A stretch of 64,000 bases of DNA from Glutamicibacter soli (lineage in GTDB: Bacteria; Actinomycetota; Actinomycetes; Actinomycetales; Micrococcaceae), in assembly GCF_003309065.1 (NCBI RefSeq), contig NZ_POAF01000002.1, forward strand, positions 558,001 to 622,000. The letters run 5' to 3'. Each line of letters starts with the position of its first letter. Position 1 is the first letter of the stretch. Of the stretch, positions 1-64,000 are shown piece after piece. The notes under the pieces were generated by a model. The model did not search any database and was not told the origin of the DNA. It was given only the letters and a program-made list of their open reading frames with translations. The translations under genes were made by a program, and so were the position numbers.

Positions 1-1090
1 TCTTCTTGGCCGAGAGGATCTCAACGGCTTCCGGCTCGAAGTCGGGTGCGATGACGACCTCGGTGAAGATGCCCTTCACGGTTTCTGCCATGGACTTGGT
101 GACGGTGCGGTTGGCCGCGATGACGCCGCCGAAGGCCGACACCGGGTCGGTGGCGTGCGCCTTGCGGTGCGCGTCGGCAATCGGGTCTGCTGCGTCCTCG
201 GAGGCCACCGCTACGCCGCACGGGTTGGCGTGCTTGATGACTGCCACGGCAGGCTTGTCGAAGTCGAAGGCCGCGCGCAGCGCAGCGTCGGCGTCCACGT
301 AGTTGTTGTAGCTCATCGGCTTGCCGTGCAGCTGGTCCGCCTGGGCGATGCCGGCAGGGGCCGCCTCGTCCACGTACAGGGCGGCCTGCTGGTGCGGGTT
401 CTCGCCGTAGCGCAGCACTGCGGCGCGCTGCAGGGCGACGCCGGAGTAGGCAGGCCAGTCGATGACGCCGTCGCCGTCCTCGTCGAGGAACTGGCTGGCG
501 GTCCAGGTGGCGACCGCGGTGTCATAGGCGGCGGTGTGCGCGTAGGCCTTGGCGGCCAGGCGCTGGCGGGTCTTGAGCTCGAAGCCGCCGGCCGCGGCTG
601 CCTCGATGACCTGCGGGTAGAAGCTCGGGTCGACCACGATGGACACGGCGGCGTGGTTCTTCGCGGCGGAGCGGACCATGGCCGGGCCTCCGATGTCGAT
701 CTGCTCGACAACCTCGTCCTGCGCGGCGCCGGAGGCGAGGGTCTGCACGAACGGGTACAGGTTCACGACCACCAGGTCGATCTGTCCGATGTTGCGCTCG
801 GCCAGGGTGTCCATGTGCTCGGGCACGCGGCGGTCAGCCAGGATGCCGCCGTGGATGATGGGGTGCAGGGTCTTGACGCGGCCGTCGAGCATTTCCGGCG
901 AACCGGTCACCTGCTCGACCTCGGTCACTGGGATGCCTGCGGCGGCGATCTTCTTGGCGGTGGAACCGGTGGAAATCAGCTGGACGCCTGCGTTGTGCAG
1001 TCCAGCGGCCAGTTCCTCCAAGCCGGTCTTGTCGTAGACGGAAATCAATGCGCGGCGGATAGCGACTTTGTCCAAGACGGTCTTACTCAC
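1..1090 (-). CDS. purH: Bifunctional AICAR formyltransferase/IMP cyclohydrolase, 5' part
   Basis: Catalyses the last two steps of IMP synthesis: formylation of AICAR with 10-formyl-THF, then ring closure. The gene runs off the left edge, so only about 363 of the usual 520-540 residues are present. The reading frame from the GTG at 1090 begins [20 protein letters not shown], a typical IMP cyclohydrolase start, and includes [18 protein letters not shown] and the formyltransferase motif KHANPCG near residue 285. GGGAG lies 9-10 nt upstream of the GTG. The cyclohydrolase domain is complete and the formyltransferase domain is cut. The purN gene that commonly adjoins purH in this group lies 8 kb away at 9152-9718 on the same strand. 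The identification is secure; the start codon is very likely. Confidence 0.95.
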
Positions 1091-1120
1091 GAAAATTTTC
1101 TCCCGGCGGTGAGAATGAAT

Positions 1121-1148
1121 GGGGCGGGCGGCGAAAGGCCGCCGCCCC
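1121..1148 (-). terminator. GC-rich hairpin between the DUF4303-like gene and purH
   Basis: Arms GGGGCGGGCGGC (1121-1132) and GCCGCCGCCCC (1138-1148) pair with one bulged base around a 5-nt loop. It lies between the end of the upstream gene (1187) and the purH start (1090) on the same strand. It could terminate the upstream transcript or act in the purH leader. No clear U-tract follows. Confidence 0.5.
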
Positions 1149-1186
1149 TATTCTAGCGAAATCTGCCGGTTGCCCCTCAGTTCGTG

Positions 1187-1963
1187 TCAGTGCCCCTGGA
1201 CCAGATCACCCAGCTGCGGAAAATGCGTAGCCAGCTGCTGATCGGTCAGGCAAAGGCGCAGCAGCTTCTCCGCATGGTCCTCGTCGGCGACGTAGGACAC
1301 CAGATCCACCGAGGTCCGTGCGTTCAACTCGTCGCGCAGCGAGTGGGCCACCGCCACCAGGCAGTGGTAATAGCGTTTGATGGTCGGTTCCCATCCCTCG
1401 CGGGATGCCTGGTCGGTCAGGGCCTGGGACCAGATGCCGGCCGCAGGTTCCTCGCACAGGTCGATGGAGGACCAGTGCCAGTCGCTGGGCTCCCACTTGT
1501 CCGAGTAGAAGCTCTCCGCGTCGTCTTCGTCCAGGTCCGCTTCGATGACCGCGAGCACCGTATCCAGGTCCTCGCCGTCGTCCGCGTCTTCCTCGTCCTC
1601 GGAGTCCTCATCGTGCTCCGAGTCCGAAATCACCAGTGAATCCTCGTCGGCAACCGGCGGCTCGGGTTCCAGGGTGTTGTGCTCGTCAGCGTCGGGGCGA
1701 TCCTCGTAGTCATCCGGCTCATCCACGTCTTCGCCGCGTTCGACCAGTTGTTCCCGGGATTCGGCGGCCCGGTCGCGCGCCAGGGCCTGAACCGAGTTCA
1801 GGGCCAGCAACGGCATCGCAATGGCTTCGCTCTCTTCGGTGCTCACCCCGTGCAGGGCAATCGCATAAAAGGTCTGCTCCGGGTGTGCCTCAATTACTTC
1901 AGCCGCGTGTCGAAGGGCTGCAACCCGTATCGCCTCTTCGAGAGCGGTCCAATCTACTCCCAT
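1187..1963 (-). CDS. DUF4303-like protein with an acidic insert
   Basis: Function unknown. The N-terminus (WTALEEAIRVAALRHAAEVI, then TFYAIALHG) and the later KWEPSDWHWSSID segment resemble DUF4303 proteins, which have a FYA-ALY start and a KWSPAEW motif. Between about residues 70 and 150 lies a run very rich in Asp and Glu that the core family does not need and that is probably disordered. No signal peptide or membrane segment is visible, so it is probably cytosolic. The ATG at 1963 is the first start in frame; the ribosome site is weak. The gene lies upstream of purH on the same strand with a hairpin between. The family assignment is from motif memory and is moderate. Confidence 0.65.
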   Translation of the reverse strand: MGVDWTALEEAIRVAALRHAAEVIEAHPEQTFYAIALHGVSTEESEAIAMPLLALNSVQALARDRAAESREQLVERGEDVDEPDDYEDRPDADEHNTLEPEPPVADEDSLVISDSEHDEDSEDEEDADDGEDLDTVLAVIEADLDEDDAESFYSDKWEPSDWHWSSIDLCEEPAAGIWSQALTDQASREGWEPTIKRYYHCLVAVAHSLRDELNARTSVDLVSYVADEDHAEKLLRLCLTDQQLATHFPQLGDLVQGH

Positions 1964-2114
1964 GTCCAGAGATTACTCCCTTACCCGAACTTGCAAAAGG
2001 CCTTGACGGCTTAGGCAATCAGACGTAAGGCGGGTACCCGCCGCGCGCGGATATCGGCTAAGCTTCGACGCGGTAGAAGCCACATCATCTGCACCGTGCG
2101 AAAGGTACACCACC

Positions 2115-3452
2115 GTGTCCACAGCCACCCTCCCCTCCGGCACCCATGTGGTGCAGGAGCTTCCGTTCAAGTGGAAGGTCCAGGGAACCATCTTCATCAT
2201 CGGCGGGCTCGGCTTCATGTTCGACGCCTGGGACGTGACGCTCAACGGCGCGCTGATCCCGCTGGTCGCCCAGGAATGGGGGCTGGACCGGCCGACCGCG
2301 GCGCTGCTGGGAACCTCGAACCTGGTGGGCATGGCCATCGGCGCGTTCCTCTGGGGAGGCATCGCCGACCGCTACGGGCGCAAGAACGCCTTCAGCCTGA
2401 CGCTGCTGATGTTCGCCCTATTCACCGTGCTCGGCGCCCTGTCGCCGAACTTCGGCTTCTTCGTGGCCTTCCGCTTCCTGGCCGGCGTGGGCCTGGGCGG
2501 CTGCATCCCGGTGGACTACGCGCTGGTCGGCGAATTCACCCCGGCCAGGTACCGCGGCCGCGTGCTGACCGCCATGGACGGCTGGTGGCCGGTCGGCGCC
2601 GCCCTGTCGTTCTTCGTCTCCGGCTGGGTCATGGCGACCTCCAACAACTGGCGGCTGATCCTCGTGGTGATGATCCTGCCGGCCTTCATGGTGTACGTGG
2701 TGCGCCGCTCCATCCCGGAATCCCCGCTGTATCTGGCGGCCAAGGGCCGTGAATCCGAGGCACGCGCGGTGATCGACCAGCTGGTGGCGCGCACCGGAGC
2801 TGCGCCGCGCGAGTACGTGATCGAGCAGGCCGAGCTTCCCAAGGCCCCGCGCTGGTGGGAGCAGGCTGCCTCGCTGTGGCGCCATTCGTGGAAGCTGACG
2901 GCCACCAGCTGGCTGCTCTTCGTGACCATCCTGCTGGTCTACTACCTGGCTCTGACCTGGCTTCCGACCATCCTGACCGAGGCGGGCATGGCGCAGTCAG
3001 CGTCCTTCTTCGCCACCGCGGTGATGGCGCTGATGGGCCTGATCGGCGTGGTCATCGCCGCGCTGCTGGTGGAGAAGATCGGGCGCAAGTGGCTGCTGGG
3101 CATCTTCGGCCCGCTCTCGGGCCTGGTGCTGGTTGTGGTGGCGCAGAGCCTTGATGTCCCGGCCACCGCCGTGGGCTGGATCCTGGTCTTCGGCGTGGTG
3201 GTCCAGGTGGCGATCCCGGTGCTCTACGCCTATGTCTCCGAGCTGTATCCCACCGAACTGCGGGCCAGCGGCTTCGGCTGGGCTTCGACCATGTCCCGTT
3301 TCGCCGCAGGTTTCGGTCCGCTGCTGTTCGCCGCGCTCTGGCCGGTTGTCGGCCTGTCCTGGCTGTTCGCCGGCGCCACCGCGCTGGTGCTGCTCGCAGT
3401 GCTGTTCATGGCGAAGTTCGCTCCGGAAACCCGCGGGCGGGAGCTGGGCTGA
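2115..3452 (+). CDS. MFS transporter, sugar/acid-type porter
   Basis: Inner-membrane secondary transporter of 445 residues with about 12 hydrophobic segments. The MFS signature GGIADRYGRKN sits in the loop after segment 2 (near residue 80), the second-half counterpart VEKIGRKW is present, and the C-terminus carries PETRGREL, as in sugar-porter and related aromatic-acid/niacin (NiaP-like) carriers. An acidic residue pair (FDAWD) lies in the first membrane segment. The start is GTG 2115 with GAAAGG about 10 nt upstream. Its stop is 9 nt from the stop of a convergent TetR gene, which may control it. The substrate cannot be told from sequence. Confidence 0.85.
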   Translation: MSTATLPSGTHVVQELPFKWKVQGTIFIIGGLGFMFDAWDVTLNGALIPLVAQEWGLDRPTAALLGTSNLVGMAIGAFLWGGIADRYGRKNAFSLTLLMFALFTVLGALSPNFGFFVAFRFLAGVGLGGCIPVDYALVGEFTPARYRGRVLTAMDGWWPVGAALSFFVSGWVMATSNNWRLILVVMILPAFMVYVVRRSIPESPLYLAAKGRESEARAVIDQLVARTGAAPREYVIEQAELPKAPRWWEQAASLWRHSWKLTATSWLLFVTILLVYYLALTWLPTILTEAGMAQSASFFATAVMALMGLIGVVIAALLVEKIGRKWLLGIFGPLSGLVLVVVAQSLDVPATAVGWILVFGVVVQVAIPVLYAYVSELYPTELRASGFGWASTMSRFAAGFGPLLFAALWPVVGLSWLFAGATALVLLAVLFMAKFAPETRGRELG

Positions 3453-3461
3453 ACGCCTCGG

Positions 3462-4037
3462 CTAGGGATTTCCGATGGCCGGATTGGGCAGCATGCCGTC
3501 GAGCATGATGCGGGTCAGCCGGTTGCCGATCCCGGGAGCGGCCTTGGCGAAGGCGCGCGGCAGCGGCCTAGTGGCCAGTCCGATGCCGGTGATCAGCTCG
3601 TTGCCGGTGAGGTCCTGGCGGACCAGGTCGGCCGCTTTGGCCAGTTCCAGGGCCTGGCTGACCACCCGCGCGGTGTCCCGCTGAGGCTGCATGATCCGCT
3701 CGCCGATGGTCTGCGGGAGCTGCAGGCTCAGCGATTCGCTGAGCGCACCCAGGTTCAGTCCCACCAGGGCGTCCAGGAATTCCTGCCAAGCCTGGTTCTC
3801 GCCCCGGGCCAGGCCGGCGGCGGCGCGCTCGGCGGCCTGCCGGACGTCCTGGAGCATGTCCAGGGTGACTTCCTCAACAAGTTCGGGGCGTGCGGCGAAG
3901 TTCCGGTACAGCGTGCCGATACCGACGTCGCTGGCTTCGGCGATTGATTCCATGGCCACATTGGCGCCATGGGTTGCAAAGAGTTCACGAGCCGTGCGGA
4001 GAATTTGCTTACGTCGTCGTAGTGCATCTGAGCGCAT
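3462..4037 (-). CDS. TetR family transcriptional regulator
   Basis: DNA-binding repressor of about 191 residues. The N-terminal HTH reads ARELFATHGANVAMESIAEA then GIGTLYRNFAARPELVEEV, the classic TetR helix-turn-helix; the rest is a ligand-binding domain with no recognisable ligand motif. A GTG at 4049 would extend the frame, but the best ribosome site (GAAAGG) overlaps that codon, so ATG 4037 (MRSDALRRRKQIL) is the better start. It converges on the MFS gene and is followed upstream by a 440-nt gap leading to a GH38 gene in the other orientation, so it could act on either neighbour. Confidence 0.88.
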   Translation of the reverse strand: MRSDALRRRKQILRTARELFATHGANVAMESIAEASDVGIGTLYRNFAARPELVEEVTLDMLQDVRQAAERAAAGLARGENQAWQEFLDALVGLNLGALSESLSLQLPQTIGERIMQPQRDTARVVSQALELAKAADLVRQDLTGNELITGIGLATRPLPRAFAKAAPGIGNRLTRIMLDGMLPNPAIGNP

Positions 4038-4488
4038 GCGTTTCCCCACCTTTCACAGTTTCCAGGGTGCCCGGGGCAACTTTCCTGCCCCGCAACGTTC
4101 TAACGGTAGTCGTTGATGGGAGATCTGACGAAGTGGAAGCGATCATTCCATTCTGGGAGGCATTCAGTGTAGTTCCAGAACTTGGGCATCTGCTGGGCTT
4201 CATCCGGATCTGCGCTGAAAAGACGCCTGTTTTCGCCTGCCCCATCTCGATTTGTCGAACTCAGAAGGCTTCACGCGCGGTCGATAGGATTCCGGCCAAC
4301 ACCATGCGAAGGCCGCGAAGCTGGTACGGCCCGATCCTGCGGGAGACCGCGGGGCGCGCTTCCCGCGCGCAGGGAACTGCCAGCTTGCGCCCGCGGCCAG
4401 GGGGAGTTGCACCAGCTCGCGCCCCGGTTTTTTCGGTAGTGTGGCCAGTGAGCTGTACCGAAGCAGGTCCCACCCTTGAAAGGTCTTC

Positions 4489-7400
4489 ATGCACGACGAC
4501 ACTTCGCTGACCATCGGACGAGTCAAGCGCGTACTAGACGAACGAATTCGTCCGGCCATCTACTCGGAAAGCATTCCGCTGCAGGTGTCGTGGCACGAAC
4601 TGCCCGGTGAACCGGTGACGCCGGCCGAGGGCCTGGCGCTGGAGTACACCCCGGCCTCGGTCGGCACCCCGTGGGGCGCGGCTTGGGGCACCACCTGGTT
4701 CCACCTCCAGGGCCAGGTTCCCGCCTCCTGGGCCGGGCGCCGCGTCGAGGCGGTCATTGACCTGGGCTTCGATATCAACATGACCGGCTTCCAGTGCGAA
4801 GGGCTGATCTACCGCCCGGACGGCATCACCATCAAGGCACTGAACCCGCGCAACCAATGGGTGCCGGTCGCCGCGGCCGCCGAGGGCGGCGAAGTGGTGG
4901 ACCTGTACATGGAAGCGGCCTCCAACCCGGTGCTGCTGGACTACCATCCCTTCCTGCCCACCGAGCAGGGCGACATCCTCACTTCCTCCTCGCGCCGGCT
5001 CTACACGCTGCGCCGCCTGGATTTGGCGGTCTTCGAACCGGTGGTGCACGATTTGGCCCTGGACTTGGAGGTGCTCTTCGACCTGCAGGAGCAGCTGCCC
5101 GACGGCCCGCGCCGCTTCCAGATCCTTCAAGCCATGGACAATGCCCTGGACGTGCTGGACCTGCAGCGCGTCCCGCAGACCGCGCAGGACGCCCGCGACA
5201 AGCTGGCGGCTGTGCTCGCCGCCCCGGCCGAGCACAGCGCCCACCGGATCTCCGCCATCGGGCACTCGCACATCGATTCGGCCTGGCTGTGGCCGCTGCG
5301 CGAAACCATCCGCAAGGTCTCGCGCACCTGCTCCTCCATGGTGGAGCTGCTGGAGACCGAGGAGGAATTCCTCTACGGCATGTCCAGCGCCCAGCAGTAC
5401 AAGTGGCTGAAGACCCACCGCCCCGAGGTCTGGGACCGGGTCAAGCGCCAGGTGGCCGAGGGCCGCTTCCTGCCGCTGGGCGGCATGTGGGTGGAATCCG
5501 ACACCGTGATGCCCTCGGGCGAATCCCTGGTGCGCCAGTTCCTCTACGGCCAGAACTTCTTCCGCGAGGAATTCGGCATCACTTCCAAGGGCGTCTGGCT
5601 GCCTGACTCCTTCGGCTACTCCCCCGCCCTGCCGCAGCTGATGCGCCGCGCCGGCTTCGAGTGGTTCTTCACCCAGAAGATCTCCTGGAACCAGCAGAAC
5701 AAGTTCCCGCACCACACCTTCGACTGGGAGGGCATCGACGGCTCGCGCATGTTCAGCCACTTCCCGTCCATGGACACCTACAACTCCCAGCTCTCGGGCG
5801 AGGAAGTGGCCAAGGCCGCCCGCCAGTTCCGCGAAGCGCGGGTCACGAACAATTCGATCGCCCCGGTGGGCTGGGGCGACGGCGGCGGCGGCACCACCCG
5901 GGAGATGACCGGCAAGGCCAAGCGCCTGGCCAACCTGGAAGGCAGCGCCACGGTGGCCTGGGAGCATCCCAACGACTTCTTCGACCGCGCCAAGGCCGAG
6001 CTGCCCAACCCGCCGGTGTGGGTGGGCGAGCTCTACCTGGAGCTGCACCGCGCCACCCTGACCAGCCAGCACCAGACCAAGCAGGGCAACCGCCGCACCG
6101 AGCAGCTGCTGGTCGAGGCCGAGCTGTGGGCCGCCACCGCTGCGGTGTACACCGGCGAGCCCTACCCCTACGAGCAGCTCGACGAGCTGTGGGAGACGGT
6201 GCTGCTGCACCAGTTCCACGACATCCTGCCAGGCACCTCCATCGCCTGGGTGCACCGCGAGGTGGTGGCCCGCTACGCCGAGGCCATCACCCAGGCCCGG
6301 GCCTTGATCGCCCGCGCCCAGCAGGTGCTGGCCGGATCCGGCGGCCTGCAATTGGAGTTCAATGCCGCGGCCTACACCCGCCACGGGGTGTCTTTCGGCG
6401 CGGCCCGCGAGCTGGAGCCCGCCACGGCGCAGCCGGTGCGGGCCGAAGCCCTGGACGGCGGATACGTGCTGGGCAACGAGCTGGTGCGCGTGGTCATCAA
6501 CTCCGAAGGCCTGATCACCTCCGCCGTGGACCTGGCCACCGGCCGCGAAACCATTGCCGAGGGCAAGGAAGCCAACCTGCTGCAGCTGCACCAGGACTTC
6601 CCGAACATGTGGGATGCCTGGGACGTGGACAAGTACTACCGCAACCAGGTCACCGACCTGCGTTCGGCGGACAGCCTGCAGCTCTCCGAAACCGGGGGCA
6701 CTGCCACCGTGACGGTGACCCGCAGCTTTTCCAACTCCACGGTGGTCCAGGAACTGTCGCTGGCTCCCGGGGAGCGCACCGTGCAGATCTCCCAGAGCAC
6801 CGACTGGCACGAGGCGGAGAAGTTCCTCAAGGTCGCCTTCCCGCTGGATATCCGCGCCGAGCAGACGATCGCTGAAACGCAGTTCGGCTACCACCAGCGC
6901 CCCACCCACGTGAACACCAGCTGGGAGGCGGCGAAGTTCGAAACCTCGATGCACCGCTTCGTGCTGGCCCAGGAACCCGGTTTCGGCGCCGCGCTGGTCA
7001 ACGACTCGATCTACGGGTTCGACGTCACCCGCGACGCCGAGGACGCCCGGGTCACCACCACCGTGCGGCTCTCGCTGCTGCGCGCCCCGCGCTTCCCGGA
7101 TCCGCAGACGGACCAGGGGCTGCAGACCCACCGCTACGGGCTGGTCATCGGCGCGGACATCGCCAGCGCCACCGAAGCCGGCGCGCTGCTGAACAGCGCG
7201 CAAACCGTGCGCTCCGGCGCCCGCGAGGTCGAGCCGCTGGTGGCGCTCTCCGGCGACGGCCTGGTGGTCTCCAGCGTGAAGCTGGCCGCCGACCGCTCCG
7301 GGGACCTGGTGGTGCGGGTGTATGAATCGCTGGGACGCCGCGCCTCCGGCGCGCTGAGCCTCAACCGCCCGGTGGCATCGGCCGCCACGGCGAGCCTGCT

Positions 7401-7497
7401 GGAGGATCCGCTGGAGCCGGTGGAAGTGAACGAAAATTCTGTTCAGCTCAAGCTCGGAGCCTTCGAGGTGCGCACGCTGCGCTTTACCCTGGCCTGA
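4489..7497 (+). CDS. Alpha-mannosidase, GH38 family
   Basis: Cytosolic glycosidase of 1002 residues that removes alpha-linked mannose, the usual size for bacterial GH38 enzymes. The zinc-binding H-x-D pair is at His261/Asp263 (GHSHIDSAWLWPL) and the catalytic nucleophile, also a zinc ligand, is Asp373 in WLPDSFGYSPALP. The GGMWVESDTVMPSGESLVRQ segment is typical of the catalytic domain, and the C-terminal half holds the beta-sandwich domains. No signal peptide is visible. GAAAGG precedes the ATG by 6 nt. It stands alone, with no sugar transporter beside it unless the MFS gene at 2115 serves. The upstream gap 4050-4488 has no gene; CGGTA/TACCG (4434-4460) is a possible operator. Confidence 0.94.
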   Translation: MHDDTSLTIGRVKRVLDERIRPAIYSESIPLQVSWHELPGEPVTPAEGLALEYTPASVGTPWGAAWGTTWFHLQGQVPASWAGRRVEAVIDLGFDINMTGFQCEGLIYRPDGITIKALNPRNQWVPVAAAAEGGEVVDLYMEAASNPVLLDYHPFLPTEQGDILTSSSRRLYTLRRLDLAVFEPVVHDLALDLEVLFDLQEQLPDGPRRFQILQAMDNALDVLDLQRVPQTAQDARDKLAAVLAAPAEHSAHRISAIGHSHIDSAWLWPLRETIRKVSRTCSSMVELLETEEEFLYGMSSAQQYKWLKTHRPEVWDRVKRQVAEGRFLPLGGMWVESDTVMPSGESLVRQFLYGQNFFREEFGITSKGVWLPDSFGYSPALPQLMRRAGFEWFFTQKISWNQQNKFPHHTFDWEGIDGSRMFSHFPSMDTYNSQLSGEEVAKAARQFREARVTNNSIAPVGWGDGGGGTTREMTGKAKRLANLEGSATVAWEHPNDFFDRAKAELPNPPVWVGELYLELHRATLTSQHQTKQGNRRTEQLLVEAELWAATAAVYTGEPYPYEQLDELWETVLLHQFHDILPGTSIAWVHREVVARYAEAITQARALIARAQQVLAGSGGLQLEFNAAAYTRHGVSFGAARELEPATAQPVRAEALDGGYVLGNELVRVVINSEGLITSAVDLATGRETIAEGKEANLLQLHQDFPNMWDAWDVDKYYRNQVTDLRSADSLQLSETGGTATVTVTRSFSNSTVVQELSLAPGERTVQISQSTDWHEAEKFLKVAFPLDIRAEQTIAETQFGYHQRPTHVNTSWEAAKFETSMHRFVLAQEPGFGAALVNDSIYGFDVTRDAEDARVTTTVRLSLLRAPRFPDPQTDQGLQTHRYGLVIGADIASATEAGALLNSAQTVRSGAREVEPLVALSGDGLVVSSVKLAADRSGDLVVRVYESLGRRASGALSLNRPVASAATASLLEDPLEPVEVNENSVQLKLGAFEVRTLRFTLA

Positions 7498-7541
7498 TCC
7501 ACCAGCCGCGCCTGACCCAGCAGCTAGGTCCCATTAACCCG

Positions 7542-7580
7542 TGATGGCGGGGCAGTTCTTTGCGAACCGCCCCGCCATCA
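7542..7580. terminator. Bidirectional terminator between GH38 and SDR genes
   Basis: Perfect 12-bp inverted repeat, TGATGGCGGGGC (7542-7553) with GCCCCGCCATCA (7569-7580), 15-nt loop, followed on the plus strand by AGGGTTTTG. It lies between two convergent genes. Confidence 0.8.
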
Positions 7581-7604
7581 AGGGTTTTGCTGGTTGACCG
7601 TCCG

Positions 7605-9116
7605 TCACCACGGGGACGGTTCGTAGTCCTTGAGGAAGCAGCCGTAGAGGTCGATGCCGCGCTCGCCGTCAACGATGGGCTGGTAGACGCGGGCGGCGCC
7701 GTCGATCAGGTCCAGCGGGGCGTGCCAGCCCTCGGCGACCATCCGCACCTTCGAATCGTGCGGACGCTCGTCGGTGATCCACCCGGTGTCCACCGCGGAC
7801 ATCAGGATCCGGTCGGTTTTGAGCATTTCCTCGGCGCTGGTGCGCGTGAGCATGTTCAGCGAGGCCTTGGCCATGTTGGTGTGAGGGTGCCCGGCGCCCT
7901 TGTAGCGGCGGGAGAACTGCCCCTCCATGGCGGAGACGTTCACGATGTACTTGCGGCGCGCCTCGGAGGCGGCCAGCGCCGGGCGCAGCCGGGAGGCCAG
8001 CAGGAACGGCGCGGTGACGTTGCACAGCTGCACTTCCAGCATCTCCAGCGCATCCACGTCGCCCAGGATCTGCGTCCAGGAATTCTCGGTGACCACGTCA
8101 GGCACCAGACCGCCGGCGTCGATGGCGGTGCCCGCGGCGATGCGCTCCAGCGAGGCGGAGCCGGCGGTCATCGCCAGGTCCGCGAGCTGCTGCGCATCGT
8201 AGCTGCCCAGCGTGCTCGGGGCCAGCAGCGCCGAGTCCTCCAGGCGGAAGGCGCTGGCCAGGGCGCGGGGGTGCTCGGCCGGCGGGTTCGCTTCTCCCCA
8301 CAGCTCCGGGCCGCCCTGCCCGAAGGCCAGTTCCCCGGCCAGCGGCTGCTGCTCTGATTCGATCAGGTGCTGGTAGGAGTTCGCCGTGCGGCGCACGGTC
8401 TGGGCGGCGTTGTTGATCAGGATGTCCAGCGGGCCCTCGGCCGCGACGCGGTCGGCCAGCGAGATCACCTGGGCGGGGTCGCGCAGGTCGATGCCCACGA
8501 TGCGCAGCCGGTGCAGCCAGTCCGCGCTGTCCTCCAGCGCCGCGAAGCGCCGGGCCGCGTCCTTGGGGAAGCGGGTGGTGATGGTGGTGTGGGCGCCGTC
8601 GCGCAGCAGGCGCAGGGCGATGTGCATGCCGATCTTGGCCCGTCCCCCGGTGAGCAGCGCGCGCTTGCCGGTCAGGTCCGCGCGGGCGTCGCGGCGTTCG
8701 CGGCCTGCGGCGGCGCAGTCGGGGCACAGGTAGTGGTGGAAGGCGTCCACCGTGGTGTAGCGCTGCTTGCAGATGTAGCAGCCGCGCGGCTTGCGGAATT
8801 CCCCGGCGCTCTGTTCCAGGGTCGGAGTGCTCAGATCCAGGCCCAGGGTCTCGTCGTCCAGCCGCTGCGGGGAGCCGGTGGCGGTGCGCTCGATCAGCGC
8901 GCGGTCCGCGGCGCTGATCTCGGCGCGCTTCTGGGACTTGCGGTAGCGCTTGGCGGCCTTGAACATGTTGCTGGTCGCGCGGCGCACGGCGATATGCCGT
9001 TCGTCCTCGGAGTCCAGCTGGTGCACCACGGAGAGCACCTTCAGCGCGGTGGCCAGTTCCTCGGCGGTGAAAAGTTCGGGGTCGCCGGCCGCGGCCGGGG
9101 AAGTGTGTTCGGTCAT
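7605..9116 (-). CDS. Zinc-ribbon SDR-family protein with an altered active site
   Basis: A 503-residue protein. Residues 1-150 contain a four-cysteine cluster, C113-x2-C116 and C131-x2-C134, likely a zinc ribbon. Residues 150-500 form a Rossmann SDR domain: TGGRAKIG (156-163) for NAD(P), NNAA (235-238) and the active-site Ser395 (VNVSAMEG). At the YxxxK position the sequence is T413-NMA-K417, so the catalytic tyrosine is replaced by threonine. Other large zinc-finger SDR proteins may share this, but a classical dehydrogenase reaction is doubtful. An insert of about 100 residues (245-345) separates the cofactor and catalytic parts. The ATG at 9116 has only a weak GAG-type site. Substrate unknown. 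Confidence 0.82.
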   Translation of the reverse strand: MTEHTSPAAAGDPELFTAEELATALKVLSVVHQLDSEDERHIAVRRATSNMFKAAKRYRKSQKRAEISAADRALIERTATGSPQRLDDETLGLDLSTPTLEQSAGEFRKPRGCYICKQRYTTVDAFHHYLCPDCAAAGRERRDARADLTGKRALLTGGRAKIGMHIALRLLRDGAHTTITTRFPKDAARRFAALEDSADWLHRLRIVGIDLRDPAQVISLADRVAAEGPLDILINNAAQTVRRTANSYQHLIESEQQPLAGELAFGQGGPELWGEANPPAEHPRALASAFRLEDSALLAPSTLGSYDAQQLADLAMTAGSASLERIAAGTAIDAGGLVPDVVTENSWTQILGDVDALEMLEVQLCNVTAPFLLASRLRPALAASEARRKYIVNVSAMEGQFSRRYKGAGHPHTNMAKASLNMLTRTSAEEMLKTDRILMSAVDTGWITDERPHDSKVRMVAEGWHAPLDLIDGAARVYQPIVDGERGIDLYGCFLKDYEPSPW

Positions 9117-9151
9117 CTCAGTCTCGTTAGGGTGCGGCCGGCGGGCGGCGG

Positions 9152-9718
9152 CTACTTGGCGGCCAGGTCCGCCAGGGTGGCGATGAGCAGGCGGCGTTCG
9201 ACCACCTTGATGCGCTCGTGCAGGGTCTCTTCGGTGTCGGTGTCCAGAATGGCCACGGCTTCCTGGCGCAGGATCGGGCCGGTGTCCACGCCGGCGTCCG
9301 CGATGTGCACGGTGCAGCCGGTCACCTTCACGCCGTAGGCCATGGCATCACGCACGCCGTGGGCGCCGGGGAAGGACGGCAGCAGGGCCGGGTGGGTGTT
9401 GATGTAGGTGCCGTCGAAGGCGTTGATGAATTCCTCGCCCACGATGCGCATGAAACCGGAGGACACCACGTAGTCCGGGGCGTAGGACAGGCACTTTTCG
9501 GTCAGCGCGTGGTTCCACTCGCCGCGGTCCGCGAAGTCCTTGAAGTTCACCACGAAGGTCTCGATGCCGGCGGCCGCCGAACGCTGAACCCCGTAGGTGC
9601 CGTGCTTGTCGGCGCCCACCGCCGCGATCTGCACATCTGCCAGTTCGCCGCTGGCGACCGCGTCGATGACTGCCTGGAGATTCGAACCGGTGCCGGACAC
9701 CAAAACCACAATACGCAT
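9152..9718 (-). CDS. purN: Phosphoribosylglycinamide formyltransferase
   Basis: Transfers formyl from 10-formyl-THF to GAR, the third step of purine synthesis. About 188 residues, the normal size. GTGSNLQA binds phosphate, NTHPALLPSFPGAHG holds the catalytic Asn and His, and DAGVDTGPIL contains the catalytic Asp. I start it at MRIVVLVSGTGSNL (ATG 9718); an ATG at 9727 adding three residues is also possible, and the longer upstream reading frame is not conserved-looking. It lies 35 nt upstream of the SDR gene on the same strand. The expected partner purH is 8 kb downstream rather than adjacent. Confidence 0.95.
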   Translation of the reverse strand: MRIVVLVSGTGSNLQAVIDAVASGELADVQIAAVGADKHGTYGVQRSAAAGIETFVVNFKDFADRGEWNHALTEKCLSYAPDYVVSSGFMRIVGEEFINAFDGTYINTHPALLPSFPGAHGVRDAMAYGVKVTGCTVHIADAGVDTGPILRQEAVAILDTDTEETLHERIKVVERRLLIATLADLAAK

Positions 9719-9865
9719 AGCTTCCATTCTACGGTTGGCGGCAAGCCTGCACCGACCCGGTGCCTGCTGCGGCCTTCGAACTTCGTCACATCGAACCGGC
9801 CCCCTGTCCATGGGCCCGGCCCAGGCCTAGACTGAATTTCCGGCCGAGCAACCAAGGAGTGGACC

Positions 9866-10387
9866 ATGAGCCAGATCGTCCCGGATGACAAGGACTGGAC
9901 CTTCGTCCTGCATGAAGTGTGCCCCGAGTGCGGTGTCGACGTGCGCACCCTGTCGGTGCAGGAAACCGTGGCACAGGTGCCGCAGGTGGTCAAGCGCTAC
10001 CAGTCGGTGCTGGAGCGTCCGGGGGCCGCGACCCGCCGCAACCCCGCCCGCTGGAGCGACCAGGAGTACGTGGTGCACGTGGCCGAGATGCTGGAAGTCA
10101 TGCTCGGGCGCCTCGATTTGATGCTGGAGCAGGCCGACCCGGGCTTTCCGAACTGGGACCAGGATGTTGCCGCCGAGCAGGGCCACTACAACACGCTGAG
10201 CCCGGAACAGGCGTCGCAGAAGCTGCGCGCGGCGGCCGAGGCCTATGCCGCCAAGCTTGAAAGCATCAGTCCGGAGAAATATTCCCGCAGGGGCATACGC
10301 TCAAATGGCGCCGCGTTTACGGTGGAAACACTGAACCAGTATGCCTGGCATGACGTGGTGCACCACCTCTGGGATCTGGACGCCTGA
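9866..10387 (+). CDS. DinB family protein
   Basis: A 173-residue four-helix-bundle protein. The DinB metal site is suggested by a His in VVHVAEMLEVM after the first helix and by WHDVVHHLWDL at the C-terminus. Family members bind a divalent metal, and many actinobacterial ones are thiol (mycothiol) transferases or unassigned. An N-terminal CPEC motif near residue 20 is unusual. AAGGAG lies 7 nt before the ATG. It is divergent from purN and ends 18 nt before the convergent DUF6350 gene. Confidence 0.8.
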   Translation: MSQIVPDDKDWTFVLHEVCPECGVDVRTLSVQETVAQVPQVVKRYQSVLERPGAATRRNPARWSDQEYVVHVAEMLEVMLGRLDLMLEQADPGFPNWDQDVAAEQGHYNTLSPEQASQKLRAAAEAYAAKLESISPEKYSRRGIRSNGAAFTVETLNQYAWHDVVHHLWDLDA

Positions 10388-10405
10388 ACCGATGCGCCGC
10401 CGGCG

Positions 10406-11716
10406 CTAGCCTTCGAGCACCGGGTCGGTTTCGAACAGCGGGGCGATCAGGTAGCCGATGGCGGTGCCCAGGCCGATCTGCAGGGCCAGCGCCCCGGCGG
10501 TCACCCAGGCGTGCGGGCCGATCTCGGTCAGCCGGCCGATGGCCAGCGAGCCGGAGGACAGCCACGAACCGGCCAGCGACATCAGGCCGGCCACGATACC
10601 GGTGAACACGGCCAGGCAGGCGGTGGAGGCGCCCAGCGCCAGCGCGTTGAACGGGATGCGGCGGGCGAACCAGTCTTCCAGGTGATTCTCCCCCACACGC
10701 AGGAAGTACCAGCCGGCCAGGATGCCTGCCAGCACCGGGATCAGCAGGTAGAGCCACTGGTTGGCCGGCTCGCCGGAAGGCAGCGCCGCCAGCACCGGGA
10801 TCGAGGGCAGCGGGCCGACGGTGGTTTCCAGCGTGGACAGCGTGCTGCCCGCACCCAGGCTGAACCCGCCGCCGCTGATCCAGGAGAGCACCCAGAACAC
10901 CGCGTTGGGGATCAGTGCCAGCTGCAGCAGGGTCAGTGCGGCGGACCCGATGGGCCCGGGGCGCAGTTCCTGGTAGACGTTGGCGACCTCGGTCCAGTGC
11001 AGCCCCAGGGTGATGGTCAGCAGGATGCCGGAGATGCCCACGGCGGCCACGTAGCCCATGAAGCCGGAGACGATCACATGCCATACGTAGGAGCCGGCCC
11101 AGCGGCGGTGCGGAGAGACGCTATGCAGGTAGGCGGCGGTGTCCATGCCGAACAGCCGGCCCCAGGAGCCGGCCTCGCGGCGGGCGCCGATGATCAGGCC
11201 CAGCGAGGCGATGATCAGCGGGATGAAGGTGGCGGCCAGAATATTGACCCGGCCGTAGTCGTTCGCGACCAGGAAGCCGACGCCGGTGCCGATGGCCCCG
11301 TAGGCCAGGATGGCACCGAGCAGGCCCTGCCAGAGCTGGTCGGTGTAGGAGGCGCGGGCGATGCGGCGCCCGGCGCGCAGGCAGAAGAGGAAGGGCAGCA
11401 GGCTCAGCCCCAGCGGCATCAGCGTCAGCCAGCCGGTGACCGAGCTCGGATCCGTCTCGGGCCCCAAGTTGAAGACCTCGATGGGCACACCGTGGATGAG
11501 CAGCCAGACGAACCCGGCGAACTGCAGGATCACTTCGAAGGAGTCCTCCAGGAAGCCGCCGCTGAAGTAGACAGCGACCAGCGGCAGGGCAATCAGCGCC
11601 AGGGCGAACACGACCGATTGCAGCATCTCGAAGACTCCCTGCAGGGCAAGGGGCATCGGCCAGCCGTTGCGCAGGCGCAACATCACTGCCTTCATGGGTT
11701 TCTTTTCGCGGCTCAT
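10406..11716 (-). CDS. DUF6350 multi-pass membrane protein
   Basis: A roughly 436-residue integral membrane protein with about ten hydrophobic segments and no catalytic motif. It matches the actinobacterial DUF6350 type (related to PerM-like proteins linked to cell division in mycobacteria) by length, topology and its place near purN. The start is uncertain: ATG 11719/11716 (MMSREKKPMKAVMLRLR) has GGAAG just upstream, while a longer start at 11776 would run through a large inverted repeat that is more likely regulatory. It lies downstream of hpaI on the same strand. Confidence 0.7.
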   Translation of the reverse strand: MSREKKPMKAVMLRLRNGWPMPLALQGVFEMLQSVVFALALIALPLVAVYFSGGFLEDSFEVILQFAGFVWLLIHGVPIEVFNLGPETDPSSVTGWLTLMPLGLSLLPFLFCLRAGRRIARASYTDQLWQGLLGAILAYGAIGTGVGFLVANDYGRVNILAATFIPLIIASLGLIIGARREAGSWGRLFGMDTAAYLHSVSPHRRWAGSYVWHVIVSGFMGYVAAVGISGILLTITLGLHWTEVANVYQELRPGPIGSAALTLLQLALIPNAVFWVLSWISGGGFSLGAGSTLSTLETTVGPLPSIPVLAALPSGEPANQWLYLLIPVLAGILAGWYFLRVGENHLEDWFARRIPFNALALGASTACLAVFTGIVAGLMSLAGSWLSSGSLAIGRLTEIGPHAWVTAGALALQIGLGTAIGYLIAPLFETDPVLEG

Positions 11717-11728
11717 CATCTTCCATGG

Positions 11729-11779
11729 TGCCACCATCGGCGCCGACCGATCATGATCGACGCGCAATGATGGCACCTT
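11729..11779. promoter_or_regulatory. Large imperfect palindrome upstream of the DUF6350 gene
   Basis: GGTGCCACCAT (11729-11739) faces ATGATGGCACC (11769-11779) with one mismatch, and the centre is the perfect palindrome CGATCATGATCG (11750-11761). There is no U-tract. It lies between hpaI and the likely DUF6350 start, so it may be an operator or an intercistronic hairpin. Confidence 0.45.
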
Positions 11780-11800
11780 GGGTAAGGCAGATCGCCTGGG

Positions 11801-12610
11801 TCAGTAGCTGTCAGGCGTTGCGCCCGAGGCCTCGGCCCGGTAGCTGGCGGCCAGCGCCTCGGTGGAGCGGGCCAGCAGCGCCACATCCGCGCCGACGCCC
11901 ACGTACTGGGCCCCGGCTTCGATGTACTTGCGCGCGGTGGCCGCATCGAAGGCGTTCACGCCCACGTACCTGCCGGCGGCGCGGGCCGCGGCAATGGACT
12001 TCATCACGCCGGCGACCACCTCGGGGTGGTTCTGCTGGCCGATCACTCCCATGGAGGCCGCGAGGTCCGAAGGCCCGATGAAGATGCCGTCCAGGCCCGC
12101 GGTGGCCACGATCGCCTCGACGTTCTCCACCGCTTCGGCGGATTCGATCTGCACCATGACGGTGATGGTCTCCCCGGCCCGGTTCAGGTAGTCGGGGATG
12201 CGGTTCCAGCGGGCCGAGCGGGCCAGCGCCGAGCCGACCCCGCGCACGCCGGCCGGCGGATAGTTGCAGGCCGCGACAGCGTTGGCCGCCTGCTGCGCGT
12301 CATTGACCATCGGGATGATCAGCGACTGCACCCCCAGATCCAGGTACTGCTTGATGACCACCGGGTCGTTCACCGGCGGGCGCACCACGGGCACCACCGG
12401 GTAGCCGCGCACCGCCTGCAGCTGGGCCAGGATGCTGCCCAGGTCGTTGGGCGAGTGCTCGCCGTCGATGAACAGCCAGTCGAAGCCGGCGCCGGCGCAG
12501 ATCTCTGCGACCAGCGGGGAGCCCGAGCAGACCCACACCCCCGACAGGGCGTGGTCGGCGTCCTTGAGCGCGTCCTTCAGCGAGGCATCGGGTTCTACTC
12601 GAAATGGCAT
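11801..12610 (-). CDS. hpaI: HpcH/HpaI family aldolase
   Basis: Class II metal-dependent aldolase, about 269 residues, expected to cleave 4-hydroxy-2-oxoheptanedioate to pyruvate and succinate semialdehyde. FDWLFIDGEHSPND carries the catalytic His and Asp, VRPPVND the substrate Arg, MVQIES the metal-binding Glu, and FIGPSDLAASMG the next metal ligand region. ATG 12610 (MPFRVEPDASL) is the start; it overlaps the end of hpaH by 16 nt, so translation is probably coupled. Together with hpaH it supplies the last two steps of homoprotocatechuate meta cleavage, but other 2-oxo-4-hydroxy acids are possible substrates. Confidence 0.9.
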   Translation of the reverse strand: MPFRVEPDASLKDALKDADHALSGVWVCSGSPLVAEICAGAGFDWLFIDGEHSPNDLGSILAQLQAVRGYPVVPVVRPPVNDPVVIKQYLDLGVQSLIIPMVNDAQQAANAVAACNYPPAGVRGVGSALARSARWNRIPDYLNRAGETITVMVQIESAEAVENVEAIVATAGLDGIFIGPSDLAASMGVIGQQNHPEVVAGVMKSIAAARAAGRYVGVNAFDAATARKYIEAGAQYVGVGADVALLARSTEALAASYRAEASGATPDSY

Positions 12611-13380
12611 GTCACGGTTCCCAGCGGTCCGTAGTCGGCGAAAACGGTGTCGTTTTCGTAGACCCACATCGGACGGGTGAAGGATCCGGCGAGGATGATC
12701 TCGCCGGCGTTGAGCTTATCGCCGTGGGCGGCGATCTTGTTGGCCAGCCAGTACACGCCGGCGGCCGGATGGTTCAGCACGCCGGCGGCGACGCCGGTTT
12801 CCTCCACGGTCTGGTTCTTGAACAGGATGCCTGAGACCCAGCGCAGGTCCACAACTTCCGGACGCACCGGATTGCCGCCGATGACCATGGCGCCCATCGC
12901 CGCGTTGTCGGAGATGGTGTCCACGATGGTGCGGCCTTCCATCTCGATGCGCGAATCGAGGATCTCCAGGGCGGGGATGACGTATTCGGTGGCTTCCAGC
13001 ACGTCGAAGATGTTCGCGTTCGGGCCCTTGATGTCCTTCTTGAGCTTGAACGCCAGTTCCATTTCGATGCGCGGGTGGGTGTACTGGTCCCACTTCACGG
13101 TGCACCCGGAGTCCAGGACCATGTCGTCGAAGATGATGCCGTAGTCCGGCTCGGTGATGCCGGTGGCCATCTGCATGGCGCGGGAGGTCAGGCCGATCTT
13201 GCGGCCTGCCAGCACACGGCCGTTGGCCTCGGAGCGCTGGCGCCAGAGGTTCTGCACCCGATAGGAGTCCTCGACGGTCATTTCCGGGTAGCGGGCAGTC
13301 AGGCGGGGCACCGGGGTACGCGTGACTCCTGCTTGGACCAGTTCATCGGCGATTGCCGTGATTGTTTCCTCGGATAGCAT
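12595..13380 (-). CDS. hpaH: 2-oxo-hept-3-ene-1,7-dioate hydratase
   Basis: Metal-dependent hydratase of the fumarylacetoacetase fold, 261 residues. It hydrates 2-oxohept-3-enedioate to the 4-hydroxy-2-oxo acid used by HpaI. RKIGLTSRAMQ near residue 60 and HPRIEMELAF (metal-binding Glu pair, about residues 104-110), followed by ALEILDSRI, match the HpaH/MhpD group. GAAAGG lies about 13 nt before ATG 13380. It is the first gene of a two-gene unit. The ring-cleavage dioxygenase, decarboxylase and semialdehyde dehydrogenase genes of a full hpa cluster are not in this window. Confidence 0.9.
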   Translation of the reverse strand: MLSEETITAIADELVQAGVTRTPVPRLTARYPEMTVEDSYRVQNLWRQRSEANGRVLAGRKIGLTSRAMQMATGITEPDYGIIFDDMVLDSGCTVKWDQYTHPRIEMELAFKLKKDIKGPNANIFDVLEATEYVIPALEILDSRIEMEGRTIVDTISDNAAMGAMVIGGNPVRPEVVDLRWVSGILFKNQTVEETGVAAGVLNHPAAGVYWLANKIAAHGDKLNAGEIILAGSFTRPMWVYENDTVFADYGPLGTVTCHFE

Positions 13381-13556
13381 CGACTGCTACACCTTTCACT
13401 GGTAGTACAAAGCTGCGCGGGCACCGCCGAACGCCGTCGCGTCGCTGCTCGGCCCACAATCCTTGATGTTATCGGTGTTCAGCAGGCATGGCACATCGTA
13501 CTAACATTTTCTCCCTGCCCTCGACGAATCCGGTCGAGATGCCGGCAGGCATGGAA

Positions 13557-13601
13557 AATCCCGCGGGGCACCGGGCTTGGAGCTCGGCGCCCCGCGGGAT
13601 T
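13557..13601 (-). terminator. Terminator of the FMN reductase gene
   Basis: Perfect 13-bp inverted repeat AATCCCGCGGGGC (13557-13569) and GCCCCGCGGGATT (13589-13601), 19-nt loop; on the minus strand it ends in GATTTTCC. It lies just past the gene end at 13621. Confidence 0.8.
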
Positions 13602-13620
13602 CGCGGGTTTCGGGGCTTGC

Positions 13621-14307
13621 CTAGCTGGCCCCGGAGCGGACGTTGGCCAGCAGCGCTTCGAAGGGCAGGGAGGTCATCTCGTCGTTGGGGTCGGCGGTTT
13701 CGCTGACCGACGGGGCGATGGACCGGGTGTCACCCAGCTCGGCGTCGGGCTTCAGCTCCCCGTCGGAGGCCGCCAGGGCCATGGCCACCTCGCGGGCCAC
13801 GCGCTGCGCGCGGTCGGACAGGGTGCCTGAGATGCCCTGGCCGCCGAAGTCCTCCGAGGCGGCGAAGACCGTGGTGGGCATGACCTGCGCGCGCAGGTAG
13901 GCGAAGATCGGCCGCATGGCGTAGTCGATGGCCAGCTGATGGCGCTGGGTGCCCGCGGTGGCGGCGAGCACTACCGGCTTGCCGCTGAGCGACTTGGGAT
14001 CCAGGATGTCCAGGAAGGACTTGAACAGGCCGGATACCGAGGCGGTGAAGACCGGCGTCACGGCCACCAGCACGTCGGCGCCGACCACCGCGTCGATGAT
14101 CCGTTGCAGGGTTGGCGCGGCGAATCCGGTGAGCATGTTGTTGGTGATGTCGCTGGCGTGCTCGCGCAACTCGATGTTGGCCACGTCGGCCTGCACGCCG
14201 GCGAGCGCCAGCTGCCCGGCGATGGATTCGCCCAGCTGGCGTCCCAGCAGCGAGGAACTCGACGGGCTTCCCAGGCCACCACTGATCACCACAACGGACT
14301 TGCTCAC
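13621..14307 (-). CDS. NADPH-dependent FMN reductase, CE1759-like
   Basis: Flavodoxin-fold reductase of about 228 residues that would supply reduced FMN. The start VSKSVVVISGGLGSPSSSS is the flavin phosphate loop, VAVTPVFTASVSGLFKSFLD the typical NADPH:FMN reductase segment, and KPVVLAATAGTQRHQLAID the following strand. The pattern is that of the CE1759 family, normally paired with a luciferase-like monooxygenase. GTG 14307 is 7 nt after GGGAAAGG and is better placed than the GTG two codons upstream. It is divergent from kynA. No monooxygenase partner is present here. Confidence 0.85.
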   Translation of the reverse strand: MSKSVVVISGGLGSPSSSSLLGRQLGESIAGQLALAGVQADVANIELREHASDITNNMLTGFAAPTLQRIIDAVVGADVLVAVTPVFTASVSGLFKSFLDILDPKSLSGKPVVLAATAGTQRHQLAIDYAMRPIFAYLRAQVMPTTVFAASEDFGGQGISGTLSDRAQRVAREVAMALAASDGELKPDAELGDTRSIAPSVSETADPNDEMTSLPFEALLANVRSGAS

Positions 14308-14425
14308 GTTCACGCCTTTCCCGAGGTTTAGATGCGTATGCATGTAACAACCCGCAACGTTGGAGATCTATTCCCGAGGCCCGAAAAGACTGACTGCCCG
14401 TGCGCGAAAACTGCGAATTTCATTA

Positions 14426-14462
14426 TTGTGACGAGCGAAACGATATTGATACTCTTGTCTCC
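14426..14462 (+). promoter_or_regulatory. kynA promoter, probably giving a leaderless mRNA
   Basis: TTGTGA (14426-14431) and GATACT (14448-14453) are 16 nt apart, and the kynA ATG follows 9 nt after the -10 box with no ribosome site between. This fits transcription starting at or next to the start codon. Inference from spacing only. Confidence 0.55.
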
Positions 14463-15326
14463 ATGAGCAAAGACCAGCATGGAACCAATCAGCGTGACAT
14501 CGAGTCGGGGGTCCGCACCGACTTCCACAACACGATGTCCTACGGCAGCTACCTCGACCTGGAGCGGATCCTCTCCGCGCAGCATCCGGTCAGCGTGCCG
14601 GAGCACCACGACGAGATGCTGTTCATCATCCAGCACCAGACCTCGGAGTTGTGGCTCAAGCTCATGCTCCACGAGCTAGTCGAGGCGCGCCGCCTGCTGG
14701 GCGCCGACGACATCGGCAAGGCACTGAAGTGCCTTGCCCGCGTCAAGCACATCCAGAAGACGCTGACCGAGCAGTGGTCAGTGCTGGCGACGCTCACCCC
14801 GCGCGAGTATGCGCAGTTCCGCGGCTTCCTCGGATCCTCCTCGGGATTCCAGTCCTTCCAGTACCGCGCGGTGGAATTCATCCTCGGCAACAAGCACGCC
14901 GGAATGCTCAAGGTCCACGAAGCGGATCCCAAGGCGCACGAGCTGCTCAGCAACCTGCTGAACGAGCCGACCCTCTACGACGTGTTCCTCGCGGCGCTGG
15001 CCCGCCACGGCTACGACATCCCGGCAGAGGTGCTCGAACGCGATGTCACCAAGCCGTGGACCTTCCAGGAATCGCTGATCCCGGTCTACAAGGACATCTA
15101 CGAATCCGAGGACACCTTGTGGAGCCTCTACCAGGCCTGCGAGGACCTGGTGGACGTCGAGGACAACTTCCAGGCCTGGCGCTTCCGCCACCTGCGTGTG
15201 GTGCAGCGCACCATCGGCTTCAAGCGCGGCACCGGTGGCTCATCGGGCGTCGACTTCCTCAAGCGCGCCCTGGACCTGACGTTCTTCCCCGAGCTGTTTG
15301 CGGTGCGCACCGAAATTGGCAGCTAG
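14463..15326 (+). CDS. kynA: Tryptophan 2,3-dioxygenase
   Basis: Haem enzyme of 287 residues that opens the indole ring of L-tryptophan to N-formylkynurenine. FIIQHQTSELWLKLMLHEL holds the active-site His, FQYRAVEFILGNK the substrate-binding Tyr-Arg region, and WRFRHLRVVQRTIGFKRGTG then GSSG the haem-ligand His and carboxylate loop. ATG 14463 begins MSKDQHGTNQ; an ORF from 14400 upstream is not credible because a promoter lies there. The gene overlaps the next (PaaX-like) gene by 29 nt. Kynurenine formamidase and kynureninase genes are not nearby. Confidence 0.95.
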   Translation: MSKDQHGTNQRDIESGVRTDFHNTMSYGSYLDLERILSAQHPVSVPEHHDEMLFIIQHQTSELWLKLMLHELVEARRLLGADDIGKALKCLARVKHIQKTLTEQWSVLATLTPREYAQFRGFLGSSSGFQSFQYRAVEFILGNKHAGMLKVHEADPKAHELLSNLLNEPTLYDVFLAALARHGYDIPAEVLERDVTKPWTFQESLIPVYKDIYESEDTLWSLYQACEDLVDVEDNFQAWRFRHLRVVQRTIGFKRGTGGSSGVDFLKRALDLTFFPELFAVRTEIGS

Positions 15327-16155
15327 CACACAGCTCGTCGCCTTCACCCTGGATGATTTCGAGGCGCGTACCGGCAGCGCCGCCTCCATCATCCGCACCA
15401 TCGCGGGCCTGTACCTGCGCCATGAAGCCGCTCCGGTAGCCCGCACCAAGATCCTGGCGCTGGCCACGGCCGCCGAGGTCTCGGCCCCGACCGCGCAGAC
15501 GGCGATTTCGCGGCTGGCGGACCGCGGCGTGCTGGAGGCCGCCGGGACCTCCAGCCTGCAGGTCACCGCCGCGGCCCACGCGATGTTCGCCCGGGGCGAC
15601 CGCCGGATCTTCACGCCACGCCAAATGGCGGACGAAGAACTATGGTGCCTGGTGGCCTATTCGCTGCCGGAGACCATGAGACCCCTGCGGCACCAGGTGC
15701 GCAAGCACTTCCTGCAGCTCGGCGGCGGCCTGGTCAATGCCGGGCTGTGGATCTTCCCCGGCTACCTGCGCGAGGAAGTGCTCCAGGTCCTCGGCGCGCT
15801 GGAGGTCCGCTCCTACGCCACCGTCTTCACCACGCAGACCCCGGACTTCCCCGAGGGCGCCATGCAGGCCGCACGGCAGTGGTGGGACCTCGGCCGGCTG
15901 GAATCGATGCATTCAACCTTCCTGGAGAGCACCGCCGCGCTGGACGCGCAGCCAGCCTCGCCGGCCGCCGCCTACCGCGGCTACGTGGCCATGGTCGACG
16001 CCTGGCGGGCGCTGCCCTACCTCGATCCCGGACTGCCTGATGCCATGCTGCCTGGCAACTGGCCCGGCCGGCCCAGCCGCGAACGTTTCCTCGCCCTGTC
16101 CCGGGCCTATGGACCCGGCGCGCGGCATTTCGCCACGGCCCTCCTCAAAGGCTAG
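15298..16155 (+). CDS. PaaX-family transcriptional regulator
   Basis: About 285 residues. The N-terminal winged-helix region (residues 20-90, with RTKILALATAAEVSAPTAQT then SRLADRGVLEA) is followed by the PaaX C-terminal pattern LWCLVAYSLPETMRPLRHQV and the LNAGLWIFPGYL-like segment (here VNAGLWIFPGYL). PaaX proteins repress catabolic genes and respond to acyl-CoA intermediates. The start is one of two TTG codons, 15298 or 15316, both inside the end of kynA, so the two genes are coupled. Its stop overlaps that of the convergent CoA-transferase gene by 4 bp. Likely targets are kynA or the CoA-transferase; the ligand is unknown. Confidence 0.8.
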   Translation: MRCAPKLAASTQLVAFTLDDFEARTGSAASIIRTIAGLYLRHEAAPVARTKILALATAAEVSAPTAQTAISRLADRGVLEAAGTSSLQVTAAAHAMFARGDRRIFTPRQMADEELWCLVAYSLPETMRPLRHQVRKHFLQLGGGLVNAGLWIFPGYLREEVLQVLGALEVRSYATVFTTQTPDFPEGAMQAARQWWDLGRLESMHSTFLESTAALDAQPASPAAAYRGYVAMVDAWRALPYLDPGLPDAMLPGNWPGRPSRERFLALSRAYGPGARHFATALLKG

Positions 16156-17525
16156 GCCCACGCGGGCTGGTCCGTGCCGTAGCGCGTCGGCGCCTGCGGG
16201 TAGTCCAGCTGCGCGCCATTGAGCTCGAAGGGCGGCAGCGCGTAGTCGAGCATGCCGTAGCCGCTCTCCCGGCGGGCGGTCGCTGGGGTTCCGAGCTCCA
16301 CTGCCGGGGCGGCGGGGCGGCCGAAGTCGAACAGGGCCTGCGCGGTCCTGGCCAGCGAAAACCGCACGGTCCCGGTCCGCTGCCGCTCGGTGCGGGCCCG
16401 AAGCAAGGCGATCACCGCGGCCGCAATACCGTATCCGGCGGCGTAATCCAGCCCCTGAACCGGAAGAGCTCCGGGTTTCCCGCCCGGTGTCCGGTACGCG
16501 TCCGCGATGCCGGTGGCAGCCTGCACGATGCTGTCGAACCCGCGGCGGGATGCCCACGGACCTGCGAAGCCCCAAGCGCACAGCTGGGCGATGACTAGTT
16601 GCGGGTAGCGCTCCCGCAGGCTCTCGGCGGACAGTCCGAGCGTTTCCAAGGCCCCGGGCCGGTATCCCAGGATCACCGCATCCGCCTGCGCCAGCAGCTC
16701 GTGGACTGCCGCCAGCCCCGGCACCGTGGCAAGGTCCAGCACCGTGCTGCGCTTCGCGAATCCTGTGTCGATGTGCTGGTCGGGAAGTTCCGGGATCCGG
16801 GGTCCGTCCACGCGCAGCACCTGCGCGCCCAGCAGTGCCAGCGTCCGGGACGCCGTGGGACCGGCGATGACCCGGGTGAAGTCCAGGATTTTCAGTCCTT
16901 CCAGGGGCAGCCGGGACTCCGGATGGAACCGCCACACGCCGGTCTCGGGCATTGCGGACAACTCGAACTGCGCCCAGGGTCCTGCCGCTGCCGGCTGCGC
17001 TTGCGGTTCGTCGAGCCATTGCTTGCGGCTGCGTACCGCGGCGGCGATGCCTCCGGCGGCCACGATGCGTTCTTGGGCTTCGAAGGCCTCGGACTGCGCG
17101 AACGCGGTAGCCAGCTGCTCAGGGCCGCTGGCATTCATCGCATCCAACAGCGCACGTTCATGGTGCGGGTAGTTTGCATGGGTCCGGATCCATCCCCGGG
17201 CGGTCGGGAAGAATCCGGACAGCGGCGCGAAAGCCTGCACCGTGCGCCCCGCGATCTTCAGGTGCCGGAAGGACTCGAAGCCCGCGGCCAGATGGGACGG
17301 CCCACTGCGCAGCTCGCATCGACCGGCGGACAGCTCGGCGACCGCCTGGCCGACGAGTCCCACGCTGTGGCTCGCCAGCCCTTCCACATCCAGCGCCCCG
17401 CCCCACCAGCCGCCGGGGGCGCCGCCCCTCGTGCCGGGCCGTTCGAGCAACGCGGATTCTTGGAATCCTGCACCCAGAATGTCCCATTGCACGGCCGGTT
17501 GCGGATGGGTGAAATCGGTTTTCAT
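16152..17525 (-). CDS. Class III CoA-transferase, two-part
   Basis: A 457-residue CaiB/BaiF-type protein. Residues from about 207 on give the normal N-terminal pattern of the family (LEGLKILDFTRVIAGPTASR, LLGAQVLRVDGP), then RRGFDSIVQAATGIADAY and QGLDYAAGYGIAAAVIALLR, whose Asp is the likely nucleophile. The first 200 residues look like the large-domain segment that normally follows (FFPTARGWIRTHANYPHHER), so the domains seem permuted or partly duplicated. It faces the PaaX-type gene, and a palindrome at 17544-17571 lies just upstream. Its CoA donor and acid are unknown. Confidence 0.82.
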   Translation of the reverse strand: MKTDFTHPQPAVQWDILGAGFQESALLERPGTRGGAPGGWWGGALDVEGLASHSVGLVGQAVAELSAGRCELRSGPSHLAAGFESFRHLKIAGRTVQAFAPLSGFFPTARGWIRTHANYPHHERALLDAMNASGPEQLATAFAQSEAFEAQERIVAAGGIAAAVRSRKQWLDEPQAQPAAAGPWAQFELSAMPETGVWRFHPESRLPLEGLKILDFTRVIAGPTASRTLALLGAQVLRVDGPRIPELPDQHIDTGFAKRSTVLDLATVPGLAAVHELLAQADAVILGYRPGALETLGLSAESLRERYPQLVIAQLCAWGFAGPWASRRGFDSIVQAATGIADAYRTPGGKPGALPVQGLDYAAGYGIAAAVIALLRARTERQRTGTVRFSLARTAQALFDFGRPAAPAVELGTPATARRESGYGMLDYALPPFELNGAQLDYPQAPTRYGTDQPAWA

Positions 17526-17543
17526 GACGCCACCATACGCCGC

Positions 17544-17571
17544 TTTTATACCTTTATATATAGGTATAAAA
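17544..17571. promoter_or_regulatory. Perfect palindromic operator upstream of the CoA-transferase
   Basis: TTTTATACCT (17544-17553) and AGGTATAAAA (17562-17571) are exact inverted copies around 8 bp of TA-rich DNA, 19 bp before the start codon. In GC-rich DNA this stands out and probably overlaps the promoter. The PaaX-type regulator next door is a candidate binder. Confidence 0.65.
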
Positions 17572-17610
17572 CGAGTACGCGCTTCACGAGGCTTCCGACG
17601 CCTTAAAAGA

Positions 17611-17649
17611 CGAGTCCCACGACCGGCTGAATGCCAATCGTGGGACTCG
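17611..17649 (-). terminator. Terminator of the Rpf gene
   Basis: Perfect 12-bp inverted repeat CGAGTCCCACGA (17611-17622) and TCGTGGGACTCG (17638-17649), 15-nt loop, followed on the minus strand by TCTTTTAAGG. Placed just after the gene end at 17667. Confidence 0.9.
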
Positions 17650-17666
17650 GGAATCGTTCTGCGAAA

Positions 17667-18419
17667 TTACTTCGTAGGAACGTTCAGGGTCTGTCCGACC
17701 ATGATCAGGTCTGGGTTGCTCAGCTGGTCGTCATTCAAGACGAACAGTCCGCGCCAGTCCTTGATGTCCAGCTTCTTGGCAATCTTTGCCAGGGTGTCGC
17801 CGGACTTCACGGTGTAGTTCTTGCCCGAATCGGTGACGTCGATGTTGAAGCTCACCGGAGCAGGGGCTGCGGCGACGCGCTTGCCCGAGGTTGCCGGCGC
17901 AACCGACTTGGTCGACTTGACCGACTTGACCGACTGGGTTGGAGCTGCGCTGCGCGAAGCAGTGCGCTCGTAGTCGTTCGAGTACGACTTGTACGACTTG
18001 GCCTTCTGCGAAGTCTGGGTGCTCGACTTCTTGGCGGTCGAGGTTGCCTGCTTGGTGGCGGTGCCCTTAGGCGAGCCGCTGATGCCAAGCTTGGCGGTGC
18101 AAGCTGGCCATGCGCCCCAGCCCTGGCCCTGCTGGACCTTGGTGGCCACGCGGATCTGCTCGGCCTTCGACGCGTTATGGGCCGAACCCTTGCCGCCGTA
18201 GGCCTTCCAGGTCGACGGCGAGAACTGCAGGCCGCCCGAGTAGCCGTTACCGGTGTTGGTGGACCAGTTTCCGCCGGACTCGCACTGGGCCAACTTGTCC
18301 CAGGTGCTTGCTGCCGAGGCAGGTGCGGTTGTGGCAACCATGGCGCCGCCGGCAACTGCGAACGCGGCCAGGGTGGCTCCACCGCGACGGACAATCTTCT
18401 TAGTCTTCTGCTGGATCAT
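17667..18419 (-). CDS. Secreted resuscitation-promoting factor with LysM domain
   Basis: Cell-wall lytic transglycosylase-like protein of 250 residues. A signal peptide (KKIVRRGG, hydrophobic stretch, cut after APASA at about residue 36) is followed by the Rpf domain: STWDKLAQCESGGNW with catalytic Glu47, GLQFSPSTWKAYGG and GWGAWPACTAKLG. A Ser/Thr/Lys-rich linker (about 115-200) leads to a C-terminal LysM domain (YTVKSGDTLAKIAKKLDIKD, to NVPTK) that binds peptidoglycan. ATG 18419 has GGAG 4 nt upstream; the longer frame lacks a signal. Such proteins remodel peptidoglycan during growth and exit from dormancy. The leader upstream is long and contains hairpins. Confidence 0.94.
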   Translation of the reverse strand: MIQQKTKKIVRRGGATLAAFAVAGGAMVATTAPASAASTWDKLAQCESGGNWSTNTGNGYSGGLQFSPSTWKAYGGKGSAHNASKAEQIRVATKVQQGQGWGAWPACTAKLGISGSPKGTATKQATSTAKKSSTQTSQKAKSYKSYSNDYERTASRSAAPTQSVKSVKSTKSVAPATSGKRVAAAPAPVSFNIDVTDSGKNYTVKSGDTLAKIAKKLDIKDWRGLFVLNDDQLSNPDLIMVGQTLNVPTK

Positions 18420-19007
18420 TATTCTCCAGTGCTCTTCCGCACTCAGGCCTTCCAAGACCATCCTTGTGCACCGCTCAGCGTCGCATTTCGACGTTGATTA
18501 AGCACTGCCCTGACGAGCGGTTCGGAAGTTCCGGCAGTACCTGTTTCCCCATAACACCGCGAGTGTTATCGAAACGTTATGAAAGACGATAGCGCACCTC
18601 CCCGCCACCTTGGCAACTCAGTGAATTCTCAGGGAGACTAAAACATCAGGTCAGAGTTGAAAAAAAAATTTAAGAAATCTTCTCGTCAAGCCCTGATTCC
18701 CGCACCGAAGCACCCCGAGCGTTATGTTTTCGAAATGGATTCCTGGCCCCCAATTGTGATATGGAACCACTTCATTTTGTCTGAGCTATTCCAGCCAAGC
18801 GGCAAAAGGTTCCCTACCCGGTGTGCCCGACTACACATGCATCTTTTCGATACCGAGCCGCGAGCGGAGAAATGAGTGCCCGACACTGCATAATCCCGTA
18901 TTTATCCCTAGGCAGGGCGCAGTTGCGGAACGTGCGAATCCGATCTTCTGTAGGCTGAAACCAAGATGCAACGCCAAGAGCCCGGCATCGGGCAACAGAG
19001 GAAGCTC
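18420..19007. other. Intergenic region between rpf and yihY, AT-rich in part
   Basis: Nearly 590 nt without a convincing gene. On the rpf side TAACAC/GTGTTA (about 18552-18568) forms a small hairpin, and the minus strand carries GGGGAAAC and CCGAACC. A run of nine A residues starts near 18660 in a stretch poorer in GC than its surroundings. A TTG-started frame (18657-18875) has no ribosome site and no recognisable content. I see no complete c-di-AMP riboswitch. Confidence 0.4.
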
Positions 19008-20189
19008 ATGCCCATGACGAAAAGGTCCGCGAAGGACAGGCTGCGGGAGGCTTACCTCTGCTATCCGCGCGCAGTGCGCGAGTTCTTCAGAAACGATGGA
19101 CTCGATGGCGGCGCCTCCCTGTCCTTCTACATGGTGCTCGCCATGTTCCCCGGACTTCTCGCACTCATTTCGCTGTTGACGCTCGCGGGCGCCACCGAAA
19201 GCGGCACCGAATGGATGCTGGAGGTGCTGCACATGGCCTTGGCCCCGAACGGCGAAGCACTGACCGGCGACTCGAAGCAGCTGTTGGACACGGCCGAACA
19301 GCTGCTCGACACCTTGGCTGAACATGCGGCCGGGACAACGCTGGCGATCGTGGCAGGTTCGCTGGGTGCGTTGTGGAGCACCTCGGCCTACGTTGCCGCA
19401 TTCGGCCGGTCGATGAACCGGCTGCACGGCGCAACCGAGGGCCGGCCCCAGTGGAAGCGCCGCCCGCAGATGTTCCTGATCACCCTGCTGATCATGGTCT
19501 TGGCGGTCATTACCATGGTCCTGCTGGTCGCCTCCGGATCCGTCGCGCAGGCGCTGGGGAACATCTTCGGCCTGGGCGACAGCTTTGTCACGATCTTCAA
19601 CTTGGCCAAACCTCCCGCACTGCTGGTGGTTTTCCTGCTGGTCCTTGCGCTGCTGTATTACTACACCCCGAACGTGAAGCGCCCGCGCTTCCAGTGGTTC
19701 TCGCCGGGCACTGTCACTGCGATGTTCATTCTGGGACTCTCCATGGCAGGCTTCAGCATCTACCTGAGCAACTTCGCCAACTATTCGGCAACCTACGGGG
19801 CCATCGGCGGCGTCATCGTGTTGATCGTCGCCTGCTGGGTCAGCAATATCGCCTTGATCCTCGGAGCCTTGGTCGACATCGAATTCATCAGGCTCAGGCA
19901 GCTGCGCACCGGAATGCCGTCCGCCGAAGAGGTCCAGTTGCCGCTGCGTGATTCAACGCTGGTGGCCAAGAAGTCCCTGTCCAACTACCGCGACCTGGTC
20001 CAGGCCCAGGAAATCCGCATCAAGCACGGCGGCGATCCGCTGCAGGACATGGCGGTGGACCCGGAAGGGAAAACCAAACGCAAGGCCAAGGTCGCGCCGA
20101 TCGTCCTGGTTGCCGCGGCGGCCTGGGCTGTCACCCGATGGGCGACCAAGAAATCAGTGGGCAAGCATGCCTCAGAAAAGTCCGACTAG
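19008..20189 (+). CDS. YihY/BrkB family membrane protein
   Basis: A 393-residue integral membrane protein with six main hydrophobic segments. GGASLSFYMVLAMFPGLLAL near the N-terminus, NYSATYGAIGGVIVLIVACW and the final ILGALVDIEFIRLRQL are typical of the YihY/BrkB family, once wrongly called RNase BN. Function is unproven; transport or envelope roles are proposed. A charged C-terminal tail (after about residue 300) ends in a further hydrophobic stretch, VAPIVLVAAAAWAVTRWATK. ATG 19008 follows AGAGGAAG by 4 nt and is preferred to ATG 18966. Its end overlaps the convergent M50 gene by 18 nt. Confidence 0.88.
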   Translation: MPMTKRSAKDRLREAYLCYPRAVREFFRNDGLDGGASLSFYMVLAMFPGLLALISLLTLAGATESGTEWMLEVLHMALAPNGEALTGDSKQLLDTAEQLLDTLAEHAAGTTLAIVAGSLGALWSTSAYVAAFGRSMNRLHGATEGRPQWKRRPQMFLITLLIMVLAVITMVLLVASGSVAQALGNIFGLGDSFVTIFNLAKPPALLVVFLLVLALLYYYTPNVKRPRFQWFSPGTVTAMFILGLSMAGFSIYLSNFANYSATYGAIGGVIVLIVACWVSNIALILGALVDIEFIRLRQLRTGMPSAEEVQLPLRDSTLVAKKSLSNYRDLVQAQEIRIKHGGDPLQDMAVDPEGKTKRKAKVAPIVLVAAAAWAVTRWATKKSVGKHASEKSD

Positions 20190-20891
20190 GCTGCTCACGG
20201 CCCACAGCAACGCCGCAGTCCCAAGCGCCAGCATCACCACAAGCCACAGGGTGGCGAAGGTACCGGTCGCGCGGGCTATCAGGTAGGCATCGGACTGCCC
20301 CAGATCGCGCCGCCGCCAGGTGTGCACTCCGATGACCTTGATGAAGTCCTTGACTCCGGCCAGCAGCAGAAAGCCGGCAATCAGCAGCGACAGGTAGACA
20401 TAGGTGCCGGCCGGGGCGAAGAACACCACGGCCAGGGCCACCGCGGAGGTGACCAGGCAGACCACCACCGCGGGCCAGTTGCGGGCGAAGAACAAGGCCA
20501 GCAGGAAGAACAGCGCGTAGACGCCCAGCGCCCGGCCGGCATAACCCTCGGAAATCGCCCACAGCATCACCGCCGACACCCACAACGGCGCCGGATACCC
20601 GAAAAGGCCCGAGAAAATGACCGAGAATTTTCCCCGGCCGCGGCTGACCACTTCGCCGGAATGGTCCCATCCCAGACGCAGGCCCATGACGAATCGCCCG
20701 GTGAGCATCGCTGAGACAATGTGCCCCATCTCGTGGATGAGTGTTGAGTACAGCCCGGTGATGCGCCAGATCCGGCGCGGCAGGACCAGCAACCCGACGG
20801 CGACGGCCAAGGCTGCCCACTGCCAGGCCTGCAGGTCGACAGCAACCGGTTCGGCCAGACGAGCCCATGCTTCGCCGATATTCAGGTTCAT
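20172..20891 (-). CDS. M50-family membrane metalloprotease
   Basis: A 239-residue membrane protein with about six hydrophobic segments. The zinc motif HEMGH (His53, Glu54, His57) lies inside a hydrophobic helix, as in M50B site-2-type peptidases; the later VKDFIKVIG segment may supply the third ligand. GGAAGAG lies about 6 nt before the ATG. The protein lacks a PDZ domain, so it is not an RseP/Rip1 type. Its substrate is unknown. It converges on the YihY gene with an 18-nt overlap. Confidence 0.85.
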   Translation of the reverse strand: MNLNIGEAWARLAEPVAVDLQAWQWAALAVAVGLLVLPRRIWRITGLYSTLIHEMGHIVSAMLTGRFVMGLRLGWDHSGEVVSRGRGKFSVIFSGLFGYPAPLWVSAVMLWAISEGYAGRALGVYALFFLLALFFARNWPAVVVCLVTSAVALAVVFFAPAGTYVYLSLLIAGFLLLAGVKDFIKVIGVHTWRRRDLGQSDAYLIARATGTFATLWLVVMLALGTAALLWAVSSLVGLF

Positions 20892-21067
20892 TCGCCGCTC
20901 TTCCGCTCGGGCTGCGCGAGCCCTGGACTATATTCGGTTCCATTCTTCCAAGCCCGGGCCGGCGAACCGAACCGCACGACACGTGCAGGGATAAGTTCTA
21001 TGAATAGTCACAGCTGGCAGCCATACGATGGATGAAGCAAAACAACATATCTCACTGGAGGTTCATC

Positions 21068-21382
21068 GTGTCACGTTTGGCATCAACTGCACTGGCAGTC
21101 ACCGGTCTGGCTGGCGGCTACGCAACCGGTCGTGCCACCAAGAAGCGTCCACTGGCGGCAGTGGTTCTGGGTGCGGCAGGCGTGGGTGCATTCATGATCT
21201 GGAAGAAGGACGCCGGAACCGCGCGGGCAGTCACCCTGGCCTCCGCCTACGTTTCAGGCTTCGGCGCGTCCCACCCGATGGCCAAGTCGATGGGCGCATG
21301 GCCTGCAGTCAACACCGTCACCGCAGGCGTCGGTCTGCTCTCGCTGCTCCTGGGCGGCAAGAAGAAAGCCGCTGACCAGTAG
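21068..21382 (+). CDS. Small membrane protein of unknown function
   Basis: A 104-residue protein. GGAGG sits 6 nt before GTG 21068, a stronger start than the ATG at 21032. Alternating hydrophobic stretches (about 5-25, 30-47, 55-75 and 80-97) separated by basic patches (RATKKRP, WKKDAGTARA) suggest three or four short membrane segments. The C-terminus is basic (GGKKKAADQ). I do not recognise a family. It is divergent from the M50 gene and 80 nt upstream of the nuclease-helicase gene on the same strand. Confidence 0.7.
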   Translation: MSRLASTALAVTGLAGGYATGRATKKRPLAAVVLGAAGVGAFMIWKKDAGTARAVTLASAYVSGFGASHPMAKSMGAWPAVNTVTAGVGLLSLLLGGKKKAADQ

Positions 21383-21422
21383 GAATCCCAATAATCCTTT
21401 TGTCGGGGTCGAGTGCTACGTT

Positions 21423-21442
21423 GACTAGGTAACTATCTAGTC
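21423..21442. promoter_or_regulatory. Inverted repeat upstream of the nuclease-helicase gene
   Basis: GACTAGGTA (21423-21431) and TATCTAGTC (21434-21442) pair with one mismatch and overlap a TTGACT that could be a -35 box; the GTG start is 20 nt further. It is not a LexA-type box (GAAC-N4-GTTC). Confidence 0.4.
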
Positions 21443-21461
21443 GGCGAAAGGCACCGGCCCC

Positions 21462-24400
21462 GTGTTCTTTTTGAACCAGCACCTCGTATACTCGGCCAGC
21501 GACCTGTCAATCGCCGTCGACTGCCAGTACCAGTCGCTGTTCCTGCTGGACGTCCGGCTGGAACGCCGAGAGAAGCCGGACGCCGTCACCGACGAAATGC
21601 TGCACCGCACCGCGGTGCTCGGCGACGTGCACGAACACCGCGTCCTGGACCAGCTTGTGCAGAGATACGGCGAGTACAACCCGCAGACCGGGACCGGGGT
21701 CAAGAAATTCACCGACCGGCCGGAGATGACCGAGCAGTCCCTGCGCCGGGCCCATGAGCAGACGCTGGCAGTGCTGCGCAGCGGTGCCGACGTCATTTTC
21801 CAGGCGACCTTCTTCGACGGGTCATTTGTCGGCTTCGCCGACTTCCTGGTCCGCCAGGAAGACGGATCCTGGGCCGTGTGGGACACGAAGCTTGCCCGCC
21901 ATGCCCGCGTCAGCGCGCTGCTCCAAGTCGCAGCCTACGCGGACCAGATGATGGCCGAGGGCATCGAGGTCCACCCCCACACCACGCTGGTGCTGGGCGA
22001 CGGCACCCATTCGTCCCATCGCATCGATGAGATCCTGCCGGTCTTCCGCGCGCAGCGCGACCACTTCCTGTCCATGGTGCGCGAGCACCAGGCCTCCGGC
22101 CAGCCCGTGGCCTGGGATTCGGACCAGCTGCGCCTGTGCGGCCGATGCAGCCTGTGCGCCGAACAGGTGGAGCAGACCCGCGACCTGCTGCTGGTCGCCG
22201 GCATGTCCATGGCCCAGCGCGAAAAGCTGCGCCGCCAGGGCATTTCCACAATCGACCAGCTCGCCGCGCTGGAGCCCGATCCCAAGACCTCGCTGGCCCG
22301 CGCCGTGGAGCAGGCCCGCATGCAGGTGGGCGCCGACCCGTTGGCCACCACCATCCAGAACGTGTCCTACCGGGTGAAGTCGGACCAGACCATCACCAGC
22401 CTGCCCAACCCCGACCAGGGGGACATCTTCTTCGACTTCGAGGGCGACCCGCTCTACCAGGAACCGCTGGATGATTCATGGGGCCTGGAATACCTGTTCG
22501 GAGTGATCGAGAACGACACCGGTAAACCGGTGTTCCGTCCGTTCTGGGCGCACAGCCGGGCCGGCGAACGCCGGGCATTCCTCGACTTCATCGAGTACGT
22601 GGAACAGCGGCGCCGCCGCTTCCCGGGCATGAAGATCTACCACTACGCGGCCTATGAGAAGAGCGCCCTGCGCAAGCTCTCCCAGGTCCACATCGCCGGG
22701 GAGGACGAGGTGGACCAGTGGCTGCGCGAGAACCTGCTGATCGACCTGTACGACACCGTGCGCAATTCGCTGGTCGTCTCCACCCGCTCCTACTCGATCA
22801 AGAAGCTTGAACCGCTGTACATGGGCGAGCACCTGCGCTCGGGCGATGTCACCGACGCCGGCGCCTCGGTGGTCGCCTACGCCCAGTACATGCAGGCCCG
22901 CGATTCAGGCGCCGATGCCGAGGCGCAGCAGGTGCTGGATTCCATTGCCGACTACAACGAATACGACTGCCTCTCGACGCTGCGCCTGCGCGACTGGCTG
23001 CTGTCCCTTGTCGATTTCCAGCCGCACACGCTGATTCCGGACTCGGCTGTGCCCGAAGCCGTCGAGGAGTACGAGCCGGCCCCGGAGGAGCTGCGCCTGC
23101 AGGAGTACCTGGCGGCGCTGCCCGAGGGCGAGGCGCTCGGCGCGGACGACCGCGCCATCGCGATGGTCGCCGCCGCGACAGGCTACAACCGGCGTGAGAA
23201 GAAGCAGTACTGGTGGGACCACTTCGACCGGCTCAGCAAAAACATGGACGAGTGGGCGGACGTGCGCGGGGTCTTCATGGTGGATTCGGCGCAGGTGCTC
23301 GAAGACTGGCACAAGCCCACGCCGCGGGCCCGCACCGTGACCAGGATTTCAAGGCTGCACGGCACCCTGGCCGAGGGCTCGCTGCTCTCCCCCGGCTCCG
23401 GGGTGTTCGCCATGTTCGCCGGCCCGCTGCCCGAAGGCATGGAGGTCGACGACAAGGCGCTGCGCGGCGGCGCCTTCAATGCGACGGTGGTGGAGGTGGG
23501 CGAGGGCTGGATCACCATCGCGGAGAAGACCAGCGGCAAGATCCCCGAATACGGGGCCTTCCCGGTCGCGCTCACCCCCGACAAGCCCATTGCCACCAAG
23601 AGCATCGACGAGGCGCTGGCGCAGCTCGCCATCGCGGTGGGATCCACTGTCCCGGTGCTGCCGCAGCAGCCGGGCATCGACATCCTGCGCCGCATCCCGC
23701 CACGGCTGAAGACCCTGGCCGCGCCGGTGGAGCCGGCCGTGGTGGACGGCAGCGCCCAGGTCTACCAGGCCGTGGTGCGCACGCTGCAGGACCTGGACAA
23801 CTCGTACCTGGCGGTGCAGGGCCCTCCGGGCACCGGCAAGACGTTCGTCGCCTCCCACGTGATCCGCGAACTGGTGGATGCCGGATGGAAGATCGGTGTC
23901 GTGGCGCAGTCCCATGCGGTGGTGGAGAACGTGCTGCGCAAGGCCATTTCCGCCGGCGTCGACCCGGATCTGGTGGCCAAGGAGGTCAAGCACAAGGACC
24001 CGGTGCCGTGGCACGGCACCGACAAGGAGGACCTGGAGCGCGTGCTGTCCGGCCGGGACGGCGCGCTGATCGGCGGCACCGCCTGGACCATGACCGGATC
24101 CAGGGTGCCGGCCGGCAGCCTCGATCTGCTGGTGATCGACGAGGCCGGGCAGTTCTCGCTGGCCAACACCCTGGCGGTGTCCCGGGCGGCCCGCAACCTG
24201 CTGCTGCTCGGCGACCCGCAGCAGCTGCCGCAGGTGACCCAGGGCTCGCATCCGCAGCCGGTGGACGAATCGGCGCTCGGCTGGCTGTCCAACGGCCGCC
24301 CGGTGCTGCCCCGGGAGCTGGGCTACTTCCTGGCCGCCTCGTGGCGCATGCACCCGGCCTTGTGCGCCAAGGTCTCCGCGCTGAGCTACGACCACCAGCT

Positions 24401-24920
24401 GTTCTCCGCGCAGGCCGCCGGCCAGCGCAGCCTGGCCGGCAGCGCCGCCGGGGTGGAAACCCGGCTGGTGGAGCACCGCGGGAACACCGTCAGCAGCGCG
24501 GAGGAAGCCGCGGAAATCGTCGCGCTGGTGCGCGAGCATCTGGGCATGCAATGGTCCCCGGGACAAAACGCCGCCTCCCGCACGCTGGCGGCCTCGGACA
24601 TCCTGGTGGTCGCCGCCTACAACGCGCAGGTCAACATGGTGCGCGAGGTCCTGGAATCAGAGGGGCTCGGGGACGTGCGGGTCGGCACCGTGGACAAGTT
24701 CCAGGGGCAGGAGGCCCCGGTGGTGCTGATGAGCATGGCCTGCTCCAGCGCGGCCGACGCGGCGCGCGGCATCGATTTCCTGCTCAACCGCAACCGGGTC
24801 AACGTGGCGATCTCCCGCGGCCAGTGGAAAGCGGTCATCGTGCGCAGCGACCGGCTGACTGACTACCTGCCCTCCAGCCCGGCGGCCCTATCCCAGCTGG
24901 GCGCCTTCATGGCGCTCTAG
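21462..24920 (+). CDS. TM0106-type RecB nuclease fused to SF1 helicase
   Basis: A 1152-residue DNA-processing protein in three parts. Residues 1-270: RecB-type nuclease (SFVGFADFLVRQ, WAVWDTKLAR, LLQVAAYAD) ending in a Cys cluster (CGRCSLC). Residues about 300-530: RNase H/DEDD-like exonuclease fold (DIFFDFEGDP, KIYHYAAYEKSAL, DYNEYDCLSTLRLRDW). Residues about 770-1150: SF1 helicase with Walker A GPPGTGKT (787-794), LLVIDEAGQ (Walker B), LLLGDPQQLPQV (motif III), VDKFQGQEAPVV and NVAISRGQWKAVIV (motifs V-VI). The start is GTG 21462 with GCGAAAGG upstream. It stands alone, with no Cas or restriction neighbours. The biological role of this fusion family is not established; DNA repair or defence are possible. 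Confidence 0.9.
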   Translation: MFFLNQHLVYSASDLSIAVDCQYQSLFLLDVRLERREKPDAVTDEMLHRTAVLGDVHEHRVLDQLVQRYGEYNPQTGTGVKKFTDRPEMTEQSLRRAHEQTLAVLRSGADVIFQATFFDGSFVGFADFLVRQEDGSWAVWDTKLARHARVSALLQVAAYADQMMAEGIEVHPHTTLVLGDGTHSSHRIDEILPVFRAQRDHFLSMVREHQASGQPVAWDSDQLRLCGRCSLCAEQVEQTRDLLLVAGMSMAQREKLRRQGISTIDQLAALEPDPKTSLARAVEQARMQVGADPLATTIQNVSYRVKSDQTITSLPNPDQGDIFFDFEGDPLYQEPLDDSWGLEYLFGVIENDTGKPVFRPFWAHSRAGERRAFLDFIEYVEQRRRRFPGMKIYHYAAYEKSALRKLSQVHIAGEDEVDQWLRENLLIDLYDTVRNSLVVSTRSYSIKKLEPLYMGEHLRSGDVTDAGASVVAYAQYMQARDSGADAEAQQVLDSIADYNEYDCLSTLRLRDWLLSLVDFQPHTLIPDSAVPEAVEEYEPAPEELRLQEYLAALPEGEALGADDRAIAMVAAATGYNRREKKQYWWDHFDRLSKNMDEWADVRGVFMVDSAQVLEDWHKPTPRARTVTRISRLHGTLAEGSLLSPGSGVFAMFAGPLPEGMEVDDKALRGGAFNATVVEVGEGWITIAEKTSGKIPEYGAFPVALTPDKPIATKSIDEALAQLAIAVGSTVPVLPQQPGIDILRRIPPRLKTLAAPVEPAVVDGSAQVYQAVVRTLQDLDNSYLAVQGPPGTGKTFVASHVIRELVDAGWKIGVVAQSHAVVENVLRKAISAGVDPDLVAKEVKHKDPVPWHGTDKEDLERVLSGRDGALIGGTAWTMTGSRVPAGSLDLLVIDEAGQFSLANTLAVSRAARNLLLLGDPQQLPQVTQGSHPQPVDESALGWLSNGRPVLPRELGYFLAASWRMHPALCAKVSALSYDHQLFSAQAAGQRSLAGSAAGVETRLVEHRGNTVSSAEEAAEIVALVREHLGMQWSPGQNAASRTLAASDILVVAAYNAQVNMVREVLESEGLGDVRVGTVDKFQGQEAPVVLMSMACSSAADAARGIDFLLNRNRVNVAISRGQWKAVIVRSDRLTDYLPSSPAALSQLGAFMAL

Positions 24921-24958
24921 CCCGGCTGGATCCCGCCGTCCGCCGGCCCGGCGCGCGT

Positions 24959-26230
24959 TCAGCGTGCCGGGTCGATGACCTTCTTGACGTCGAAGAACTC
25001 GGAGAGCACCGGACGGTCCCCGCGCAGTTCCTTGTCGAACTGCAGCCCGTCGATGTTGATGCGCATCTGGCGCTGGTAGTCGTCGGTCTGCTGCATCCAC
25101 GCGCGGATGGTGCCGTCCACGCCGTAGAAGTACTTGAATCCCTGGTTTTCCAGGTATTCGTACCGGCTTCCGGAGTACTTGGCGGTGCGGGCGATGTCCG
25201 AGCCGAACGGGTAGATCAAATGCTCGGTCTTGCCCACGATCGGCTCGACTTCTTCCTTCCACAGCTTCATGTCCCGCTTGAAGCGCGCCATGTCCACGGT
25301 GCCGGTGGAAATGTGGCCCCAGGAGTGCGAGGCGAAGATCCAGCCCTCGTCCTTCATGGCGTCCGCGACCTCGGTCGCGGCCTTCTGGTCCTTCTTGATG
25401 TTCTTGTTTTCCGGGTACTGGCTGGCCGAGGTGCGGTAGCCGAATTCGCCGTTGTACCCGGTCATGGCCACGAGGCCGCGGGCGTCGCGGTAGGAGAAGT
25501 CAGGATGCTCCTCGATGAAGTCGTCGAGCATGGTGGTCACGTCGTAGGCTCCCACATGCGTTTTGCCCTTGGCATCGGTGTATTCGTTGCGGACCTTGCC
25601 GTCCTTGTCCACCAGCAGCTTGCTCGCGAACCCGTCGCCGTCCATGTACTCGTAGTAGCTCACGTCATCCACCGACAGCACCAGCGGCTGCTTGCCCTTG
25701 GGAAGCATGATCTTGCGGTAGGCCATGTTCCCCTTCTTGTCCGGGCCGGCGAAGTCCGCGGGGTTCACCAGCACGAAGTCCCGGGCGTAGAGCTCCTCGA
25801 TGATCGCGGTGAACTCCTTCTGGGTCACCATGTAGTCCTTGTAGCCCTGGGCTTCGCCGTCCCCGTCGAAGGCGCGGTCGGTGTCGATGACCAGCGAGTG
25901 GAAAAACAGGTGCGGGATCTGGTTCGGCTTCTCCCAGGCCACGGTCTGGGACTTTTCCTCTTCCAGCCCCGGGACCAGTTTCTGCAGTTCCTCGCTGGGG
26001 TCCTTGGAAGCCATCTTGATGGCGGCCGGGTAGTCGTAGCCGTCGGCCAGCCGGTTGATCTCCGCCTTGGCCTCGGCCACGCGGGCTTCTTCCTGCGCGG
26101 CCTGGGCGGAGGCGTCCGGGGCGGCCGACGCGTCGTTCGCCGCGTCCTGCGGGTTGGGTTGCTCACTACTGCATCCGGCGAGCGCCGCCACCAGGATCCC
26201 TGCGGCCAGCAACCGTGCGAACTTCATCAT
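24959..26230 (-). CDS. Polysaccharide deacetylase-family lipoprotein
   Basis: A 423-residue exported lipoprotein. The lipobox LAGC places lipidated Cys20 after a short hydrophobic signal, followed by an Ala/Gln/Asp-rich linker. The NodB-type fold shows LVLSVDDVSYYEYM (catalytic Asp and metal Asp), FASHSWGHIS (H-x3-H metal pair) and LIYPFGSD. The family removes acyl groups from sugar polymers in the envelope. The insert between the first two motifs (about 215-290) is long. ATG 26230 has GGAGG 6 nt upstream; the frame extending to 26284 is not needed. Divergent from jetA. The target glycan is unknown. Confidence 0.87.
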   Translation of the reverse strand: MMKFARLLAAGILVAALAGCSSEQPNPQDAANDASAAPDASAQAAQEEARVAEAKAEINRLADGYDYPAAIKMASKDPSEELQKLVPGLEEEKSQTVAWEKPNQIPHLFFHSLVIDTDRAFDGDGEAQGYKDYMVTQKEFTAIIEELYARDFVLVNPADFAGPDKKGNMAYRKIMLPKGKQPLVLSVDDVSYYEYMDGDGFASKLLVDKDGKVRNEYTDAKGKTHVGAYDVTTMLDDFIEEHPDFSYRDARGLVAMTGYNGEFGYRTSASQYPENKNIKKDQKAATEVADAMKDEGWIFASHSWGHISTGTVDMARFKRDMKLWKEEVEPIVGKTEHLIYPFGSDIARTAKYSGSRYEYLENQGFKYFYGVDGTIRAWMQQTDDYQRQMRINIDGLQFDKELRGDRPVLSEFFDVKKVIDPAR

Positions 26231-26410
26231 CTTCGACCTCCATGCCCGAAACGCGCCGAAAACCAGCAGATACGGCGTTGTCATCGTCTCGTTCCGACAC
26301 TACACAGGCAGCCCTGCCAAAAACACCGAATGGCAGTTCATTACTCCAATCGATACAAAACTGGCATCTGCCGCGCAGGGGGCGCACATCTGGCGTGAAG
26401 CCGGATGCTC

Positions 26411-26447
26411 TAGAATTAGGAGGTTAGGCGTCAAGAAGATCAAGGAA
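26411..26447 (+). promoter_or_regulatory. Likely promoter and ribosome site of the jet operon
   Basis: TAGAAT (26411-26416) is a good -10 box; the -35 region is weak. AAGGA (26442-26446) sits 5 nt before the jetA ATG. An extra AGGAGG at 26418 is too far from any start to serve translation. Confidence 0.45.
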
Positions 26448-26451
26448 ATGC

Positions 26452-27912
26452 ATGCAGCCCTCGCACCGCGCGAATAGCCTGTGGATCCAGTCCCAGCAGT
26501 TCAGAAGCTCGGCGGCGTACCGGCTCTTAACGGCCCAGCCCTGGGCGGTCGCCTTCATCCGCGCCGAGTTCACCGCGGACCGCCCGCGCATCGCGCTGGA
26601 ACTGTTCCACGCTTCGCTGGATTCCTTCCTGAAAACCGCCCGCACGAGCGACGAGCAGATCCCGCAGACCTACAGTGCGCAGGACTTCGCCGAAACCTGG
26701 GTCAAGCAGGGATTGCTGGCCCGTCCGCTGATCGACGGGCGCTTCGTCTACGAGCCCAGCGCCCAGACCCTGCGCACGCTGCGCTTCCTAGCCGATTTCT
26801 CCACCGACGACTCGCACCTGAACTCCTCGCGCCTGAACACGCTGCTGTCCTCGCTGGAATCCCTGGCCCACGAAACCGACCCGGATCCCGAGGCGCGCAT
26901 CCGCGCGCTGGAATCCCAGATCGCCCAGCGCCAGGCGCAGATCGACCAGCTGCGCTCCGGCACCGATCCGGCGGTGCTCTCCCGCACCACCGCGCTGTCC
27001 GCGGCCCGCTCGGTGCTGGATCTGGCCGCGAGCCTGCCGGCGGACTTCCGCCGCATGCGCGACGGGGTGCAGGACATGCTGCATTCGCTGCGCGAGGGAA
27101 TCCTGGACGCCTCCACCGCCAAGGGCGTGGCGGTGGGCCAGGTGCTGGAAGCCGACCGGCAGCTGCGCTCAACCGCCGAGGGCGAGACCTTCCGCGGCTT
27201 CACCGAGTTCCTGAATTCCCCCGAAGCCCAGCAGCGTTTCCGCGCGGCGCTGGCCGAGGTGCTGGAGCGCGACTTCGTGGACGACCTGGACACCCCCGAA
27301 CGCCAGATCCTCACCAACCTGCTGCGCGAGCTGCGCCGCCAGGCCGCCGAGGTGCACACCTCCTACGGCAAGCTCTCCGAGTCCCTGCATGCCTTCGTGC
27401 AGTCCGAGGACTACAAGCAGGCCGAGTTGCTGCGCCGGGCGGTGCGCGAGGCGGAGGCCGCGATCAGCAAGTCCGCGGGTCTGAAGCCGCGCAGCGGGCT
27501 GGCCCCGCTGGAACTGTTCGCCCCGCAGTTCGTCACCCTGCACGGGCTGGGCATCTACGATCCCTCCGAGCACGTGGCCCCGCCGCCGCTGGCCCATGCC
27601 CCGGAATTCAGCGCCGAGGACATCGTGCGCACCCCCAGCACCCCGGAGGCCGACATGCCGGCGCTGCGCAGCGCGATCGCGCAGCGGCTGCGCGGCGCCG
27701 CGCAGGACCCGGTGCCGCTGGATCAGGTGTTCGCAGCCCTGCCCGCCGAGCACCAGCACCTGAATACCATCCGCGCGCTCATCGAGATCGGGCGCACCAA
27801 CGGCGAGAACCTCGACGAGTCGCAGCTGCTGGGCATCGAATTCACCCAGCTTGATGGTTCCACGCGCACCGCCTACCTGCCCGCCCTGAGCTTCACGAAG
27901 GAGCCGCTATGA
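26452..27912 (+). CDS. jetA: DUF3375 protein, JetA/MksF-like kleisin
   Basis: A 486-residue protein matching DUF3375: the N-terminus FRSSAAYRLLTAQPWAVAFI then DRPRIALELFHASLD and the coiled-coil ARIRALESQIAQRQAQIDQL are characteristic. JetA acts as the kleisin subunit linking JetC (SMC-like) heads with JetB in type I Wadjet/MksBEF complexes, which act on DNA by loop extrusion. It begins the jetABC operon and its TGA overlaps the jetB ATG (ATGA at 27909-27912). Its length is normal for the family. No frameshift or truncation is seen. Confidence 0.9.
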   Translation: MQPSHRANSLWIQSQQFRSSAAYRLLTAQPWAVAFIRAEFTADRPRIALELFHASLDSFLKTARTSDEQIPQTYSAQDFAETWVKQGLLARPLIDGRFVYEPSAQTLRTLRFLADFSTDDSHLNSSRLNTLLSSLESLAHETDPDPEARIRALESQIAQRQAQIDQLRSGTDPAVLSRTTALSAARSVLDLAASLPADFRRMRDGVQDMLHSLREGILDASTAKGVAVGQVLEADRQLRSTAEGETFRGFTEFLNSPEAQQRFRAALAEVLERDFVDDLDTPERQILTNLLRELRRQAAEVHTSYGKLSESLHAFVQSEDYKQAELLRRAVREAEAAISKSAGLKPRSGLAPLELFAPQFVTLHGLGIYDPSEHVAPPPLAHAPEFSAEDIVRTPSTPEADMPALRSAIAQRLRGAAQDPVPLDQVFAALPAEHQHLNTIRALIEIGRTNGENLDESQLLGIEFTQLDGSTRTAYLPALSFTKEPL

Positions 27913-28601
27913 CCTACACCGACTCATATGCCGCACCGATCACCGATCCGCTGTTCGACGGGGATACCGGCAGCTTTCCGCTCCCGCTGCGCCAGCTGCT
28001 GGTGCGGCTGCTGCGCGGCCCGTACCTCGACGGCTCCGTGGACGCCGCGGCCTGGCAGCTGCTGCTGGATTCGCAAGGCGCTGTCACCAAGTACTTCTCG
28101 GAGATCTTCCTGGCGCTGAGCCTGGACATGGAGCGCAAGATCGCCATGCTGGCGCCGGTGGACATCGAGCAGGCGCACACCGCGCCGATCGCCCCGCGCC
28201 GCCCGCTCAAGCGCGACGAGACCCTGCTGGCCCTGCGGCTGCGGCTGCTGCTGGAGCAGCAGTCGGGCACCGGGGCCGATGCGGTGATCTCCCGCGCGGG
28301 CATGCACGAGATCTTGGCCGAGCACCGCGCCGCCGCCGACCGCGACGACAAGCGCTTCGCCGAGTCCTGCGATGCGGCCATCGCCCGGCTGGGCTCGCTG
28401 CGGCTGCTGACCAATACCGAGCTGGCCGACGAGTTCCGCATTTCCCCGGCGCTGGCCATGGCCCTGCCCTTGGCCTCCATCCAGGACATCCCGCGCTACA
28501 TCGCGGCGATCGACGCCAACGAAGGCGTGCTTAACCTCGCCGAGGCGGAGCCCGACGAGTCCGACGCATCCGAACAGACCGACGCACTGGTGCAGGAGTA
28601 G
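27909..28601 (+). CDS. jetB: DUF4194 protein, JetB/MksE-like subunit
   Basis: A 230-residue winged-helix (KITE-type) protein of the DUF4194 family: LPLRQLLVRLLRGPYLDGS at the N-terminus, LKRDETLLALRLRLLLEQQS in the middle and LLTNTELADEFRISPAL near the end fit the family. The partner JetA/JetC genes confirm the role. It would bridge the kleisin and the DNA in the SMC complex. Translation is coupled to jetA by the ATGA overlap, and jetC starts 3 nt after its stop. The last 25 residues are acidic (EAEPDESDASEQTD), probably a disordered tail. Confidence 0.88.
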   Translation: MTYTDSYAAPITDPLFDGDTGSFPLPLRQLLVRLLRGPYLDGSVDAAAWQLLLDSQGAVTKYFSEIFLALSLDMERKIAMLAPVDIEQAHTAPIAPRRPLKRDETLLALRLRLLLEQQSGTGADAVISRAGMHEILAEHRAAADRDDKRFAESCDAAIARLGSLRLLTNTELADEFRISPALAMALPLASIQDIPRYIAAIDANEGVLNLAEAEPDESDASEQTDALVQE

Positions 28602-28604
28602 CCG

Positions 28605-31600
28605 ATGAGCATTGAAATGACGCTGCCGCTGGGCGGCGAGATCAACCCCGGCCAGCACCGCCTCTCGCGCGTCCAGCTGGTGAACTGGGGAACCTTCCAC
28701 GGGCTGCACGACCTGGGGGTGGACCGCGCCGGAACGCTGGTCACCGGCCATCCCGGCGTGGGCAAGTCCACGCTCTTCGACGCCATGGGCCACGTGTTCT
28801 TCGCCAGCCCGCGGCTGAACGAGTCGGCCAACGACGCGGCCACCCGCGAGGACCGCCGCACCACCTATTCCTACATGCGCGGACGCAAGTTCAAGACCAG
28901 CTCCGGCACCGTGTTCCAGCGCCCCGGCGCCACCTGGAGCGCCGTGCTGCTCAGCTACCAGGACGGCCTGGGCAACACCGTCAGCGCCGGCGCGGTCTTC
29001 GACCTGCCGGATGCCGGGCTGGAGGGCCAGGTGTCCAAGCACTACCTGTTGTGCGAGGGCGCGCTGGACATCGCCGAGCTGGAGAACCACGGCCCGCGCC
29101 GCTTCACGGTCTCCTCGCTGTCCAAGGCGCTGGCCCCGGCCGAGGCCTTCGACACCCACAAGGCGTTCATCGACCGGCTGCGCCGCCGCCTGGGCGTGGA
29201 AAGCGACAAGGCCTTCGCCCTGCTGCGCACCCTGCAGAACGGCAAGGGCCTGGCCAAGGGCGTGAACCAGTTCTTCCGCCACGAGGTGCTGGAGGAACCT
29301 GCCACGCTGAAGGCCGCCGCCGCCGCGGTGGAGGACTTCGCGCACCTGCGCGGCATCTACCGGCAGCTGGACACCGCCCGCGCGCAGCGCGACGTGCTGG
29401 CCGCCGTGCCGGAGCAGGACCGGGCCTACCGCTCGCTGGCCGAACGGATCGGCGAGACCCGCCAGCTGCTGGAAACCGAGCTAGCGCAGCTCGAAACGCA
29501 GGTGCGCCAGCTGGTGCTGCGCAACGACCTGGCGGCGCACCGCGCCGAGCATGCGCAGCTCACGGCCAAGCAGGCCGAGCTGGGCGAACGCAAGGCCAAG
29601 CTCGATGACCAGCTGCAGTCGCTGGAGGCCGCGCACGATTCGGCCGGCTCCGCCTCGCTGATGCTGCTGGAACGCGAAGCCGACGCCGCCCGCAAGGCGC
29701 TGAGCGAGAAGGAGCGCGTGCTGCACGCCCTGCAGGAGCAGGCCGACCAAGCCGGGCTGGCCTTCGAATTCAGCGCCACCGGGCTGGACGAGCTGCGTGC
29801 CAACGCCGCCCGCACCCTGCAGCAGCTGGACTCCATCACCAAGGACGCGCAGACCGTTGAATACGAGGCCATGGCCTCGCTGGTCAACCTGCGCAAGCGC
29901 GCTGACACGCTGGCCGAGCAGATCCGCTCCTACCAGCGCCGCAGCACCAACATCGACGACCGCTCGGTCGCGGCCCGGCGCGCCATCGCCTCGGCCTGTT
30001 CGCTGCGCGAGGAGCAGCTGCCCTTCGCCGGCGAGCTGATGGACGTCTCCGCCGACTGCGCCATGTGGCGGCTGGCCGCGGAGAAGGCGCTGCACTCGGT
30101 GGCCCGCACCCTCCTGGTGCCCGGCGAGTTCCTGGCCCAGGTCACCCACGCCATCGACAAGCTCGACGGGCTGGGCCGGGTGCGCTGGGCGGACATCTCG
30201 CTGGCCCCGCGCGAGGTCGAGGCCGGCCCGGCGGACCTGGTCACCAAGCTGGACTTCGCCCCGGGCGAGGCCGGCGCCTGGCTGCGTGCAAAGATCACCT
30301 CCGACTATCCGCTGGCCTGCGTGGAGAACGACGCGGCCATGCACATCCATCCCAAGGCCATCACCCCGGCCGGCACCATCAAGACCGGCACCGGCATCTT
30401 CGAGCGCGACACCCGCACCCTGCCGGCCTCCGAATACCTGCTGGGCTTTACCAACGAGGCGAAGATCTCCGAGCTGCAGTCCAAGGCCGCGCGCCTGGAA
30501 ATCAAGGTGCAGGACGCCAAGAAGGCGGCGGATGACCGCAGCGCCGCCAAGGCCAAGGTGCTGGCCAAGGCACAGCTGCTCGGCGCGCTGATCGAGGACG
30601 AGCGCACCTTCGCGCAGCTGGATGCGGCCCCCGCGCTCCAGGCGCTGCGCCGCAGCGAGCAGAAGCTGGGCGACGCGCTCACGCTCTCCGGGGATTCCTC
30701 CCGGGTCCGCGCGCAGATCGAGGCCGCCAAGGCCGAGTCCGAGCAGCTGGTCGGAGACCTGGCGCTGGTCCGCTCCCGCGCCGGCGAGCTGGGCCTGCAG
30801 ATCGAGCGGGCCGAAAAGGTCCTGGCCGCCGGCCCCGAGGACAGCGGCGACTGGCTGGAGCGGGTCCCGGCGGCGCTGCGCGGCCACGAGCTGCTCGGCG
30901 GATTGCTGGAAACCATCGGCGCCGGCAGCAGCCCCGCCTCCGAGGAGATCTCCAGCGCCTTCGCCGAGGTCAAGCTGCAGCTGGCGGGCCAGCTGAGCGA
31001 GCTGACCGCGCAGCGCCAGGAAATCGGCGGCGCGCTGAGCGAGACCTTCCGCCGTTTCGCCCGCGAATTCGGCGGCTCGCACGCGCAGACCCACGGCACT
31101 TCCCCGGAGGCCGCGGAGCACTATGCCCAGCTGCATGAGCAGATCGTCGCCGACGGCCTGCCGCACCACGAGGCGCAGTTCCGCGAATACTTCGCCAACC
31201 GCTCCTACGAACGTTTCAGCGACCTATTGCAGCTGCTGGACGAGGAGCGCCGGATGATTTCCGAGCGCATCAAGCCGCTGAACCAGATCCTCGGCGAGGT
31301 GGCCTTCGAGCACGGATCGCTGCTGCGCCTGGAGGTGGAAAGCTCCATCCCGGTGGAGGCCGCCACCTTCCGCAAGGACCTGAAGAGCGCGCTGCAGGAC
31401 GCCTACACCACCAAGGACGAGGGCACGCTGGCCAGCTCCTACCAAGCGCTGGAGGCGCTGGTCTCGGCGCTGAGCGATCCCGGCCTTTCGGCCTGGCGTT
31501 CAACGGTGCTTGACGTGCGCCAGCATGTGGTGATCAGCTGCAACGAGCACAAGCCGAACGGCGAGGTGGAGACCGGGCTGGAACCTGGCACCCTTTCCGG

Positions 31601-31928
31601 CGGCGAGGGGCAGCGCTTCACCTCGTTCATCATGGGCGCCGCGCTGGCCTACCAGCTCGGCTTCGCCACCGCCGGGTTCACGTCCTTCGGCACGGTGATG
31701 ATCGACGAGGCGTTCATCCAGGCCAACTCCGAATATGCCGCGGCGGGCATCCGCGCGCTGCAGGAATTCGGTTTCCACCTGGTGCTGGCAGCCCCGGAGG
31801 ACAAAATCGATTTGAGCCGCCACCTGGGATCCATCACGGACATCATCAAGCATCCGGGATCCAACATCTCGGGCTTCGTCACCACCGGCCGCTCCCCGGC
31901 CATGGCCACCACCATCACGCTGCGCTAG
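28605..31928 (+). CDS. jetC: SMC-like ATPase, JetC/MksB
   Basis: A 1107-residue ATPase. Walker A GHPGVGKST at 48-56, ABC-type signature LSGGEGQ at 997-1003 and Walker B VMIDEAF at 1031-1037 bracket long coiled coils (about 260-480 and 620-1000, rich in Ala, Glu, Leu, Gln) and a central hinge-like region (about 480-620). This is the layout of JetC/MksB, the motor of type I Wadjet complexes. All catalytic motifs look intact, so the protein should be active. In complete systems a jetD/mksG nuclease gene accompanies these three; here jetC is followed within 20 nt by a strong terminator and then an unrelated gene on the other strand. Confidence 0.92.
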   Translation: MSIEMTLPLGGEINPGQHRLSRVQLVNWGTFHGLHDLGVDRAGTLVTGHPGVGKSTLFDAMGHVFFASPRLNESANDAATREDRRTTYSYMRGRKFKTSSGTVFQRPGATWSAVLLSYQDGLGNTVSAGAVFDLPDAGLEGQVSKHYLLCEGALDIAELENHGPRRFTVSSLSKALAPAEAFDTHKAFIDRLRRRLGVESDKAFALLRTLQNGKGLAKGVNQFFRHEVLEEPATLKAAAAAVEDFAHLRGIYRQLDTARAQRDVLAAVPEQDRAYRSLAERIGETRQLLETELAQLETQVRQLVLRNDLAAHRAEHAQLTAKQAELGERKAKLDDQLQSLEAAHDSAGSASLMLLEREADAARKALSEKERVLHALQEQADQAGLAFEFSATGLDELRANAARTLQQLDSITKDAQTVEYEAMASLVNLRKRADTLAEQIRSYQRRSTNIDDRSVAARRAIASACSLREEQLPFAGELMDVSADCAMWRLAAEKALHSVARTLLVPGEFLAQVTHAIDKLDGLGRVRWADISLAPREVEAGPADLVTKLDFAPGEAGAWLRAKITSDYPLACVENDAAMHIHPKAITPAGTIKTGTGIFERDTRTLPASEYLLGFTNEAKISELQSKAARLEIKVQDAKKAADDRSAAKAKVLAKAQLLGALIEDERTFAQLDAAPALQALRRSEQKLGDALTLSGDSSRVRAQIEAAKAESEQLVGDLALVRSRAGELGLQIERAEKVLAAGPEDSGDWLERVPAALRGHELLGGLLETIGAGSSPASEEISSAFAEVKLQLAGQLSELTAQRQEIGGALSETFRRFAREFGGSHAQTHGTSPEAAEHYAQLHEQIVADGLPHHEAQFREYFANRSYERFSDLLQLLDEERRMISERIKPLNQILGEVAFEHGSLLRLEVESSIPVEAATFRKDLKSALQDAYTTKDEGTLASSYQALEALVSALSDPGLSAWRSTVLDVRQHVVISCNEHKPNGEVETGLEPGTLSGGEGQRFTSFIMGAALAYQLGFATAGFTSFGTVMIDEAFIQANSEYAAAGIRALQEFGFHLVLAAPEDKIDLSRHLGSITDIIKHPGSNISGFVTTGRSPAMATTITLR

Positions 31929-31945
31929 CTGCGCGGCACAGCACG

Positions 31946-31995
31946 GGGCCCGCAGGACGTTCCGCCACGCATCCGGCAAAGCGTCCTGCGGGCCC
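31946..31995. terminator. Strong terminator closing the jet operon
   Basis: Perfect 14-bp repeat GGGCCCGCAGGACG (31946-31959) and CGTCCTGCGGGCCC (31982-31995), 22-nt loop, between jetC and a convergent gene. It marks jetC as the last gene of the operon. Confidence 0.85.
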
Positions 31996-32014
31996 TTGCC
32001 TGCCTTCGGCGTGG

Positions 32015-32359
32015 CTACTGCATCTGTTCCCGGATCCGCTGCGGGATCATGCTCACCCGGGTGACCAGCGTCTGCGGGGCGAACTCGGGATCGATGCATT
32101 CGTCCCAGTATTCCAGGTGCTTCTCATCGAGCCAGTGCGCCGAGTCGCGGACCTCGGTACCGCCGTGGCCCTGGATGCTGTACCAGTACAGGTATTCGGC
32201 CCCGTCCAGCGTCTCGCTGAAAATCGTCTCGACGTACATCCGCTCCCCCTCCAGGGTTTCCAGCACCGCCGGCATATTGGAATTCAGGAACTGCAGCCAT
32301 TGGTCGACTCGTTCGGTTTTGCCTGGTTTCACGCGAAAACGCATCAGCTCAATGTTCAT
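32015..32359 (-). CDS. DUF6176 family protein
   Basis: A 114-residue protein of unknown function. MNIELMRFRVKPGKTERVDQ at the start, then ETIFSETLDGAEYLYWYSIQ and the later DSAHWLDEKHLEYWDEC, fit the DUF6176 pattern, probably a dimeric alpha/beta-barrel (monooxygenase-like) fold. No signal peptide or cofactor motif is visible. It is a single gene, convergent with jetC and separated from it by a terminator. Confidence 0.75.
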   Translation of the reverse strand: MNIELMRFRVKPGKTERVDQWLQFLNSNMPAVLETLEGERMYVETIFSETLDGAEYLYWYSIQGHGGTEVRDSAHWLDEKHLEYWDECIDPEFAPQTLVTRVSMIPQRIREQMQ

Positions 32360-32380
32360 TGAACCAACGGTATACGAGCA

Positions 32381-32421
32381 ACGCCCGGGTCCGATGACGT
32401 GAAGTCATCGGACCCGGGCGT
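32381..32421 (-). terminator. Terminator of the ABC exporter operon
   Basis: Perfect 18-bp inverted repeat with arms 32381-32398 and 32404-32421 and the 5-nt loop GTGAA, just past the permease end. There is no U-tract, but the stem is very stable. Confidence 0.75.
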
Positions 32422-32447
32422 CTGCCTGCCGGTCGCGAGGCGCCGGG

Positions 32448-34955
32448 CTACTCGGTCGCCAGCCCCTGGACCGGGGAGAGCTTCGCGGCGCGGCGTCCCG
32501 GGGTCACCGAGGCCAGCAGGGCGGCTACGATGCTGACTACCAGCACCAGGGCCAGCTGCAGCCACGGGATCTCGTAGGACATCTCGCCGACCGCAGAGAG
32601 CGTGGCATGCGCGCCGAGCAGTCCGTAGACCACGCCGAGCACCAGACCCAGCAGGGCCGCCACGCCGCCGATCAGCACGGCTTCCTGGGCCAGCATGGCC
32701 CGCAGCTGCTTCTTCTTCAGGCCCAGGGCCCGCAGCAGCGAGTTCTCGCGGGTGCGTTCGAGCACCGAGAGGCTGAGCGTGTTGGCCACGCCGATCAGCG
32801 CGATCAGCACCGCCACAGCCAGCAGGGCGGACACGATGGCCAGCAGCACGTCGATGACCTGGGAGAACATGGCGTTCTGCACCACGCCGCCGTCGATCAT
32901 GTACGACTCGACGTTGGCCACATCGGCGATCTGCTCAACCAGGGCGGTGATGTCGGCGTTGGACAGGTCGGGGGCCGCCTTGATCAGCACGCCGCCGTAC
33001 TCGTTCTCCGAGTCGGCCAGCTTCAACGATTCCAAGGTGTCCTTGGTGACCAGGTCCTGGTATAGCGCCGCGGAGGACACCTTGACGTCCAGTTCCCTGC
33101 CGCCGACGGTCAGCTTCTTGGGCTGTTCTTCTGTGCCGGTGTTGAAGCGGATGATCTGCCCGTCCGCCGGCACGATGCTCTGGTCCAGCACGGTCTTGGA
33201 GAAGCCCTGCGGATCGACGCCCATCAGCTGTACCGGGGCTTCGTCCTCCCGGCCCTTGATTTCCGCGGTGCCGGCCACGAAGGTCGAGGTTTCCTCGATG
33301 CCGTCCAAGGAGGCCAGCTCGCGGGCCAGTTCCTGGGTCTTCGCGTCGTCGACCTGGCGCTCGTACAGCGAGAGGGTCAGATCCACGGGGAACTCTCCGG
33401 CCAGGGAAGTGTTAAGGCTGGACTTGGCCGTCTGTCCGCCGACCATGATCATGGAAACCAGGGTGACTCCGATCAGCAGGGCCGTGGCGGTGGCGGTGGT
33501 GCGGCCCGGGTTGCGCACTGCGTTCAGGGCGGCGAGCTTGCCAGCCACCGAGCGCCCGGCCACCAGCTTGCCGATGCCGAAGACGCTGGCCGGGACGAAC
33601 AGCGATGCGAGCATCAGGATGCCCGGGAAGGAGAGCAGGCCGCCGAGGAAGGCGATGGGCAGCGAACCGTCGATCGCGCCCCAGGCCAGCAGCCCGGCGC
33701 CGGCCAGGGCCAGCAAGATCCCGATGACGATGCGCAGCTTGCCGGCGCGGTTTTTCACGCTCGCCGCGTCGAAGGGACGCAGGGCCGCCAGCGGGGCGAG
33801 CTTCATGGCGCGGCGGGCCGGCAGGCTCGCGGCGATGACGGTCATTGCGATGCCCACGACCACCGGGATCACCAGGCCCTTGGCATCCAGCGCCAGCGTG
33901 GCGTAGGACAGGCTCGGCACCATCACGTGCAGCAGCTGGATCAGGCCTGCCATCAGCGCGACGGCCAGGGCCACGCCGATCGCCGAGGCGACGATGCCGA
34001 TGACCAGGGCCTCGATGAGCACGGAGCTGCGGATCTGCTTGCGCTTGGCGCCCAGGGTGCGCAGCAGCGCCAGTTCGCGGGTGCGCTGGGCGATCACCAC
34101 GTTGAAGGTGTTCACCACGACCAGGCCGGTGACCACCAGGGCGACCAGGGCGAACACCAGCAGCACCACGGTGAGCTGGTCGGTGCCGTCCGTCAGCATG
34201 GCGACGTCCTTGATGACCTTTTCATCGGCGGTCAGTACCGAGACGTCCCTCATCTGGTGCTCTGCGAAGTACGCGGCCAGCGCCTGCTGGGCGGCCGGGA
34301 GGGAGTCCTTGGCATCGATCACGATGTTCTGGAAGGAACCGGAATCGCCGGCGATCTTCGTCCAGACGGATTCCGGCAGGCCCACCATGGCGTAGCCGGA
34401 GAGCTGCGGATCGGTGCTGGTGCGCTGGATGCCCACCACCTTCATGTCCTTGGTGGACTCGGAGGTGGTCAGGCCGACGGTGTCCCCCACCGAGACCTTC
34501 ATGCGATCGGCGTGCTCGTCGTCGAGGATGACCTCGTCGGCGTTCAGCGGGGCACGGCCTTCGAGCAGCTCCATGCCGCCGAGGTTCTGTTCGGCGGACA
34601 CCGGCTGGAGCAGCACGCCATAGCCGTCGTCCGCGGTGTACAGTTCACCGGTTTCGTAGGCGGTGCCGTAGGCGGTGGAGATCTCCGGGAGCTTGCGGAT
34701 GTCCTCGACCTGTTCCATGGCCAGTTCGGTGTACTCGAAGTCGGGATCGTCCTCCGGCACCAGTTCCCAGTCCTGGAAGGCGACCAGGTCGGCGTTCTTG
34801 TAGGTGTCGCCCAGCGAGTTCTTCAAGGTCGCGCGGGTCGAGGTGTTAACGGCCAGGGTGGCCGCGAGGAAGGCGGTGCCGATGGCGACCGCCAGGACCA
34901 CGGCGATATAACGCCGTGCATAGGTCTTGATATTGGCGAGGGCTACGTGCAGCAT
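32448..34955 (-). CDS. ABC transporter permease with two FtsX domains
   Basis: An 835-residue membrane protein of the MacB/FtsX class. It has an N-terminal membrane helix (YIAVVLAVAIGTAFLAATLA), an extracellular domain of about 200 residues, three FtsX-type helices (around 265-400), a middle pair with a second extracellular domain, and a C-terminal FtsX set (around 690-835). Signature FtsX segments are RTRELALLRTLGAKRKQIRS and ERTRENSLLRALGLKKKQLR. Such exporters move lipids, peptides or drugs, or transmit mechanical force. The ATG lies 3 nt after the stop of the ATPase gene, with GGAG inside that gene's end. No dedicated regulator is adjacent; substrate unknown. Confidence 0.9.
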   Translation of the reverse strand: MLHVALANIKTYARRYIAVVLAVAIGTAFLAATLAVNTSTRATLKNSLGDTYKNADLVAFQDWELVPEDDPDFEYTELAMEQVEDIRKLPEISTAYGTAYETGELYTADDGYGVLLQPVSAEQNLGGMELLEGRAPLNADEVILDDEHADRMKVSVGDTVGLTTSESTKDMKVVGIQRTSTDPQLSGYAMVGLPESVWTKIAGDSGSFQNIVIDAKDSLPAAQQALAAYFAEHQMRDVSVLTADEKVIKDVAMLTDGTDQLTVVLLVFALVALVVTGLVVVNTFNVVIAQRTRELALLRTLGAKRKQIRSSVLIEALVIGIVASAIGVALAVALMAGLIQLLHVMVPSLSYATLALDAKGLVIPVVVGIAMTVIAASLPARRAMKLAPLAALRPFDAASVKNRAGKLRIVIGILLALAGAGLLAWGAIDGSLPIAFLGGLLSFPGILMLASLFVPASVFGIGKLVAGRSVAGKLAALNAVRNPGRTTATATALLIGVTLVSMIMVGGQTAKSSLNTSLAGEFPVDLTLSLYERQVDDAKTQELARELASLDGIEETSTFVAGTAEIKGREDEAPVQLMGVDPQGFSKTVLDQSIVPADGQIIRFNTGTEEQPKKLTVGGRELDVKVSSAALYQDLVTKDTLESLKLADSENEYGGVLIKAAPDLSNADITALVEQIADVANVESYMIDGGVVQNAMFSQVIDVLLAIVSALLAVAVLIALIGVANTLSLSVLERTRENSLLRALGLKKKQLRAMLAQEAVLIGGVAALLGLVLGVVYGLLGAHATLSAVGEMSYEIPWLQLALVLVVSIVAALLASVTPGRRAAKLSPVQGLATE

Positions 34956-34958
34956 CGA

Positions 34959-35708
34959 CTACTCCGCCAGCGAGGCCAGGGCCTCGGTCACGGTGGCCAC
35001 GGTCGGGTCATCCAGCTGGCCCACGATGCTGCCGTCCTTCATCAGCAGCACGGTGTCCGCGTAGGAGGCGGCGGCCGGGTCGTGGGTGACCATGATGATG
35101 GTCTGGCCCATTTCGCGGGTCGAGGTGCGCATCAGCGAGAGCACCTCGGCCCCGGTGCGGGAGTCCAGGTTGCCGGTGGGCTCGTCGCCGAAGACCACCT
35201 CGGGGCGGGTGAGCAGGGCGCGCGCCACGGCGACGCGCTGCTGCTGGCCGCCGGAAAGCTCGTGCGGCTTGTGGCTCAGGCGGTCGCGCAGGCCCAACGC
35301 GTCGATAACGGTGTTGAACCATTCGCGGTCGTGGCTCTTGCCGGCCAGCGACAGCGGCAGCAGGATGTTGTCCTTGGCGTTGATGGTCGGGACCAGGTTG
35401 AAGGACTGGAATACGAAGCCGATCTGCTCGCGGCGCATCATGGTCAGCTCGTCGTCGTTCAGGTTCATCAGGTCGCGGCCGCCGATGATGATCTCTCCGG
35501 CGTCCGCGGTGTCCAGCCCGGCCAGGCAGTGCATCAGGGTGGACTTGCCGGAGCCCGAGGGGCCCATGATGGCGGTGAAGCGGGAACGGGCAAAGGCGAC
35601 GTCTACTGTCCGCAGCGCCTCCACGCGGGTGCTGTCATGTCCGTAGCTTTTGGTCAGACCTCGGGCGCAGACCGCGTATTCGGTAAGGGGCAGAGTTTCA
35701 GATGTCAT
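34959..35708 (-). CDS. ABC transporter ATP-binding protein, MacB/LolD type
   Basis: A 249-residue nucleotide-binding subunit. Walker A GPSGSGKST near residue 48, Q-loop IGFVFQSFNLVPTI, signature LSGGQQQRVAVARAL, Walker B VVFGDEPTGNLD and the H-loop MVTHDP are all present. GNLDSRTGAEVL after Walker B is typical of the MacB/LolD/FtsE group. It energises the permease encoded immediately downstream. ATG 35708 has a GGA-type site. Confidence 0.93.
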   Translation of the reverse strand: MTSETLPLTEYAVCARGLTKSYGHDSTRVEALRTVDVAFARSRFTAIMGPSGSGKSTLMHCLAGLDTADAGEIIIGGRDLMNLNDDELTMMRREQIGFVFQSFNLVPTINAKDNILLPLSLAGKSHDREWFNTVIDALGLRDRLSHKPHELSGGQQQRVAVARALLTRPEVVFGDEPTGNLDSRTGAEVLSLMRTSTREMGQTIIMVTHDPAAASYADTVLLMKDGSIVGQLDDPTVATVTEALASLAE

Positions 35709-35770
35709 GTTCCAAGACTATAAAAGGCCAAGAGAAACCCGTATCGGCCGACAGGCCGGTCTTGGATGCC

Positions 35771-35798
35771 GCCGGCTCATACCTGGGTATGAGCCGGC
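35771..35798. terminator. Hairpin between the ABC ATPase and CDF genes
   Basis: Perfect 12-bp stem GCCGGCTCATAC (35771-35782) and GTATGAGCCGGC (35787-35798) with a 4-nt loop. It lies downstream of the CDF gene and upstream of the ABC genes, all on the minus strand, so it probably ends the arsR-CDF transcript. Confidence 0.7.
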
Positions 35799-35835
35799 AT
35801 CCTGGACGCTGGTTCCGCGGGTGCGCGCCGCCCGG

Positions 35836-36762
35836 TCAGCACCCTGTATGGCGCTCGGTGACGCTGTGCGATTCCGGTTCGATCTGGAAGGTCGAGTGCT
35901 CGATGCTGACCTCAAAGTGCGCTGCCACGCACTGCTGCAGGTTGCGCAGCAGGCCCCCGGCAGCGTCCGCGTCGAACATCTCGTTCTTGACCACCACGTG
36001 CGCGGTGAGCACCGGCAGGTTGGAGGCGATCTGGCTGGCGTGCAGGTCGTGCACGGCGAGCACGCCCGGCTGGCCTTCCAGGTGGGTGCGCACCGCGCCC
36101 AAGTCCAGGCCGCGCGGGGTGGATTCGAGCAGGATGTGCGTGGTTTCCTTCAGCAAGGTGGCGGCGCGGGGCACGATCAGCGCGCTGATCAGCAGCGCGG
36201 CCACGGAGTCGGCGCGCATCCAGCCGGTCAGCGCGATCACCACGGCCGCGACGATCACGGCGACCGAACCCAGCGCGTCATTGACGACTTCCAAGAAGGC
36301 CGCGCGCATGTTCAGGTTGTGGCCCCGTCCCCCGGCGATGATCAGCATGGAGGCGATGTTGCCGAGCAAACCGATGATGCCGAAGACCAGCAGCCCGGCG
36401 GGCTGGACCTCCGGCGGGTCGAAGAGCCGCTGGACCGCGTCCACCGCGGCGTAGATGCCCACGGCCAGCAGCAGCGCCGACTGCAGGGTCGCGGAAAGCA
36501 CCTCGGCCCGGCGGAAGCCCCAGGTGCGTTTCATGGTGGGCTTGCGCATGATCAGGTTGGCAGCGGTCAGCGCCATCAGCAGCCCGGCGGTGTCGGTGAG
36601 CATATGCGCCGCGTCCACCAGCAGGGCCAGCGAGTTGGTCATGATCGCGCCGATGACCTCCGCGACCAGGATGCTGGCGGTGATGCCCAGCGCCCAGGCC
36701 AGCCGGGTCCGGTTGGTGGCGGAATGGTCGTGGGAATGCGCGTGGGAGTGGTCGTGGCCCAT
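35836..36762 (-). CDS. Cation diffusion facilitator, divalent metal exporter
   Basis: A 308-residue CDF protein with six membrane helices and a cytosolic C-terminal domain. The His-rich N-terminus (MGHDHSHAHSHDHS) binds metal. LLVDAAHMLTDTAG in helix 2 and FLEVVNDALGSVAVI in helix 5 hold the His/Asp transport site (HxxxD and NDxxxS pattern), typical of Zn/Co/Ni exporters. The start is ATG 36762, only 4 nt after the ArsR stop, so the two form one operon and the metal probably derepresses it. The frame upstream to 36801 is not needed. Confidence 0.93.
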   Translation of the reverse strand: MGHDHSHAHSHDHSATNRTRLAWALGITASILVAEVIGAIMTNSLALLVDAAHMLTDTAGLLMALTAANLIMRKPTMKRTWGFRRAEVLSATLQSALLLAVGIYAAVDAVQRLFDPPEVQPAGLLVFGIIGLLGNIASMLIIAGGRGHNLNMRAAFLEVVNDALGSVAVIVAAVVIALTGWMRADSVAALLISALIVPRAATLLKETTHILLESTPRGLDLGAVRTHLEGQPGVLAVHDLHASQIASNLPVLTAHVVVKNEMFDADAAGGLLRNLQQCVAAHFEVSIEHSTFQIEPESHSVTERHTGC

Positions 36763-36766
36763 GGAG

Positions 36767-37138
36767 CTACACCCCGCCTTCCGGAGAGGGGTGGCCCTCA
36801 TGCCACTGGTGGTTGCGGTTGGCCGGGCGCCCCAGGCGCAGCGCCTGGCTCTGCACGGCGGCCAGGTCCTGGGCGTGGCTCAGGGAGTACAGGCTCGCGC
36901 GGCCCTGGCTGCGGACGCTGACCAGGCCGCTGTCCTTCAGGCAGGAAAGGTGCGCGCTGACGGTGCTCTGCGCCAGGCCCAGATGCTCGGTGAGGTCCTT
37001 GACCTTGTGCTCACCGGTTTTCAGGTGCTCAAGGATCAATAGCCGCGTGGGGTCGGCCAGCGCATGGAACAGCGCCGCGAGCTGCAGGCGCTGCTGGGCC
37101 TCTTCCATTGCATCGATCTGTGACTCTATTATCGCCAT
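36767..37138 (-). CDS. ArsR family metal-responsive repressor
   Basis: A 123-residue winged-helix repressor. ALFHALADPTRLLILEHL, VKDLTEHLGLAQSTVSAHLS and LVSVRSQGRASLYSL are the usual ArsR core. No cysteine pair of the arsenic-sensing type is present; a His-rich tail (RNHQWHEGHPS) suggests zinc, cobalt or nickel sensing at the last helix (CzrA/NmtR manner). ATG 37138 overlaps the palindrome 37128-37149 and has no ribosome site, so a leaderless start is likely (TATCAT box 6 nt upstream). It precedes the CDF gene it presumably controls. Confidence 0.9.
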   Translation of the reverse strand: MAIIESQIDAMEEAQQRLQLAALFHALADPTRLLILEHLKTGEHKVKDLTEHLGLAQSTVSAHLSCLKDSGLVSVRSQGRASLYSLSHAQDLAAVQSQALRLGRPANRNHQWHEGHPSPEGGV

Positions 37139-37149
37139 ATGACGATGAT
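37128..37149. promoter_or_regulatory. Likely ArsR operator
   Basis: ATTATCG (37128-37134) and CGATGAT (37143-37149) are inverted copies with one mismatch, 8-bp spacer, spanning the arsR start codon. The minus-strand TATCAT 6 nt before the ATG is a likely -10 box. Confidence 0.6.
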
Positions 37150-37218
37150 AGCATTTCAGGCCGCCGCTCAACAGGGTCGCTCAATCCTGGCGCCATCTGC
37201 CAATGGCAAGATGGAGGA

Positions 37219-37815
37219 ATGAGCAACGACCTGATCATTGGCGATGACGGGCTGGCCCGGCCGCTGTGGGCTTCGAGCAACGAGATGCTGCGCCGGTACT
37301 ACGACACCGAATGGGGCATGCCGATCACCGACGAGACCGGTCTCTTTGAGCGGCTGAGCCTGGAGTGCTTCCAGTCGGGCTTGTCCTGGGCGATCATCCT
37401 GTCCAAGCGCGAGGCGTTCCGCGACGCCTTCGCGCAATTCGACCCGGAAAAGGTCGCCCTGTTTTCCGAAACGGATTTCGAGCGGCTCATCGAGGATCCG
37501 CGCATCGTGCGCAACCGGTTGAAGATCCGCGCCACGATCGCCAATGCGCAGGCCACCCTGGCCCTGCGCGACGAGGGTGGGCTGGCGCAGCTCATCTGGT
37601 CGCACCAGCCGGAGCAAACCCCCAGACCGCGCGCCATGTCGGAGATCCCTACGCAAAGCGAGGAGTCCAAGGCGCTGGCCAAGGAATTGAAGAAGCGCGG
37701 CTTCAAGTTCGTGGGGCCGACCACCATGTTCGCCCTCATGGAAGCCGTGGGCATGGTCGACACCCACCTGCTCGGGTCCCATCGCCGCGGCACCTCCGGA
37801 ATCTGGCCCCGGTAG
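37219..37815 (+). CDS. tag: DNA-3-methyladenine glycosylase I
   Basis: Base-excision repair enzyme of 198 residues that removes 3-methyladenine. YYDTEWGMPITDETGLFERL, LECFQSGLSWAIILSKREAF, IVRNRLKIRATIANAQA and FKFVGPTTMFALMEAVGMVD are the Tag signature. In E. coli Tag, Cys4, His17, His175 and Cys179 hold zinc. Here the first Cys is absent (RPLWASS), His17 is Tyr (YYDTEWG) and the last Cys is missing (THLLGSH), so the zinc snap is probably lost. ATG 37219 follows GGAGGA very closely; start slightly uncertain. Divergent from arsR. Confidence 0.92.
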   Translation: MSNDLIIGDDGLARPLWASSNEMLRRYYDTEWGMPITDETGLFERLSLECFQSGLSWAIILSKREAFRDAFAQFDPEKVALFSETDFERLIEDPRIVRNRLKIRATIANAQATLALRDEGGLAQLIWSHQPEQTPRPRAMSEIPTQSEESKALAKELKKRGFKFVGPTTMFALMEAVGMVDTHLLGSHRRGTSGIWPR

Positions 37816-37854
37816 GCTTCCCGCCGCGCGGTGTCGGCCGCGACGGCACAAAAA

Positions 37855-37893
37855 ATGAGACCTGCCGGGGTGTGCGATCCCGGCAGGTCTCAT
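37855..37893. terminator. Bidirectional terminator after tag
   Basis: Perfect 15-bp repeat ATGAGACCTGCCGGG (37855-37869) and CCCGGCAGGTCTCAT (37879-37893), 9-nt loop, flanked by AAAAA on the left (U-run for the minus strand) and CTTTCTG on the right. Confidence 0.92.
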
Positions 37894-37956
37894 CTTTCTG
37901 CGACTCGGCTGACTGAGCAGGTCAACCGCTTCCCTATTCCCCTTATTTCAAGCCGG

Positions 37957-38019
37957 CTAGGCCGACCACCAGAGCAGGATGAGCATTTCCTGGCTCGCGG
38001 TGAACAAGCCGATTCGCAT
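37957..38019 (-). CDS. Possible 20-residue microprotein or leader peptide
   Basis: A short frame starting MRIGLFTASQ and ending LILLWWSA then TAG, hydrophobic with adjacent Trp codons. It sits in its own apparent transcription unit (promoter at 38071-38101, terminator at 37893-37855). Its ATG is inside the hairpin CCGAT-TCGC-ATCGG (38009-38022 region), and the only GGGAG is in the 3' arm of the 11-bp hairpin 38033-38062. No gene follows on this strand before the terminator, so it is not an obvious attenuator. It may be translated, or the whole unit may be a structured RNA. Confidence 0.3.
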   Translation of the reverse strand: MRIGLFTASQEMLILLWWSA

Positions 38020-38032
38020 CGGTCAAGTTTGC

Positions 38033-38062
38033 AGCTTCTCCCGACCACACACGGGAGAAGCT
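38033..38062 (-). other. Stable hairpin at the 5' end of a putative small transcript
   Basis: Perfect 11-bp stem AGCTTCTCCCG (38033-38043) and CGGGAGAAGCT (38052-38062), loop ACCACACA. It begins where transcription from the 38071-38101 promoter would start. It could instead act as a weak terminator for the siderophore-interacting protein gene, but lacks a U-tract. Confidence 0.45.
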
Positions 38063-38070
38063 CTGGAATA

Positions 38071-38101
38071 AGCATAACCCGGCAGTGGGCAATAACGTCA
38101 A
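38071..38101 (-). promoter_or_regulatory. Sigma70-like promoter for a small minus-strand transcript
   Basis: On the minus strand TTGACG (38101-38096) and TTATGC/TATGCT (38077-38071) are 18-19 nt apart. The predicted start near 38064 precedes the 38033-38062 hairpin. No annotated-size gene lies downstream before the terminator at 37893-37855. Confidence 0.45.
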
Positions 38102-38141
38102 CCCCTGCATGCTAATTTAATAAAAATTAACTTAGGTGACT

Positions 38142-39014
38142 CTAACTTCTCTGGAGCGGAGCTTCTTCGAAGATCTGGCCGACCGGGCTGCGCTTCTCCG
38201 CCTGGAAGTCGTCTTCCGCGCGACCGAAGGCCCAGTAGGCGGAAAGCGACATGTCACGGCGGTCCACGCCGCGCTCGTTGTAGAAGTAGCCACGCAGCTT
38301 CTTGGTCACTTCGCGCTCGCCATGGGAGAAGACCTGCACCGTGCCCTCGGGCCACGGGTAGTCGCGCACCACGGACTCCAGCTTGGTGTTCTCGGGGGTG
38401 AAGGCTCCGTTGCGGTGAACCCAGCGGATCTCCACGCCGGCCGGGGCCTTGAGGTCCATCTCGTCCTCGGCGGCGGAAACCTCGATGATCGCGACGCCTC
38501 GCATGTGCTCGGACATGGATTCCAGCGCCGCGGCAATGGCCGGGATGGCCGTCTCGTCGCCGACCAGGAAGTGGAAGTCGAATTCCTCCTTCGGGTAGTA
38601 CAGGCCGCCGGGGCCGGAGAAGCAGACGGTGTCGCCGATCTGGGCGTCCCGGGCCCAGGGGCCGGCCAATCCTTCGTCGCCATGGACCACAAAATCCACC
38701 TGGATGGTTCCGGCTTCCGCGTCGCTGCTGCGCACGGTGTAGGTGCGCCGCACCGGCAGGTCCTGCATGTCCAGCTTCTCGCGCAGCTCATCCATGTCGT
38801 AGGGAGGAGTTAGACCGAGCTCCGGCTTGGCGAACAGGATCTTGATGTAGCGGTCGGTGACCGGCTTGTCGACGAAGGTCTCGAAGCCCGGGCCGCCGAG
38901 GGTCAGGCGCACCAGGTGCGGAGCAATCTGCTCGCGCTTCATGACCTGCAGTACGGTCTGCGGACGGGCAGCGCGCCCGCCACCCTGCGGGCGTTCGGCT
39001 TGGGGATTGGCCAC
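38142..39014 (-). CDS. Siderophore-interacting protein, FAD ferric-siderophore reductase
   Basis: A 290-residue flavoprotein of the ViuB/SIP family that reduces iron in imported ferric siderophores. RRTYTVRSSDA is the FAD-binding RxYTxR motif, GPGGLYYPKEEFDFHFLVGD and ETAIPAIAAALESM the NAD(P)-binding half, and the C-terminal LSAYWAFGRAEDDF the SIP signature (usual YWxxGxxE). The start is GTG 39014 with AGGAAG upstream. A weak IdeR/DtxR-like sequence lies at 39040-39058, consistent with iron control but not strong. Single gene. Confidence 0.93.
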   Translation of the reverse strand: MANPQAERPQGGGRAARPQTVLQVMKREQIAPHLVRLTLGGPGFETFVDKPVTDRYIKILFAKPELGLTPPYDMDELREKLDMQDLPVRRTYTVRSSDAEAGTIQVDFVVHGDEGLAGPWARDAQIGDTVCFSGPGGLYYPKEEFDFHFLVGDETAIPAIAAALESMSEHMRGVAIIEVSAAEDEMDLKAPAGVEIRWVHRNGAFTPENTKLESVVRDYPWPEGTVQVFSHGEREVTKKLRGYFYNERGVDRRDMSLSAYWAFGRAEDDFQAEKRSPVGQIFEEAPLQRS

Positions 39015-39039
39015 GGTAGCACTTCCTATCTGAATAAGA

Positions 39040-39058
39040 CTAGATAACTCAATCCTAA
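39040..39058. promoter_or_regulatory. Weak IdeR/DtxR-like site upstream of the SIP gene
   Basis: The minus-strand sequence TTAGGATTGAGTTATCTAG matches 12 of 19 positions of the DtxR/IdeR consensus. The location, 26 bp before the start codon, suits an iron-regulated promoter. Confidence 0.3.
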
Positions 39059-39077
39059 TTCACCCAAGCCGTGCGCC

Positions 39078-39545
39078 CTACTTTGCGAAGGTCGGCGCCC
39101 CTTCGAACGCCGCGAGCCCCTGGCGCTCGGCCTCGCTCAGGCGCTGGACGCGGCCCACCGCCGGGTCGAAATAGGCCAGGGTGGTGGCGGCCTTGACGCA
39201 GAGGTAGTCCTCGATGGGGTCGCGGAATTCGTAGCAGATCTCGAAGCTGGCCGGCTTGATGTTGGCCACCCACAGATCCACGTTCACCGGGACGTTGCGG
39301 TATTCCAGCGGCCGCGAATAGCGCACGCGGTGCTCGACCACGAGGATCTGCACCCCGGCAGGCACCGCGGAGAAGATATCCGCCTTCGGGTCCATGCCCG
39401 GCGCCCCGGTGCCGCCCGGCACGCCGAACCCGGCGATGCGCGCCTCCTCCATCAGCCTGATCAAGTTCACGTTGTTCACGTGGCCGTAGGCGTCCATGTC
39501 GCCCCAGCGCATGGGCACCTGGACCCGCAGCGGTGCACCGCTCAT
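39078..39545 (-). CDS. Acyl-CoA thioesterase, hotdog fold
   Basis: A 155-residue 4HBT-type thioesterase. MRWGDMDAYGHVNNVNLIRL is the FadM/YbgC-like active site with the catalytic Asp, followed by VEHRVRYSRPLEYRNVPVNV and FEICYEFRD on later strands. It hydrolyses acyl-CoA of unknown chain length in the cytosol. An insert of about 20 residues (GGTGAPGMDPKADIFSAVPA) follows the first helix. ATG 39545 shares one base with the stop of the App1-like gene (TAATG), so the two are translationally coupled. Confidence 0.9.
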   Translation of the reverse strand: MSGAPLRVQVPMRWGDMDAYGHVNNVNLIRLMEEARIAGFGVPGGTGAPGMDPKADIFSAVPAGVQILVVEHRVRYSRPLEYRNVPVNVDLWVANIKPASFEICYEFRDPIEDYLCVKAATTLAYFDPAVGRVQRLSEAERQGLAAFEGAPTFAK

Positions 39546-40627
39546 TAGTCTTCCTCCTGGAAATCGGTATCGAAATCGACCAGCCCGAGCCGGGCCAGCC
39601 CCTGGAGGATCCGCGCCCCGTCGGGCTCATAGACCCAGGGGATCCCCGGCGTGGTGCGCCACAGCTCCTGCGAGCGGCCGCCGGCCAGCACCGCCTCGGA
39701 AGGGGTCAGCTGGCGGATCACGATGGCGCGCACGTGCTCCGGGTAGCGGCGGGCGAACTCGGCGTAGATCGCCGGGTCGTGCTGCCCGTCATCGCCGATC
39801 AGCACCCAGGAGATGTTCGGGAATTCCTCGGCCAGCCGGCGCAGCTGGTCGACCTTGTGCTGCTGGCCGCTGCGGAACCAGGCCCGGTCGGTCGGCCCCC
39901 AGTCGGTCAGCAGCAGCGGTCCGCGCGGGTAGAGGTTGCGCGACATGAAGCGCTGCAGCGTCTGCGCGACGTTCCACGCACCGGTGGACAGGTAGATGGT
40001 GGGGCTGTGCGGGTGCTCCTTGAGGATGTGCTGCATCATCACCGCCATGCCCGGGGTTGCCACGCGCGCATGCTCGGAGAGCACAAACGAGTTCCAGGCG
40101 GCCAGCAGCGGGCGCGGCAGCGCGGTGACCACCACGGTGTCGTCCACGTCGCTGATCACGCCGAAGCGCTGGCTCTCGTCGATGACCAGGATTTTCGCGC
40201 TGGCGTCGTCGCCGTCGTGGGCGCGCAGCGAGACCTCGTGCCACCCGGGGTCCAGGTCCACCGCCAGCTTCGCGTCGATGACCCCGCCGCGGTCGGCCTG
40301 CACCTCGAAGCGCTGGCCCGCCACCTCGATGGAGACCTTGCCGCCCGGCAGGATCGGGGACGTGAAATTCCGGAAACCGCGGATGCCGTCGGCGATGACC
40401 TGCGCCTGGTGGTGGCCGTCCTCGAAGGCGCCGGGCTTGGCGAGCACCACCCGCGCGAGCACGCGGATCCAGCCGCCGGCGCTGCTGGCGTAGCCGTAGC
40501 CGAGGTAGGGCAGGATGACCGGACCCAAGCCCTTGCGTTCCGCGTTGCGGACCCTCCAGCGGTGGTAGCCGTCCTCGAACCGGGAGGCGACATGGCGCGC
40601 AACTCCGTCGCTTGCAGCGTGACTCAT
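39545..40627 (-). CDS. App1-like phosphatidate phosphatase (DUF2183)
   Basis: A 360-residue HAD-superfamily phosphatase. Residues 150-330 form the App1 catalytic domain: DxDxT motif at Asp160-Thr164 (ISDVDDTVVVTA), then TIYLSTGAWNVAQTL, LLLTDWGPT and WVLIGDDGQHDP. Residues 45-145 look like a beta-rich domain typical of bacterial members. Yeast App1 dephosphorylates phosphatidate; bacterial substrates are unproven. No signal peptide is seen. ATG 40627 is preceded closely by TTGGAG. It is first of a two-gene unit with the thioesterase, which suggests lipid metabolism. Confidence 0.9.
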   Translation of the reverse strand: MSHAASDGVARHVASRFEDGYHRWRVRNAERKGLGPVILPYLGYGYASSAGGWIRVLARVVLAKPGAFEDGHHQAQVIADGIRGFRNFTSPILPGGKVSIEVAGQRFEVQADRGGVIDAKLAVDLDPGWHEVSLRAHDGDDASAKILVIDESQRFGVISDVDDTVVVTALPRPLLAAWNSFVLSEHARVATPGMAVMMQHILKEHPHSPTIYLSTGAWNVAQTLQRFMSRNLYPRGPLLLTDWGPTDRAWFRSGQQHKVDQLRRLAEEFPNISWVLIGDDGQHDPAIYAEFARRYPEHVRAIVIRQLTPSEAVLAGGRSQELWRTTPGIPWVYEPDGARILQGLARLGLVDFDTDFQEED

Positions 40628-40694
40628 GCTCCAAGTCTTTCATGCCTGCCGTCGGCAGGCTTGACCAATCACAATGTGTCGCAGACCTTGCGGT

Positions 40695-40713
40695 TTTCTA
40701 CTTTACGTAGAAA
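40695..40713. promoter_or_regulatory. Palindrome before the PNPOx-like gene
   Basis: TTTCTAC (40695-40701) and GTAGAAA (40707-40713), perfect, 5-bp spacer, 9 bp before the start codon; possible operator or leader hairpin overlapping the ribosome site region. Confidence 0.4.
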
Positions 40714-40722
40714 GATCAGAGT

Positions 40723-41157
40723 ATGAAATACGATCACGACAACAACCATCCGGTCCTCGTCCTGAACGAGGAGCAGTCCTGGGAACTTCTGGCCCATACC
40801 TCGCACGGTCGCGTTGCCACCTCCGTCGCAGGTGATGTCGATATCGTCCCGGTCAACTACGGGGTCCACAAGGGCAAGCTCTTCCTGCGCACCGCACCGG
40901 GCAACAAGCTGGCATCCATGACCATCAACGACAAGGTGGCCTTCGAAGCCGACGGGATCCTCGCCGACGAAGCGTGGTCCGTCGTGGTGCACGGCTCCGC
41001 CGAGGTGCTCGAGCACGAGGCCGACATCCAGGAAGCCCGCGAAAGCGGCGTGAGCCCTTGGGTTCCGACGCAGAAGGACTTCTGGATCCGCATCCACGTC
41101 CGCTCCATCTCCGGGCGCCACTTCCAGCTCGGCGAGCAGCCCGAGGTCGGGCAGTAG
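40723..41157 (+). CDS. PNPOx-like flavin-binding protein
   Basis: A 144-residue split-barrel protein of the pyridoxamine 5'-phosphate oxidase-like superfamily. SWELLAHTSHGRVATSVAGD then DIVPVNYGVHKGKLFLRTAP and KVAFEADGI, SVVVHGSAEVLE fit the FMN- or F420-binding family used as general reductases. It is too short and lacks the PLP-site residues of true PdxH. AGAAAG precedes the ATG by about 9 nt. It is a single gene, bounded by a strong terminator. Confidence 0.82.
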   Translation: MKYDHDNNHPVLVLNEEQSWELLAHTSHGRVATSVAGDVDIVPVNYGVHKGKLFLRTAPGNKLASMTINDKVAFEADGILADEAWSVVVHGSAEVLEHEADIQEARESGVSPWVPTQKDFWIRIHVRSISGRHFQLGEQPEVGQ

Positions 41158-41175
41158 GCGCCAGCAGCCATTAAG

Positions 41176-41215
41176 CGCAGGACCCGCAGCACCGGTTGGC
41201 GCTGCGGGTCCTGCG
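41176..41215. terminator. Bidirectional terminator
   Basis: Perfect 15-bp repeat CGCAGGACCCGCAGC (41176-41190) and GCTGCGGGTCCTGCG (41201-41215), 10-nt loop, between convergent genes. Confidence 0.85.
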
Positions 41216-41237
41216 TATGCCCGAAACGGGCGGGGGC

Positions 41238-42098
41238 TCAGCCCTTGTACGGGTAGAAGCCCTCGCCGCTCTTGCGGCCCAGCTTGCCGGCCTGGACCTT
41301 CTCGACGATCAGGGCGTGGGGCTTGTCCGCCTCCAGCCCGGTCTCCTCGAACGTTGCCTGCGCGATGAAGTCCACCACGTCCAGGCCCACCAGGTCCATC
41401 AGCTCGAACGGGCCCATCGGGTGGCCCAGCGCGGTGCGGGCAGTGGTGTCGATGTCCTCGATGCTGGCCACCCCGGCCGCGGCCAGGTCCAGCGCTTCGC
41501 GGTTGATGGCGCCCATCATGCGGTTGGCGATGAAGCCCGGGATCTCCTTGTTCACCAGCACCGGCTGCTTGGCCAGGCGCTTGGCGACCGCGGTGACCGC
41601 CTCGACGGTGGCGTCGCTGGTCTGCTCGTTGCGCACGACCTCCACGCACTTCATGACCAGGGCCGGGTTGAAGAAGTGCATGTTGCACACCAGTTCGGGG
41701 CGTCCGCTGGCCGCGGCGATGCGCGAGGAAGGCAGGGTCGAGGAGTTGGTCGCCAGGATGGCGTGGGCCGGAGCGGCCTGGCCGAGCTGCGCGAAGATCT
41801 GCTCCTTGATGTCCAGGCGTTCCACCGCGGCCTCGATGACCAGATCCGCCTGCGCGGCGGAGCTGGCCAGGTCGGTGGACTGGGTCAGCAGCCCCAGCGC
41901 CCGATCGGACTCATCCTGGCTCAGCTTGCCCTTGGCCACGCGGGAGGCGGCCCAGCCCTCCAGCTCGGTGCGGGCTGCGGCCAGGGCCTGCTCGGAAATG
42001 TCCTGCAGGATGGTCGTGTAGCCTCCCAGCGCGCAACTCATGGCAATTTGCCGTCCCATGGTTCCTGCGCCAATTACCAGAATGCGTTCGATCGTCAT
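41238..42098 (-). CDS. 3-hydroxyacyl-CoA dehydrogenase, short-chain type
   Basis: A 286-residue NAD-dependent enzyme oxidising L-3-hydroxyacyl-CoA, most likely 3-hydroxybutyryl-CoA. ILVIGAGTMGRQIAMSCALG is the NAD site, HFFNPALVMKCVEVV the catalytic His region, and GFIANRMMGAINREAL then GPFELMDLVGLDVV the C-terminal domain. ATG 42098 follows AGAGGA closely; the longer frame to 42254 reads back into the aldehyde dehydrogenase gene and is not real. Last gene of the gcdH-ALDH-HBDH operon, where it would act two steps after GcdH. Confidence 0.92.
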   Translation of the reverse strand: MTIERILVIGAGTMGRQIAMSCALGGYTTILQDISEQALAAARTELEGWAASRVAKGKLSQDESDRALGLLTQSTDLASSAAQADLVIEAAVERLDIKEQIFAQLGQAAPAHAILATNSSTLPSSRIAAASGRPELVCNMHFFNPALVMKCVEVVRNEQTSDATVEAVTAVAKRLAKQPVLVNKEIPGFIANRMMGAINREALDLAAAGVASIEDIDTTARTALGHPMGPFELMDLVGLDVVDFIAQATFEETGLEADKPHALIVEKVQAGKLGRKSGEGFYPYKG

Positions 42099-42135
42099 TG
42101 ATTCCTCTGTTTTCTGCTCGGGTACTGTTACGTCA

Positions 42136-43602
42136 CTAGCCGCGCAGGTACACCGTGGTGGTGTGCGTGTAGAACTCGCGCGCGGCGGCGCCCTGCTCCT
42201 TGGGACCATAGCCTGAGGCCTTGGCTCCGCCGAACGGAACGTGCGGGTCGGCACCCGCTGATTCCGAATTTACATGCAAAATCCCCACATCGAGAGTCTG
42301 TTGCGCGGCCAGCGCCACAGACAGGTCGCGGGTGAACAGCGCCAGGCTCAGCCCGAACTGAGAGTCCTCCGCGGCCTCGAAGGCCTCCTCGGTCCCGTTC
42401 ACGCGCACTACGGAAAGCACCGGAGCGAAGAATTCCTCGCGCCAGGCGGTGTTCGCGCGTCCGGCCGGCCCGGCCGGCAGTTCCAGGATGGTCGGCGCCA
42501 TGAAGCTACCGCCGTTCGGAGCCTTGCCGGAGTAGGCCACGGTGGCGCCTTCGGCGATCGCCTTGTCCACCCCGGCGCGCACCGAGACCGCGGCCTTGGC
42601 GTCCACCAGCGGGCCCATGTGCACGGAAGGATCCAGCGGATCGCCGGTCACCCAGGAATCCAGGCGGCCGGTGAGCTTGGCCAGGAACTCCTCGGCAATC
42701 GACTCGTCCAGGATCAGCCGGCTGGTGGCGGTGCACTTCTGACCGGTGGAGCGGAAGGCGCCGAACAGCACCTGCTCGCTGGCCAGGTCCAGGTCCGCGT
42801 CAGCCAGCACCACGGAGGCGTTCTTCCCGCCCATTTCAGCCTGCACCGGGATGCCGCGGGCGGCGCCGGCGGCGCACAGCCGACGGCCCACCCCGGTGGA
42901 ACCGGTGAAGCTCAGCGCGTCAAGGTGCTCGTGCTCCATGATCGCATCGCCCAGCGAGCCCGGTCCGATGACCAGGTTCAGCACGCCGGCCGGCAGGCCG
43001 GCGTGGGCCAGGGCCTCCACCAGGCGCACCGCCAGCAGCGGCACCAAGCTGGCAGGCTTGAACACCACGGTGTTGCCGAAGACCAGCGCCGGGGCAATCT
43101 TCCAGGCCGGGATGGCGATCGGGAAGTTGAACGGGGTGATTACGCCGACCACGCCCAGCGGCTTGTGGGTGACCATGATCTGCTCCCCGGCGCGCGGGGA
43201 CTGGTACACGGTGCCGGCGGCGCGCTCGGCCTCCGCGGCGTAGTAGGTCAGGATCTGCGCGGCGCGCAGCACCTCGCCCACGCCTTCGGCCTTGGTCTTG
43301 CCTTCCTCGGCGGAAAGCTGCTCGCCGAAGCTGGCGGAGTTCTCCTGCAGGTAGGCGGCCGCCTTGACCAGGATCGCCCCGCGGGCGGCCATCGGGGTGG
43401 CCGCCCAGGACTTCCGGGCCGCTTCGGCGGCTTGGAATGCCTGGTCGATCTGGTCCGTGCTGGCGGCGTTGCCGGAGGCCAGGACCACGGCGGAGTCCGA
43501 GGCGCTCTGCGTGGTGATCATGCCGCCTTCGCCTTGCACCCAGACACCGTTGATGTACTGGTCGAGCTGGGCGAGCAGGTTTGCGGAGGTCGATAGGGTC
43601 AT
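42136..43602 (-). CDS. NAD(P)-dependent aldehyde dehydrogenase
   Basis: A 488-residue class I-type aldehyde dehydrogenase. Asn159 (TPFNFPIA), Glu256 (EMGGKN) and catalytic Cys290 (GQKCTATSR) are all present; the EMGGKN form is frequent in 2-oxoglutarate semialdehyde dehydrogenase-like and related acid semialdehyde enzymes. In this operon glutarate semialdehyde (from lysine or 5-aminovalerate) is a plausible substrate, but that is inference. GAGAGAAGG precedes ATG 43602. It lies 34 nt after gcdH and 37 nt before the hydroxyacyl-CoA dehydrogenase gene. Confidence 0.92.
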   Translation of the reverse strand: MTLSTSANLLAQLDQYINGVWVQGEGGMITTQSASDSAVVLASGNAASTDQIDQAFQAAEAARKSWAATPMAARGAILVKAAAYLQENSASFGEQLSAEEGKTKAEGVGEVLRAAQILTYYAAEAERAAGTVYQSPRAGEQIMVTHKPLGVVGVITPFNFPIAIPAWKIAPALVFGNTVVFKPASLVPLLAVRLVEALAHAGLPAGVLNLVIGPGSLGDAIMEHEHLDALSFTGSTGVGRRLCAAGAARGIPVQAEMGGKNASVVLADADLDLASEQVLFGAFRSTGQKCTATSRLILDESIAEEFLAKLTGRLDSWVTGDPLDPSVHMGPLVDAKAAVSVRAGVDKAIAEGATVAYSGKAPNGGSFMAPTILELPAGPAGRANTAWREEFFAPVLSVVRVNGTEEAFEAAEDSQFGLSLALFTRDLSVALAAQQTLDVGILHVNSESAGADPHVPFGGAKASGYGPKEQGAAAREFYTHTTTVYLRG

Positions 43603-43636
43603 CGAAATATGCCTTCTCTCGTGCGGTTCGGCCGGT

Positions 43637-44815
43637 TTAGCGGAAGGCCGGAACGCCGGTCAGCTTGTTGCCCAAGATCAGGGTGTGGACCTCGTCGGTG
43701 CCCTCGTAGGTGCGCACGGATTCCAGGTTGTTGGCGTGGCGCAGCGGCGAGTAGTCGAGGGTGATGCCGTTGCCGCCCAGGATGGTGCGGGCCTCGCGGC
43801 AGATCTCGATGGCTTCGCGGCAGTTGTTCAGCTTGCCCACGGAGATCTGGTGCAGGTCCAGGGTGCCGGCGTCCTTCTGGCGGCCGATGTGCAGCGCCAG
43901 CAGGAAGCCCTTGTTGATTTCCAGTGCCATGTCCACCAGCTTCTGCTGGGTCAGCTGGTAGCCGGCCAGCGGCTTGTCGAACTGCAGGCGCTCCTGCGAG
44001 TACTTCAGGGCGACCTCGAAGGCGTCGCGGGCGGCGCCCATGGAGCCCCAGATGATGCCGTAGCGCGCTTCATTCAGGCAGGAGAACGGACCCTTCAGGC
44101 CCTTGACCTCGGGCAGCACTGCCGAGCCCGGCAGGCGCACGTCGACCAGCTCGATTTCGCACTGGATCGAGGCGCGCATGGACAGCTTCGGCTCGATCGG
44201 GGTGGCCTTGTAGCCCGGGGTGCTGGTCGGCACCACGAAGCCGCGGATGCCCTCGTCGGTCTGCGCCCAGATCACTGCGACCTTGGCGACGTTGGCCAGG
44301 CCGATCCAGCGCTTGGAGCCGTTCAGCACCCAGTCGTCGCCGTCGCGGCGGGCGAAGGTCTTCATGCTGGACGGGTCCGAGCCCGCGGTCGGCTCGGTCA
44401 GGCCGAAGCAGCCGATGGCCTCGCCGGCGGCCATCTGCGGCAGCCACTCCCGCTTCTGCTCCTCGGAGCCGTGCTTGTAGATGGCGCTCATGGCCAGCGA
44501 ACCCTGCACCGAGACGAATGTGCGCAGGCCCGAGTCGCCGGCTTCCAGCTCCGCTCCGGCCAGGCCGTACTCCACGGCCGAGCGTCCGGCGCAGCCGTAG
44601 CCGTCCAGGTGCATGCCCAGCAGGCCGAGCTTTGCCATTTCCGGCACGATCTCCAGCGGGAAGACTGCGTCCTCGTACCAGCGGGCGATGTTCGGCTTGA
44701 TGCTCTCGTTGACGAAGCCGCGCACCGAGTCGCGCAGGGCGAGCTCTTCGCTGGTCAGCAGCGCGTCGAAGTTGATCAGGTCTGCCGGGTCCAAAACGCG
44801 TTCTGCCAGTGCCAT
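43637..44815 (-). CDS. gcdH: Glutaryl-CoA dehydrogenase
   Basis: A 392-residue acyl-CoA dehydrogenase that oxidises and decarboxylates glutaryl-CoA to crotonyl-CoA with FAD. YGCAGRSAVEYGL, the substrate-carboxylate Arg98 (DSGLRTFVSVQGSL), CFGLTEPTAGSDPSSM (FAD site) and the catalytic base Glu371 (RTYEGTDEVHTLILG) match GcdH rather than straight-chain enzymes. AAGGAG lies 7 nt before the ATG. First gene of an operon with an aldehyde dehydrogenase and 3-hydroxyacyl-CoA dehydrogenase; a PucR regulator is divergent and a CaiB-type CoA-transferase lies beyond it. Confidence 0.92.
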   Translation of the reverse strand: MALAERVLDPADLINFDALLTSEELALRDSVRGFVNESIKPNIARWYEDAVFPLEIVPEMAKLGLLGMHLDGYGCAGRSAVEYGLAGAELEAGDSGLRTFVSVQGSLAMSAIYKHGSEEQKREWLPQMAAGEAIGCFGLTEPTAGSDPSSMKTFARRDGDDWVLNGSKRWIGLANVAKVAVIWAQTDEGIRGFVVPTSTPGYKATPIEPKLSMRASIQCEIELVDVRLPGSAVLPEVKGLKGPFSCLNEARYGIIWGSMGAARDAFEVALKYSQERLQFDKPLAGYQLTQQKLVDMALEINKGFLLALHIGRQKDAGTLDLHQISVGKLNNCREAIEICREARTILGGNGITLDYSPLRHANNLESVRTYEGTDEVHTLILGNKLTGVPAFR

Positions 44816-44962
44816 GGTGGTCTCCTTGAAGAGGTGTTGAAACGTGAGGTTCGGCGTCTTGCCGTCCCGTTGGCCGGGACTGCGTCACACACCGTCGAAT
44901 TGCTTACCTCTGAAATTACGCAACAATTGTGATTCGCGCCTTAGACATTCTGTACAAGAGAG

Positions 44963-44986
44963 TCCGAATTGTCGGATACTTTTTCT
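44963..44986 (+). promoter_or_regulatory. pucR1 promoter, inverted repeat and shared PucR-type motif
   Basis: TCCGA-ATTG-TCGGA (44963-44976) is an inverted repeat that overlaps ATTGTCGGAT (44968-44977) and the -10 box GATACT. The ATG follows 6 nt after the -10 with no ribosome site, so the mRNA is probably leaderless. ATTGTTGGAT recurs before the aminotransferase gene at 56738-56747. Confidence 0.5.
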
Positions 44987-46531
44987 ATGATCACGCTTCT
45001 TCAGCTCGGCACCGCCCTCGCGTCGGATCTGGAGCCCGGTCCATCGGGCCGCTACAGCACCACCCCGATTGCCGGCGTCCACGTCTCCGAGCTGGAGGAC
45101 CCGACCCCGTATCTTTCGGGCGGCGAGCTGCTGCTGACCACCGGGATGATTTTCGCCCGCGGCCAGGTCGACCCGGCCGTCTACGTGCGGCGGCTTCAGG
45201 AGAAGTCGGTCAAGGTCCTGGGCATCGGGCTGGGGCCCTCGCTCACCGCCATCCCGCCGGCGCTGGCCGCGGCCTGCGCGGAAGCGAAACTGGAAGTGGT
45301 GGTGGTCCCGGACCAGGTGCCGTTCCAGAACGTTTCGCGCGCCTACTGGAATCTGGCCATGCGCAGCAGCAATGCCGACCTGATGGATTCGCTGGGCACC
45401 CAGACCGCCATGGCGCGAGCCGCCATGCGCCCCGACGCAGTGCCCGCGGTGGTGCGCGGGCTGGCGCAGTCGCTGGGCGGCTGGGCGGCCTACGTGCCGC
45501 GCTTCGGCGAGGGAGAAACCGTCTGGCCCCCGTCCGCCGAGCAGTTCATGCCCAAGGTGCGGCGGGAAACGCACCGCATCGACAAGCTGGAGGCGCCCAG
45601 CACCGCGACCTTCGAGATCCTGAACCAGCCGGTGGTGCTGTATCCGGTGCTGGTCAACGCGCAGGTGTACGGGGTGCTCTCGCTCGGTCCGGGACGGCGG
45701 CTGACCCCGGCGGACCGGCAGGTCATCACGACGGTTTGCGTGCTGCTGGCCATGCGCTCGCGCCAGCGCGAGCAGCAGGCCGAGTCCACGGCGGTGCTGG
45801 GCAGCGCGGTGGCCAAGCTCGCGGTGCGCGGACAGCTGGAAGCGGCCAGGATGCTGGCCGAGGATTCGGGACTGCCCGATGTCCCCTCGACGCTGCGGTT
45901 GCTGGCGTTGCGCGCGCAGGGAAGCATCCCGGTGTCATTCGCCGCCGAGTCGGCCCGCGGGCTGCTGGGCCCGGAACCCTACGACCTGGGGCCGGCGTTG
46001 AAGGCCACGCCCTTCGTGTTCGAACACGAGTCGTCCTTGATTGCCCTGCTTGACGCGTCGCTGGTGGCCCCGCTGGGCGAGCGCCCCTTCGATGATCTGG
46101 AGGGCACCGAGTTCCAGGTGCTTGGCTTCTCCCCCGAGAACCAAAACCAGATCCCTGAAACGGCCGCCGTGCTCTCCGCCCAAATCCACGGAGCGCAGAT
46201 CCCCTCCATCTTCCAGGCGCTGCGCGCGGCGATTGCGCGGGCGCCGAAGGGCATGCTGACGCATCTGGGTTCCAGCGACGAATCCAAGGCGTCCAACTGG
46301 GTCAAGGCGCTGCACGAGTATGCCAGGGCGGACCTGGTGGCCACGGTGACCAGCTACCTGCGCCATCGCGGCACCTGGGAAGAGGCGGCCCGGGAACTGG
46401 GGCTGCACCGCAACACGCTGCGCTACCGGATGCAGCTGGTGAATTCGCTGATCGGCGTGGATGTGGATGACCCGGACGTTTCAGCGCACCTGTGGCTTGC
46501 GCTGCGGCACGCTGAAACGCACGGATTCTAG
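44987..46531 (+). CDS. PucR family transcriptional regulator (module 1)
   Basis: A 514-residue regulator. The N-terminal PucR domain begins MITLLQLGTAL and contains GVHVSELEDPTPYLSGGELLL; the middle is a GGDEF-like/sensor region; the C-terminal HTH_30 reads RADLVATVTSYLRHRGTWEE then LGLHRNTLRYRMQLVNSLIG. PucR proteins usually activate or repress purine and amino-acid catabolic genes next door. It is divergent from gcdH and converges on a CoA-transferase gene 9 nt away, so glutarate catabolism is the likely target. It is clearly paralogous to the PucR at 56817-58325. Start ATG 44987 lacks a ribosome site. Confidence 0.93.
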   Translation: MITLLQLGTALASDLEPGPSGRYSTTPIAGVHVSELEDPTPYLSGGELLLTTGMIFARGQVDPAVYVRRLQEKSVKVLGIGLGPSLTAIPPALAAACAEAKLEVVVVPDQVPFQNVSRAYWNLAMRSSNADLMDSLGTQTAMARAAMRPDAVPAVVRGLAQSLGGWAAYVPRFGEGETVWPPSAEQFMPKVRRETHRIDKLEAPSTATFEILNQPVVLYPVLVNAQVYGVLSLGPGRRLTPADRQVITTVCVLLAMRSRQREQQAESTAVLGSAVAKLAVRGQLEAARMLAEDSGLPDVPSTLRLLALRAQGSIPVSFAAESARGLLGPEPYDLGPALKATPFVFEHESSLIALLDASLVAPLGERPFDDLEGTEFQVLGFSPENQNQIPETAAVLSAQIHGAQIPSIFQALRAAIARAPKGMLTHLGSSDESKASNWVKALHEYARADLVATVTSYLRHRGTWEEAARELGLHRNTLRYRMQLVNSLIGVDVDDPDVSAHLWLALRHAETHGF

Positions 46532-46540
46532 GAACCGGCC

Positions 46541-47704
46541 CTAGACGGTGGCGGCGGCCCCCAGCCATCCGCGCACCACGTCATTGTGCTCGCCGAGCTT
46601 GGGCGGGGCCTGGCGCGGGGTGTCCAGCGCCGGGGTCCAGATGGCCGGGTGGCGCACCTGTTCGCCGACCGCGACGCCCTGCGCGTCCAGCACTTCAATG
46701 GTGGGCTCCAGGCCCAGCGAGGCGGCGTAGTCCAGGCCTTCGGCGATGTTCGCGACCTTGCCGGCCGGCACGCCGACCTCGGTCAGGCGGCTTTGCCAAT
46801 TGGCGCCGGTGTCGGCGCGCAGGGCCTGTTCCAGCAGCGGGATGAGCTCCTCGCGGTGCGCGACGCGCTGGGTGTTGGTGGAGAACCTCGGGTCGCCGCT
46901 CAGCTCGGGAACCCCGAGCTCGGCGCACAGCTTGACGAACTGGCCGTCGTTGCCGCAGGCCACGGCCACCGAGCCGTCTTGGCAGTCCAGCAGCTGGTAG
47001 GGAACGATGGAGGGGTGCGCATTGCCCATGCGCCCGGCGATCTTCCCCGCGCCGAGGTAGGCCTGGCCCTGGTTGGCCAGCGCGCCCTGCAGGCTGGAGA
47101 GCAGATTGACCTCGATGTGCGCGCCGCGGCCGGTCTTCTGCCGGTTCTGCAGCGCCGCGAGGATCGCGATGGTGGCGTCCTTGGCGGTGAGCACGTCCAC
47201 CAGCGCCACGCCGGCCTTCATCGGATCCGCATCAGCTTCGCCGGTGATGGACATCAGCCCGCCCAGGGCCTGCACGATGAAGTCGTAGCCGGGGATCTTG
47301 GATCCGCCCGCCGACCCGAAGCCGGTGATCGATGCGTAGATCAGCGACGGGTTCAGCTCGGAGAGCTCCTCGTAGCCCAGGCCCATCTTGTCCATGCCGC
47401 CGGTGATGAAGTTTTCCACCAGCACGTCGGCCTTGGAAACCAGGTCTCGGGCGACCTCGCGGTCCTGCTCGTTGCGCAGGTCCAGCGCGATGGACTGCTT
47501 GTTGCGGTTGACCGATTCGAAGTAGGTGGCGCCGGTCGCGGAGAATGGCGGGCCCCAGCTGCGGGTGTCATCCCCGGTTTCCGGGCGTTCGACCTTGATG
47601 ACGCGCGCACCCAGGTCGGCGAGCGTCATGGTACTCAGGGGTCCGGCGAGAACCCGGGAAAAGTCAGCGACGACAATTCCTTCCAATGGTCGAAGTCCGC
47701 TCAT
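46541..47704 (-). CDS. CaiB/BaiF CoA-transferase
   Basis: A 387-residue class III CoA-transferase of standard architecture. LEGIVVADFSRVLAGPLSTM, DLGARVIKVERPETGDDTRS, ESVNRNKQSIALDLRN, GYDFIVQALGGLMSITG and VALVDVLTAKDATIAILAAL, whose Asp is the probable nucleophile, follow the family. Beside gcdH a role as succinyl-CoA:glutarate CoA-transferase, which makes glutaryl-CoA, is attractive and would complete the route from glutarate. This is inference from context. It converges with pucR1. CTTGGG/CCCAAG (47765-47784) upstream may be an operator. Confidence 0.9.
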   Translation of the reverse strand: MSGLRPLEGIVVADFSRVLAGPLSTMTLADLGARVIKVERPETGDDTRSWGPPFSATGATYFESVNRNKQSIALDLRNEQDREVARDLVSKADVLVENFITGGMDKMGLGYEELSELNPSLIYASITGFGSAGGSKIPGYDFIVQALGGLMSITGEADADPMKAGVALVDVLTAKDATIAILAALQNRQKTGRGAHIEVNLLSSLQGALANQGQAYLGAGKIAGRMGNAHPSIVPYQLLDCQDGSVAVACGNDGQFVKLCAELGVPELSGDPRFSTNTQRVAHREELIPLLEQALRADTGANWQSRLTEVGVPAGKVANIAEGLDYAASLGLEPTIEVLDAQGVAVGEQVRHPAIWTPALDTPRQAPPKLGEHNDVVRGWLGAAATV

Positions 47705-47845
47705 GATGCTCCCCTACTCGTTGATTTCGTCCTTCTCTACCCTAGGTGTGCGCGCCGTCACGGGCTTGGGTTGTTCTGCCCAAGTTCTTGTGAAGAATGC
47801 ACAAAAGCTCGGATTGTTTGCCGTCGCACAGACGGCCGGCGGCGG

Positions 47846-49027
47846 CTACGGGGCTGCCGGTTCGGGGTGCAGCGCGTCGCGGATCAGCTGCGAGCTGCGC
47901 TCATTGCCGAAGCTGAAGGAGCCGGTGGCGTCGATCCGGCCCAGCACCTCGGTTCCGGCCGGCGTGGATTCAAGCCGCCAGTCGGTTTCCTTGTCCATGT
48001 TGAACAGGTTGACGAACAGCGCGCCGTCCGCGTGCGCCTGGAGCATCATCGTTTTCATCCAGCCAGCCTGGGTGATCCAGTCATCGGCCTCGGCGTAGAA
48101 CGGCGGGCTCTGCGGCCACTGGAATACCCAGGAGCCCCAGGCCTCGGCGCATTCACCTCCCGCGGTGAAGAAGGATTCGCCGCGCGAGGCCGAGGCGACC
48201 TCCGCGATGCCCCACGGCTTGCCGCCGGCCAGCTGCTTGAGCTGCGCCACCGGCGCGCCGAAGACGTCGTCGTAGGACTGCCAGTTGCAGTTGACAGCGG
48301 GGTCGTTGGCGTCGGCCCAGTTGAAGCCGTCCAGCGCCAGCATGTCCACGGAGTCGGCGCCCGGGTAGGCCGAGGCGAAGTCGACGGGTGTCCCATCCGG
48401 GGCGGATCCGGCCACCAGCGGGTTCCAGACCAAAGCGGCATCCGGCGCCCAGCGTTCCTTGAGCTGGTACACGTGCCGGAACATCCGCACGTAGTCGGCG
48501 GCGGTGTTCCCGCCGTTCACCCCGACGGACCAGGGACGGATGGCGTCGTTCATTTCCGGGGCGAAGCGCACCAGGATCGGCTGGTTCGCCGCGTACTTCT
48601 GGGCCTGCTTCAGCCAAGAGACCAGATAGTCGTCGTGGCTTCCAGCAGCGATGGCCGCCGGGCGGTATTCCGGCTGGTCCACGCTGCGGTTCTCCCAGTC
48701 GTTGGGTTCCCAGGCGATCAGCAGGGCCGCGTTGCGCCGCGCGGCTTCGGCCGCGTAGTCCGCGGGGAATCCGGGTTGGTTGGTGAAGTCCACATAGGTG
48801 GAGAGCATCCCGTTCGCGGCCCCGAGCTCGGCTTCGTCCCCGGGCACGTCGCCGAGCTGCGCGGCGGCCCACCCGATGACCGTCTGGCAGGTGTCCGGAT
48901 CGGCGGTCCCGCTGCACCCCTGCGGCGCTTCGGTGGCCTGCGCCGCCGGAACGGCGGCGAGGCACAGCGCCGCGGCAAGCGCGGCGGCGCTGATCCGGCG
49001 GAATGCTGGAAAACGTGGGTGCGGCAC
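47846..49027 (-). CDS. Secreted glycoside hydrolase, GH26-like
   Basis: A 393-residue exported enzyme. A signal peptide (FRRIS, Ala-rich core, cut after AAQA at residue 31) is followed by a TIM-barrel with ILVRFAPEMND (acid/base Glu158) and WGIAEVASAS (nucleophile Glu276), the spacing and motifs of GH26 mannanases and related endoglucanases. Cys pairs (CSGTADPDTC) suggest a disulphide. AGGAAAGG precedes GTG 49027. No carbohydrate-binding module or transporter is attached. The polymer is unknown; beta-mannan is the family norm. Confidence 0.85.
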   Translation of the reverse strand: MPHPRFPAFRRISAAALAAALCLAAVPAAQATEAPQGCSGTADPDTCQTVIGWAAAQLGDVPGDEAELGAANGMLSTYVDFTNQPGFPADYAAEAARRNAALLIAWEPNDWENRSVDQPEYRPAAIAAGSHDDYLVSWLKQAQKYAANQPILVRFAPEMNDAIRPWSVGVNGGNTAADYVRMFRHVYQLKERWAPDAALVWNPLVAGSAPDGTPVDFASAYPGADSVDMLALDGFNWADANDPAVNCNWQSYDDVFGAPVAQLKQLAGGKPWGIAEVASASRGESFFTAGGECAEAWGSWVFQWPQSPPFYAEADDWITQAGWMKTMMLQAHADGALFVNLFNMDKETDWRLESTPAGTEVLGRIDATGSFSFGNERSSQLIRDALHPEPAAP

Positions 49028-49110
49028 GGCAGTTCCTTTCCTGGGCGGCCCCGCCCGGTTCGGAAGGGCTCTGCGGTGGTCGCCGGAACGGGAGCGTCCC
49101 GGCGCGGGTC

Positions 49111-50670
49111 CTAGATGGTCTTGCGCAGCGGGACTTCCTTGATGAACAGGATGCAGATGAAGGCGATGGCCGCGACCGCTGCCGAGACCAGGAAGACCAG
49201 TCCCGTGGCTTCCCCGTAGGCGGATTCGACCACGCCGCGCACTGCCGGCGGCATGCCCGACAGGTTCAGCGAGTCCCCGGAACCGCCCTTCGAGGTGTCA
49301 ACGCCCAGCTTCGCCAGGCCCTCGGAGACCAGGGAGGCCACCTGGGTGGCGAGCATCGCGCCGAGGAACGCGACGCCGGCGGAACCGCCCACGGAACGGA
49401 AGAACGCCACCGAGGAGCTGGCCGCGCCGATGTCGGTGACCTTCACGGTGTTCTGCACCGCGAGCACCAGGTTCTGCAGCATGAAGCCCATGCCCACGCC
49501 GTTCAGGAACATGCCGATGGCCAGGATCCAGTACTCGGTGCCGTGGTGCATGCAGCCCAGCAGGCCCAGCCCGGCCACGTTCAGCAGCGAGCCGATGACC
49601 AGGTAGATTTTCCAGCGTCCGAAGCGGGTGATCATCTGGCCGGAGAATACGGAGCCGCAGTAGTTCCCCGCGATCATCGGCAGCGTCATCAACCCGGCCG
49701 CGGTGGGTGTGGCTTCCCGGGCGATCTGGAAGTACTGCCCGATGAACGCCCCGCTGCCGAACATGCCCACGCCGATCGCCACGGAGGCGATGATCGCCAG
49801 CGAGGTGGTGCGGGTGGTGATGATCTTCAGCGGAATGATCGGTTCCACGACGCGCGATTCGACCAGCAGCAGGGCCGCGGTGAGCACCGCGACGCCGCCG
49901 AGCATGGTGTAGGTCTGCCAGGAGTTGAAGGCGAAGAACTCGTCCTTGCCCACATAGGACACCCAGATCAGCAGCGTGGAGACCGCCAACGTCAGCAGCA
50001 GCGCCCCGCCCCAGTCGATGCGCACCTTGCGCTTCTGGTGGCTCAGGTGGAGGGTTTTCTGGATCAGGATCATGGACAGCACGCTGATCGGGATGCCGAA
50101 GAAGAAGCACCAGCGCCAGCCCAGTGGCGAGTCGACGATGAATCCTCCCAGCAGCGGGCCGGCCGCGGTGGACACCGCCATGACGGCGCCGAAGTACCCG
50201 GAGTAGCGTCCGCGTTCGCGCGGGGCGATGACCGTGCCGATCACCGCCATGCCCATGGCCGTCAGCCCTCCCATGCCGATCCCCTGGATCACGCGGGCGG
50301 CCAGCAGCACCGGAATGGACCAGGCCATGCCCGCCAGGAAGGATCCGAGGATGAAGACCAGGATGCCCGCCTGCAGCATCTTCTTCTTGTTGAACAGGTC
50401 CGCCATCTTCCCCCAGATCGGGGTGGTGGCGGCGTTGGCCAGCAAGGTGGTGGACAAAACCCAGTTGAAGTCGGTCTGCGATCCGCCGAGCTTGTCCATG
50501 ATGGTGGGCAGCGCGATGGCGACGATGGTGGCGGCGAGCATCGCCGCAAAGAACGAGGCCAGCACGCCGGCGATGGAGCGCAGCACCTCGCGCTGGGTCA
50601 TCTGCGGGGTGTCGGCGGCCGCCTCGGCCAGGTCGGTCGGGCCCGCGGCCCGCGGAGTCCGGTTAGCCAT
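49111..50670 (-). CDS. DHA2-family multidrug MFS exporter (EmrB/QacA type)
   Basis: A 519-residue, 14-helix drug/proton antiporter. ALPTIMDKLGGSQTDFNWVL and WGKMADLFNKKKML (motif A) at the N-terminus, VIQGIGMGGLTAMGM, GYFGAVMAVSTAAGPLLGGF (motif C of drug exporters) and the 14-helix length place it in DHA2. The start is ATG 50670 (MANRTPRAAGP), overlapping the end of the MarR gene by 8 nt; the longer frame to 50715 is not needed. A large loop near residues 460-480 (DTSKGGSGDSLNLSG) precedes the last helix. The MarR gene upstream probably regulates it. Confidence 0.93.
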   Translation of the reverse strand: MANRTPRAAGPTDLAEAAADTPQMTQREVLRSIAGVLASFFAAMLAATIVAIALPTIMDKLGGSQTDFNWVLSTTLLANAATTPIWGKMADLFNKKKMLQAGILVFILGSFLAGMAWSIPVLLAARVIQGIGMGGLTAMGMAVIGTVIAPRERGRYSGYFGAVMAVSTAAGPLLGGFIVDSPLGWRWCFFFGIPISVLSMILIQKTLHLSHQKRKVRIDWGGALLLTLAVSTLLIWVSYVGKDEFFAFNSWQTYTMLGGVAVLTAALLLVESRVVEPIIPLKIITTRTTSLAIIASVAIGVGMFGSGAFIGQYFQIAREATPTAAGLMTLPMIAGNYCGSVFSGQMITRFGRWKIYLVIGSLLNVAGLGLLGCMHHGTEYWILAIGMFLNGVGMGFMLQNLVLAVQNTVKVTDIGAASSSVAFFRSVGGSAGVAFLGAMLATQVASLVSEGLAKLGVDTSKGGSGDSLNLSGMPPAVRGVVESAYGEATGLVFLVSAAVAAIAFICILFIKEVPLRKTI

Positions 50671-51169
50671 CCGAGCCGCTTCGCGGTTCTTCGGCCTGCA
50701 GCTCGCGGTGTTCATGGATGCCCTGGATCATCGAGTTGTTCAGTTCGCCCAGCGCGTCGGCGATCAAGGTCAGGCGGTCGTTGTCCCAGTCGGGCAGCAG
50801 CGGGCGCAGACGTTCGATGCGCAGCTGGGCCCGGGCTTCGAGCCGGTCGCTGCCGGCTTCGGTCACCCACAGGACCTGGCGGCGTGCGTCCAGGTCGCTG
50901 GGCCGCTTGTCCAGCAGTCCCGCCTGCTCCAGTTCGGCCAGATGCCGGCTCATCGCCGCCGTGCCGATGCCCAGATGGCTGGCGAGGTCGGCCGCGTGCG
51001 TGGGCTGGCGCATGTCCAGGGTCTTGAGCACATGGTGCGAAGCGTTGGAGACTTCGGGATCGGTCTGGTCCAGGTGCGAGAAGGAACGCAGCAGCCGCGA
51101 GGTCCGCGCCAGCTCGTCCAGCAGGCGTCCGAGCAGCTCGGTCGGAGCCTTGTTCACTGGCCACTGCAC
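50663..51169 (-). CDS. MarR family repressor
   Basis: A 168-residue winged-helix regulator. ASHHVLKTLDMRQPTHAADL, SHLGIGTAAMSRHLAELEQA and LLDKRPSDLDARRQVLWVTE form the MarR DNA-binding core. I use GTG 51169 (AGG 9 nt upstream) because the GTG at 51202 would lie before the likely transcription start, which falls in the palindrome 51204-51225; GTG 51157 is also possible. It overlaps the exporter gene by 8 nt, so both are co-transcribed and probably respond to the exported compound. Confidence 0.9.
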   Translation of the reverse strand: MQWPVNKAPTELLGRLLDELARTSRLLRSFSHLDQTDPEVSNASHHVLKTLDMRQPTHAADLASHLGIGTAAMSRHLAELEQAGLLDKRPSDLDARRQVLWVTEAGSDRLEARAQLRIERLRPLLPDWDNDRLTLIADALGELNNSMIQGIHEHRELQAEEPRSGSDG

Positions 51170-51203
51170 AATATATCGCCTGCCTATCTTCGGGGGTTCC
51201 ACT

Positions 51204-51225
51204 CAACTCTAAGTTTAGATAGTTG
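51204..51225. promoter_or_regulatory. MarR operator/promoter
   Basis: CAACT (51204-51208) and AGTTG (51221-51225) flank the inner palindrome CTAA-GT-TTAG (51209-51218). The minus-strand TAAACT inside it and an upstream TTGACC form a plausible promoter. Typical place for an autoregulated MarR site. Confidence 0.6.
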
Positions 51226-51270
51226 CCTTGGTCAACGTTTTCTGGGTCTCACTCCCGATAGGCTGGAGTC

Positions 51271-52140
51271 GTGATTGATCTTTCCGAAGCGCACCTGGAA
51301 TCCTCCGCCGAAACCCTGAGAAGCGCCGCGCTGGCCGCCGGGAGGCAGGCCGCCGAGCTGCTGCGCGGCGCCTTCCGCGGCGGCGTGCGGGTGGAGGAGA
51401 AAACCAACACCCACGACATGGTCACCGCGATCGACCGGCAGAGCCAGGAACTGATCACCCGTTCGCTGCGTGCAGCGGTTCCAGGTTCCTGGGTGCTGGG
51501 CGAGGAACAGGTCGAGACGGAAGCCGGCACCGCCGCGCCGGGCGCCGTGCAGTGGATCGTGGATCCGATCGACGGCACCAGCAACTTCGTGCACGGCATT
51601 GCCTTCTTCTGCGTGTCCATCGCGGCGGCTGTCGACGACCGGCTGGTCGCCGCGGCGATCATCGACCCGGTCTCCGGGGACGAATTCAGCGCCGATCTGT
51701 CCCACGCCTACCTCAACGGGCAGGTCCTGAGCCCGGCCGCGCGTCCGGAGCAGGCGCGCGCGAACCTGATGACCGACTACCCCGGCGCCGAATCTCTTCA
51801 GGCCGACGGCCCGCTGGCCCTGGAGCTGCTGGGCGGGTGGATCCGTGATTTCGCGACGGTACGCCGCAAGGTGTCCGCCGCGCTGGCGCTGGCGCATGTG
51901 GCCGCCGGATGGAGCGATGCGACCATCGGGTTCGACACCAAGGTGTGGGACGTAGCCGCCGGCGCGCATCTGGTGCGCATGGCCGGCGGCAGCTACCGGG
52001 GGCTGGGCTATGGATCCGAGCCGGCGGCGGACCACCTGTGCCCGGGATTCATCGCCCAGGGGCCGGGCGCCGACTACCCCTCGCTGTCCCGGGCGGCCGA
52101 GCGGATGCATGCACTGCGCACCACCGGGTCCGCGATGTAA
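51271..52140 (+). CDS. Inositol monophosphatase family protein
   Basis: A 289-residue Mg2+-dependent phosphatase. WVLGEEQ (metal Glu), WIVDPIDGTSNFVHG (the DPIDGT metal-binding motif) and KVWDVAAGAHLVRMAGG (the last metal Asp) are the three family signatures, in the right order. Substrates of actinobacterial members include inositol-1-phosphate, histidinol phosphate and others, so no exact reaction is assigned. The start is GTG 51271. Divergent from the MarR gene. Confidence 0.92.
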   Translation: MIDLSEAHLESSAETLRSAALAAGRQAAELLRGAFRGGVRVEEKTNTHDMVTAIDRQSQELITRSLRAAVPGSWVLGEEQVETEAGTAAPGAVQWIVDPIDGTSNFVHGIAFFCVSIAAAVDDRLVAAAIIDPVSGDEFSADLSHAYLNGQVLSPAARPEQARANLMTDYPGAESLQADGPLALELLGGWIRDFATVRRKVSAALALAHVAAGWSDATIGFDTKVWDVAAGAHLVRMAGGSYRGLGYGSEPAADHLCPGFIAQGPGADYPSLSRAAERMHALRTTGSAM

Positions 52141-52207
52141 TCTGACAACTCCAAAGATCTTTCGCAAACCCCTCGGAATTCGAGATTCCCGGTCGTACGA
52201 TACGAGT

Positions 52208-52426
52208 ATGGAACCACTATTCCACCGGAACGCACACTCCGCCGTGCGTCATCACGGGGGCGGAGGGTTGATCCTGGGAGGGATCGGAGTGATGATTCTC
52301 TTCGGTGCTTTCGCAGTGATGTTGGCATCCCAGAGTCACACGCAGGACTGGGTGCCGCTGCTCATTGGCGTCAGCCTGGGCTTCTCAACGATGATGTTCG
52401 GCATCGTCTACCATTTCACGCACTGA
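52208..52426 (+). CDS. Small two-helix membrane protein
   Basis: A 72-residue protein of unknown function. A His-rich N-terminus (FHRNAHSAVRHHGGGG) is followed by two hydrophobic helices (about 20-41 and 48-70) with a short QSHTQDW loop. TACGAT ends 6 nt before the ATG with no ribosome site, suggesting a leaderless mRNA. A bidirectional terminator follows. The larger frame starting at 52010 overlaps the phosphatase gene and is rejected. Confidence 0.65.
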   Translation: MEPLFHRNAHSAVRHHGGGGLILGGIGVMILFGAFAVMLASQSHTQDWVPLLIGVSLGFSTMMFGIVYHFTH

Positions 52427-52458
52427 GCACCATACTGGGAACACCAATTACAGTGCAG

Positions 52459-52506
52459 AATGCGGCCAGGGGCGGCACCCGTACGGGTGCCGCCCCTGGC
52501 CGCATT
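52459..52506. terminator. 48-nt perfect palindrome, bidirectional terminator
   Basis: Arms of 24 nt (52459-52482 and 52483-52506) are exact inverted copies. AT base pairs close the stem and TTTC follows on the plus strand. It separates the small membrane protein gene from the TPP-enzyme operon. Confidence 0.9.
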
Positions 52507-52512
52507 TCGGCG

Positions 52513-54177
52513 CTAGAGGTGGGTCGGCGCGAACATCTTCAGCAGCGTCTTGACCACCACGACGTTCGGGCCCTGCGCCGCGAAGGATTCGCGCAGCGCC
52601 TGCCCGACATCCTGCGGCTGCACCTCGCGGGCCGGGACGCCGAAGGACTTCGCCAGCGCGACGAAGTCGGGGCGGGCCAGTTCCGTGGCGGTGGCCTTGC
52701 CGAAAGCCCCTTCCATGTATTCGCGCAGGATGCCGTAGCCGCCGTCGTCCACGATCAGCCAGGTCACCGGTGCCTCATGCTGCTTAGCGGTGGCCAGCTC
52801 CGCGATGGAGTACATGGCCGAGCCGTCGCCGCTGACCGCCAGCACCCGCTCGCCCAGGCCGATCGCCCCGCCGATGCCCGCCGGGAAGCCGAAGCCCAGG
52901 CCGCCGGCCCCCTGCGCCGAATGGAACTGCCCCTGCCGCGAATCCCAGCAGCTCCAGCCCCAGTAGGCGGAAATCGTCATGTCCCAGAAGGTCTGCATAT
53001 CCGCCGGAACCGCCTCGCGGATGTCCGCCATGAAACGGCGCTCCAGGCCCAGGTCCTGGGCATCCAGCCGGGCTTCGACCTTGGCCAGGGTGTCGGCCAC
53101 GACCTCTTGCGGGCTGCGCCCGCGCCACTCGGCGCGGGCGGCGAAGCCTTCCCGGCGCAGCTGCGCGTTCAGGAAGTCCAGCGCCGCCCCGGCGTCCGCG
53201 CGGATGCCCAGGGCCGGGGTGTTCGACTCCAGCACCCGCGGTTCCGCGTCGATCTGGATCAGCCGGCCGCGCGGGGCCAAGGTGAAGTAGTTGCTTGACA
53301 CCTCGCCTAGCGAGGAGCCGATGACCACCAGCACTTCCGCGTCCTCCAGGACCTCGGAGACGTAGCGGTCCTCCACCCAGGACTGCAGCGAAAGCTCGTG
53401 CTCCCAGGGGAAGGCGCCGTTGCCGCCGGGGGTGCACAGCACCGGAGCCTGCAGCGTCTGGGCCGCTTCGAGCAGCTGGGCCCGGGCCTTGGCGCGGCGC
53501 ACGCCGCCGCCTGCCACGATCACCGGGCGCTTGGCCTCGGACAGCCAGCGCACCGCCTCCTCGATGAGTTCCACGCGCGGCGGATGCTCGTAGGCCTCGG
53601 CCAGGGCGTCGCGCACCGGAGGCACCATGACCGGGGCCAGCAATACGTCCTGCGGCACCTCCACCCAGACCGGGCCCATGGGCACCGTGATAGCCCTGGC
53701 CCAGGCGTCCTGGATGGCCGAGGGGATGCCGGAGGCGTGGTGCACCGTCTGCTGGAACTTGGTGACGTTCGCGGCCGAGGCCTTCTGGTCGTCGAGCTGG
53801 TGCAGCATGCCCTTGCGGCGCGCGCCCAGTCCGTCCAGCGGGATCTGGCTGGCGATCACGACCATCGGCACGCCGGTGGCATAGGCCTCCTGCAAGCCGG
53901 CCAGCGAGGTCAGCGCGCCGGGACCGGTGGACAGGAACAGCACCCCGACCTCGTCGGTGGCCCGCGAATAGCCGTCGGCCGCGAAGGCGGAGTTGTTCTC
54001 CACGCGCGAGGAGACGAAGTGCAGCTCAGAGCGCGAGAGCGCGTCGAAAAGCCCCAGCGCGTGCTGCCCGGGGATGCCGAACACGGTTTTCGCGCCCAGC
54101 GCGGTGAGCGTCTCGATGACCAGGTCGCCGCCGTTGCGCTGCGCGGTGCCCTGTACGGTGTCCTGTACGGCGGTCAT
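52513..54177 (-). CDS. Thiamine pyrophosphate-dependent decarboxylase-like enzyme
   Basis: A 554-residue TPP enzyme of the acetolactate synthase/benzoylformate decarboxylase type. The cofactor-activating Glu60 ([16 protein letters not shown]), the phosphate motif GDGS (450-453) and the metal end VDDGGYG (476-482, usually NN) are present, and FAD-site residues of acetolactate synthase are not evident. It overlaps the ureohydrolase stop by ATGA (54174-54177). In Pseudomonas, AruI is a 2-ketoarginine decarboxylase of this class that leads to 4-guanidinobutyrate; with a ureohydrolase and an aminotransferase beside it, a similar job is plausible here. That assignment is inference. Confidence 0.85.
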
Positions 54178-55163
54178 CGGGCGTTCACCCCGCCACGGCT
54201 GCGGAAGTCGCTGATCAGGGAGATCAAGTCGTAGGTGACATGGCTGGCGGCCACGCCGGTCATCTCGGCATGGTCGTAGGCCGGGCAGACCTCCACGATG
54301 TCCGCGCCGACGATGTTCAGCCCGCGCAGCCCGCGCAGGATCTCCAGCAGCTCGCGGCTGGTGATGCCGCCGGCTTCCGGGGTGCCGGTGCCCGGGGCGT
54401 GGGCAGGATCCAGCACATCGATGTCCACCGAGATGTACAGCGGGCGGTTGCCGATGCGCACCCGCAGCTTGTCAACGATCTCGCGCACGCCCTGGTAGTA
54501 GACATCCGAGCTGGTCACGATGCCGAAGCCGAAGCGCTTGTCGTCCTCCAGGTCCTTCTTGCCGTAGAGCGGGCCGCGGGTGCCGACGTGGCAGATGGCC
54601 TCGGTGTCCAGGATGCCTTCCTCCACCGCGCGGCGGAACGGGGTGCCGTGGGTGTATTCGGCGCCGAAGTAGGTGTCCCAGGTGTCAAGGTGCGCGTCGA
54701 AGTGCAGCATCGCCACCGGGGCGCCGGCGCGCTGGGCGGCCGCGCGCAGCAGCGGCAGCGCGATGGTGTGGTCGCCGCCCAGGGTCACCAGGGTGGAGCC
54801 GTCGGCGGTCAGTTCCAGCGCCTCGTGCTCGATGGTCTCGATGGCCTCGTGGATGTTGAACGGGTTCACCGCCATGTCCCCCGCGTCGGCGACCTGGCTC
54901 TGCGCGAACGGCGAGGTGTCGGTGGCCGGGTTGTAGGGGCGGATCAGGCGCGAGGATTCGCGCACGTGGTTGGCGCCGAAGCGGGCCCCTGGACGGTAGG
55001 AGACCCCGGTGTCGAAGGGGATGCCCACGATCTTGATGTCGGCCTGCTGCACCTGGTCCAGGCGGGGCAGGCGGGCGTAGGTGCCGGCACCCGCATAACG
55101 CGGAATCTGGGCCGCGTTGATGGGACCGAGGTTGCCGTTCTCTTCAATCCTGATTTCCTTCAT
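54174..55163 (-). CDS. Agmatinase-family ureohydrolase
   Basis: A 329-residue binuclear manganese hydrolase that releases urea from agmatine or a guanidino acid. The Mn ligands are His132 ([10 protein letters not shown]), Asp156/His158/Asp160 ([10 protein letters not shown]) and Asp247/Asp249 ([20 protein letters not shown]). The family includes agmatinase, guanidinobutyrase and guanidinopropionase; the neighbours (TPP enzyme, class III aminotransferase) favour guanidinobutyrate. ATG 55163 has GGAAGGA 7 nt upstream; the longer frame to 55199 is not needed. It leads a two-gene operon; palindromes at 55197-55228 lie upstream. Confidence 0.93.
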
Positions 55164-55196
55164 GGGAGCATCCTTCCGACAACCCGGACCAGTCCG

Positions 55197-55228
55197 CAAC
55201 TAGTTGTCTAATATGAAACTTCAGTTTC
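55197..55228. promoter_or_regulatory. Two palindromes upstream of the ureohydrolase gene
   Basis: CAACTAGTTG (55197-55206) and GAAACT-TC-AGTTTC (55215-55228) are perfect short palindromes 34-65 bp before the start codon, next to AT-rich TAGCATAAT on the minus strand. Candidate operators; the binding protein is unknown. Confidence 0.45.
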
Positions 55229-55317
55229 CTATTATGCTATTTTGCGATCTGCGCCACGTCAAGGCGCTGGCCGCCGCGAAACTCCGGAGTCCCCGAAACT
55301 TCCCGGCGCAACAAAAG

Positions 55318-55360
55318 GGACCGGCTCCGCCGTCCCGGTCAGGGGCGGCGGAGCCGGTCC
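55318..55360 (-). terminator. Terminator of the aminotransferase gene
   Basis: Perfect 15-bp repeat GGACCGGCTCCGCCG (55318-55332) and CGGCGGAGCCGGTCC (55346-55360), 13-nt loop; on the minus strand CTTTTGTTG follows. Confidence 0.9.
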
Positions 55361-55379
55361 GCAGGCCAGCGGCGGGCGG

Positions 55380-56735
55380 TTAGCCGGCCAGCTCGACGAT
55401 GTTCTGCGCAAGCACCTCAAGTCCGTCGCGCAGCAGCGCTTCGCCGATGACCAGCGGAGGCAGCAGGCGCAGCACGTTGCCGTGGGTGCCGCAGGTCAGG
55501 GTCAGCACACCCTGGGCGTGGCAGACCTTGGAAACGGCGGCGGCGAGCTCCGGACGCGGGGCCAAGGTGCCGCGGTCGGCGAACTCGACCGCCAGCATGG
55601 CGCCTCGGCCGCGGACCTGGGCCACCACAGCGGTGGATTCAAGCAGCGGCTCCAGCACTTCGCGGGCCACGCGCTCGATCAGTTGGGCGTTTTCCAGCAG
55701 ACCGCCGTCCTCGAACTGCTCGAAGACCGCCAGCGCGGCTTCGCAGGCCAGCGGGTTGCCGGCGTAGGTGCCGCCCAGGCCGCCGGCGTGCGGGGCGTTG
55801 AGCAGCTCGGTGCGCCCGGTGACCGCGGACAGCGGGACGCCGTTGGCCAGCGCCTTGGCGGTGAGGATCAGGTCGCCGGCCACACCTTCGTGCTCGGAGG
55901 CGAACAGCGTGCCGGTGCGGCCCATGCCAGCCTGGATCTCGTCGATGACCAGCACGATGCCGTACTTGTCGGCCAGCTGGCGCAGGCCCGGGATGAAGCC
56001 GGCCATCGGGACGATGAAGCCGCCCTCGCCCTGGATCGGCTCGATCACCATGGCGGCGAAGCTGCCCGGGTCGTTCTCGATGAGCGTTGCCTCCACGGAG
56101 GCCAGCGCCGCCTCGACGCCGCCCTCGACAGCGGGGCGCAGCGGGTTGGCCGACGCGGCGCGGATGACATGCTCCGGCATCGGGCCGAAGTTCAGCTTGT
56201 ACGGGTTGACCTTGGCGGTCATGCCCATGGTCAGCAGCGAGCGGCCATGGTAGGCCTCGTCGAAGACCAGGACGTTGGCGCGGCCGGTGGCGGCGCGGGC
56301 GATCTTGACAGCGTTTTCCACGGCTTCGGCGCCGGTGGAGAACAGTGCGGTGCGCTTGTCGAAGTCGCCCGGGGTGTTGCGGTTCAGCCAGTCGCAGACC
56401 TGGGTGAAGGACTCGTATTCGGTGACCATGAAGCAGGTGTGGGTGAAGGCTTCCAGCTGCTTGGCCACGCGCTGCGCCACCCGCCGGTTGGAGGCGCCCA
56501 GCGAGGTCACGGCGATGCCTGAGGCGAAGTCGATCAGGCGGTTGCCGTCGACGTCCTCGATGATGCCGCCGTCGGCGCGGGAGACGAAGACCGGCAGGGT
56601 GATGCCCAGGCCGCTGCTGACCTGCTGCACACGTTCCTCGTGTAGCTGGGTGGAGCGCGGTCCCGGAATGGCGGTGGCCAGGTAGCGGGTCTGGGTCAGC
56701 GTTTCGGCGTCGCGCGCCGCAAGAGTTTCGGTCAT
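55380..56735 (-). CDS. gabT: Class III aminotransferase, GABA transaminase-like
   Basis: A 451-residue PLP enzyme that would convert 4-aminobutyrate (or 5-aminovalerate) and 2-oxoglutarate to the semialdehyde and glutamate. LFSTGAEAVENAVKIARAAT is the phosphate site, VIDEIQAGMGRTG contains the PLP-binding Asp265 and Gln268, and LTAKALANGVP holds Lys294, the Schiff-base lysine. The motif set fits GabT rather than ornithine aminotransferase. The start is ATG 56735 directly after ATTGTTGGAT; the frame to 56771 is not needed. It is divergent from pucR2 and sits between it and the ureohydrolase-TPP operon on the same strand. Confidence 0.92.
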   Translation of the reverse strand: MTETLAARDAETLTQTRYLATAIPGPRSTQLHEERVQQVSSGLGITLPVFVSRADGGIIEDVDGNRLIDFASGIAVTSLGASNRRVAQRVAKQLEAFTHTCFMVTEYESFTQVCDWLNRNTPGDFDKRTALFSTGAEAVENAVKIARAATGRANVLVFDEAYHGRSLLTMGMTAKVNPYKLNFGPMPEHVIRAASANPLRPAVEGGVEAALASVEATLIENDPGSFAAMVIEPIQGEGGFIVPMAGFIPGLRQLADKYGIVLVIDEIQAGMGRTGTLFASEHEGVAGDLILTAKALANGVPLSAVTGRTELLNAPHAGGLGGTYAGNPLACEAALAVFEQFEDGGLLENAQLIERVAREVLEPLLESTAVVAQVRGRGAMLAVEFADRGTLAPRPELAAAVSKVCHAQGVLTLTCGTHGNVLRLLPPLVIGEALLRDGLEVLAQNIVELAG

Positions 56736-56737
56736 GC

Positions 56738-56815
56738 ATCCAACAATAGAAATCCATGTGACACGCGTCATTAGCTTTTATGTCCAACGAGCGGTAAATG
56801 ATTGGATAATTTACC
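56738..56815. promoter_or_regulatory. Bidirectional gabT/pucR2 control region
   Basis: ATTGTTGGAT lies on the minus strand (56747-56738) directly before gabT. GGTAAAT (56793-56799) and ATTTACC (56809-56815) are a perfect inverted repeat with 9-bp spacer that covers the pucR2 -10 box GGATAAT. The pucR2 ATG comes 6 nt after the -10 and has no ribosome site, so the mRNA is probably leaderless and autoregulated. Confidence 0.55.
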
Positions 56816-56816
56816 C

Positions 56817-58325
56817 ATGATCACCTTGCTGCAGTTGGGGTCAGAGCTCGGAAACGAGTTTTTCCCCGCCGATTCGACCACCTTCAGCGCCGCCCCGGTC
56901 ACCGGCGTGCACATTTCCGAGCTGGAGGATCCCACCACCTATCTGGAGGGCGGCGAACTGCTGCTGACCACCGGCATGCCCTTCGGCCATTCGGCCACCG
57001 CCTCGCTGGCCTACATGCAGCGGCTGAAGGACAAGGACGTCAAGGCGTTGGGCCTGGGTCTCGGCCCGTGGCTGGACACGGTTCCGCAGCACGTGATCGA
57101 CGCCTGCCGGCAGACCGGAGTGGAACTGGGCATCGTTCCGGACGGCGCGCCCTTCCAGAGCGTTTCGCGTGCCTATTGGCGGCTCTCGGCCAGGGACGAC
57201 ACGGTGAACCTGATGAGCTCCTTGGGTACCCAGACCGCGCTGGCGCGGGCCGCGATCCGTTCCGATGCCATCAACGCGGTGGTGCGCGGGCTGGCGCAGG
57301 CGCTGGGCGGCTGGGCCGCGTTCCTCCCTGACGACCCGCAGCCGGCCACCGTTTACCCCGCTTCCGCGCAGGGCTTCGTGCCCCTGCTGCGTCAGGAGTC
57401 GCAGCGTTTCCCGCGCACCGGCATGCCCTCGGCGTCCACCTTCGGCATCAACGGCCAGGCCGTGGTGCTGTATCCGATCCTGGCCGGGACCAGGATCCAC
57501 GGCTTCCTGGGGGTGGGCTCGGGACGCACGCTGACCAAGGCCGACCGGCAGATCATCATGACCGTGTGCATGCTGCTCTCGCTGCGCGCCCGCCAGCGTG
57601 AGCTGATGGTCAGCACGAATGCGGCCCTGGGCGGAGCCACCGCCAAGCTGCTGCTGCACGGGCAGCCTGAATCCGCCCGGCTGGTTGCCCAGGAGGCTGG
57701 CATGGACGAGTTGCCCTCCCGGGTCAGGGTCCTGGCGCTGTCCGTGGGCGACGAGGCCGAGGCCCGCTCCGCAATCCAGTCCCTCGGCGCGCTGCCGGCG
57801 AGCGCCGCGCTGCCTCCGGTGGCGGATGCCGCGGCACGCTGCCAGTTGCGCTTCACGGATGATGCGGTGCTCTACCTGCTGCTGGACGAAGCCCAGCTGG
57901 GCAAGGCCCCTGCCGCCCCGGCGCAGGAACCGGACGCCGGGGCCAGGGAGAGCGCACGGAGCCTGCGTGCGGTGCTCTCCGCCCCGCTCACGCTGGCCGA
58001 GCTGCCGGCGAATCTTCCGGCGCTGCGCCAGGCGCTGTCCGGCGCCCCGGCCGGGGAGCTGAGCGACGCCGGGGCGGACTTCGACGCCAGCGCGCAGACG
58101 TGGGTGGAGGCGCTGGCCGCCTACACCCGTGCCGACCTGCTGTCGGCCGTCACCCAGTACCTGCGCCACCGCGGGCATTGGGAGGACGCCTCGCGCGCGC
58201 TGGGCATCCACCGCAATTCGCTGCGCCACCGCATCACCGTGGCCGGGGACCTGCTGGGCATCGATCTGGATGACCCGGATATCTCGGCGTCGCTCTGGCT
58301 GGCGCTGCGCCGCAACCAAGGCTGA
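56817..58325 (+). CDS. PucR family transcriptional regulator (module 2)
   Basis: A 502-residue paralogue of the regulator at 44987-46531: both begin MITLLQLG and share the GVH-SELEDPT-YL-GGELLLTTGM stretch and the C-terminal HTH (RADLLSAVTQYLRHRGHWED, LGIHRNSLRHRITVAGDLLG). The middle region has diverged most (Ala/Pro-rich around residues 330-390). Neighbours are gabT (divergent) and an APC permease (convergent), so it should sense an amino acid or guanidino compound and control this cluster. ATG 56817 is preferred over the TTG at 56802, which lies in the -10 region. Confidence 0.93.
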   Translation: MITLLQLGSELGNEFFPADSTTFSAAPVTGVHISELEDPTTYLEGGELLLTTGMPFGHSATASLAYMQRLKDKDVKALGLGLGPWLDTVPQHVIDACRQTGVELGIVPDGAPFQSVSRAYWRLSARDDTVNLMSSLGTQTALARAAIRSDAINAVVRGLAQALGGWAAFLPDDPQPATVYPASAQGFVPLLRQESQRFPRTGMPSASTFGINGQAVVLYPILAGTRIHGFLGVGSGRTLTKADRQIIMTVCMLLSLRARQRELMVSTNAALGGATAKLLLHGQPESARLVAQEAGMDELPSRVRVLALSVGDEAEARSAIQSLGALPASAALPPVADAAARCQLRFTDDAVLYLLLDEAQLGKAPAAPAQEPDAGARESARSLRAVLSAPLTLAELPANLPALRQALSGAPAGELSDAGADFDASAQTWVEALAAYTRADLLSAVTQYLRHRGHWEDASRALGIHRNSLRHRITVAGDLLGIDLDDPDISASLWLALRRNQG

Positions 58326-58353
58326 GCCGGACCGGCAAGCCCTGCGGCGCGGC

Positions 58354-58381
58354 AAAGCCCCGACCTTCCGGTCGGGGCTTT
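58354..58381. terminator. Bidirectional terminator between pucR2 and the permease
   Basis: Perfect 12-bp repeat AAAGCCCCGACC (58354-58365) and GGTCGGGGCTTT (58370-58381) with loop TTCC; classic stable terminator for both strands. Confidence 0.93.
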
Positions 58382-58391
58382 CCTGTCGGTT

Positions 58392-59921
58392 TTAGCGTTT
58401 CGCGTCGGTTGCCTGCCGGCGTCGCCCCCTGCGGGAGGTGGCGGCCGCGCCGTCGGGTCCGATCGCGCCCAGCTTGGACTGCTGGCGGATGCTCAGCAGG
58501 TGCAGCAGTTCCTCTTCGGCATTCTCGCCGGGCTGGACGCCGCGCGGGACCCGGAACAGGAAGAACGTTCCCAACACCCACCATGCGGCGAACAGGGCCC
58601 ACGGCTGCCAGGTGATGGCCGCCGGCATGCCCGGCAGGTACAGGGAGATCAGGCCGGCGCAGAAGAGCACCGACATCACGCCGATCACCTGGCCGAAGTT
58701 GCCCTTGCCGCCGATGCGCAGCGGGCGGTCCATCTGCGGTTCGCGGCGGCGCAGGATCAGGAAGGCCACGCCCACCAGCAAGTAGGCCACGACGATGGAC
58801 GGCGAACCGGAATCGACCAGCCAGCCGAGCATCGCGGTGCCGAAGAACGGAGCCAGCACGGACAGACCGCCGATGAACAGCAGCGCGTGGTGCGGGGTGC
58901 GGTACTTCGGGTGCAGCACGGCGAACCAACGCGGCAGCATGCCGGAGGTGGCCATGGCGTACATCAGGCGCGAGGCGCCCATGAGCAGCGAGTTCCACGA
59001 GGTCAGGATGCCCGCGATGCCGCCGGCAATCAGGATCTTGGCCATGATCTCGGAGTTGAACAGCGCGCCCATGGCGTCCGCGGTGGCCATCTCGGAACCG
59101 GCGATCGCCGCCGGGCCCAGGCCCGAGGAGGTGGCCAGCACCACCATCACGTACCAGGCGGTGGCGATCAGCACGGAGATCACCACGTACTTGCCGATCT
59201 TGCGCGGCGGGATGTCGCATTCCTCGGCGGACTGCGGGATGACGTCGAAGCCGACGAACATGAACGGAACTACGATCATGACCCCGAAGAACCCGGCCAG
59301 CCCGTTGTCGAAGAACGGTTCCATATTGGACGATTCGCCGCTGGCGAAGGAGCCGGTGAGCAGCATCGCGCCGATGATGAACAGGAAGAGCACCACGAAG
59401 GTCTGCACCAGGCCGGCGGTCTTGATGCCGCGGATATTGATCCAGGTGATCACCACGGCGCCCAGCACACCCACGAGGGCCCAGGTCAGGTAGACCTCGG
59501 AGCCGGCGATGTCCCAGAGCTTGATCTGCGAGAGGTTGGGGAAGATGTACTGCACCGACTTGGGCAGCGCGACCGCTTCGAAGGCGACGATGGTGATGTA
59601 GCCGCCGACGATGGCCCAGGACCCGGCGAAGGACCAGCGGGCACCCATGGCGCGCAGCAGGTAGTTGTGCTCTCCGCCGGCCTTGGGCATGGCCGCGACG
59701 AGCTCGGCGTAGGTCAGGCCGACGACCGCCATGATGCCGCCGCCGACCAGCATGGCCAGCGAAGCCCCGATCGGGCCGGCGGTGGTGATCCAGTCACCGG
59801 TGAGCACCACCCAGCCGAAGCCGATCATGGCTCCGACGCCGATGGCCAGTGCGTCCCACTTGCCGAGAACCTTTTTGAGTCCTGGCTCAGCGCCCTGCTG
59901 GTTCGCCGCTGCTTGCGTCAT
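58392..59921 (-). CDS. APC-family amino acid permease
   Basis: A 509-residue transporter with about 12 membrane helices. ALAIGVGAMIGFGWVVLTGD is the unwound first helix with the substrate-binding GxG pattern, and GGEHNYLLRAMG and FVGFDVIPQSAEECDIPPRK are typical of basic or aromatic amino-acid/polyamine carriers in this superfamily. The basic tail (SRRGRRRQ) is cytosolic. ATG 59921 follows GAAAGGGG by 5 nt. It probably imports the compound degraded by the neighbouring ureohydrolase/TPP/aminotransferase enzymes, such as arginine, agmatine or guanidinobutyrate. Confidence 0.92.
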   Translation of the reverse strand: MTQAAANQQGAEPGLKKVLGKWDALAIGVGAMIGFGWVVLTGDWITTAGPIGASLAMLVGGGIMAVVGLTYAELVAAMPKAGGEHNYLLRAMGARWSFAGSWAIVGGYITIVAFEAVALPKSVQYIFPNLSQIKLWDIAGSEVYLTWALVGVLGAVVITWINIRGIKTAGLVQTFVVLFLFIIGAMLLTGSFASGESSNMEPFFDNGLAGFFGVMIVVPFMFVGFDVIPQSAEECDIPPRKIGKYVVISVLIATAWYVMVVLATSSGLGPAAIAGSEMATADAMGALFNSEIMAKILIAGGIAGILTSWNSLLMGASRLMYAMATSGMLPRWFAVLHPKYRTPHHALLFIGGLSVLAPFFGTAMLGWLVDSGSPSIVVAYLLVGVAFLILRRREPQMDRPLRIGGKGNFGQVIGVMSVLFCAGLISLYLPGMPAAITWQPWALFAAWWVLGTFFLFRVPRGVQPGENAEEELLHLLSIRQQSKLGAIGPDGAAATSRRGRRRQATDAKR

Positions 59922-59938
59922 GGCAACCCCTTTCAAAA

Positions 59939-59958
59939 TAATGATGTGGATCACATTA
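59939..59958. promoter_or_regulatory. Inverted repeat upstream of the permease gene
   Basis: TAATGATGTG (59939-59948) and CACATTA (59952-59958) form a near-perfect inverted repeat containing TGTGATCCACATCA on the minus strand, loosely CRP/GlxR-like. The XRE-cupin protein at 60630 or PucR2 could also bind here. Confidence 0.4.
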
Positions 59959-60055
59959 CGAAAGAGGCGGGGAGAAATCCTTGGACGAATAAACCAAAGG
60001 GAAAGTCAAAAGTTCCAAAGAGCGCGGCGCGGGATGGCGTCCTTCCGGCCGATGA

Positions 60056-60481
60056 TCAGGCTTTTTTCGCCGAGGTGGCACCCTTGACCATCGCGCGGTC
60101 GACTTCATGGATTCCCAGGCAGAATCCAACCGAAAGGATGATCGACTTGATGGTGAGCTCGCTGATGTCGTCGGGAACGTAGACCAGCTGCACCGGTCCG
60201 GCTAGGACGATCAGGACCAGAGCCCAAATGTTGTAGGCCCAGGACGTCCGGGCCTCCATCATTTCCGGATGCCGCGCCCGGCGGCGGATCGTGCGCACAC
60301 CCAGCACGATGATGACGACCGCGAGAATGGCGGCGCCGAGGAAAAAGAAGTTGCGCTGGGTCCGCAGCCACGCAAGGGTCGATCCGACCAGGATGCCGAC
60401 CAGGGCCGAAGCCCACCAGCTGATGGAGCGCAATTCGTGCGGTTTGGACTCCGCGCTTCCGGTGGATTTACCAGTCGCCAT
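60056..60481 (-). CDS. Small membrane protein of unknown function
   Basis: A 141-residue protein with four hydrophobic helices (about 20-37, 43-60, 77-97 and 105-125) and basic loops (TIRRRARHPEM). The start is ATG 60481 with AGGAAGGAG 4 nt upstream, so the frame extending to 60625 is rejected. I recognise no family. It lies between the permease and the XRE-cupin regulator on the same strand and could be co-transcribed with the regulator (about 150-nt gap). Confidence 0.75.
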   Translation of the reverse strand: MATGKSTGSAESKPHELRSISWWASALVGILVGSTLAWLRTQRNFFFLGAAILAVVIIVLGVRTIRRRARHPEMMEARTSWAYNIWALVLIVLAGPVQLVYVPDDISELTIKSIILSVGFCLGIHEVDRAMVKGATSAKKA

Positions 60482-60629
60482 TGCACTCCTTCCTGTCTTC
60501 ACTAGCCTGCCTGCGTCGGCGGGCACTATTCCAAGAATACGCGGTGCAGTGGCCAGCCGTGAACGCGGCGCCTCTTCGCGGCAGGCTCTGTCCGGGGAGT
60601 CACACCACACCGGGAGCCACTGCACAGAC

Positions 60630-61193
60630 TCAGAGAATCAGGGTCCAGAGCACCACGGCAGGTTCATCGCCGGGGTTTTCCCAGCTGTGCGGTTCGCGCC
60701 CCGGAAAGGTCATGGTGTCCCCCGCAGCGAGCTCGACCACCCGTTCGGGTAGCACCAGCGTGAACACCCCGGAGGCCACGTGCAGCACTTCGAGCTCGCA
60801 ATCCACCGAATACAGTTCGTTCTCCCCCTTGCCCCGGGGTTCCACTTCGGCGCGAATGACCTGGACGCGCTTTTCGCCGCGCGGGGTGACCAGCTTCTCG
60901 GTGATGCCCGAGCCTCCCAGCGAGATGCGCGGCGCATCCCCCAGTCGCACCAAAGTCGTGTCCGGTACTTCGAACAGGGTCCCGACCTCGATCCCCAGCA
61001 CCTCGCAGAGCTTGAGCAGCGTGGAGACCGACGGACTGGTCAAGTCGCGTTCGACGCGGGAAAGAAACCCCTTGGTCAACCCGGAAAGCTCGGCGACCTG
61101 GTCGATCGTCATGTGCTGCTGCTGGCGGACGCCGCGCAGCCGTGCTCCGATGTTGATTGACGAGCCTGAGGGTTCGACGGGCAGAGCTTTCAT
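60630..61193 (-). CDS. XRE-family regulator with cupin domain
   Basis: A 187-residue regulator. Residues 14-70 are an XRE helix-turn-helix (NIGARLRGVRQQQHMTIDQV, GLTKGFLSRVERDLTSPSVS); residues 110-187 form a cupin_2 barrel (FTLVLPERVVELAAGDTMTF, PGREPHSWENPGDEPA) that binds a small ligand. PuuR-like proteins of this layout control polyamine and amino-acid catabolism, which fits the nearby permease and ureohydrolase genes. The ribosome site before ATG 61193 is weak. Confidence 0.9.
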   Translation of the reverse strand: MKALPVEPSGSSINIGARLRGVRQQQHMTIDQVAELSGLTKGFLSRVERDLTSPSVSTLLKLCEVLGIEVGTLFEVPDTTLVRLGDAPRISLGGSGITEKLVTPRGEKRVQVIRAEVEPRGKGENELYSVDCELEVLHVASGVFTLVLPERVVELAAGDTMTFPGREPHSWENPGDEPAVVLWTLIL

Positions 61194-61394
61194 CCGTGGG
61201 GCACCTGGACCTGTTCACTCGAAGGATAGGCAGCGACCGCGGGAGTGTACTTCTGCCGGCCGCTCTGCGTCCCCAGTTTACCAATACGCAACTTCCGGCC
61301 AACCGGAACGGGAGAATATGACACCTTGGCTTCGGTGGCTTCCCATTTCCTGAAGCGGGTTCCCCGAACCGTGGCCTGCATCTACACTCGGTCC

Positions 61395-61994
61395 ATGGAC
61401 GACACCCCGAACAGCACCGTGGCCAGGCTGCGCGAATACCTGAACGACGCGCGGCAGGCAGTCATCTTCAAAAGCGGGCAGCTCAGCGAGGAGCTGGCCC
61501 GCCAACCCATGACCCCCACCGGCACGCACGTGCTGGGCGTCGTGCACCACCTGGCGATCACCGAGTACGGCTACTTCGGTGCGTGCCTCAATCGGCCGGT
61601 CAACGACTCCTACCTCCAGCAGCTGCTGGACATCGACGACCCGCAGGCGGATTTCATTCCGCCAGCCGATGCCAGCGCGCAGCAGGTCATCGAGCTCTAC
61701 CAGCGGGCCATCGCCTTCGCCGAGGCCGGGTTCGACCAGCTGGAGCTCGCCTCCCCGGCCGAAGTCCCCTGGTGGGTCCGCCACCGGCACACCACCCTGG
61801 AACATCTCATGGTGCACATGATCGCAGAGACCTCGCGCCATGCAGGCCATCTGGACATCGTCCGCGAGCTGCTGGACGGGCAGGTCGGGCTGCGCGCGGA
61901 AGTGCCGAACCTGCCGGACTACACACCCCGGCAATGGCAGGAGCAGCGCGACCGGCTGCAGCAGACCGCGCAGTCCAAGCGAGGCTCCGACTAG
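61395..61994 (+). CDS. DinB/DUF664 family protein
   Basis: A 199-residue four-helix protein of the DinB superfamily, DUF664 branch. The likely metal ligands are the His of GVVHHLAITEYGYFG and the His pair in MIAETSRHAGHLDIVRELL. Related actinobacterial proteins include mycothiol-dependent enzymes; the substrate here is unknown. The start is ATG 61395 (MDDTPNSTVARL). TACACT ends 6 nt upstream and no ribosome site is present, suggesting a leaderless mRNA. Divergent from the XRE-cupin gene. Confidence 0.82.
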   Translation: MDDTPNSTVARLREYLNDARQAVIFKSGQLSEELARQPMTPTGTHVLGVVHHLAITEYGYFGACLNRPVNDSYLQQLLDIDDPQADFIPPADASAQQVIELYQRAIAFAEAGFDQLELASPAEVPWWVRHRHTTLEHLMVHMIAETSRHAGHLDIVRELLDGQVGLRAEVPNLPDYTPRQWQEQRDRLQQTAQSKRGSD

Positions 61995-62197
61995 GGCTTC
62001 GCGCGGAGTTCATATTACGGAATGAAACTTCACGACTTAATATTGCGGCGGTAGCATCGACACTGTTGCTTCACGAGACGCGGCGCCAAGCTCCGACTGG
62101 CCGCGCACCAACCCCAGGTTCATGGGTGGTTCGGATGAAGAAGCGGTCCGGGCATCGACCGATGCGCGGGCAAGAGCTCAGCGAGAGTTGTCGTGTC

Positions 62198-62464
62198 ATG
62201 GCATTTTCCATCCTCCCCATCATCGATCTGCAGACCGGACAGGTGCAGTTCACCGTGCAGGACCGCTGGTACACCCGCTACATTGCAGACCCGGCGCACC
62301 TTGAGCGGCTGATCACCCGTTCCTCCCGGCGCCCGGTCTTCGATCCCGCGGCGGGCGAGCTGGTGGTGTTCGTGGCGTCCGCCGGGCAGCCCGATGGGCG
62401 CAGCCTTGCTTTTAGGCTTGCCAAATTCCCCGGCACCATCTCGCTGGCTAAACTGAGAGGCTGA
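62198..62464 (+). CDS. Small conserved-looking protein of unknown function
   Basis: An 88-residue frame, MAFSILPIIDLQTGQVQFTV then WYTRYIADPAHLERLITRSS, rich in beta-forming residues, with the typical high GC3 of its neighbours. The start could be ATG 62198 or one further upstream. It sits between the DinB gene and the VIT1-type gene on the same strand, 52 nt before the latter. No family recognised; its reality rests on codon use and position. Confidence 0.5.
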   Translation: MAFSILPIIDLQTGQVQFTVQDRWYTRYIADPAHLERLITRSSRRPVFDPAAGELVVFVASAGQPDGRSLAFRLAKFPGTISLAKLRG

Positions 62465-62516
62465 ACAGAATCCCGGGTTTCGTTGAGAAATCCCAAGCCG
62501 TAGGAGAGTCATCCTC

Positions 62517-63623
62517 GTGATGTCACACAGCCCCACGACTGAGCCCACCCCCGCCCAGATCCGCCGCTGGCGCAAGTACGTTGCGGACGAGGTCGCCGAA
62601 GGCGCCATCTACCGCGCGCTGGCCCAGAAGAAGACCGGACAGGAAAAGCAGATCCTGCTGGGACTGGCCGCGGCGGAAGAACGCCATGAGGAATACTGGC
62701 GCACCAAGCTCGGGGCGCATGCCCGCCCGGTGCGTCCCTCGCTGCGTCGCAGCTTCCTGCGTTTCCTCGCCCTGAGCTTCGGCTCGGTGTTCGTGCTCGC
62801 GCTGGCGCAGCGGGCCGAAAGCAGCACCCCCTACGCGACCGATGCCGACGCGTCGCCGCAGATGGCCGCCGACGAGCAGGTCCACGAGGAAGTCGTCCGC
62901 GCCCTGGCCACCGCGGGCCGCGCGCAGCTGTCGGGCAACTTCCGCGCCGCGGTCTTCGGCGCCAACGACGGCCTGGTCTCCAACCTGGCCCTAGTCATGG
63001 GCATCGGAGCGACCGGTGTTTCCTCCGGACTGGTGCTGTTCTCCGGCATCGCCGGCCTGCTGGCCGGCGCGCTGTCCATGGCCGCCGGCGAATACGTCTC
63101 CGTGCGTTCGCAGCGCGAGCTGCTCACGGCTTCGCGTCCCACTCAGGTGACGCTCACCGCCGCCCCTGACCTGGATTTGGACGCCAACGAACTGGTGCTC
63201 ATCTACAAGGCCCGCGGCATGACCGACGAGGATGCCGAGCACCGCGCTGCAGAACGCATGGGCTTGTTCACCTGCGACTGCAACCCGTCCTTCTCGCTGA
63301 ACCCGGAAGCCCGGGCCGAAGAGCTGGCGAACGAGCACGAGGAACTGGGCTCGGCTACCGGCGCCGCGGCGACCTCCTTCTGCCTGTTCGCTTCCGGAGC
63401 GGTCATCCCGATCCTTCCCTACATCTTCGGCATGTCAGGCCTGGCTGCGATCATCACCTCGGTGCTGCTGGTCGGCGCCGCGCTGATGATCACCGGCGGC
63501 ATTGTCGGGCTGCTGTCCGGGGCCTCGCCGATGAAGCGCGGCCTGCGCCAGCTGGCCATCGGCTGGGGCGCCGCCGCAGTCACCTACTGCCTCGGCTTGC
63601 TGTTCGGCACCAACGTGGCCTGA
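62517..63623 (+). CDS. VIT1/CCC1-type metal transporter with ferritin-like domain
   Basis: A 368-residue membrane protein. Residues 1-70 resemble a rubrerythrin/ferritin-like helix pair (RRWRKYVADEVAEGAIYRAL, AAAEERHEEYWR); residues 140-368 are the VIT1/CCC1 transporter: FRAAVFGANDGLVSNLALVM, SGIAGLLAGALSMAAGEYVS and a cytosolic Glu-rich helix (AEELANEHEELG). Such MbfA-like proteins export or sequester iron or manganese. A Cys motif (CDCNPSF) lies in the metal-binding loop. GGAGAG is 8 nt before GTG 62517, which is followed by an ATG. Confidence 0.9.
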   Translation: MMSHSPTTEPTPAQIRRWRKYVADEVAEGAIYRALAQKKTGQEKQILLGLAAAEERHEEYWRTKLGAHARPVRPSLRRSFLRFLALSFGSVFVLALAQRAESSTPYATDADASPQMAADEQVHEEVVRALATAGRAQLSGNFRAAVFGANDGLVSNLALVMGIGATGVSSGLVLFSGIAGLLAGALSMAAGEYVSVRSQRELLTASRPTQVTLTAAPDLDLDANELVLIYKARGMTDEDAEHRAAERMGLFTCDCNPSFSLNPEARAEELANEHEELGSATGAAATSFCLFASGAVIPILPYIFGMSGLAAIITSVLLVGAALMITGGIVGLLSGASPMKRGLRQLAIGWGAAAVTYCLGLLFGTNVA

Positions 63624-63650
63624 GCCCCGCCGGCTCGATGAGCCATTCCC

Positions 63651-63684
63651 ACGGCCGCCGCCTGCTTCACCAGGCGGCGGCCGT
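63651..63684. terminator. Bidirectional terminator
   Basis: Perfect 14-bp repeat ACGGCCGCCGCCTG (63651-63664) and CAGGCGGCGGCCGT (63671-63684), 6-nt loop, between convergent genes. Confidence 0.88.
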
Positions 63685-63692
63685 TGCCGTTC

Positions 63693-64000
63693 TCAGAATC
63701 TGGTGCGCCGGCGCAGCGACTGCATGCCGCCGATGAATTCCACCGCTTCGGCCACCGAATCGACCAGGGCGATCTTGTCCTCCATGATCTGCTCGGCGGC
63801 CAGCGCCTTGAGCAGCTGCCAAGCCGGCAGTGTGCGGGTCCAATGCTCGCGGCCGACCAACACCAGCGGCACCACCCTGGCCCCGGTGGCGTAGTAGTTC
63901 TCGCAGGCGTCCTGGAAGATTTCCTGCACCGTGCCGGCGGAACCGGGCAGCACCACGATCCCGCCGTTGGATTGCTCCAGCAGCAGCGCCTCGCGGGTCG
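63693..64000 (-). CDS. LOG-family nucleotide-binding protein, 3' part
   Basis: The last 102 residues of a gene that continues past the right edge. TREALLLEQSNGGIVVLPGS then AGTVQEIFQDACENYY is the LOG/YgdH-type Rossmann motif (usual PGGxGTxxE, here PGSAGTVQE). The family includes cytokinin-activating phosphoribohydrolases and nucleotide 5'-monophosphate nucleosidases such as PpnN. The Gly-to-Ser change and Gln in the PGGxGTxxE motif are closer to the larger PpnN-like branch than to plant LOG. Substrate uncertain because the N-terminus is missing. Confidence 0.75.
   Translation of the reverse strand, partial: TREALLLEQSNGGIVVLPGSAGTVQEIFQDACENYYATGARVVPLVLVGREHWTRTLPAWQLLKALAAEQIMEDKIALVDSVAEAVEFIGGMQSLRRRTRF

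Follow-up and report, generated by a model that had tools for sequence, protein, structure and literature searches.

A family-restricted jetABC operon without JetD in Glutamicibacter soli, a probable nuclease-free, MksBEF-like second condensin

The window analysed here is a 64,000-nucleotide stretch of a Glutamicibacter soli contig, in which three open frames on the forward strand form a compact operon: jetA, encoding an MksF-like kleisin (DUF3375; 26452–27912, 486 aa), jetB, encoding an MksE-like KITE subunit (DUF4194; 27909–28601, 230 aa), and jetC, encoding an MksB-like SMC ATPase (28605–31928, 1107 aa). jetA and jetB overlap by 4 nt and jetB is followed by jetC after 3 nt; Pfam and PADLOC agree on all three genes across 26452–31928, which bears out an earlier note on this DNA that had described them as intact and overlapping or 3 nt apart. 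JetA matches DUF3375 (PF11855, E = 1.9e-108), JetC matches AAA_29 and SbcC_Walker_B, and JetB matches DUF4194 (PF13835, E = 1.4e-33) much more strongly than the MksE model PF21980 (27.4 bits against a cut-off of 27, E = 5e-6). The best PADLOC matches were JetA1 (769.6 bits), JetB1 (282.6 bits) and JetC1 (1072.2 bits). With the Walker A (GHPGVGKS), signature (LSGGE) and Walker B (VMIDEAF) motifs of JetC, the three motor components that define type I Wadjet are all present. In sequence searches of the PDB, JetC matched Wadjet JetC (8dk2, 2.1e-63; 8as8, 1.6e-56) and JetA matched Wadjet JetA chains (at best 1.3e-13 over residues 81–315, and 5.4e-13 over residues 30–299); no other solved structures were significantly related to either protein, and the same search with JetB gave nothing significant (best E 0.071). 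JetC is not the canonical SMC, since it reaches only 39.1 bits with SMC_prok_B against a cut-off of 567.35; a canonical SMC scoring 867.3 bits with that model is encoded in the same genome.

The remaining type I component, a JetD (DUF3322/DUF2220) in the operon, is missing. In all 40 JetD-bearing loci that were scored, JetD sits at the JetC end, a place occupied here by an 86-bp intergenic stretch (31929–32014). Within it, between the converging jetC and DUF6176 genes, lies an inverted repeat (31946–31995) with 21-nt arms (86%) and a perfect 14-bp core (31946–31959 and 31982–31995). The earlier note had read a 14-bp terminator 18 nt after jetC; the perfect core is there, but it begins 17 nt past the stop codon, within an imperfect hairpin, and since no T-run follows the hairpin, the label of terminator is plausible only.

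Genome-wide searches with PF09983 and PF11795 gave no match, and neither did a profile built from 11 actinobacterial JetD proteins at E<=1. As controls, C. glutamicum was the sole match among 14 control genomes with both Pfam models, and the profile, run again with two relatives included, matched both at E<1e-117. JetD was likewise missing from two single-contig genomes of the same genus (G112 and G127), from the 39 examined loci of the JetC clade described below, and from all 80 named-genome loci, in 69 of which at least 1.5 kb downstream of jetC was read; when two lists for the family sample were compared, 82 of the 141 DUF3375-bearing genomes were without a JetD_C match. The contig measures 664,512 bp, with some 75 kb between the operon and the nearer contig end, and the completeness of the genome is rated at 100%. 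Neither a fault of the assembly nor a local loss explains the absence of JetD. The earlier note had stated that no JetD occurs beside the operon or elsewhere in the window, and three JetD models extend this to the genome; the whole-genome HMM check that it proposed returned no jetD, and the two findings that it had named as counting against it, a jetD elsewhere and an assembly error at 31928–32015, were looked for and neither was found. Its suggestion of a nuclease supplied in trans draws, for JetD itself, no support from the same three models in this genome.

Upstream of the operon, and outside it, a forward-strand gene (21462–24920) encodes a TM0106-family protein that combines RecB/PD-(D/E)XK-like nuclease, RNase H-like and SF1-type helicase parts, and a reverse-strand polysaccharide-deacetylase-like gene (24959–26284) lies between it and jetA. 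Downstream, the DUF6176 gene (32015–32359, reverse strand), detected in 6 of 11 own-genus loci, is followed by reverse-strand genes for an FtsX-type permease, an ABC ATPase and a cation efflux (CDF) protein (32448–36801), which are kept downstream in the genus. The order TM0106 gene, deacetylase, jetABC, FtsX/ABC, CDF recurred in all 11 own-genus loci read. Pfam assigns each of the six flanking proteins to an ordinary family, and PADLOC gave only partial or shared-domain matches for the TM0106 protein, the FtsX permease and the ABC ATPase; the remaining three had no PADLOC match. No conserved fourth operon gene was seen among neighbour clusters across genera; only one non-JetABC cluster extended to five genera, and this aldo/keto reductase (by Pfam, at locus L068) varied in place and strand.

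The operon was present in all 16 sampled Glutamicibacter genomes. The comparison of this locus in related Micrococcaceae, which the earlier note had called for, showed that the JetD-less operon recurs family-wide but is not universal, DUF3375 of any kind occurring in 141 of the 245 genomes of the family sample. At least 150 DUF3375 places were listed in this sample, with others existing under 297 bits. Among those listed, JetD_C lay within 12 kb in 53 of the 56 places scoring at least 376 bits and near only 1 of the 94 scoring below 376 bits. Two low-scoring places, in G238 (L109, the one with JetD_C) and in G010 (L062), are placed by the tree apart from the clade. Of the listed places, 92 then belong to the clade; JetD_C is near none of them, and the tree includes 39 of them. 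Across an order sample of 297 genomes, the PADLOC model of the clade reached at least 688 bits at 15 places, all of them in the same family and without a linked JetD; the next-best place scored 224 bits. JetD-bearing Wadjet operons are patchy in the family and occupy other loci than the JetD-less operon, and both kinds were found together in 29 of 93 genomes. JetD was also not near 59 of the 120 non-clade places of the order sample; these are not all true losses, as the contig of L131 stops directly past jetC.

A JetC tree of 97 rows placed all 39 clade rows on a single branch (SH-aLRT 100) that covers ten genera and has a stem of 0.97 changes per column; within the order sample, this clade was seen only in its own family. 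Genus labels change nine times on the clade for ten genera, which is the minimum, and family labels change 19 times for ten families on the 39 JetD-bearing rows. The g8 locus L072 was placed with g32, so descent was not strictly by genus, and inheritance of the operon was near-vertical. The first tree left out L091, with an interrupted jetC, and L113, with no JetC match, and a second tree held 15 of the 39 clade rows, 11 of the 19 other JetD-less rows, 38 of the 39 JetD-bearing rows (without L141) and 10 new rows. Both were quick trees with SH-aLRT as their only support, and the first flagged long branches meeting, none of them within the clade. An AU test did not reject a single JetD-less branch uniting the clade with family f11 (p 0.102), so the two may go back to one JetD loss or to independent ones.

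JetC is full-length, with intact Walker A and B motifs, at all 39 clade loci. Median dN/dS was 0.112 for JetA (25 of 28 pairs), 0.172 for JetB (24 of 28) and 0.161 for JetC (22 of 28), calculated by NG86 on 8 of the 11 own-genus loci after dropping pairs with dS>=3 or undefined, a method that is noisy for such GC-rich genes and gave single values up to 0.29–0.51. These low ratios show that the operon is under purifying selection in the genus. The ATPase heads of the clade and of JetD-bearing operons differ, for example, in Walker A (GVGKS versus G[ST]GKS) and in the signature (SGGE versus SGGQ). A column comparison of 78 rows (39 clade and 39 JetD-bearing without L141, from which five rows for JetA, ten for JetB and five for JetC with over-long or short reading frames were dropped) yielded scattered fixed differences, 7 in JetA, 0 in JetB and 20 in JetC, half of the last (10) within JetC residues 901–1100. 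The comparison was meant to map the loss of a JetD-binding surface; descriptive only, as it was made without an interface map, it revealed no single eroded patch in JetA.

We consider it probable that the operon encodes a nuclease-free, MksBEF-like second condensin that arose from type I Wadjet and probably acts on the chromosome without cutting it. The observations underlying this reading are the intact genes and ATPase motifs, the lack of a detectable JetD, monophyly and restriction to one family within the samples, near-vertical inheritance, purifying selection and a canonical SMC in the same genome; a three-gene SMC–KITE–kleisin operon without MksG, alongside a canonical SMC, is also the composition of MksBEF. 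Among the options offered in the earlier note, a housekeeping condensin is the one best supported by distribution and descent, namely the one JetC branch, the presence in 16/16 genomes of the genus and the genus-congruent tree, together with the constant flanks in the genus, the purifying selection and the coexistence with separate JetD-bearing operons, although its function is one that we infer. JetC dimers, as the ATPase motor, would most likely assemble with the kleisin JetA and the KITE protein JetB as in Wadjet, and the complex would most likely enlarge DNA loops using ATP hydrolysis; lacking JetD, the motor would not cut the DNA that it engages. Such a jetABC would be an old chromosomal gene set in part of the family, and its product most likely an auxiliary condensin beside canonical SMC, with the chromosome as its presumed site of action and a role comparable to that of Pseudomonas aeruginosa MksBEF. 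A role of this kind in an actinobacterium is not to be assumed, given that Corynebacterium glutamicum MksB showed none.

Conservation and vertical descent also fit a fixed, non-cutting anti-plasmid function. In that alternative, which is among the options of the earlier note and which we judge possible though rather unlikely, JetABC would extrude and compact small circles, leading to silencing or disturbed partition. Genes for defence tend to be mobile and patchily distributed, whereas this operon is present in all 16 sampled genomes of its genus, genus-congruent and fixed in its flanks there; the unremarkable flanking proteins, with at most partial or shared-domain PADLOC matches, and the JetD-linked operon that coexists with it in 29/93 genomes also argue against such a function. 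In its favour, JetABC shares its motor parts with Wadjet, which is active on small circular DNA, and a section of a review describes how entrapment and loop extrusion compact circular DNA, blocking viral gene expression (PMC10586767).

It is unlikely that another nuclease substitutes for JetD in trans, the candidate being the upstream TM0106-family RecB-nuclease/helicase, and less likely again that this protein replaced JetD as the effector, fed DNA by a loop-extruding JetABC, which would represent a new SMC–effector pairing, later lost or relocated in several genera. The idea is suggested by position: in helicase typing that covered 79 of the 94 listed low-scoring places, the gene lay upstream, on the same strand and within 10 kb in 39 of the 72 genomes with both genes (g1 16/16, g23 14/15, g24 6/15, g18 2/3, g30 1/1), and no second upstream cluster held its place and strand across four genera. 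The gaps are short, at 119–157 bp to the DUF3375 match in five g24 genomes and 35–86 nt between the two reading frames at L184, L185 and L190, which are loci of named Arthrobacter genomes. However, the gene was found in 0 of 7 typed g32 genomes, which have jetABC; it lies elsewhere, not upstream, in g21 (0/5), g8 (0/9), g10 (0/6) and g7 (0/2), and it also occurs in genera, g3 for instance, in which the sample has no DUF3375 match. An opposite-strand gene intervenes in Glutamicibacter itself, and common descent may be enough to account for the synteny. The helicase is rejected as an obligatory substitute for JetD, because g32 carries jetABC without it and other genera hold it elsewhere.

A decaying Wadjet remnant that lost jetD recently would agree with the missing JetD and with the broken Wadjet parts of relatives (JetD fragments in G095, split jetC at L091), but it is rejected as highly improbable on the full-length JetC with intact motifs at 39/39 clade loci, the low dN/dS in the genus and the long-stemmed (0.97), ten-genus branch. 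We dismiss just as firmly a jetD that was dropped from the assembly, or that acts in trans from elsewhere in the genome, on the three models without match, the completeness rating, the position inside the contig, the like state of single-contig G112 and G127 beside two matched control relatives, and 0/80 named loci with JetD.

If the condensin reading is right, a plasmid-cutting motor was made into a permanent cell component that does not cut, in an ancestor shared by many genera of the family, with possible parallel cases of motor conversion in two other families, and the route by which a Wadjet loses JetD and becomes a condensin could be tested where both complexes share one genome. There is also an annotation trap: the PADLOC JetA1 model with the best fit to these loci is PDLC00447, and its matches of at least 688 bits mark a branch with JetD in 0/15 sampled loci, which can therefore be miscounted as Wadjet defence.

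Compared with type I Wadjet (JetABCD; MksBEFG; EptABCD), the operon has the same three motor subunits, the same jetA–jetB–jetC order with overlapping or near-touching ends, and identical Pfam and PADLOC families, but neither operon nor genome has a detected JetD and the distribution is near-vertical instead of patchy; its JetC shares 24–31% identity (best BLAST segment) with those of 20 JetD-bearing operons of the same family. C. glutamicum MksBEFG is similarly an actinobacterial Mks complex beside SMC, with the difference that MksG is present there and MksG/JetD absent here; in the part of the work consulted, MksG enters the complex via MksF, and MksB (with MksG) limits plasmids, a chromosomal role not being detected (PMC7083940). 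For Paenarthrobacter lasiusi S21, Table 6 of PMC11719660 gives a Wadjet with JetA, JetB and JetC only and a second, JetABCD type I system; the former is printed as a defence system, with no comment on the missing JetD in the portion concerned. Judged from their descriptions, these are probably the same two kinds of locus as here. JetABC of the Actinomycetota families f11 and f22 is also JetD-less nearby, each on its own long stem in the second tree (1.19, 3 rows, and 2.54, 2 rows), but on branches separate from the present clade, and in f11 (four loci read) jetA and jetB are separated by other sequence. A literature search found no paper on the family-wide JetD-less branch; MksBEF without MksG is a known kind of system. 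P. aeruginosa MksBEF resembles the present operon in its three subunits, without MksG and alongside canonical SMC, a likeness set by composition and published descriptions; it differs in that JetB here fits DUF4194 far better than the MksE model. In the excerpts consulted, that complex organises the chromosome and guides its segregation (PMC7485682, PMC10586767).

The operon consists of three forward-strand genes, jetA (DUF3375; 26452–27912), jetB (DUF4194; 27909–28601) and jetC (MukB-like SMC ATPase; 28605–31928), all recognised with high scores by Pfam and PADLOC models and compactly spaced, with a 4-nt overlap between jetA and jetB and a 3-nt gap before jetC. By sequence, significant relatives of known structure were Wadjet JetC chains for JetC and JetA chains for JetA, one chaperonin match in the JetA search (E 0.03) being taken as chance; JetB had no significant relative among solved structures (best E 0.071). 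The next gene downstream, a DUF6176 gene converging on jetC, is only 86 bp away, and of the terminator that the earlier note had placed here the inverted repeat is real but has no T-run.

As far as the models reach, JetD, the nuclease of type I Wadjet, is missing from this genome, confirming the earlier observation of a jetABC operon without jetD with three JetD models. Neither JetD_C (PF09983) nor DUF3322 (PF11795) matched in the G. soli genome, and C. glutamicum, one of 14 controls, was positive for both; a profile from 11 actinobacterial JetD proteins likewise found nothing at E ≤ 1. A repeat of the profile search found nothing in this genome or in two single-contig Glutamicibacter genomes (G112, G127), and was positive in both control relatives (G180, G085), whose JetD proteins lie outside the profile. 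The operon is far from the contig ends.

Across 245 sampled Micrococcaceae genomes, DUF3375 was present in 141 and JetD_C in 62; comparison of the two printed genome lists by eye gives 59 genomes with both and 82 with DUF3375 lacking JetD_C. The 150 listed DUF3375 places, which do not include places below 297 bits, form two sets, 56 scoring at least 376 bits and 94 scoring less. JetD_C lies within 12 kb of 53/56 high-scoring places and of 1/94 low-scoring ones, the second copy of genome G238 (locus L109). Low-scoring places are spread over 93 genomes, and 29 of these have a JetD-linked operon too. Every one of the 16 Glutamicibacter genomes sampled has a JetD-free low-scoring place, and five have JetD_C, four beside a second jet operon and one (G095) as fragments only. 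Four genomes with DUF3375 places carry partial or orphan JetD_C matches (at G095:C2:62933-63189 and on contigs G211:C12, G168:C1 and G226:C1), which suggests that these are what remains of Wadjet systems since lost. In another Glutamicibacter genome, the jetC frame of the JetD-bearing operon appears interrupted (L091, G191:C3; largest piece 673 aa versus about 1130), unlike the full-length JetD-less jetC (L053).

A 97-row JetC tree places 39 JetD-less rows, including that of the window, on one side of a single branch as its only members (SH-aLRT 100, stem 0.97 changes per column); JetD-bearing rows of the same family are scattered among other families. L109 and L062 (G010) fall outside this clade, and 39 of the remaining 92 low-scoring places entered the tree. 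The clade stays together (support 100) in a second, mixture-model tree with phylum-level rows, which included 15 of the 39. Its genus labels need nine changes for ten genera, the minimum, one g8 row sitting with genus g32; for 39 JetD-bearing rows labelled by family (10 families) the number is 19. The clade is thus inherited nearly vertically across ten genera, whereas JetD-bearing Wadjet moves. In the order sample (297 genomes), the clade-fitting PADLOC model gave 15 places of at least 688 bits, all in Micrococcaceae and 0/15 with JetD, the next match scoring 224 bits; in the phylum sample, DUF3375 was rare (9/246 genomes; JetD_C, 15/246). The best 80 named loci, with names including Glutamicibacter, Paeniglutamicibacter, Arthrobacter, Pseudarthrobacter, Zhihengliuella and Zafaria, showed JetD in 0/80, 69 of them extending 1.5 kb or more downstream of jetC; the closest JetC among them was that of Glutamicibacter protophormiae (95%). 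One record titled Sporosarcina beigongshangi (L191, NZ_JADHDY010000019.1) carries an Arthrobacter-like JetD-less locus, its JetC 53% identical to the window's, and is probably misnamed or mixed.

The motor genes are intact and under selection. All 39 clade JetC proteins have Walker A (GxxGVGKS) and Walker B (VM[IM]DEAF) motifs; a simple signature pattern matches 30/39, and S-G-G-E is invariant across a 12-row alignment. JetD-bearing JetC differs in carrying S or T in place of the Walker A V (G[ST]GKS where found, 38/40) and in a signature ending in SGGQ (simple pattern in 13/40, as LSGGQ; aligned column Q in at least 80%). A signature ending in SGGE is also that of canonical SMC proteins. A canonical SMC is encoded elsewhere in this genome. 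Over 8 of the 11 Glutamicibacter loci, median dN/dS was 0.112 for JetA (maximum 0.29; 25/28 pairs usable), 0.172 for JetB (0.51; 24/28) and 0.161 for JetC (0.40; 22/28). In Wadjet, JetD becomes active after a dimeric JetABC motor has finished extruding the plasmid (PMC12647877); by extension, the clade complex could enlarge loops and would not cut them. Of the options left by the earlier note (housekeeping condensin, nuclease in trans, silencing without cutting), the interpretation narrows to a Wadjet-derived, nuclease-free, condensin-like complex, its likeliest use, on our analysis, being as an auxiliary chromosomal condensin. Plasmid silencing without cutting stays a live rival, and the condensin reading has against it that C. 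glutamicum MksB with MksG is described as acting on plasmids rather than the chromosome (PMC7083940).

Around the operon, gene order is constant in 11 Glutamicibacter loci (TM0106-family gene, polysaccharide deacetylase, jetABC, FtsX permease/ABC ATPase, cation efflux gene), DUF6176 being detected in 6/11 and one locus (L060) having an extra ORF between the TM0106-family gene and the deacetylase; across genera the flanks are shuffled. Among the proteins flanking the operon here, PADLOC matches were partial or shared-domain: the TM0106 protein matched Mokosh along with further helicase models, the permease a CARF-LolE model, and the ABC ATPase mads_3/mads_8 along with further ATPase models. We read these, from sequence, as ordinary family resemblance rather than defence genes. 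The TM0106-family gene (RecB-nuclease/RNase H-like/SF1 helicase; 21462–24920 here) recurs upstream of JetD-less operons (also L066, L184, L185, L190), lying upstream on the same strand in 39/72 genomes holding both genes. It nearly abuts jetA in part of genus g24, and ends 35–86 nt before the jetA ORF in Arthrobacter loci L184, L185 and L190. An obligatory partnership is ruled out because the typed g32 genomes all have jetABC and the gene in 0/7.

JetD loss may be repeated, since two more JetD-less groups, each long-stemmed, appear in the second tree, in families f11 (3 rows) and f22 (2 rows); an AU test did not reject a single shared origin of our clade and f11 (p 0.102). In the f11 loci (L113–L116), other sequence parts jetA from jetB, with an MFS transporter recognised in L113 and a sulphur transporter in L114; JetC is full-length in L114–L116, and the part of L113 that was read showed none. 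The f22 pair (L232, L233) has a very long stem (2.54); as in Micrococcaceae, a JetD-bearing operon can sit at another locus of the same genome, here L235 in G589. With JetD-bearing and JetD-less systems in one family, often in one genome, a route from defence to housekeeping becomes directly testable.

We found no description of a family-wide JetD-less branch in the open-licence literature searched. A single Paenarthrobacter lasiusi genome is reported to hold a JetA-JetB-JetC 'Wadjet' beside a full JetABCD Wadjet, the missing JetD drawing no comment in the part of that report consulted (PMC11719660). Nuclease-free Mks condensins are already a known kind, and the MksBEF of P. aeruginosa, found beside canonical SMC, is a precedent for the auxiliary chromosomal condensin role (PMC7485682, PMC10586767).
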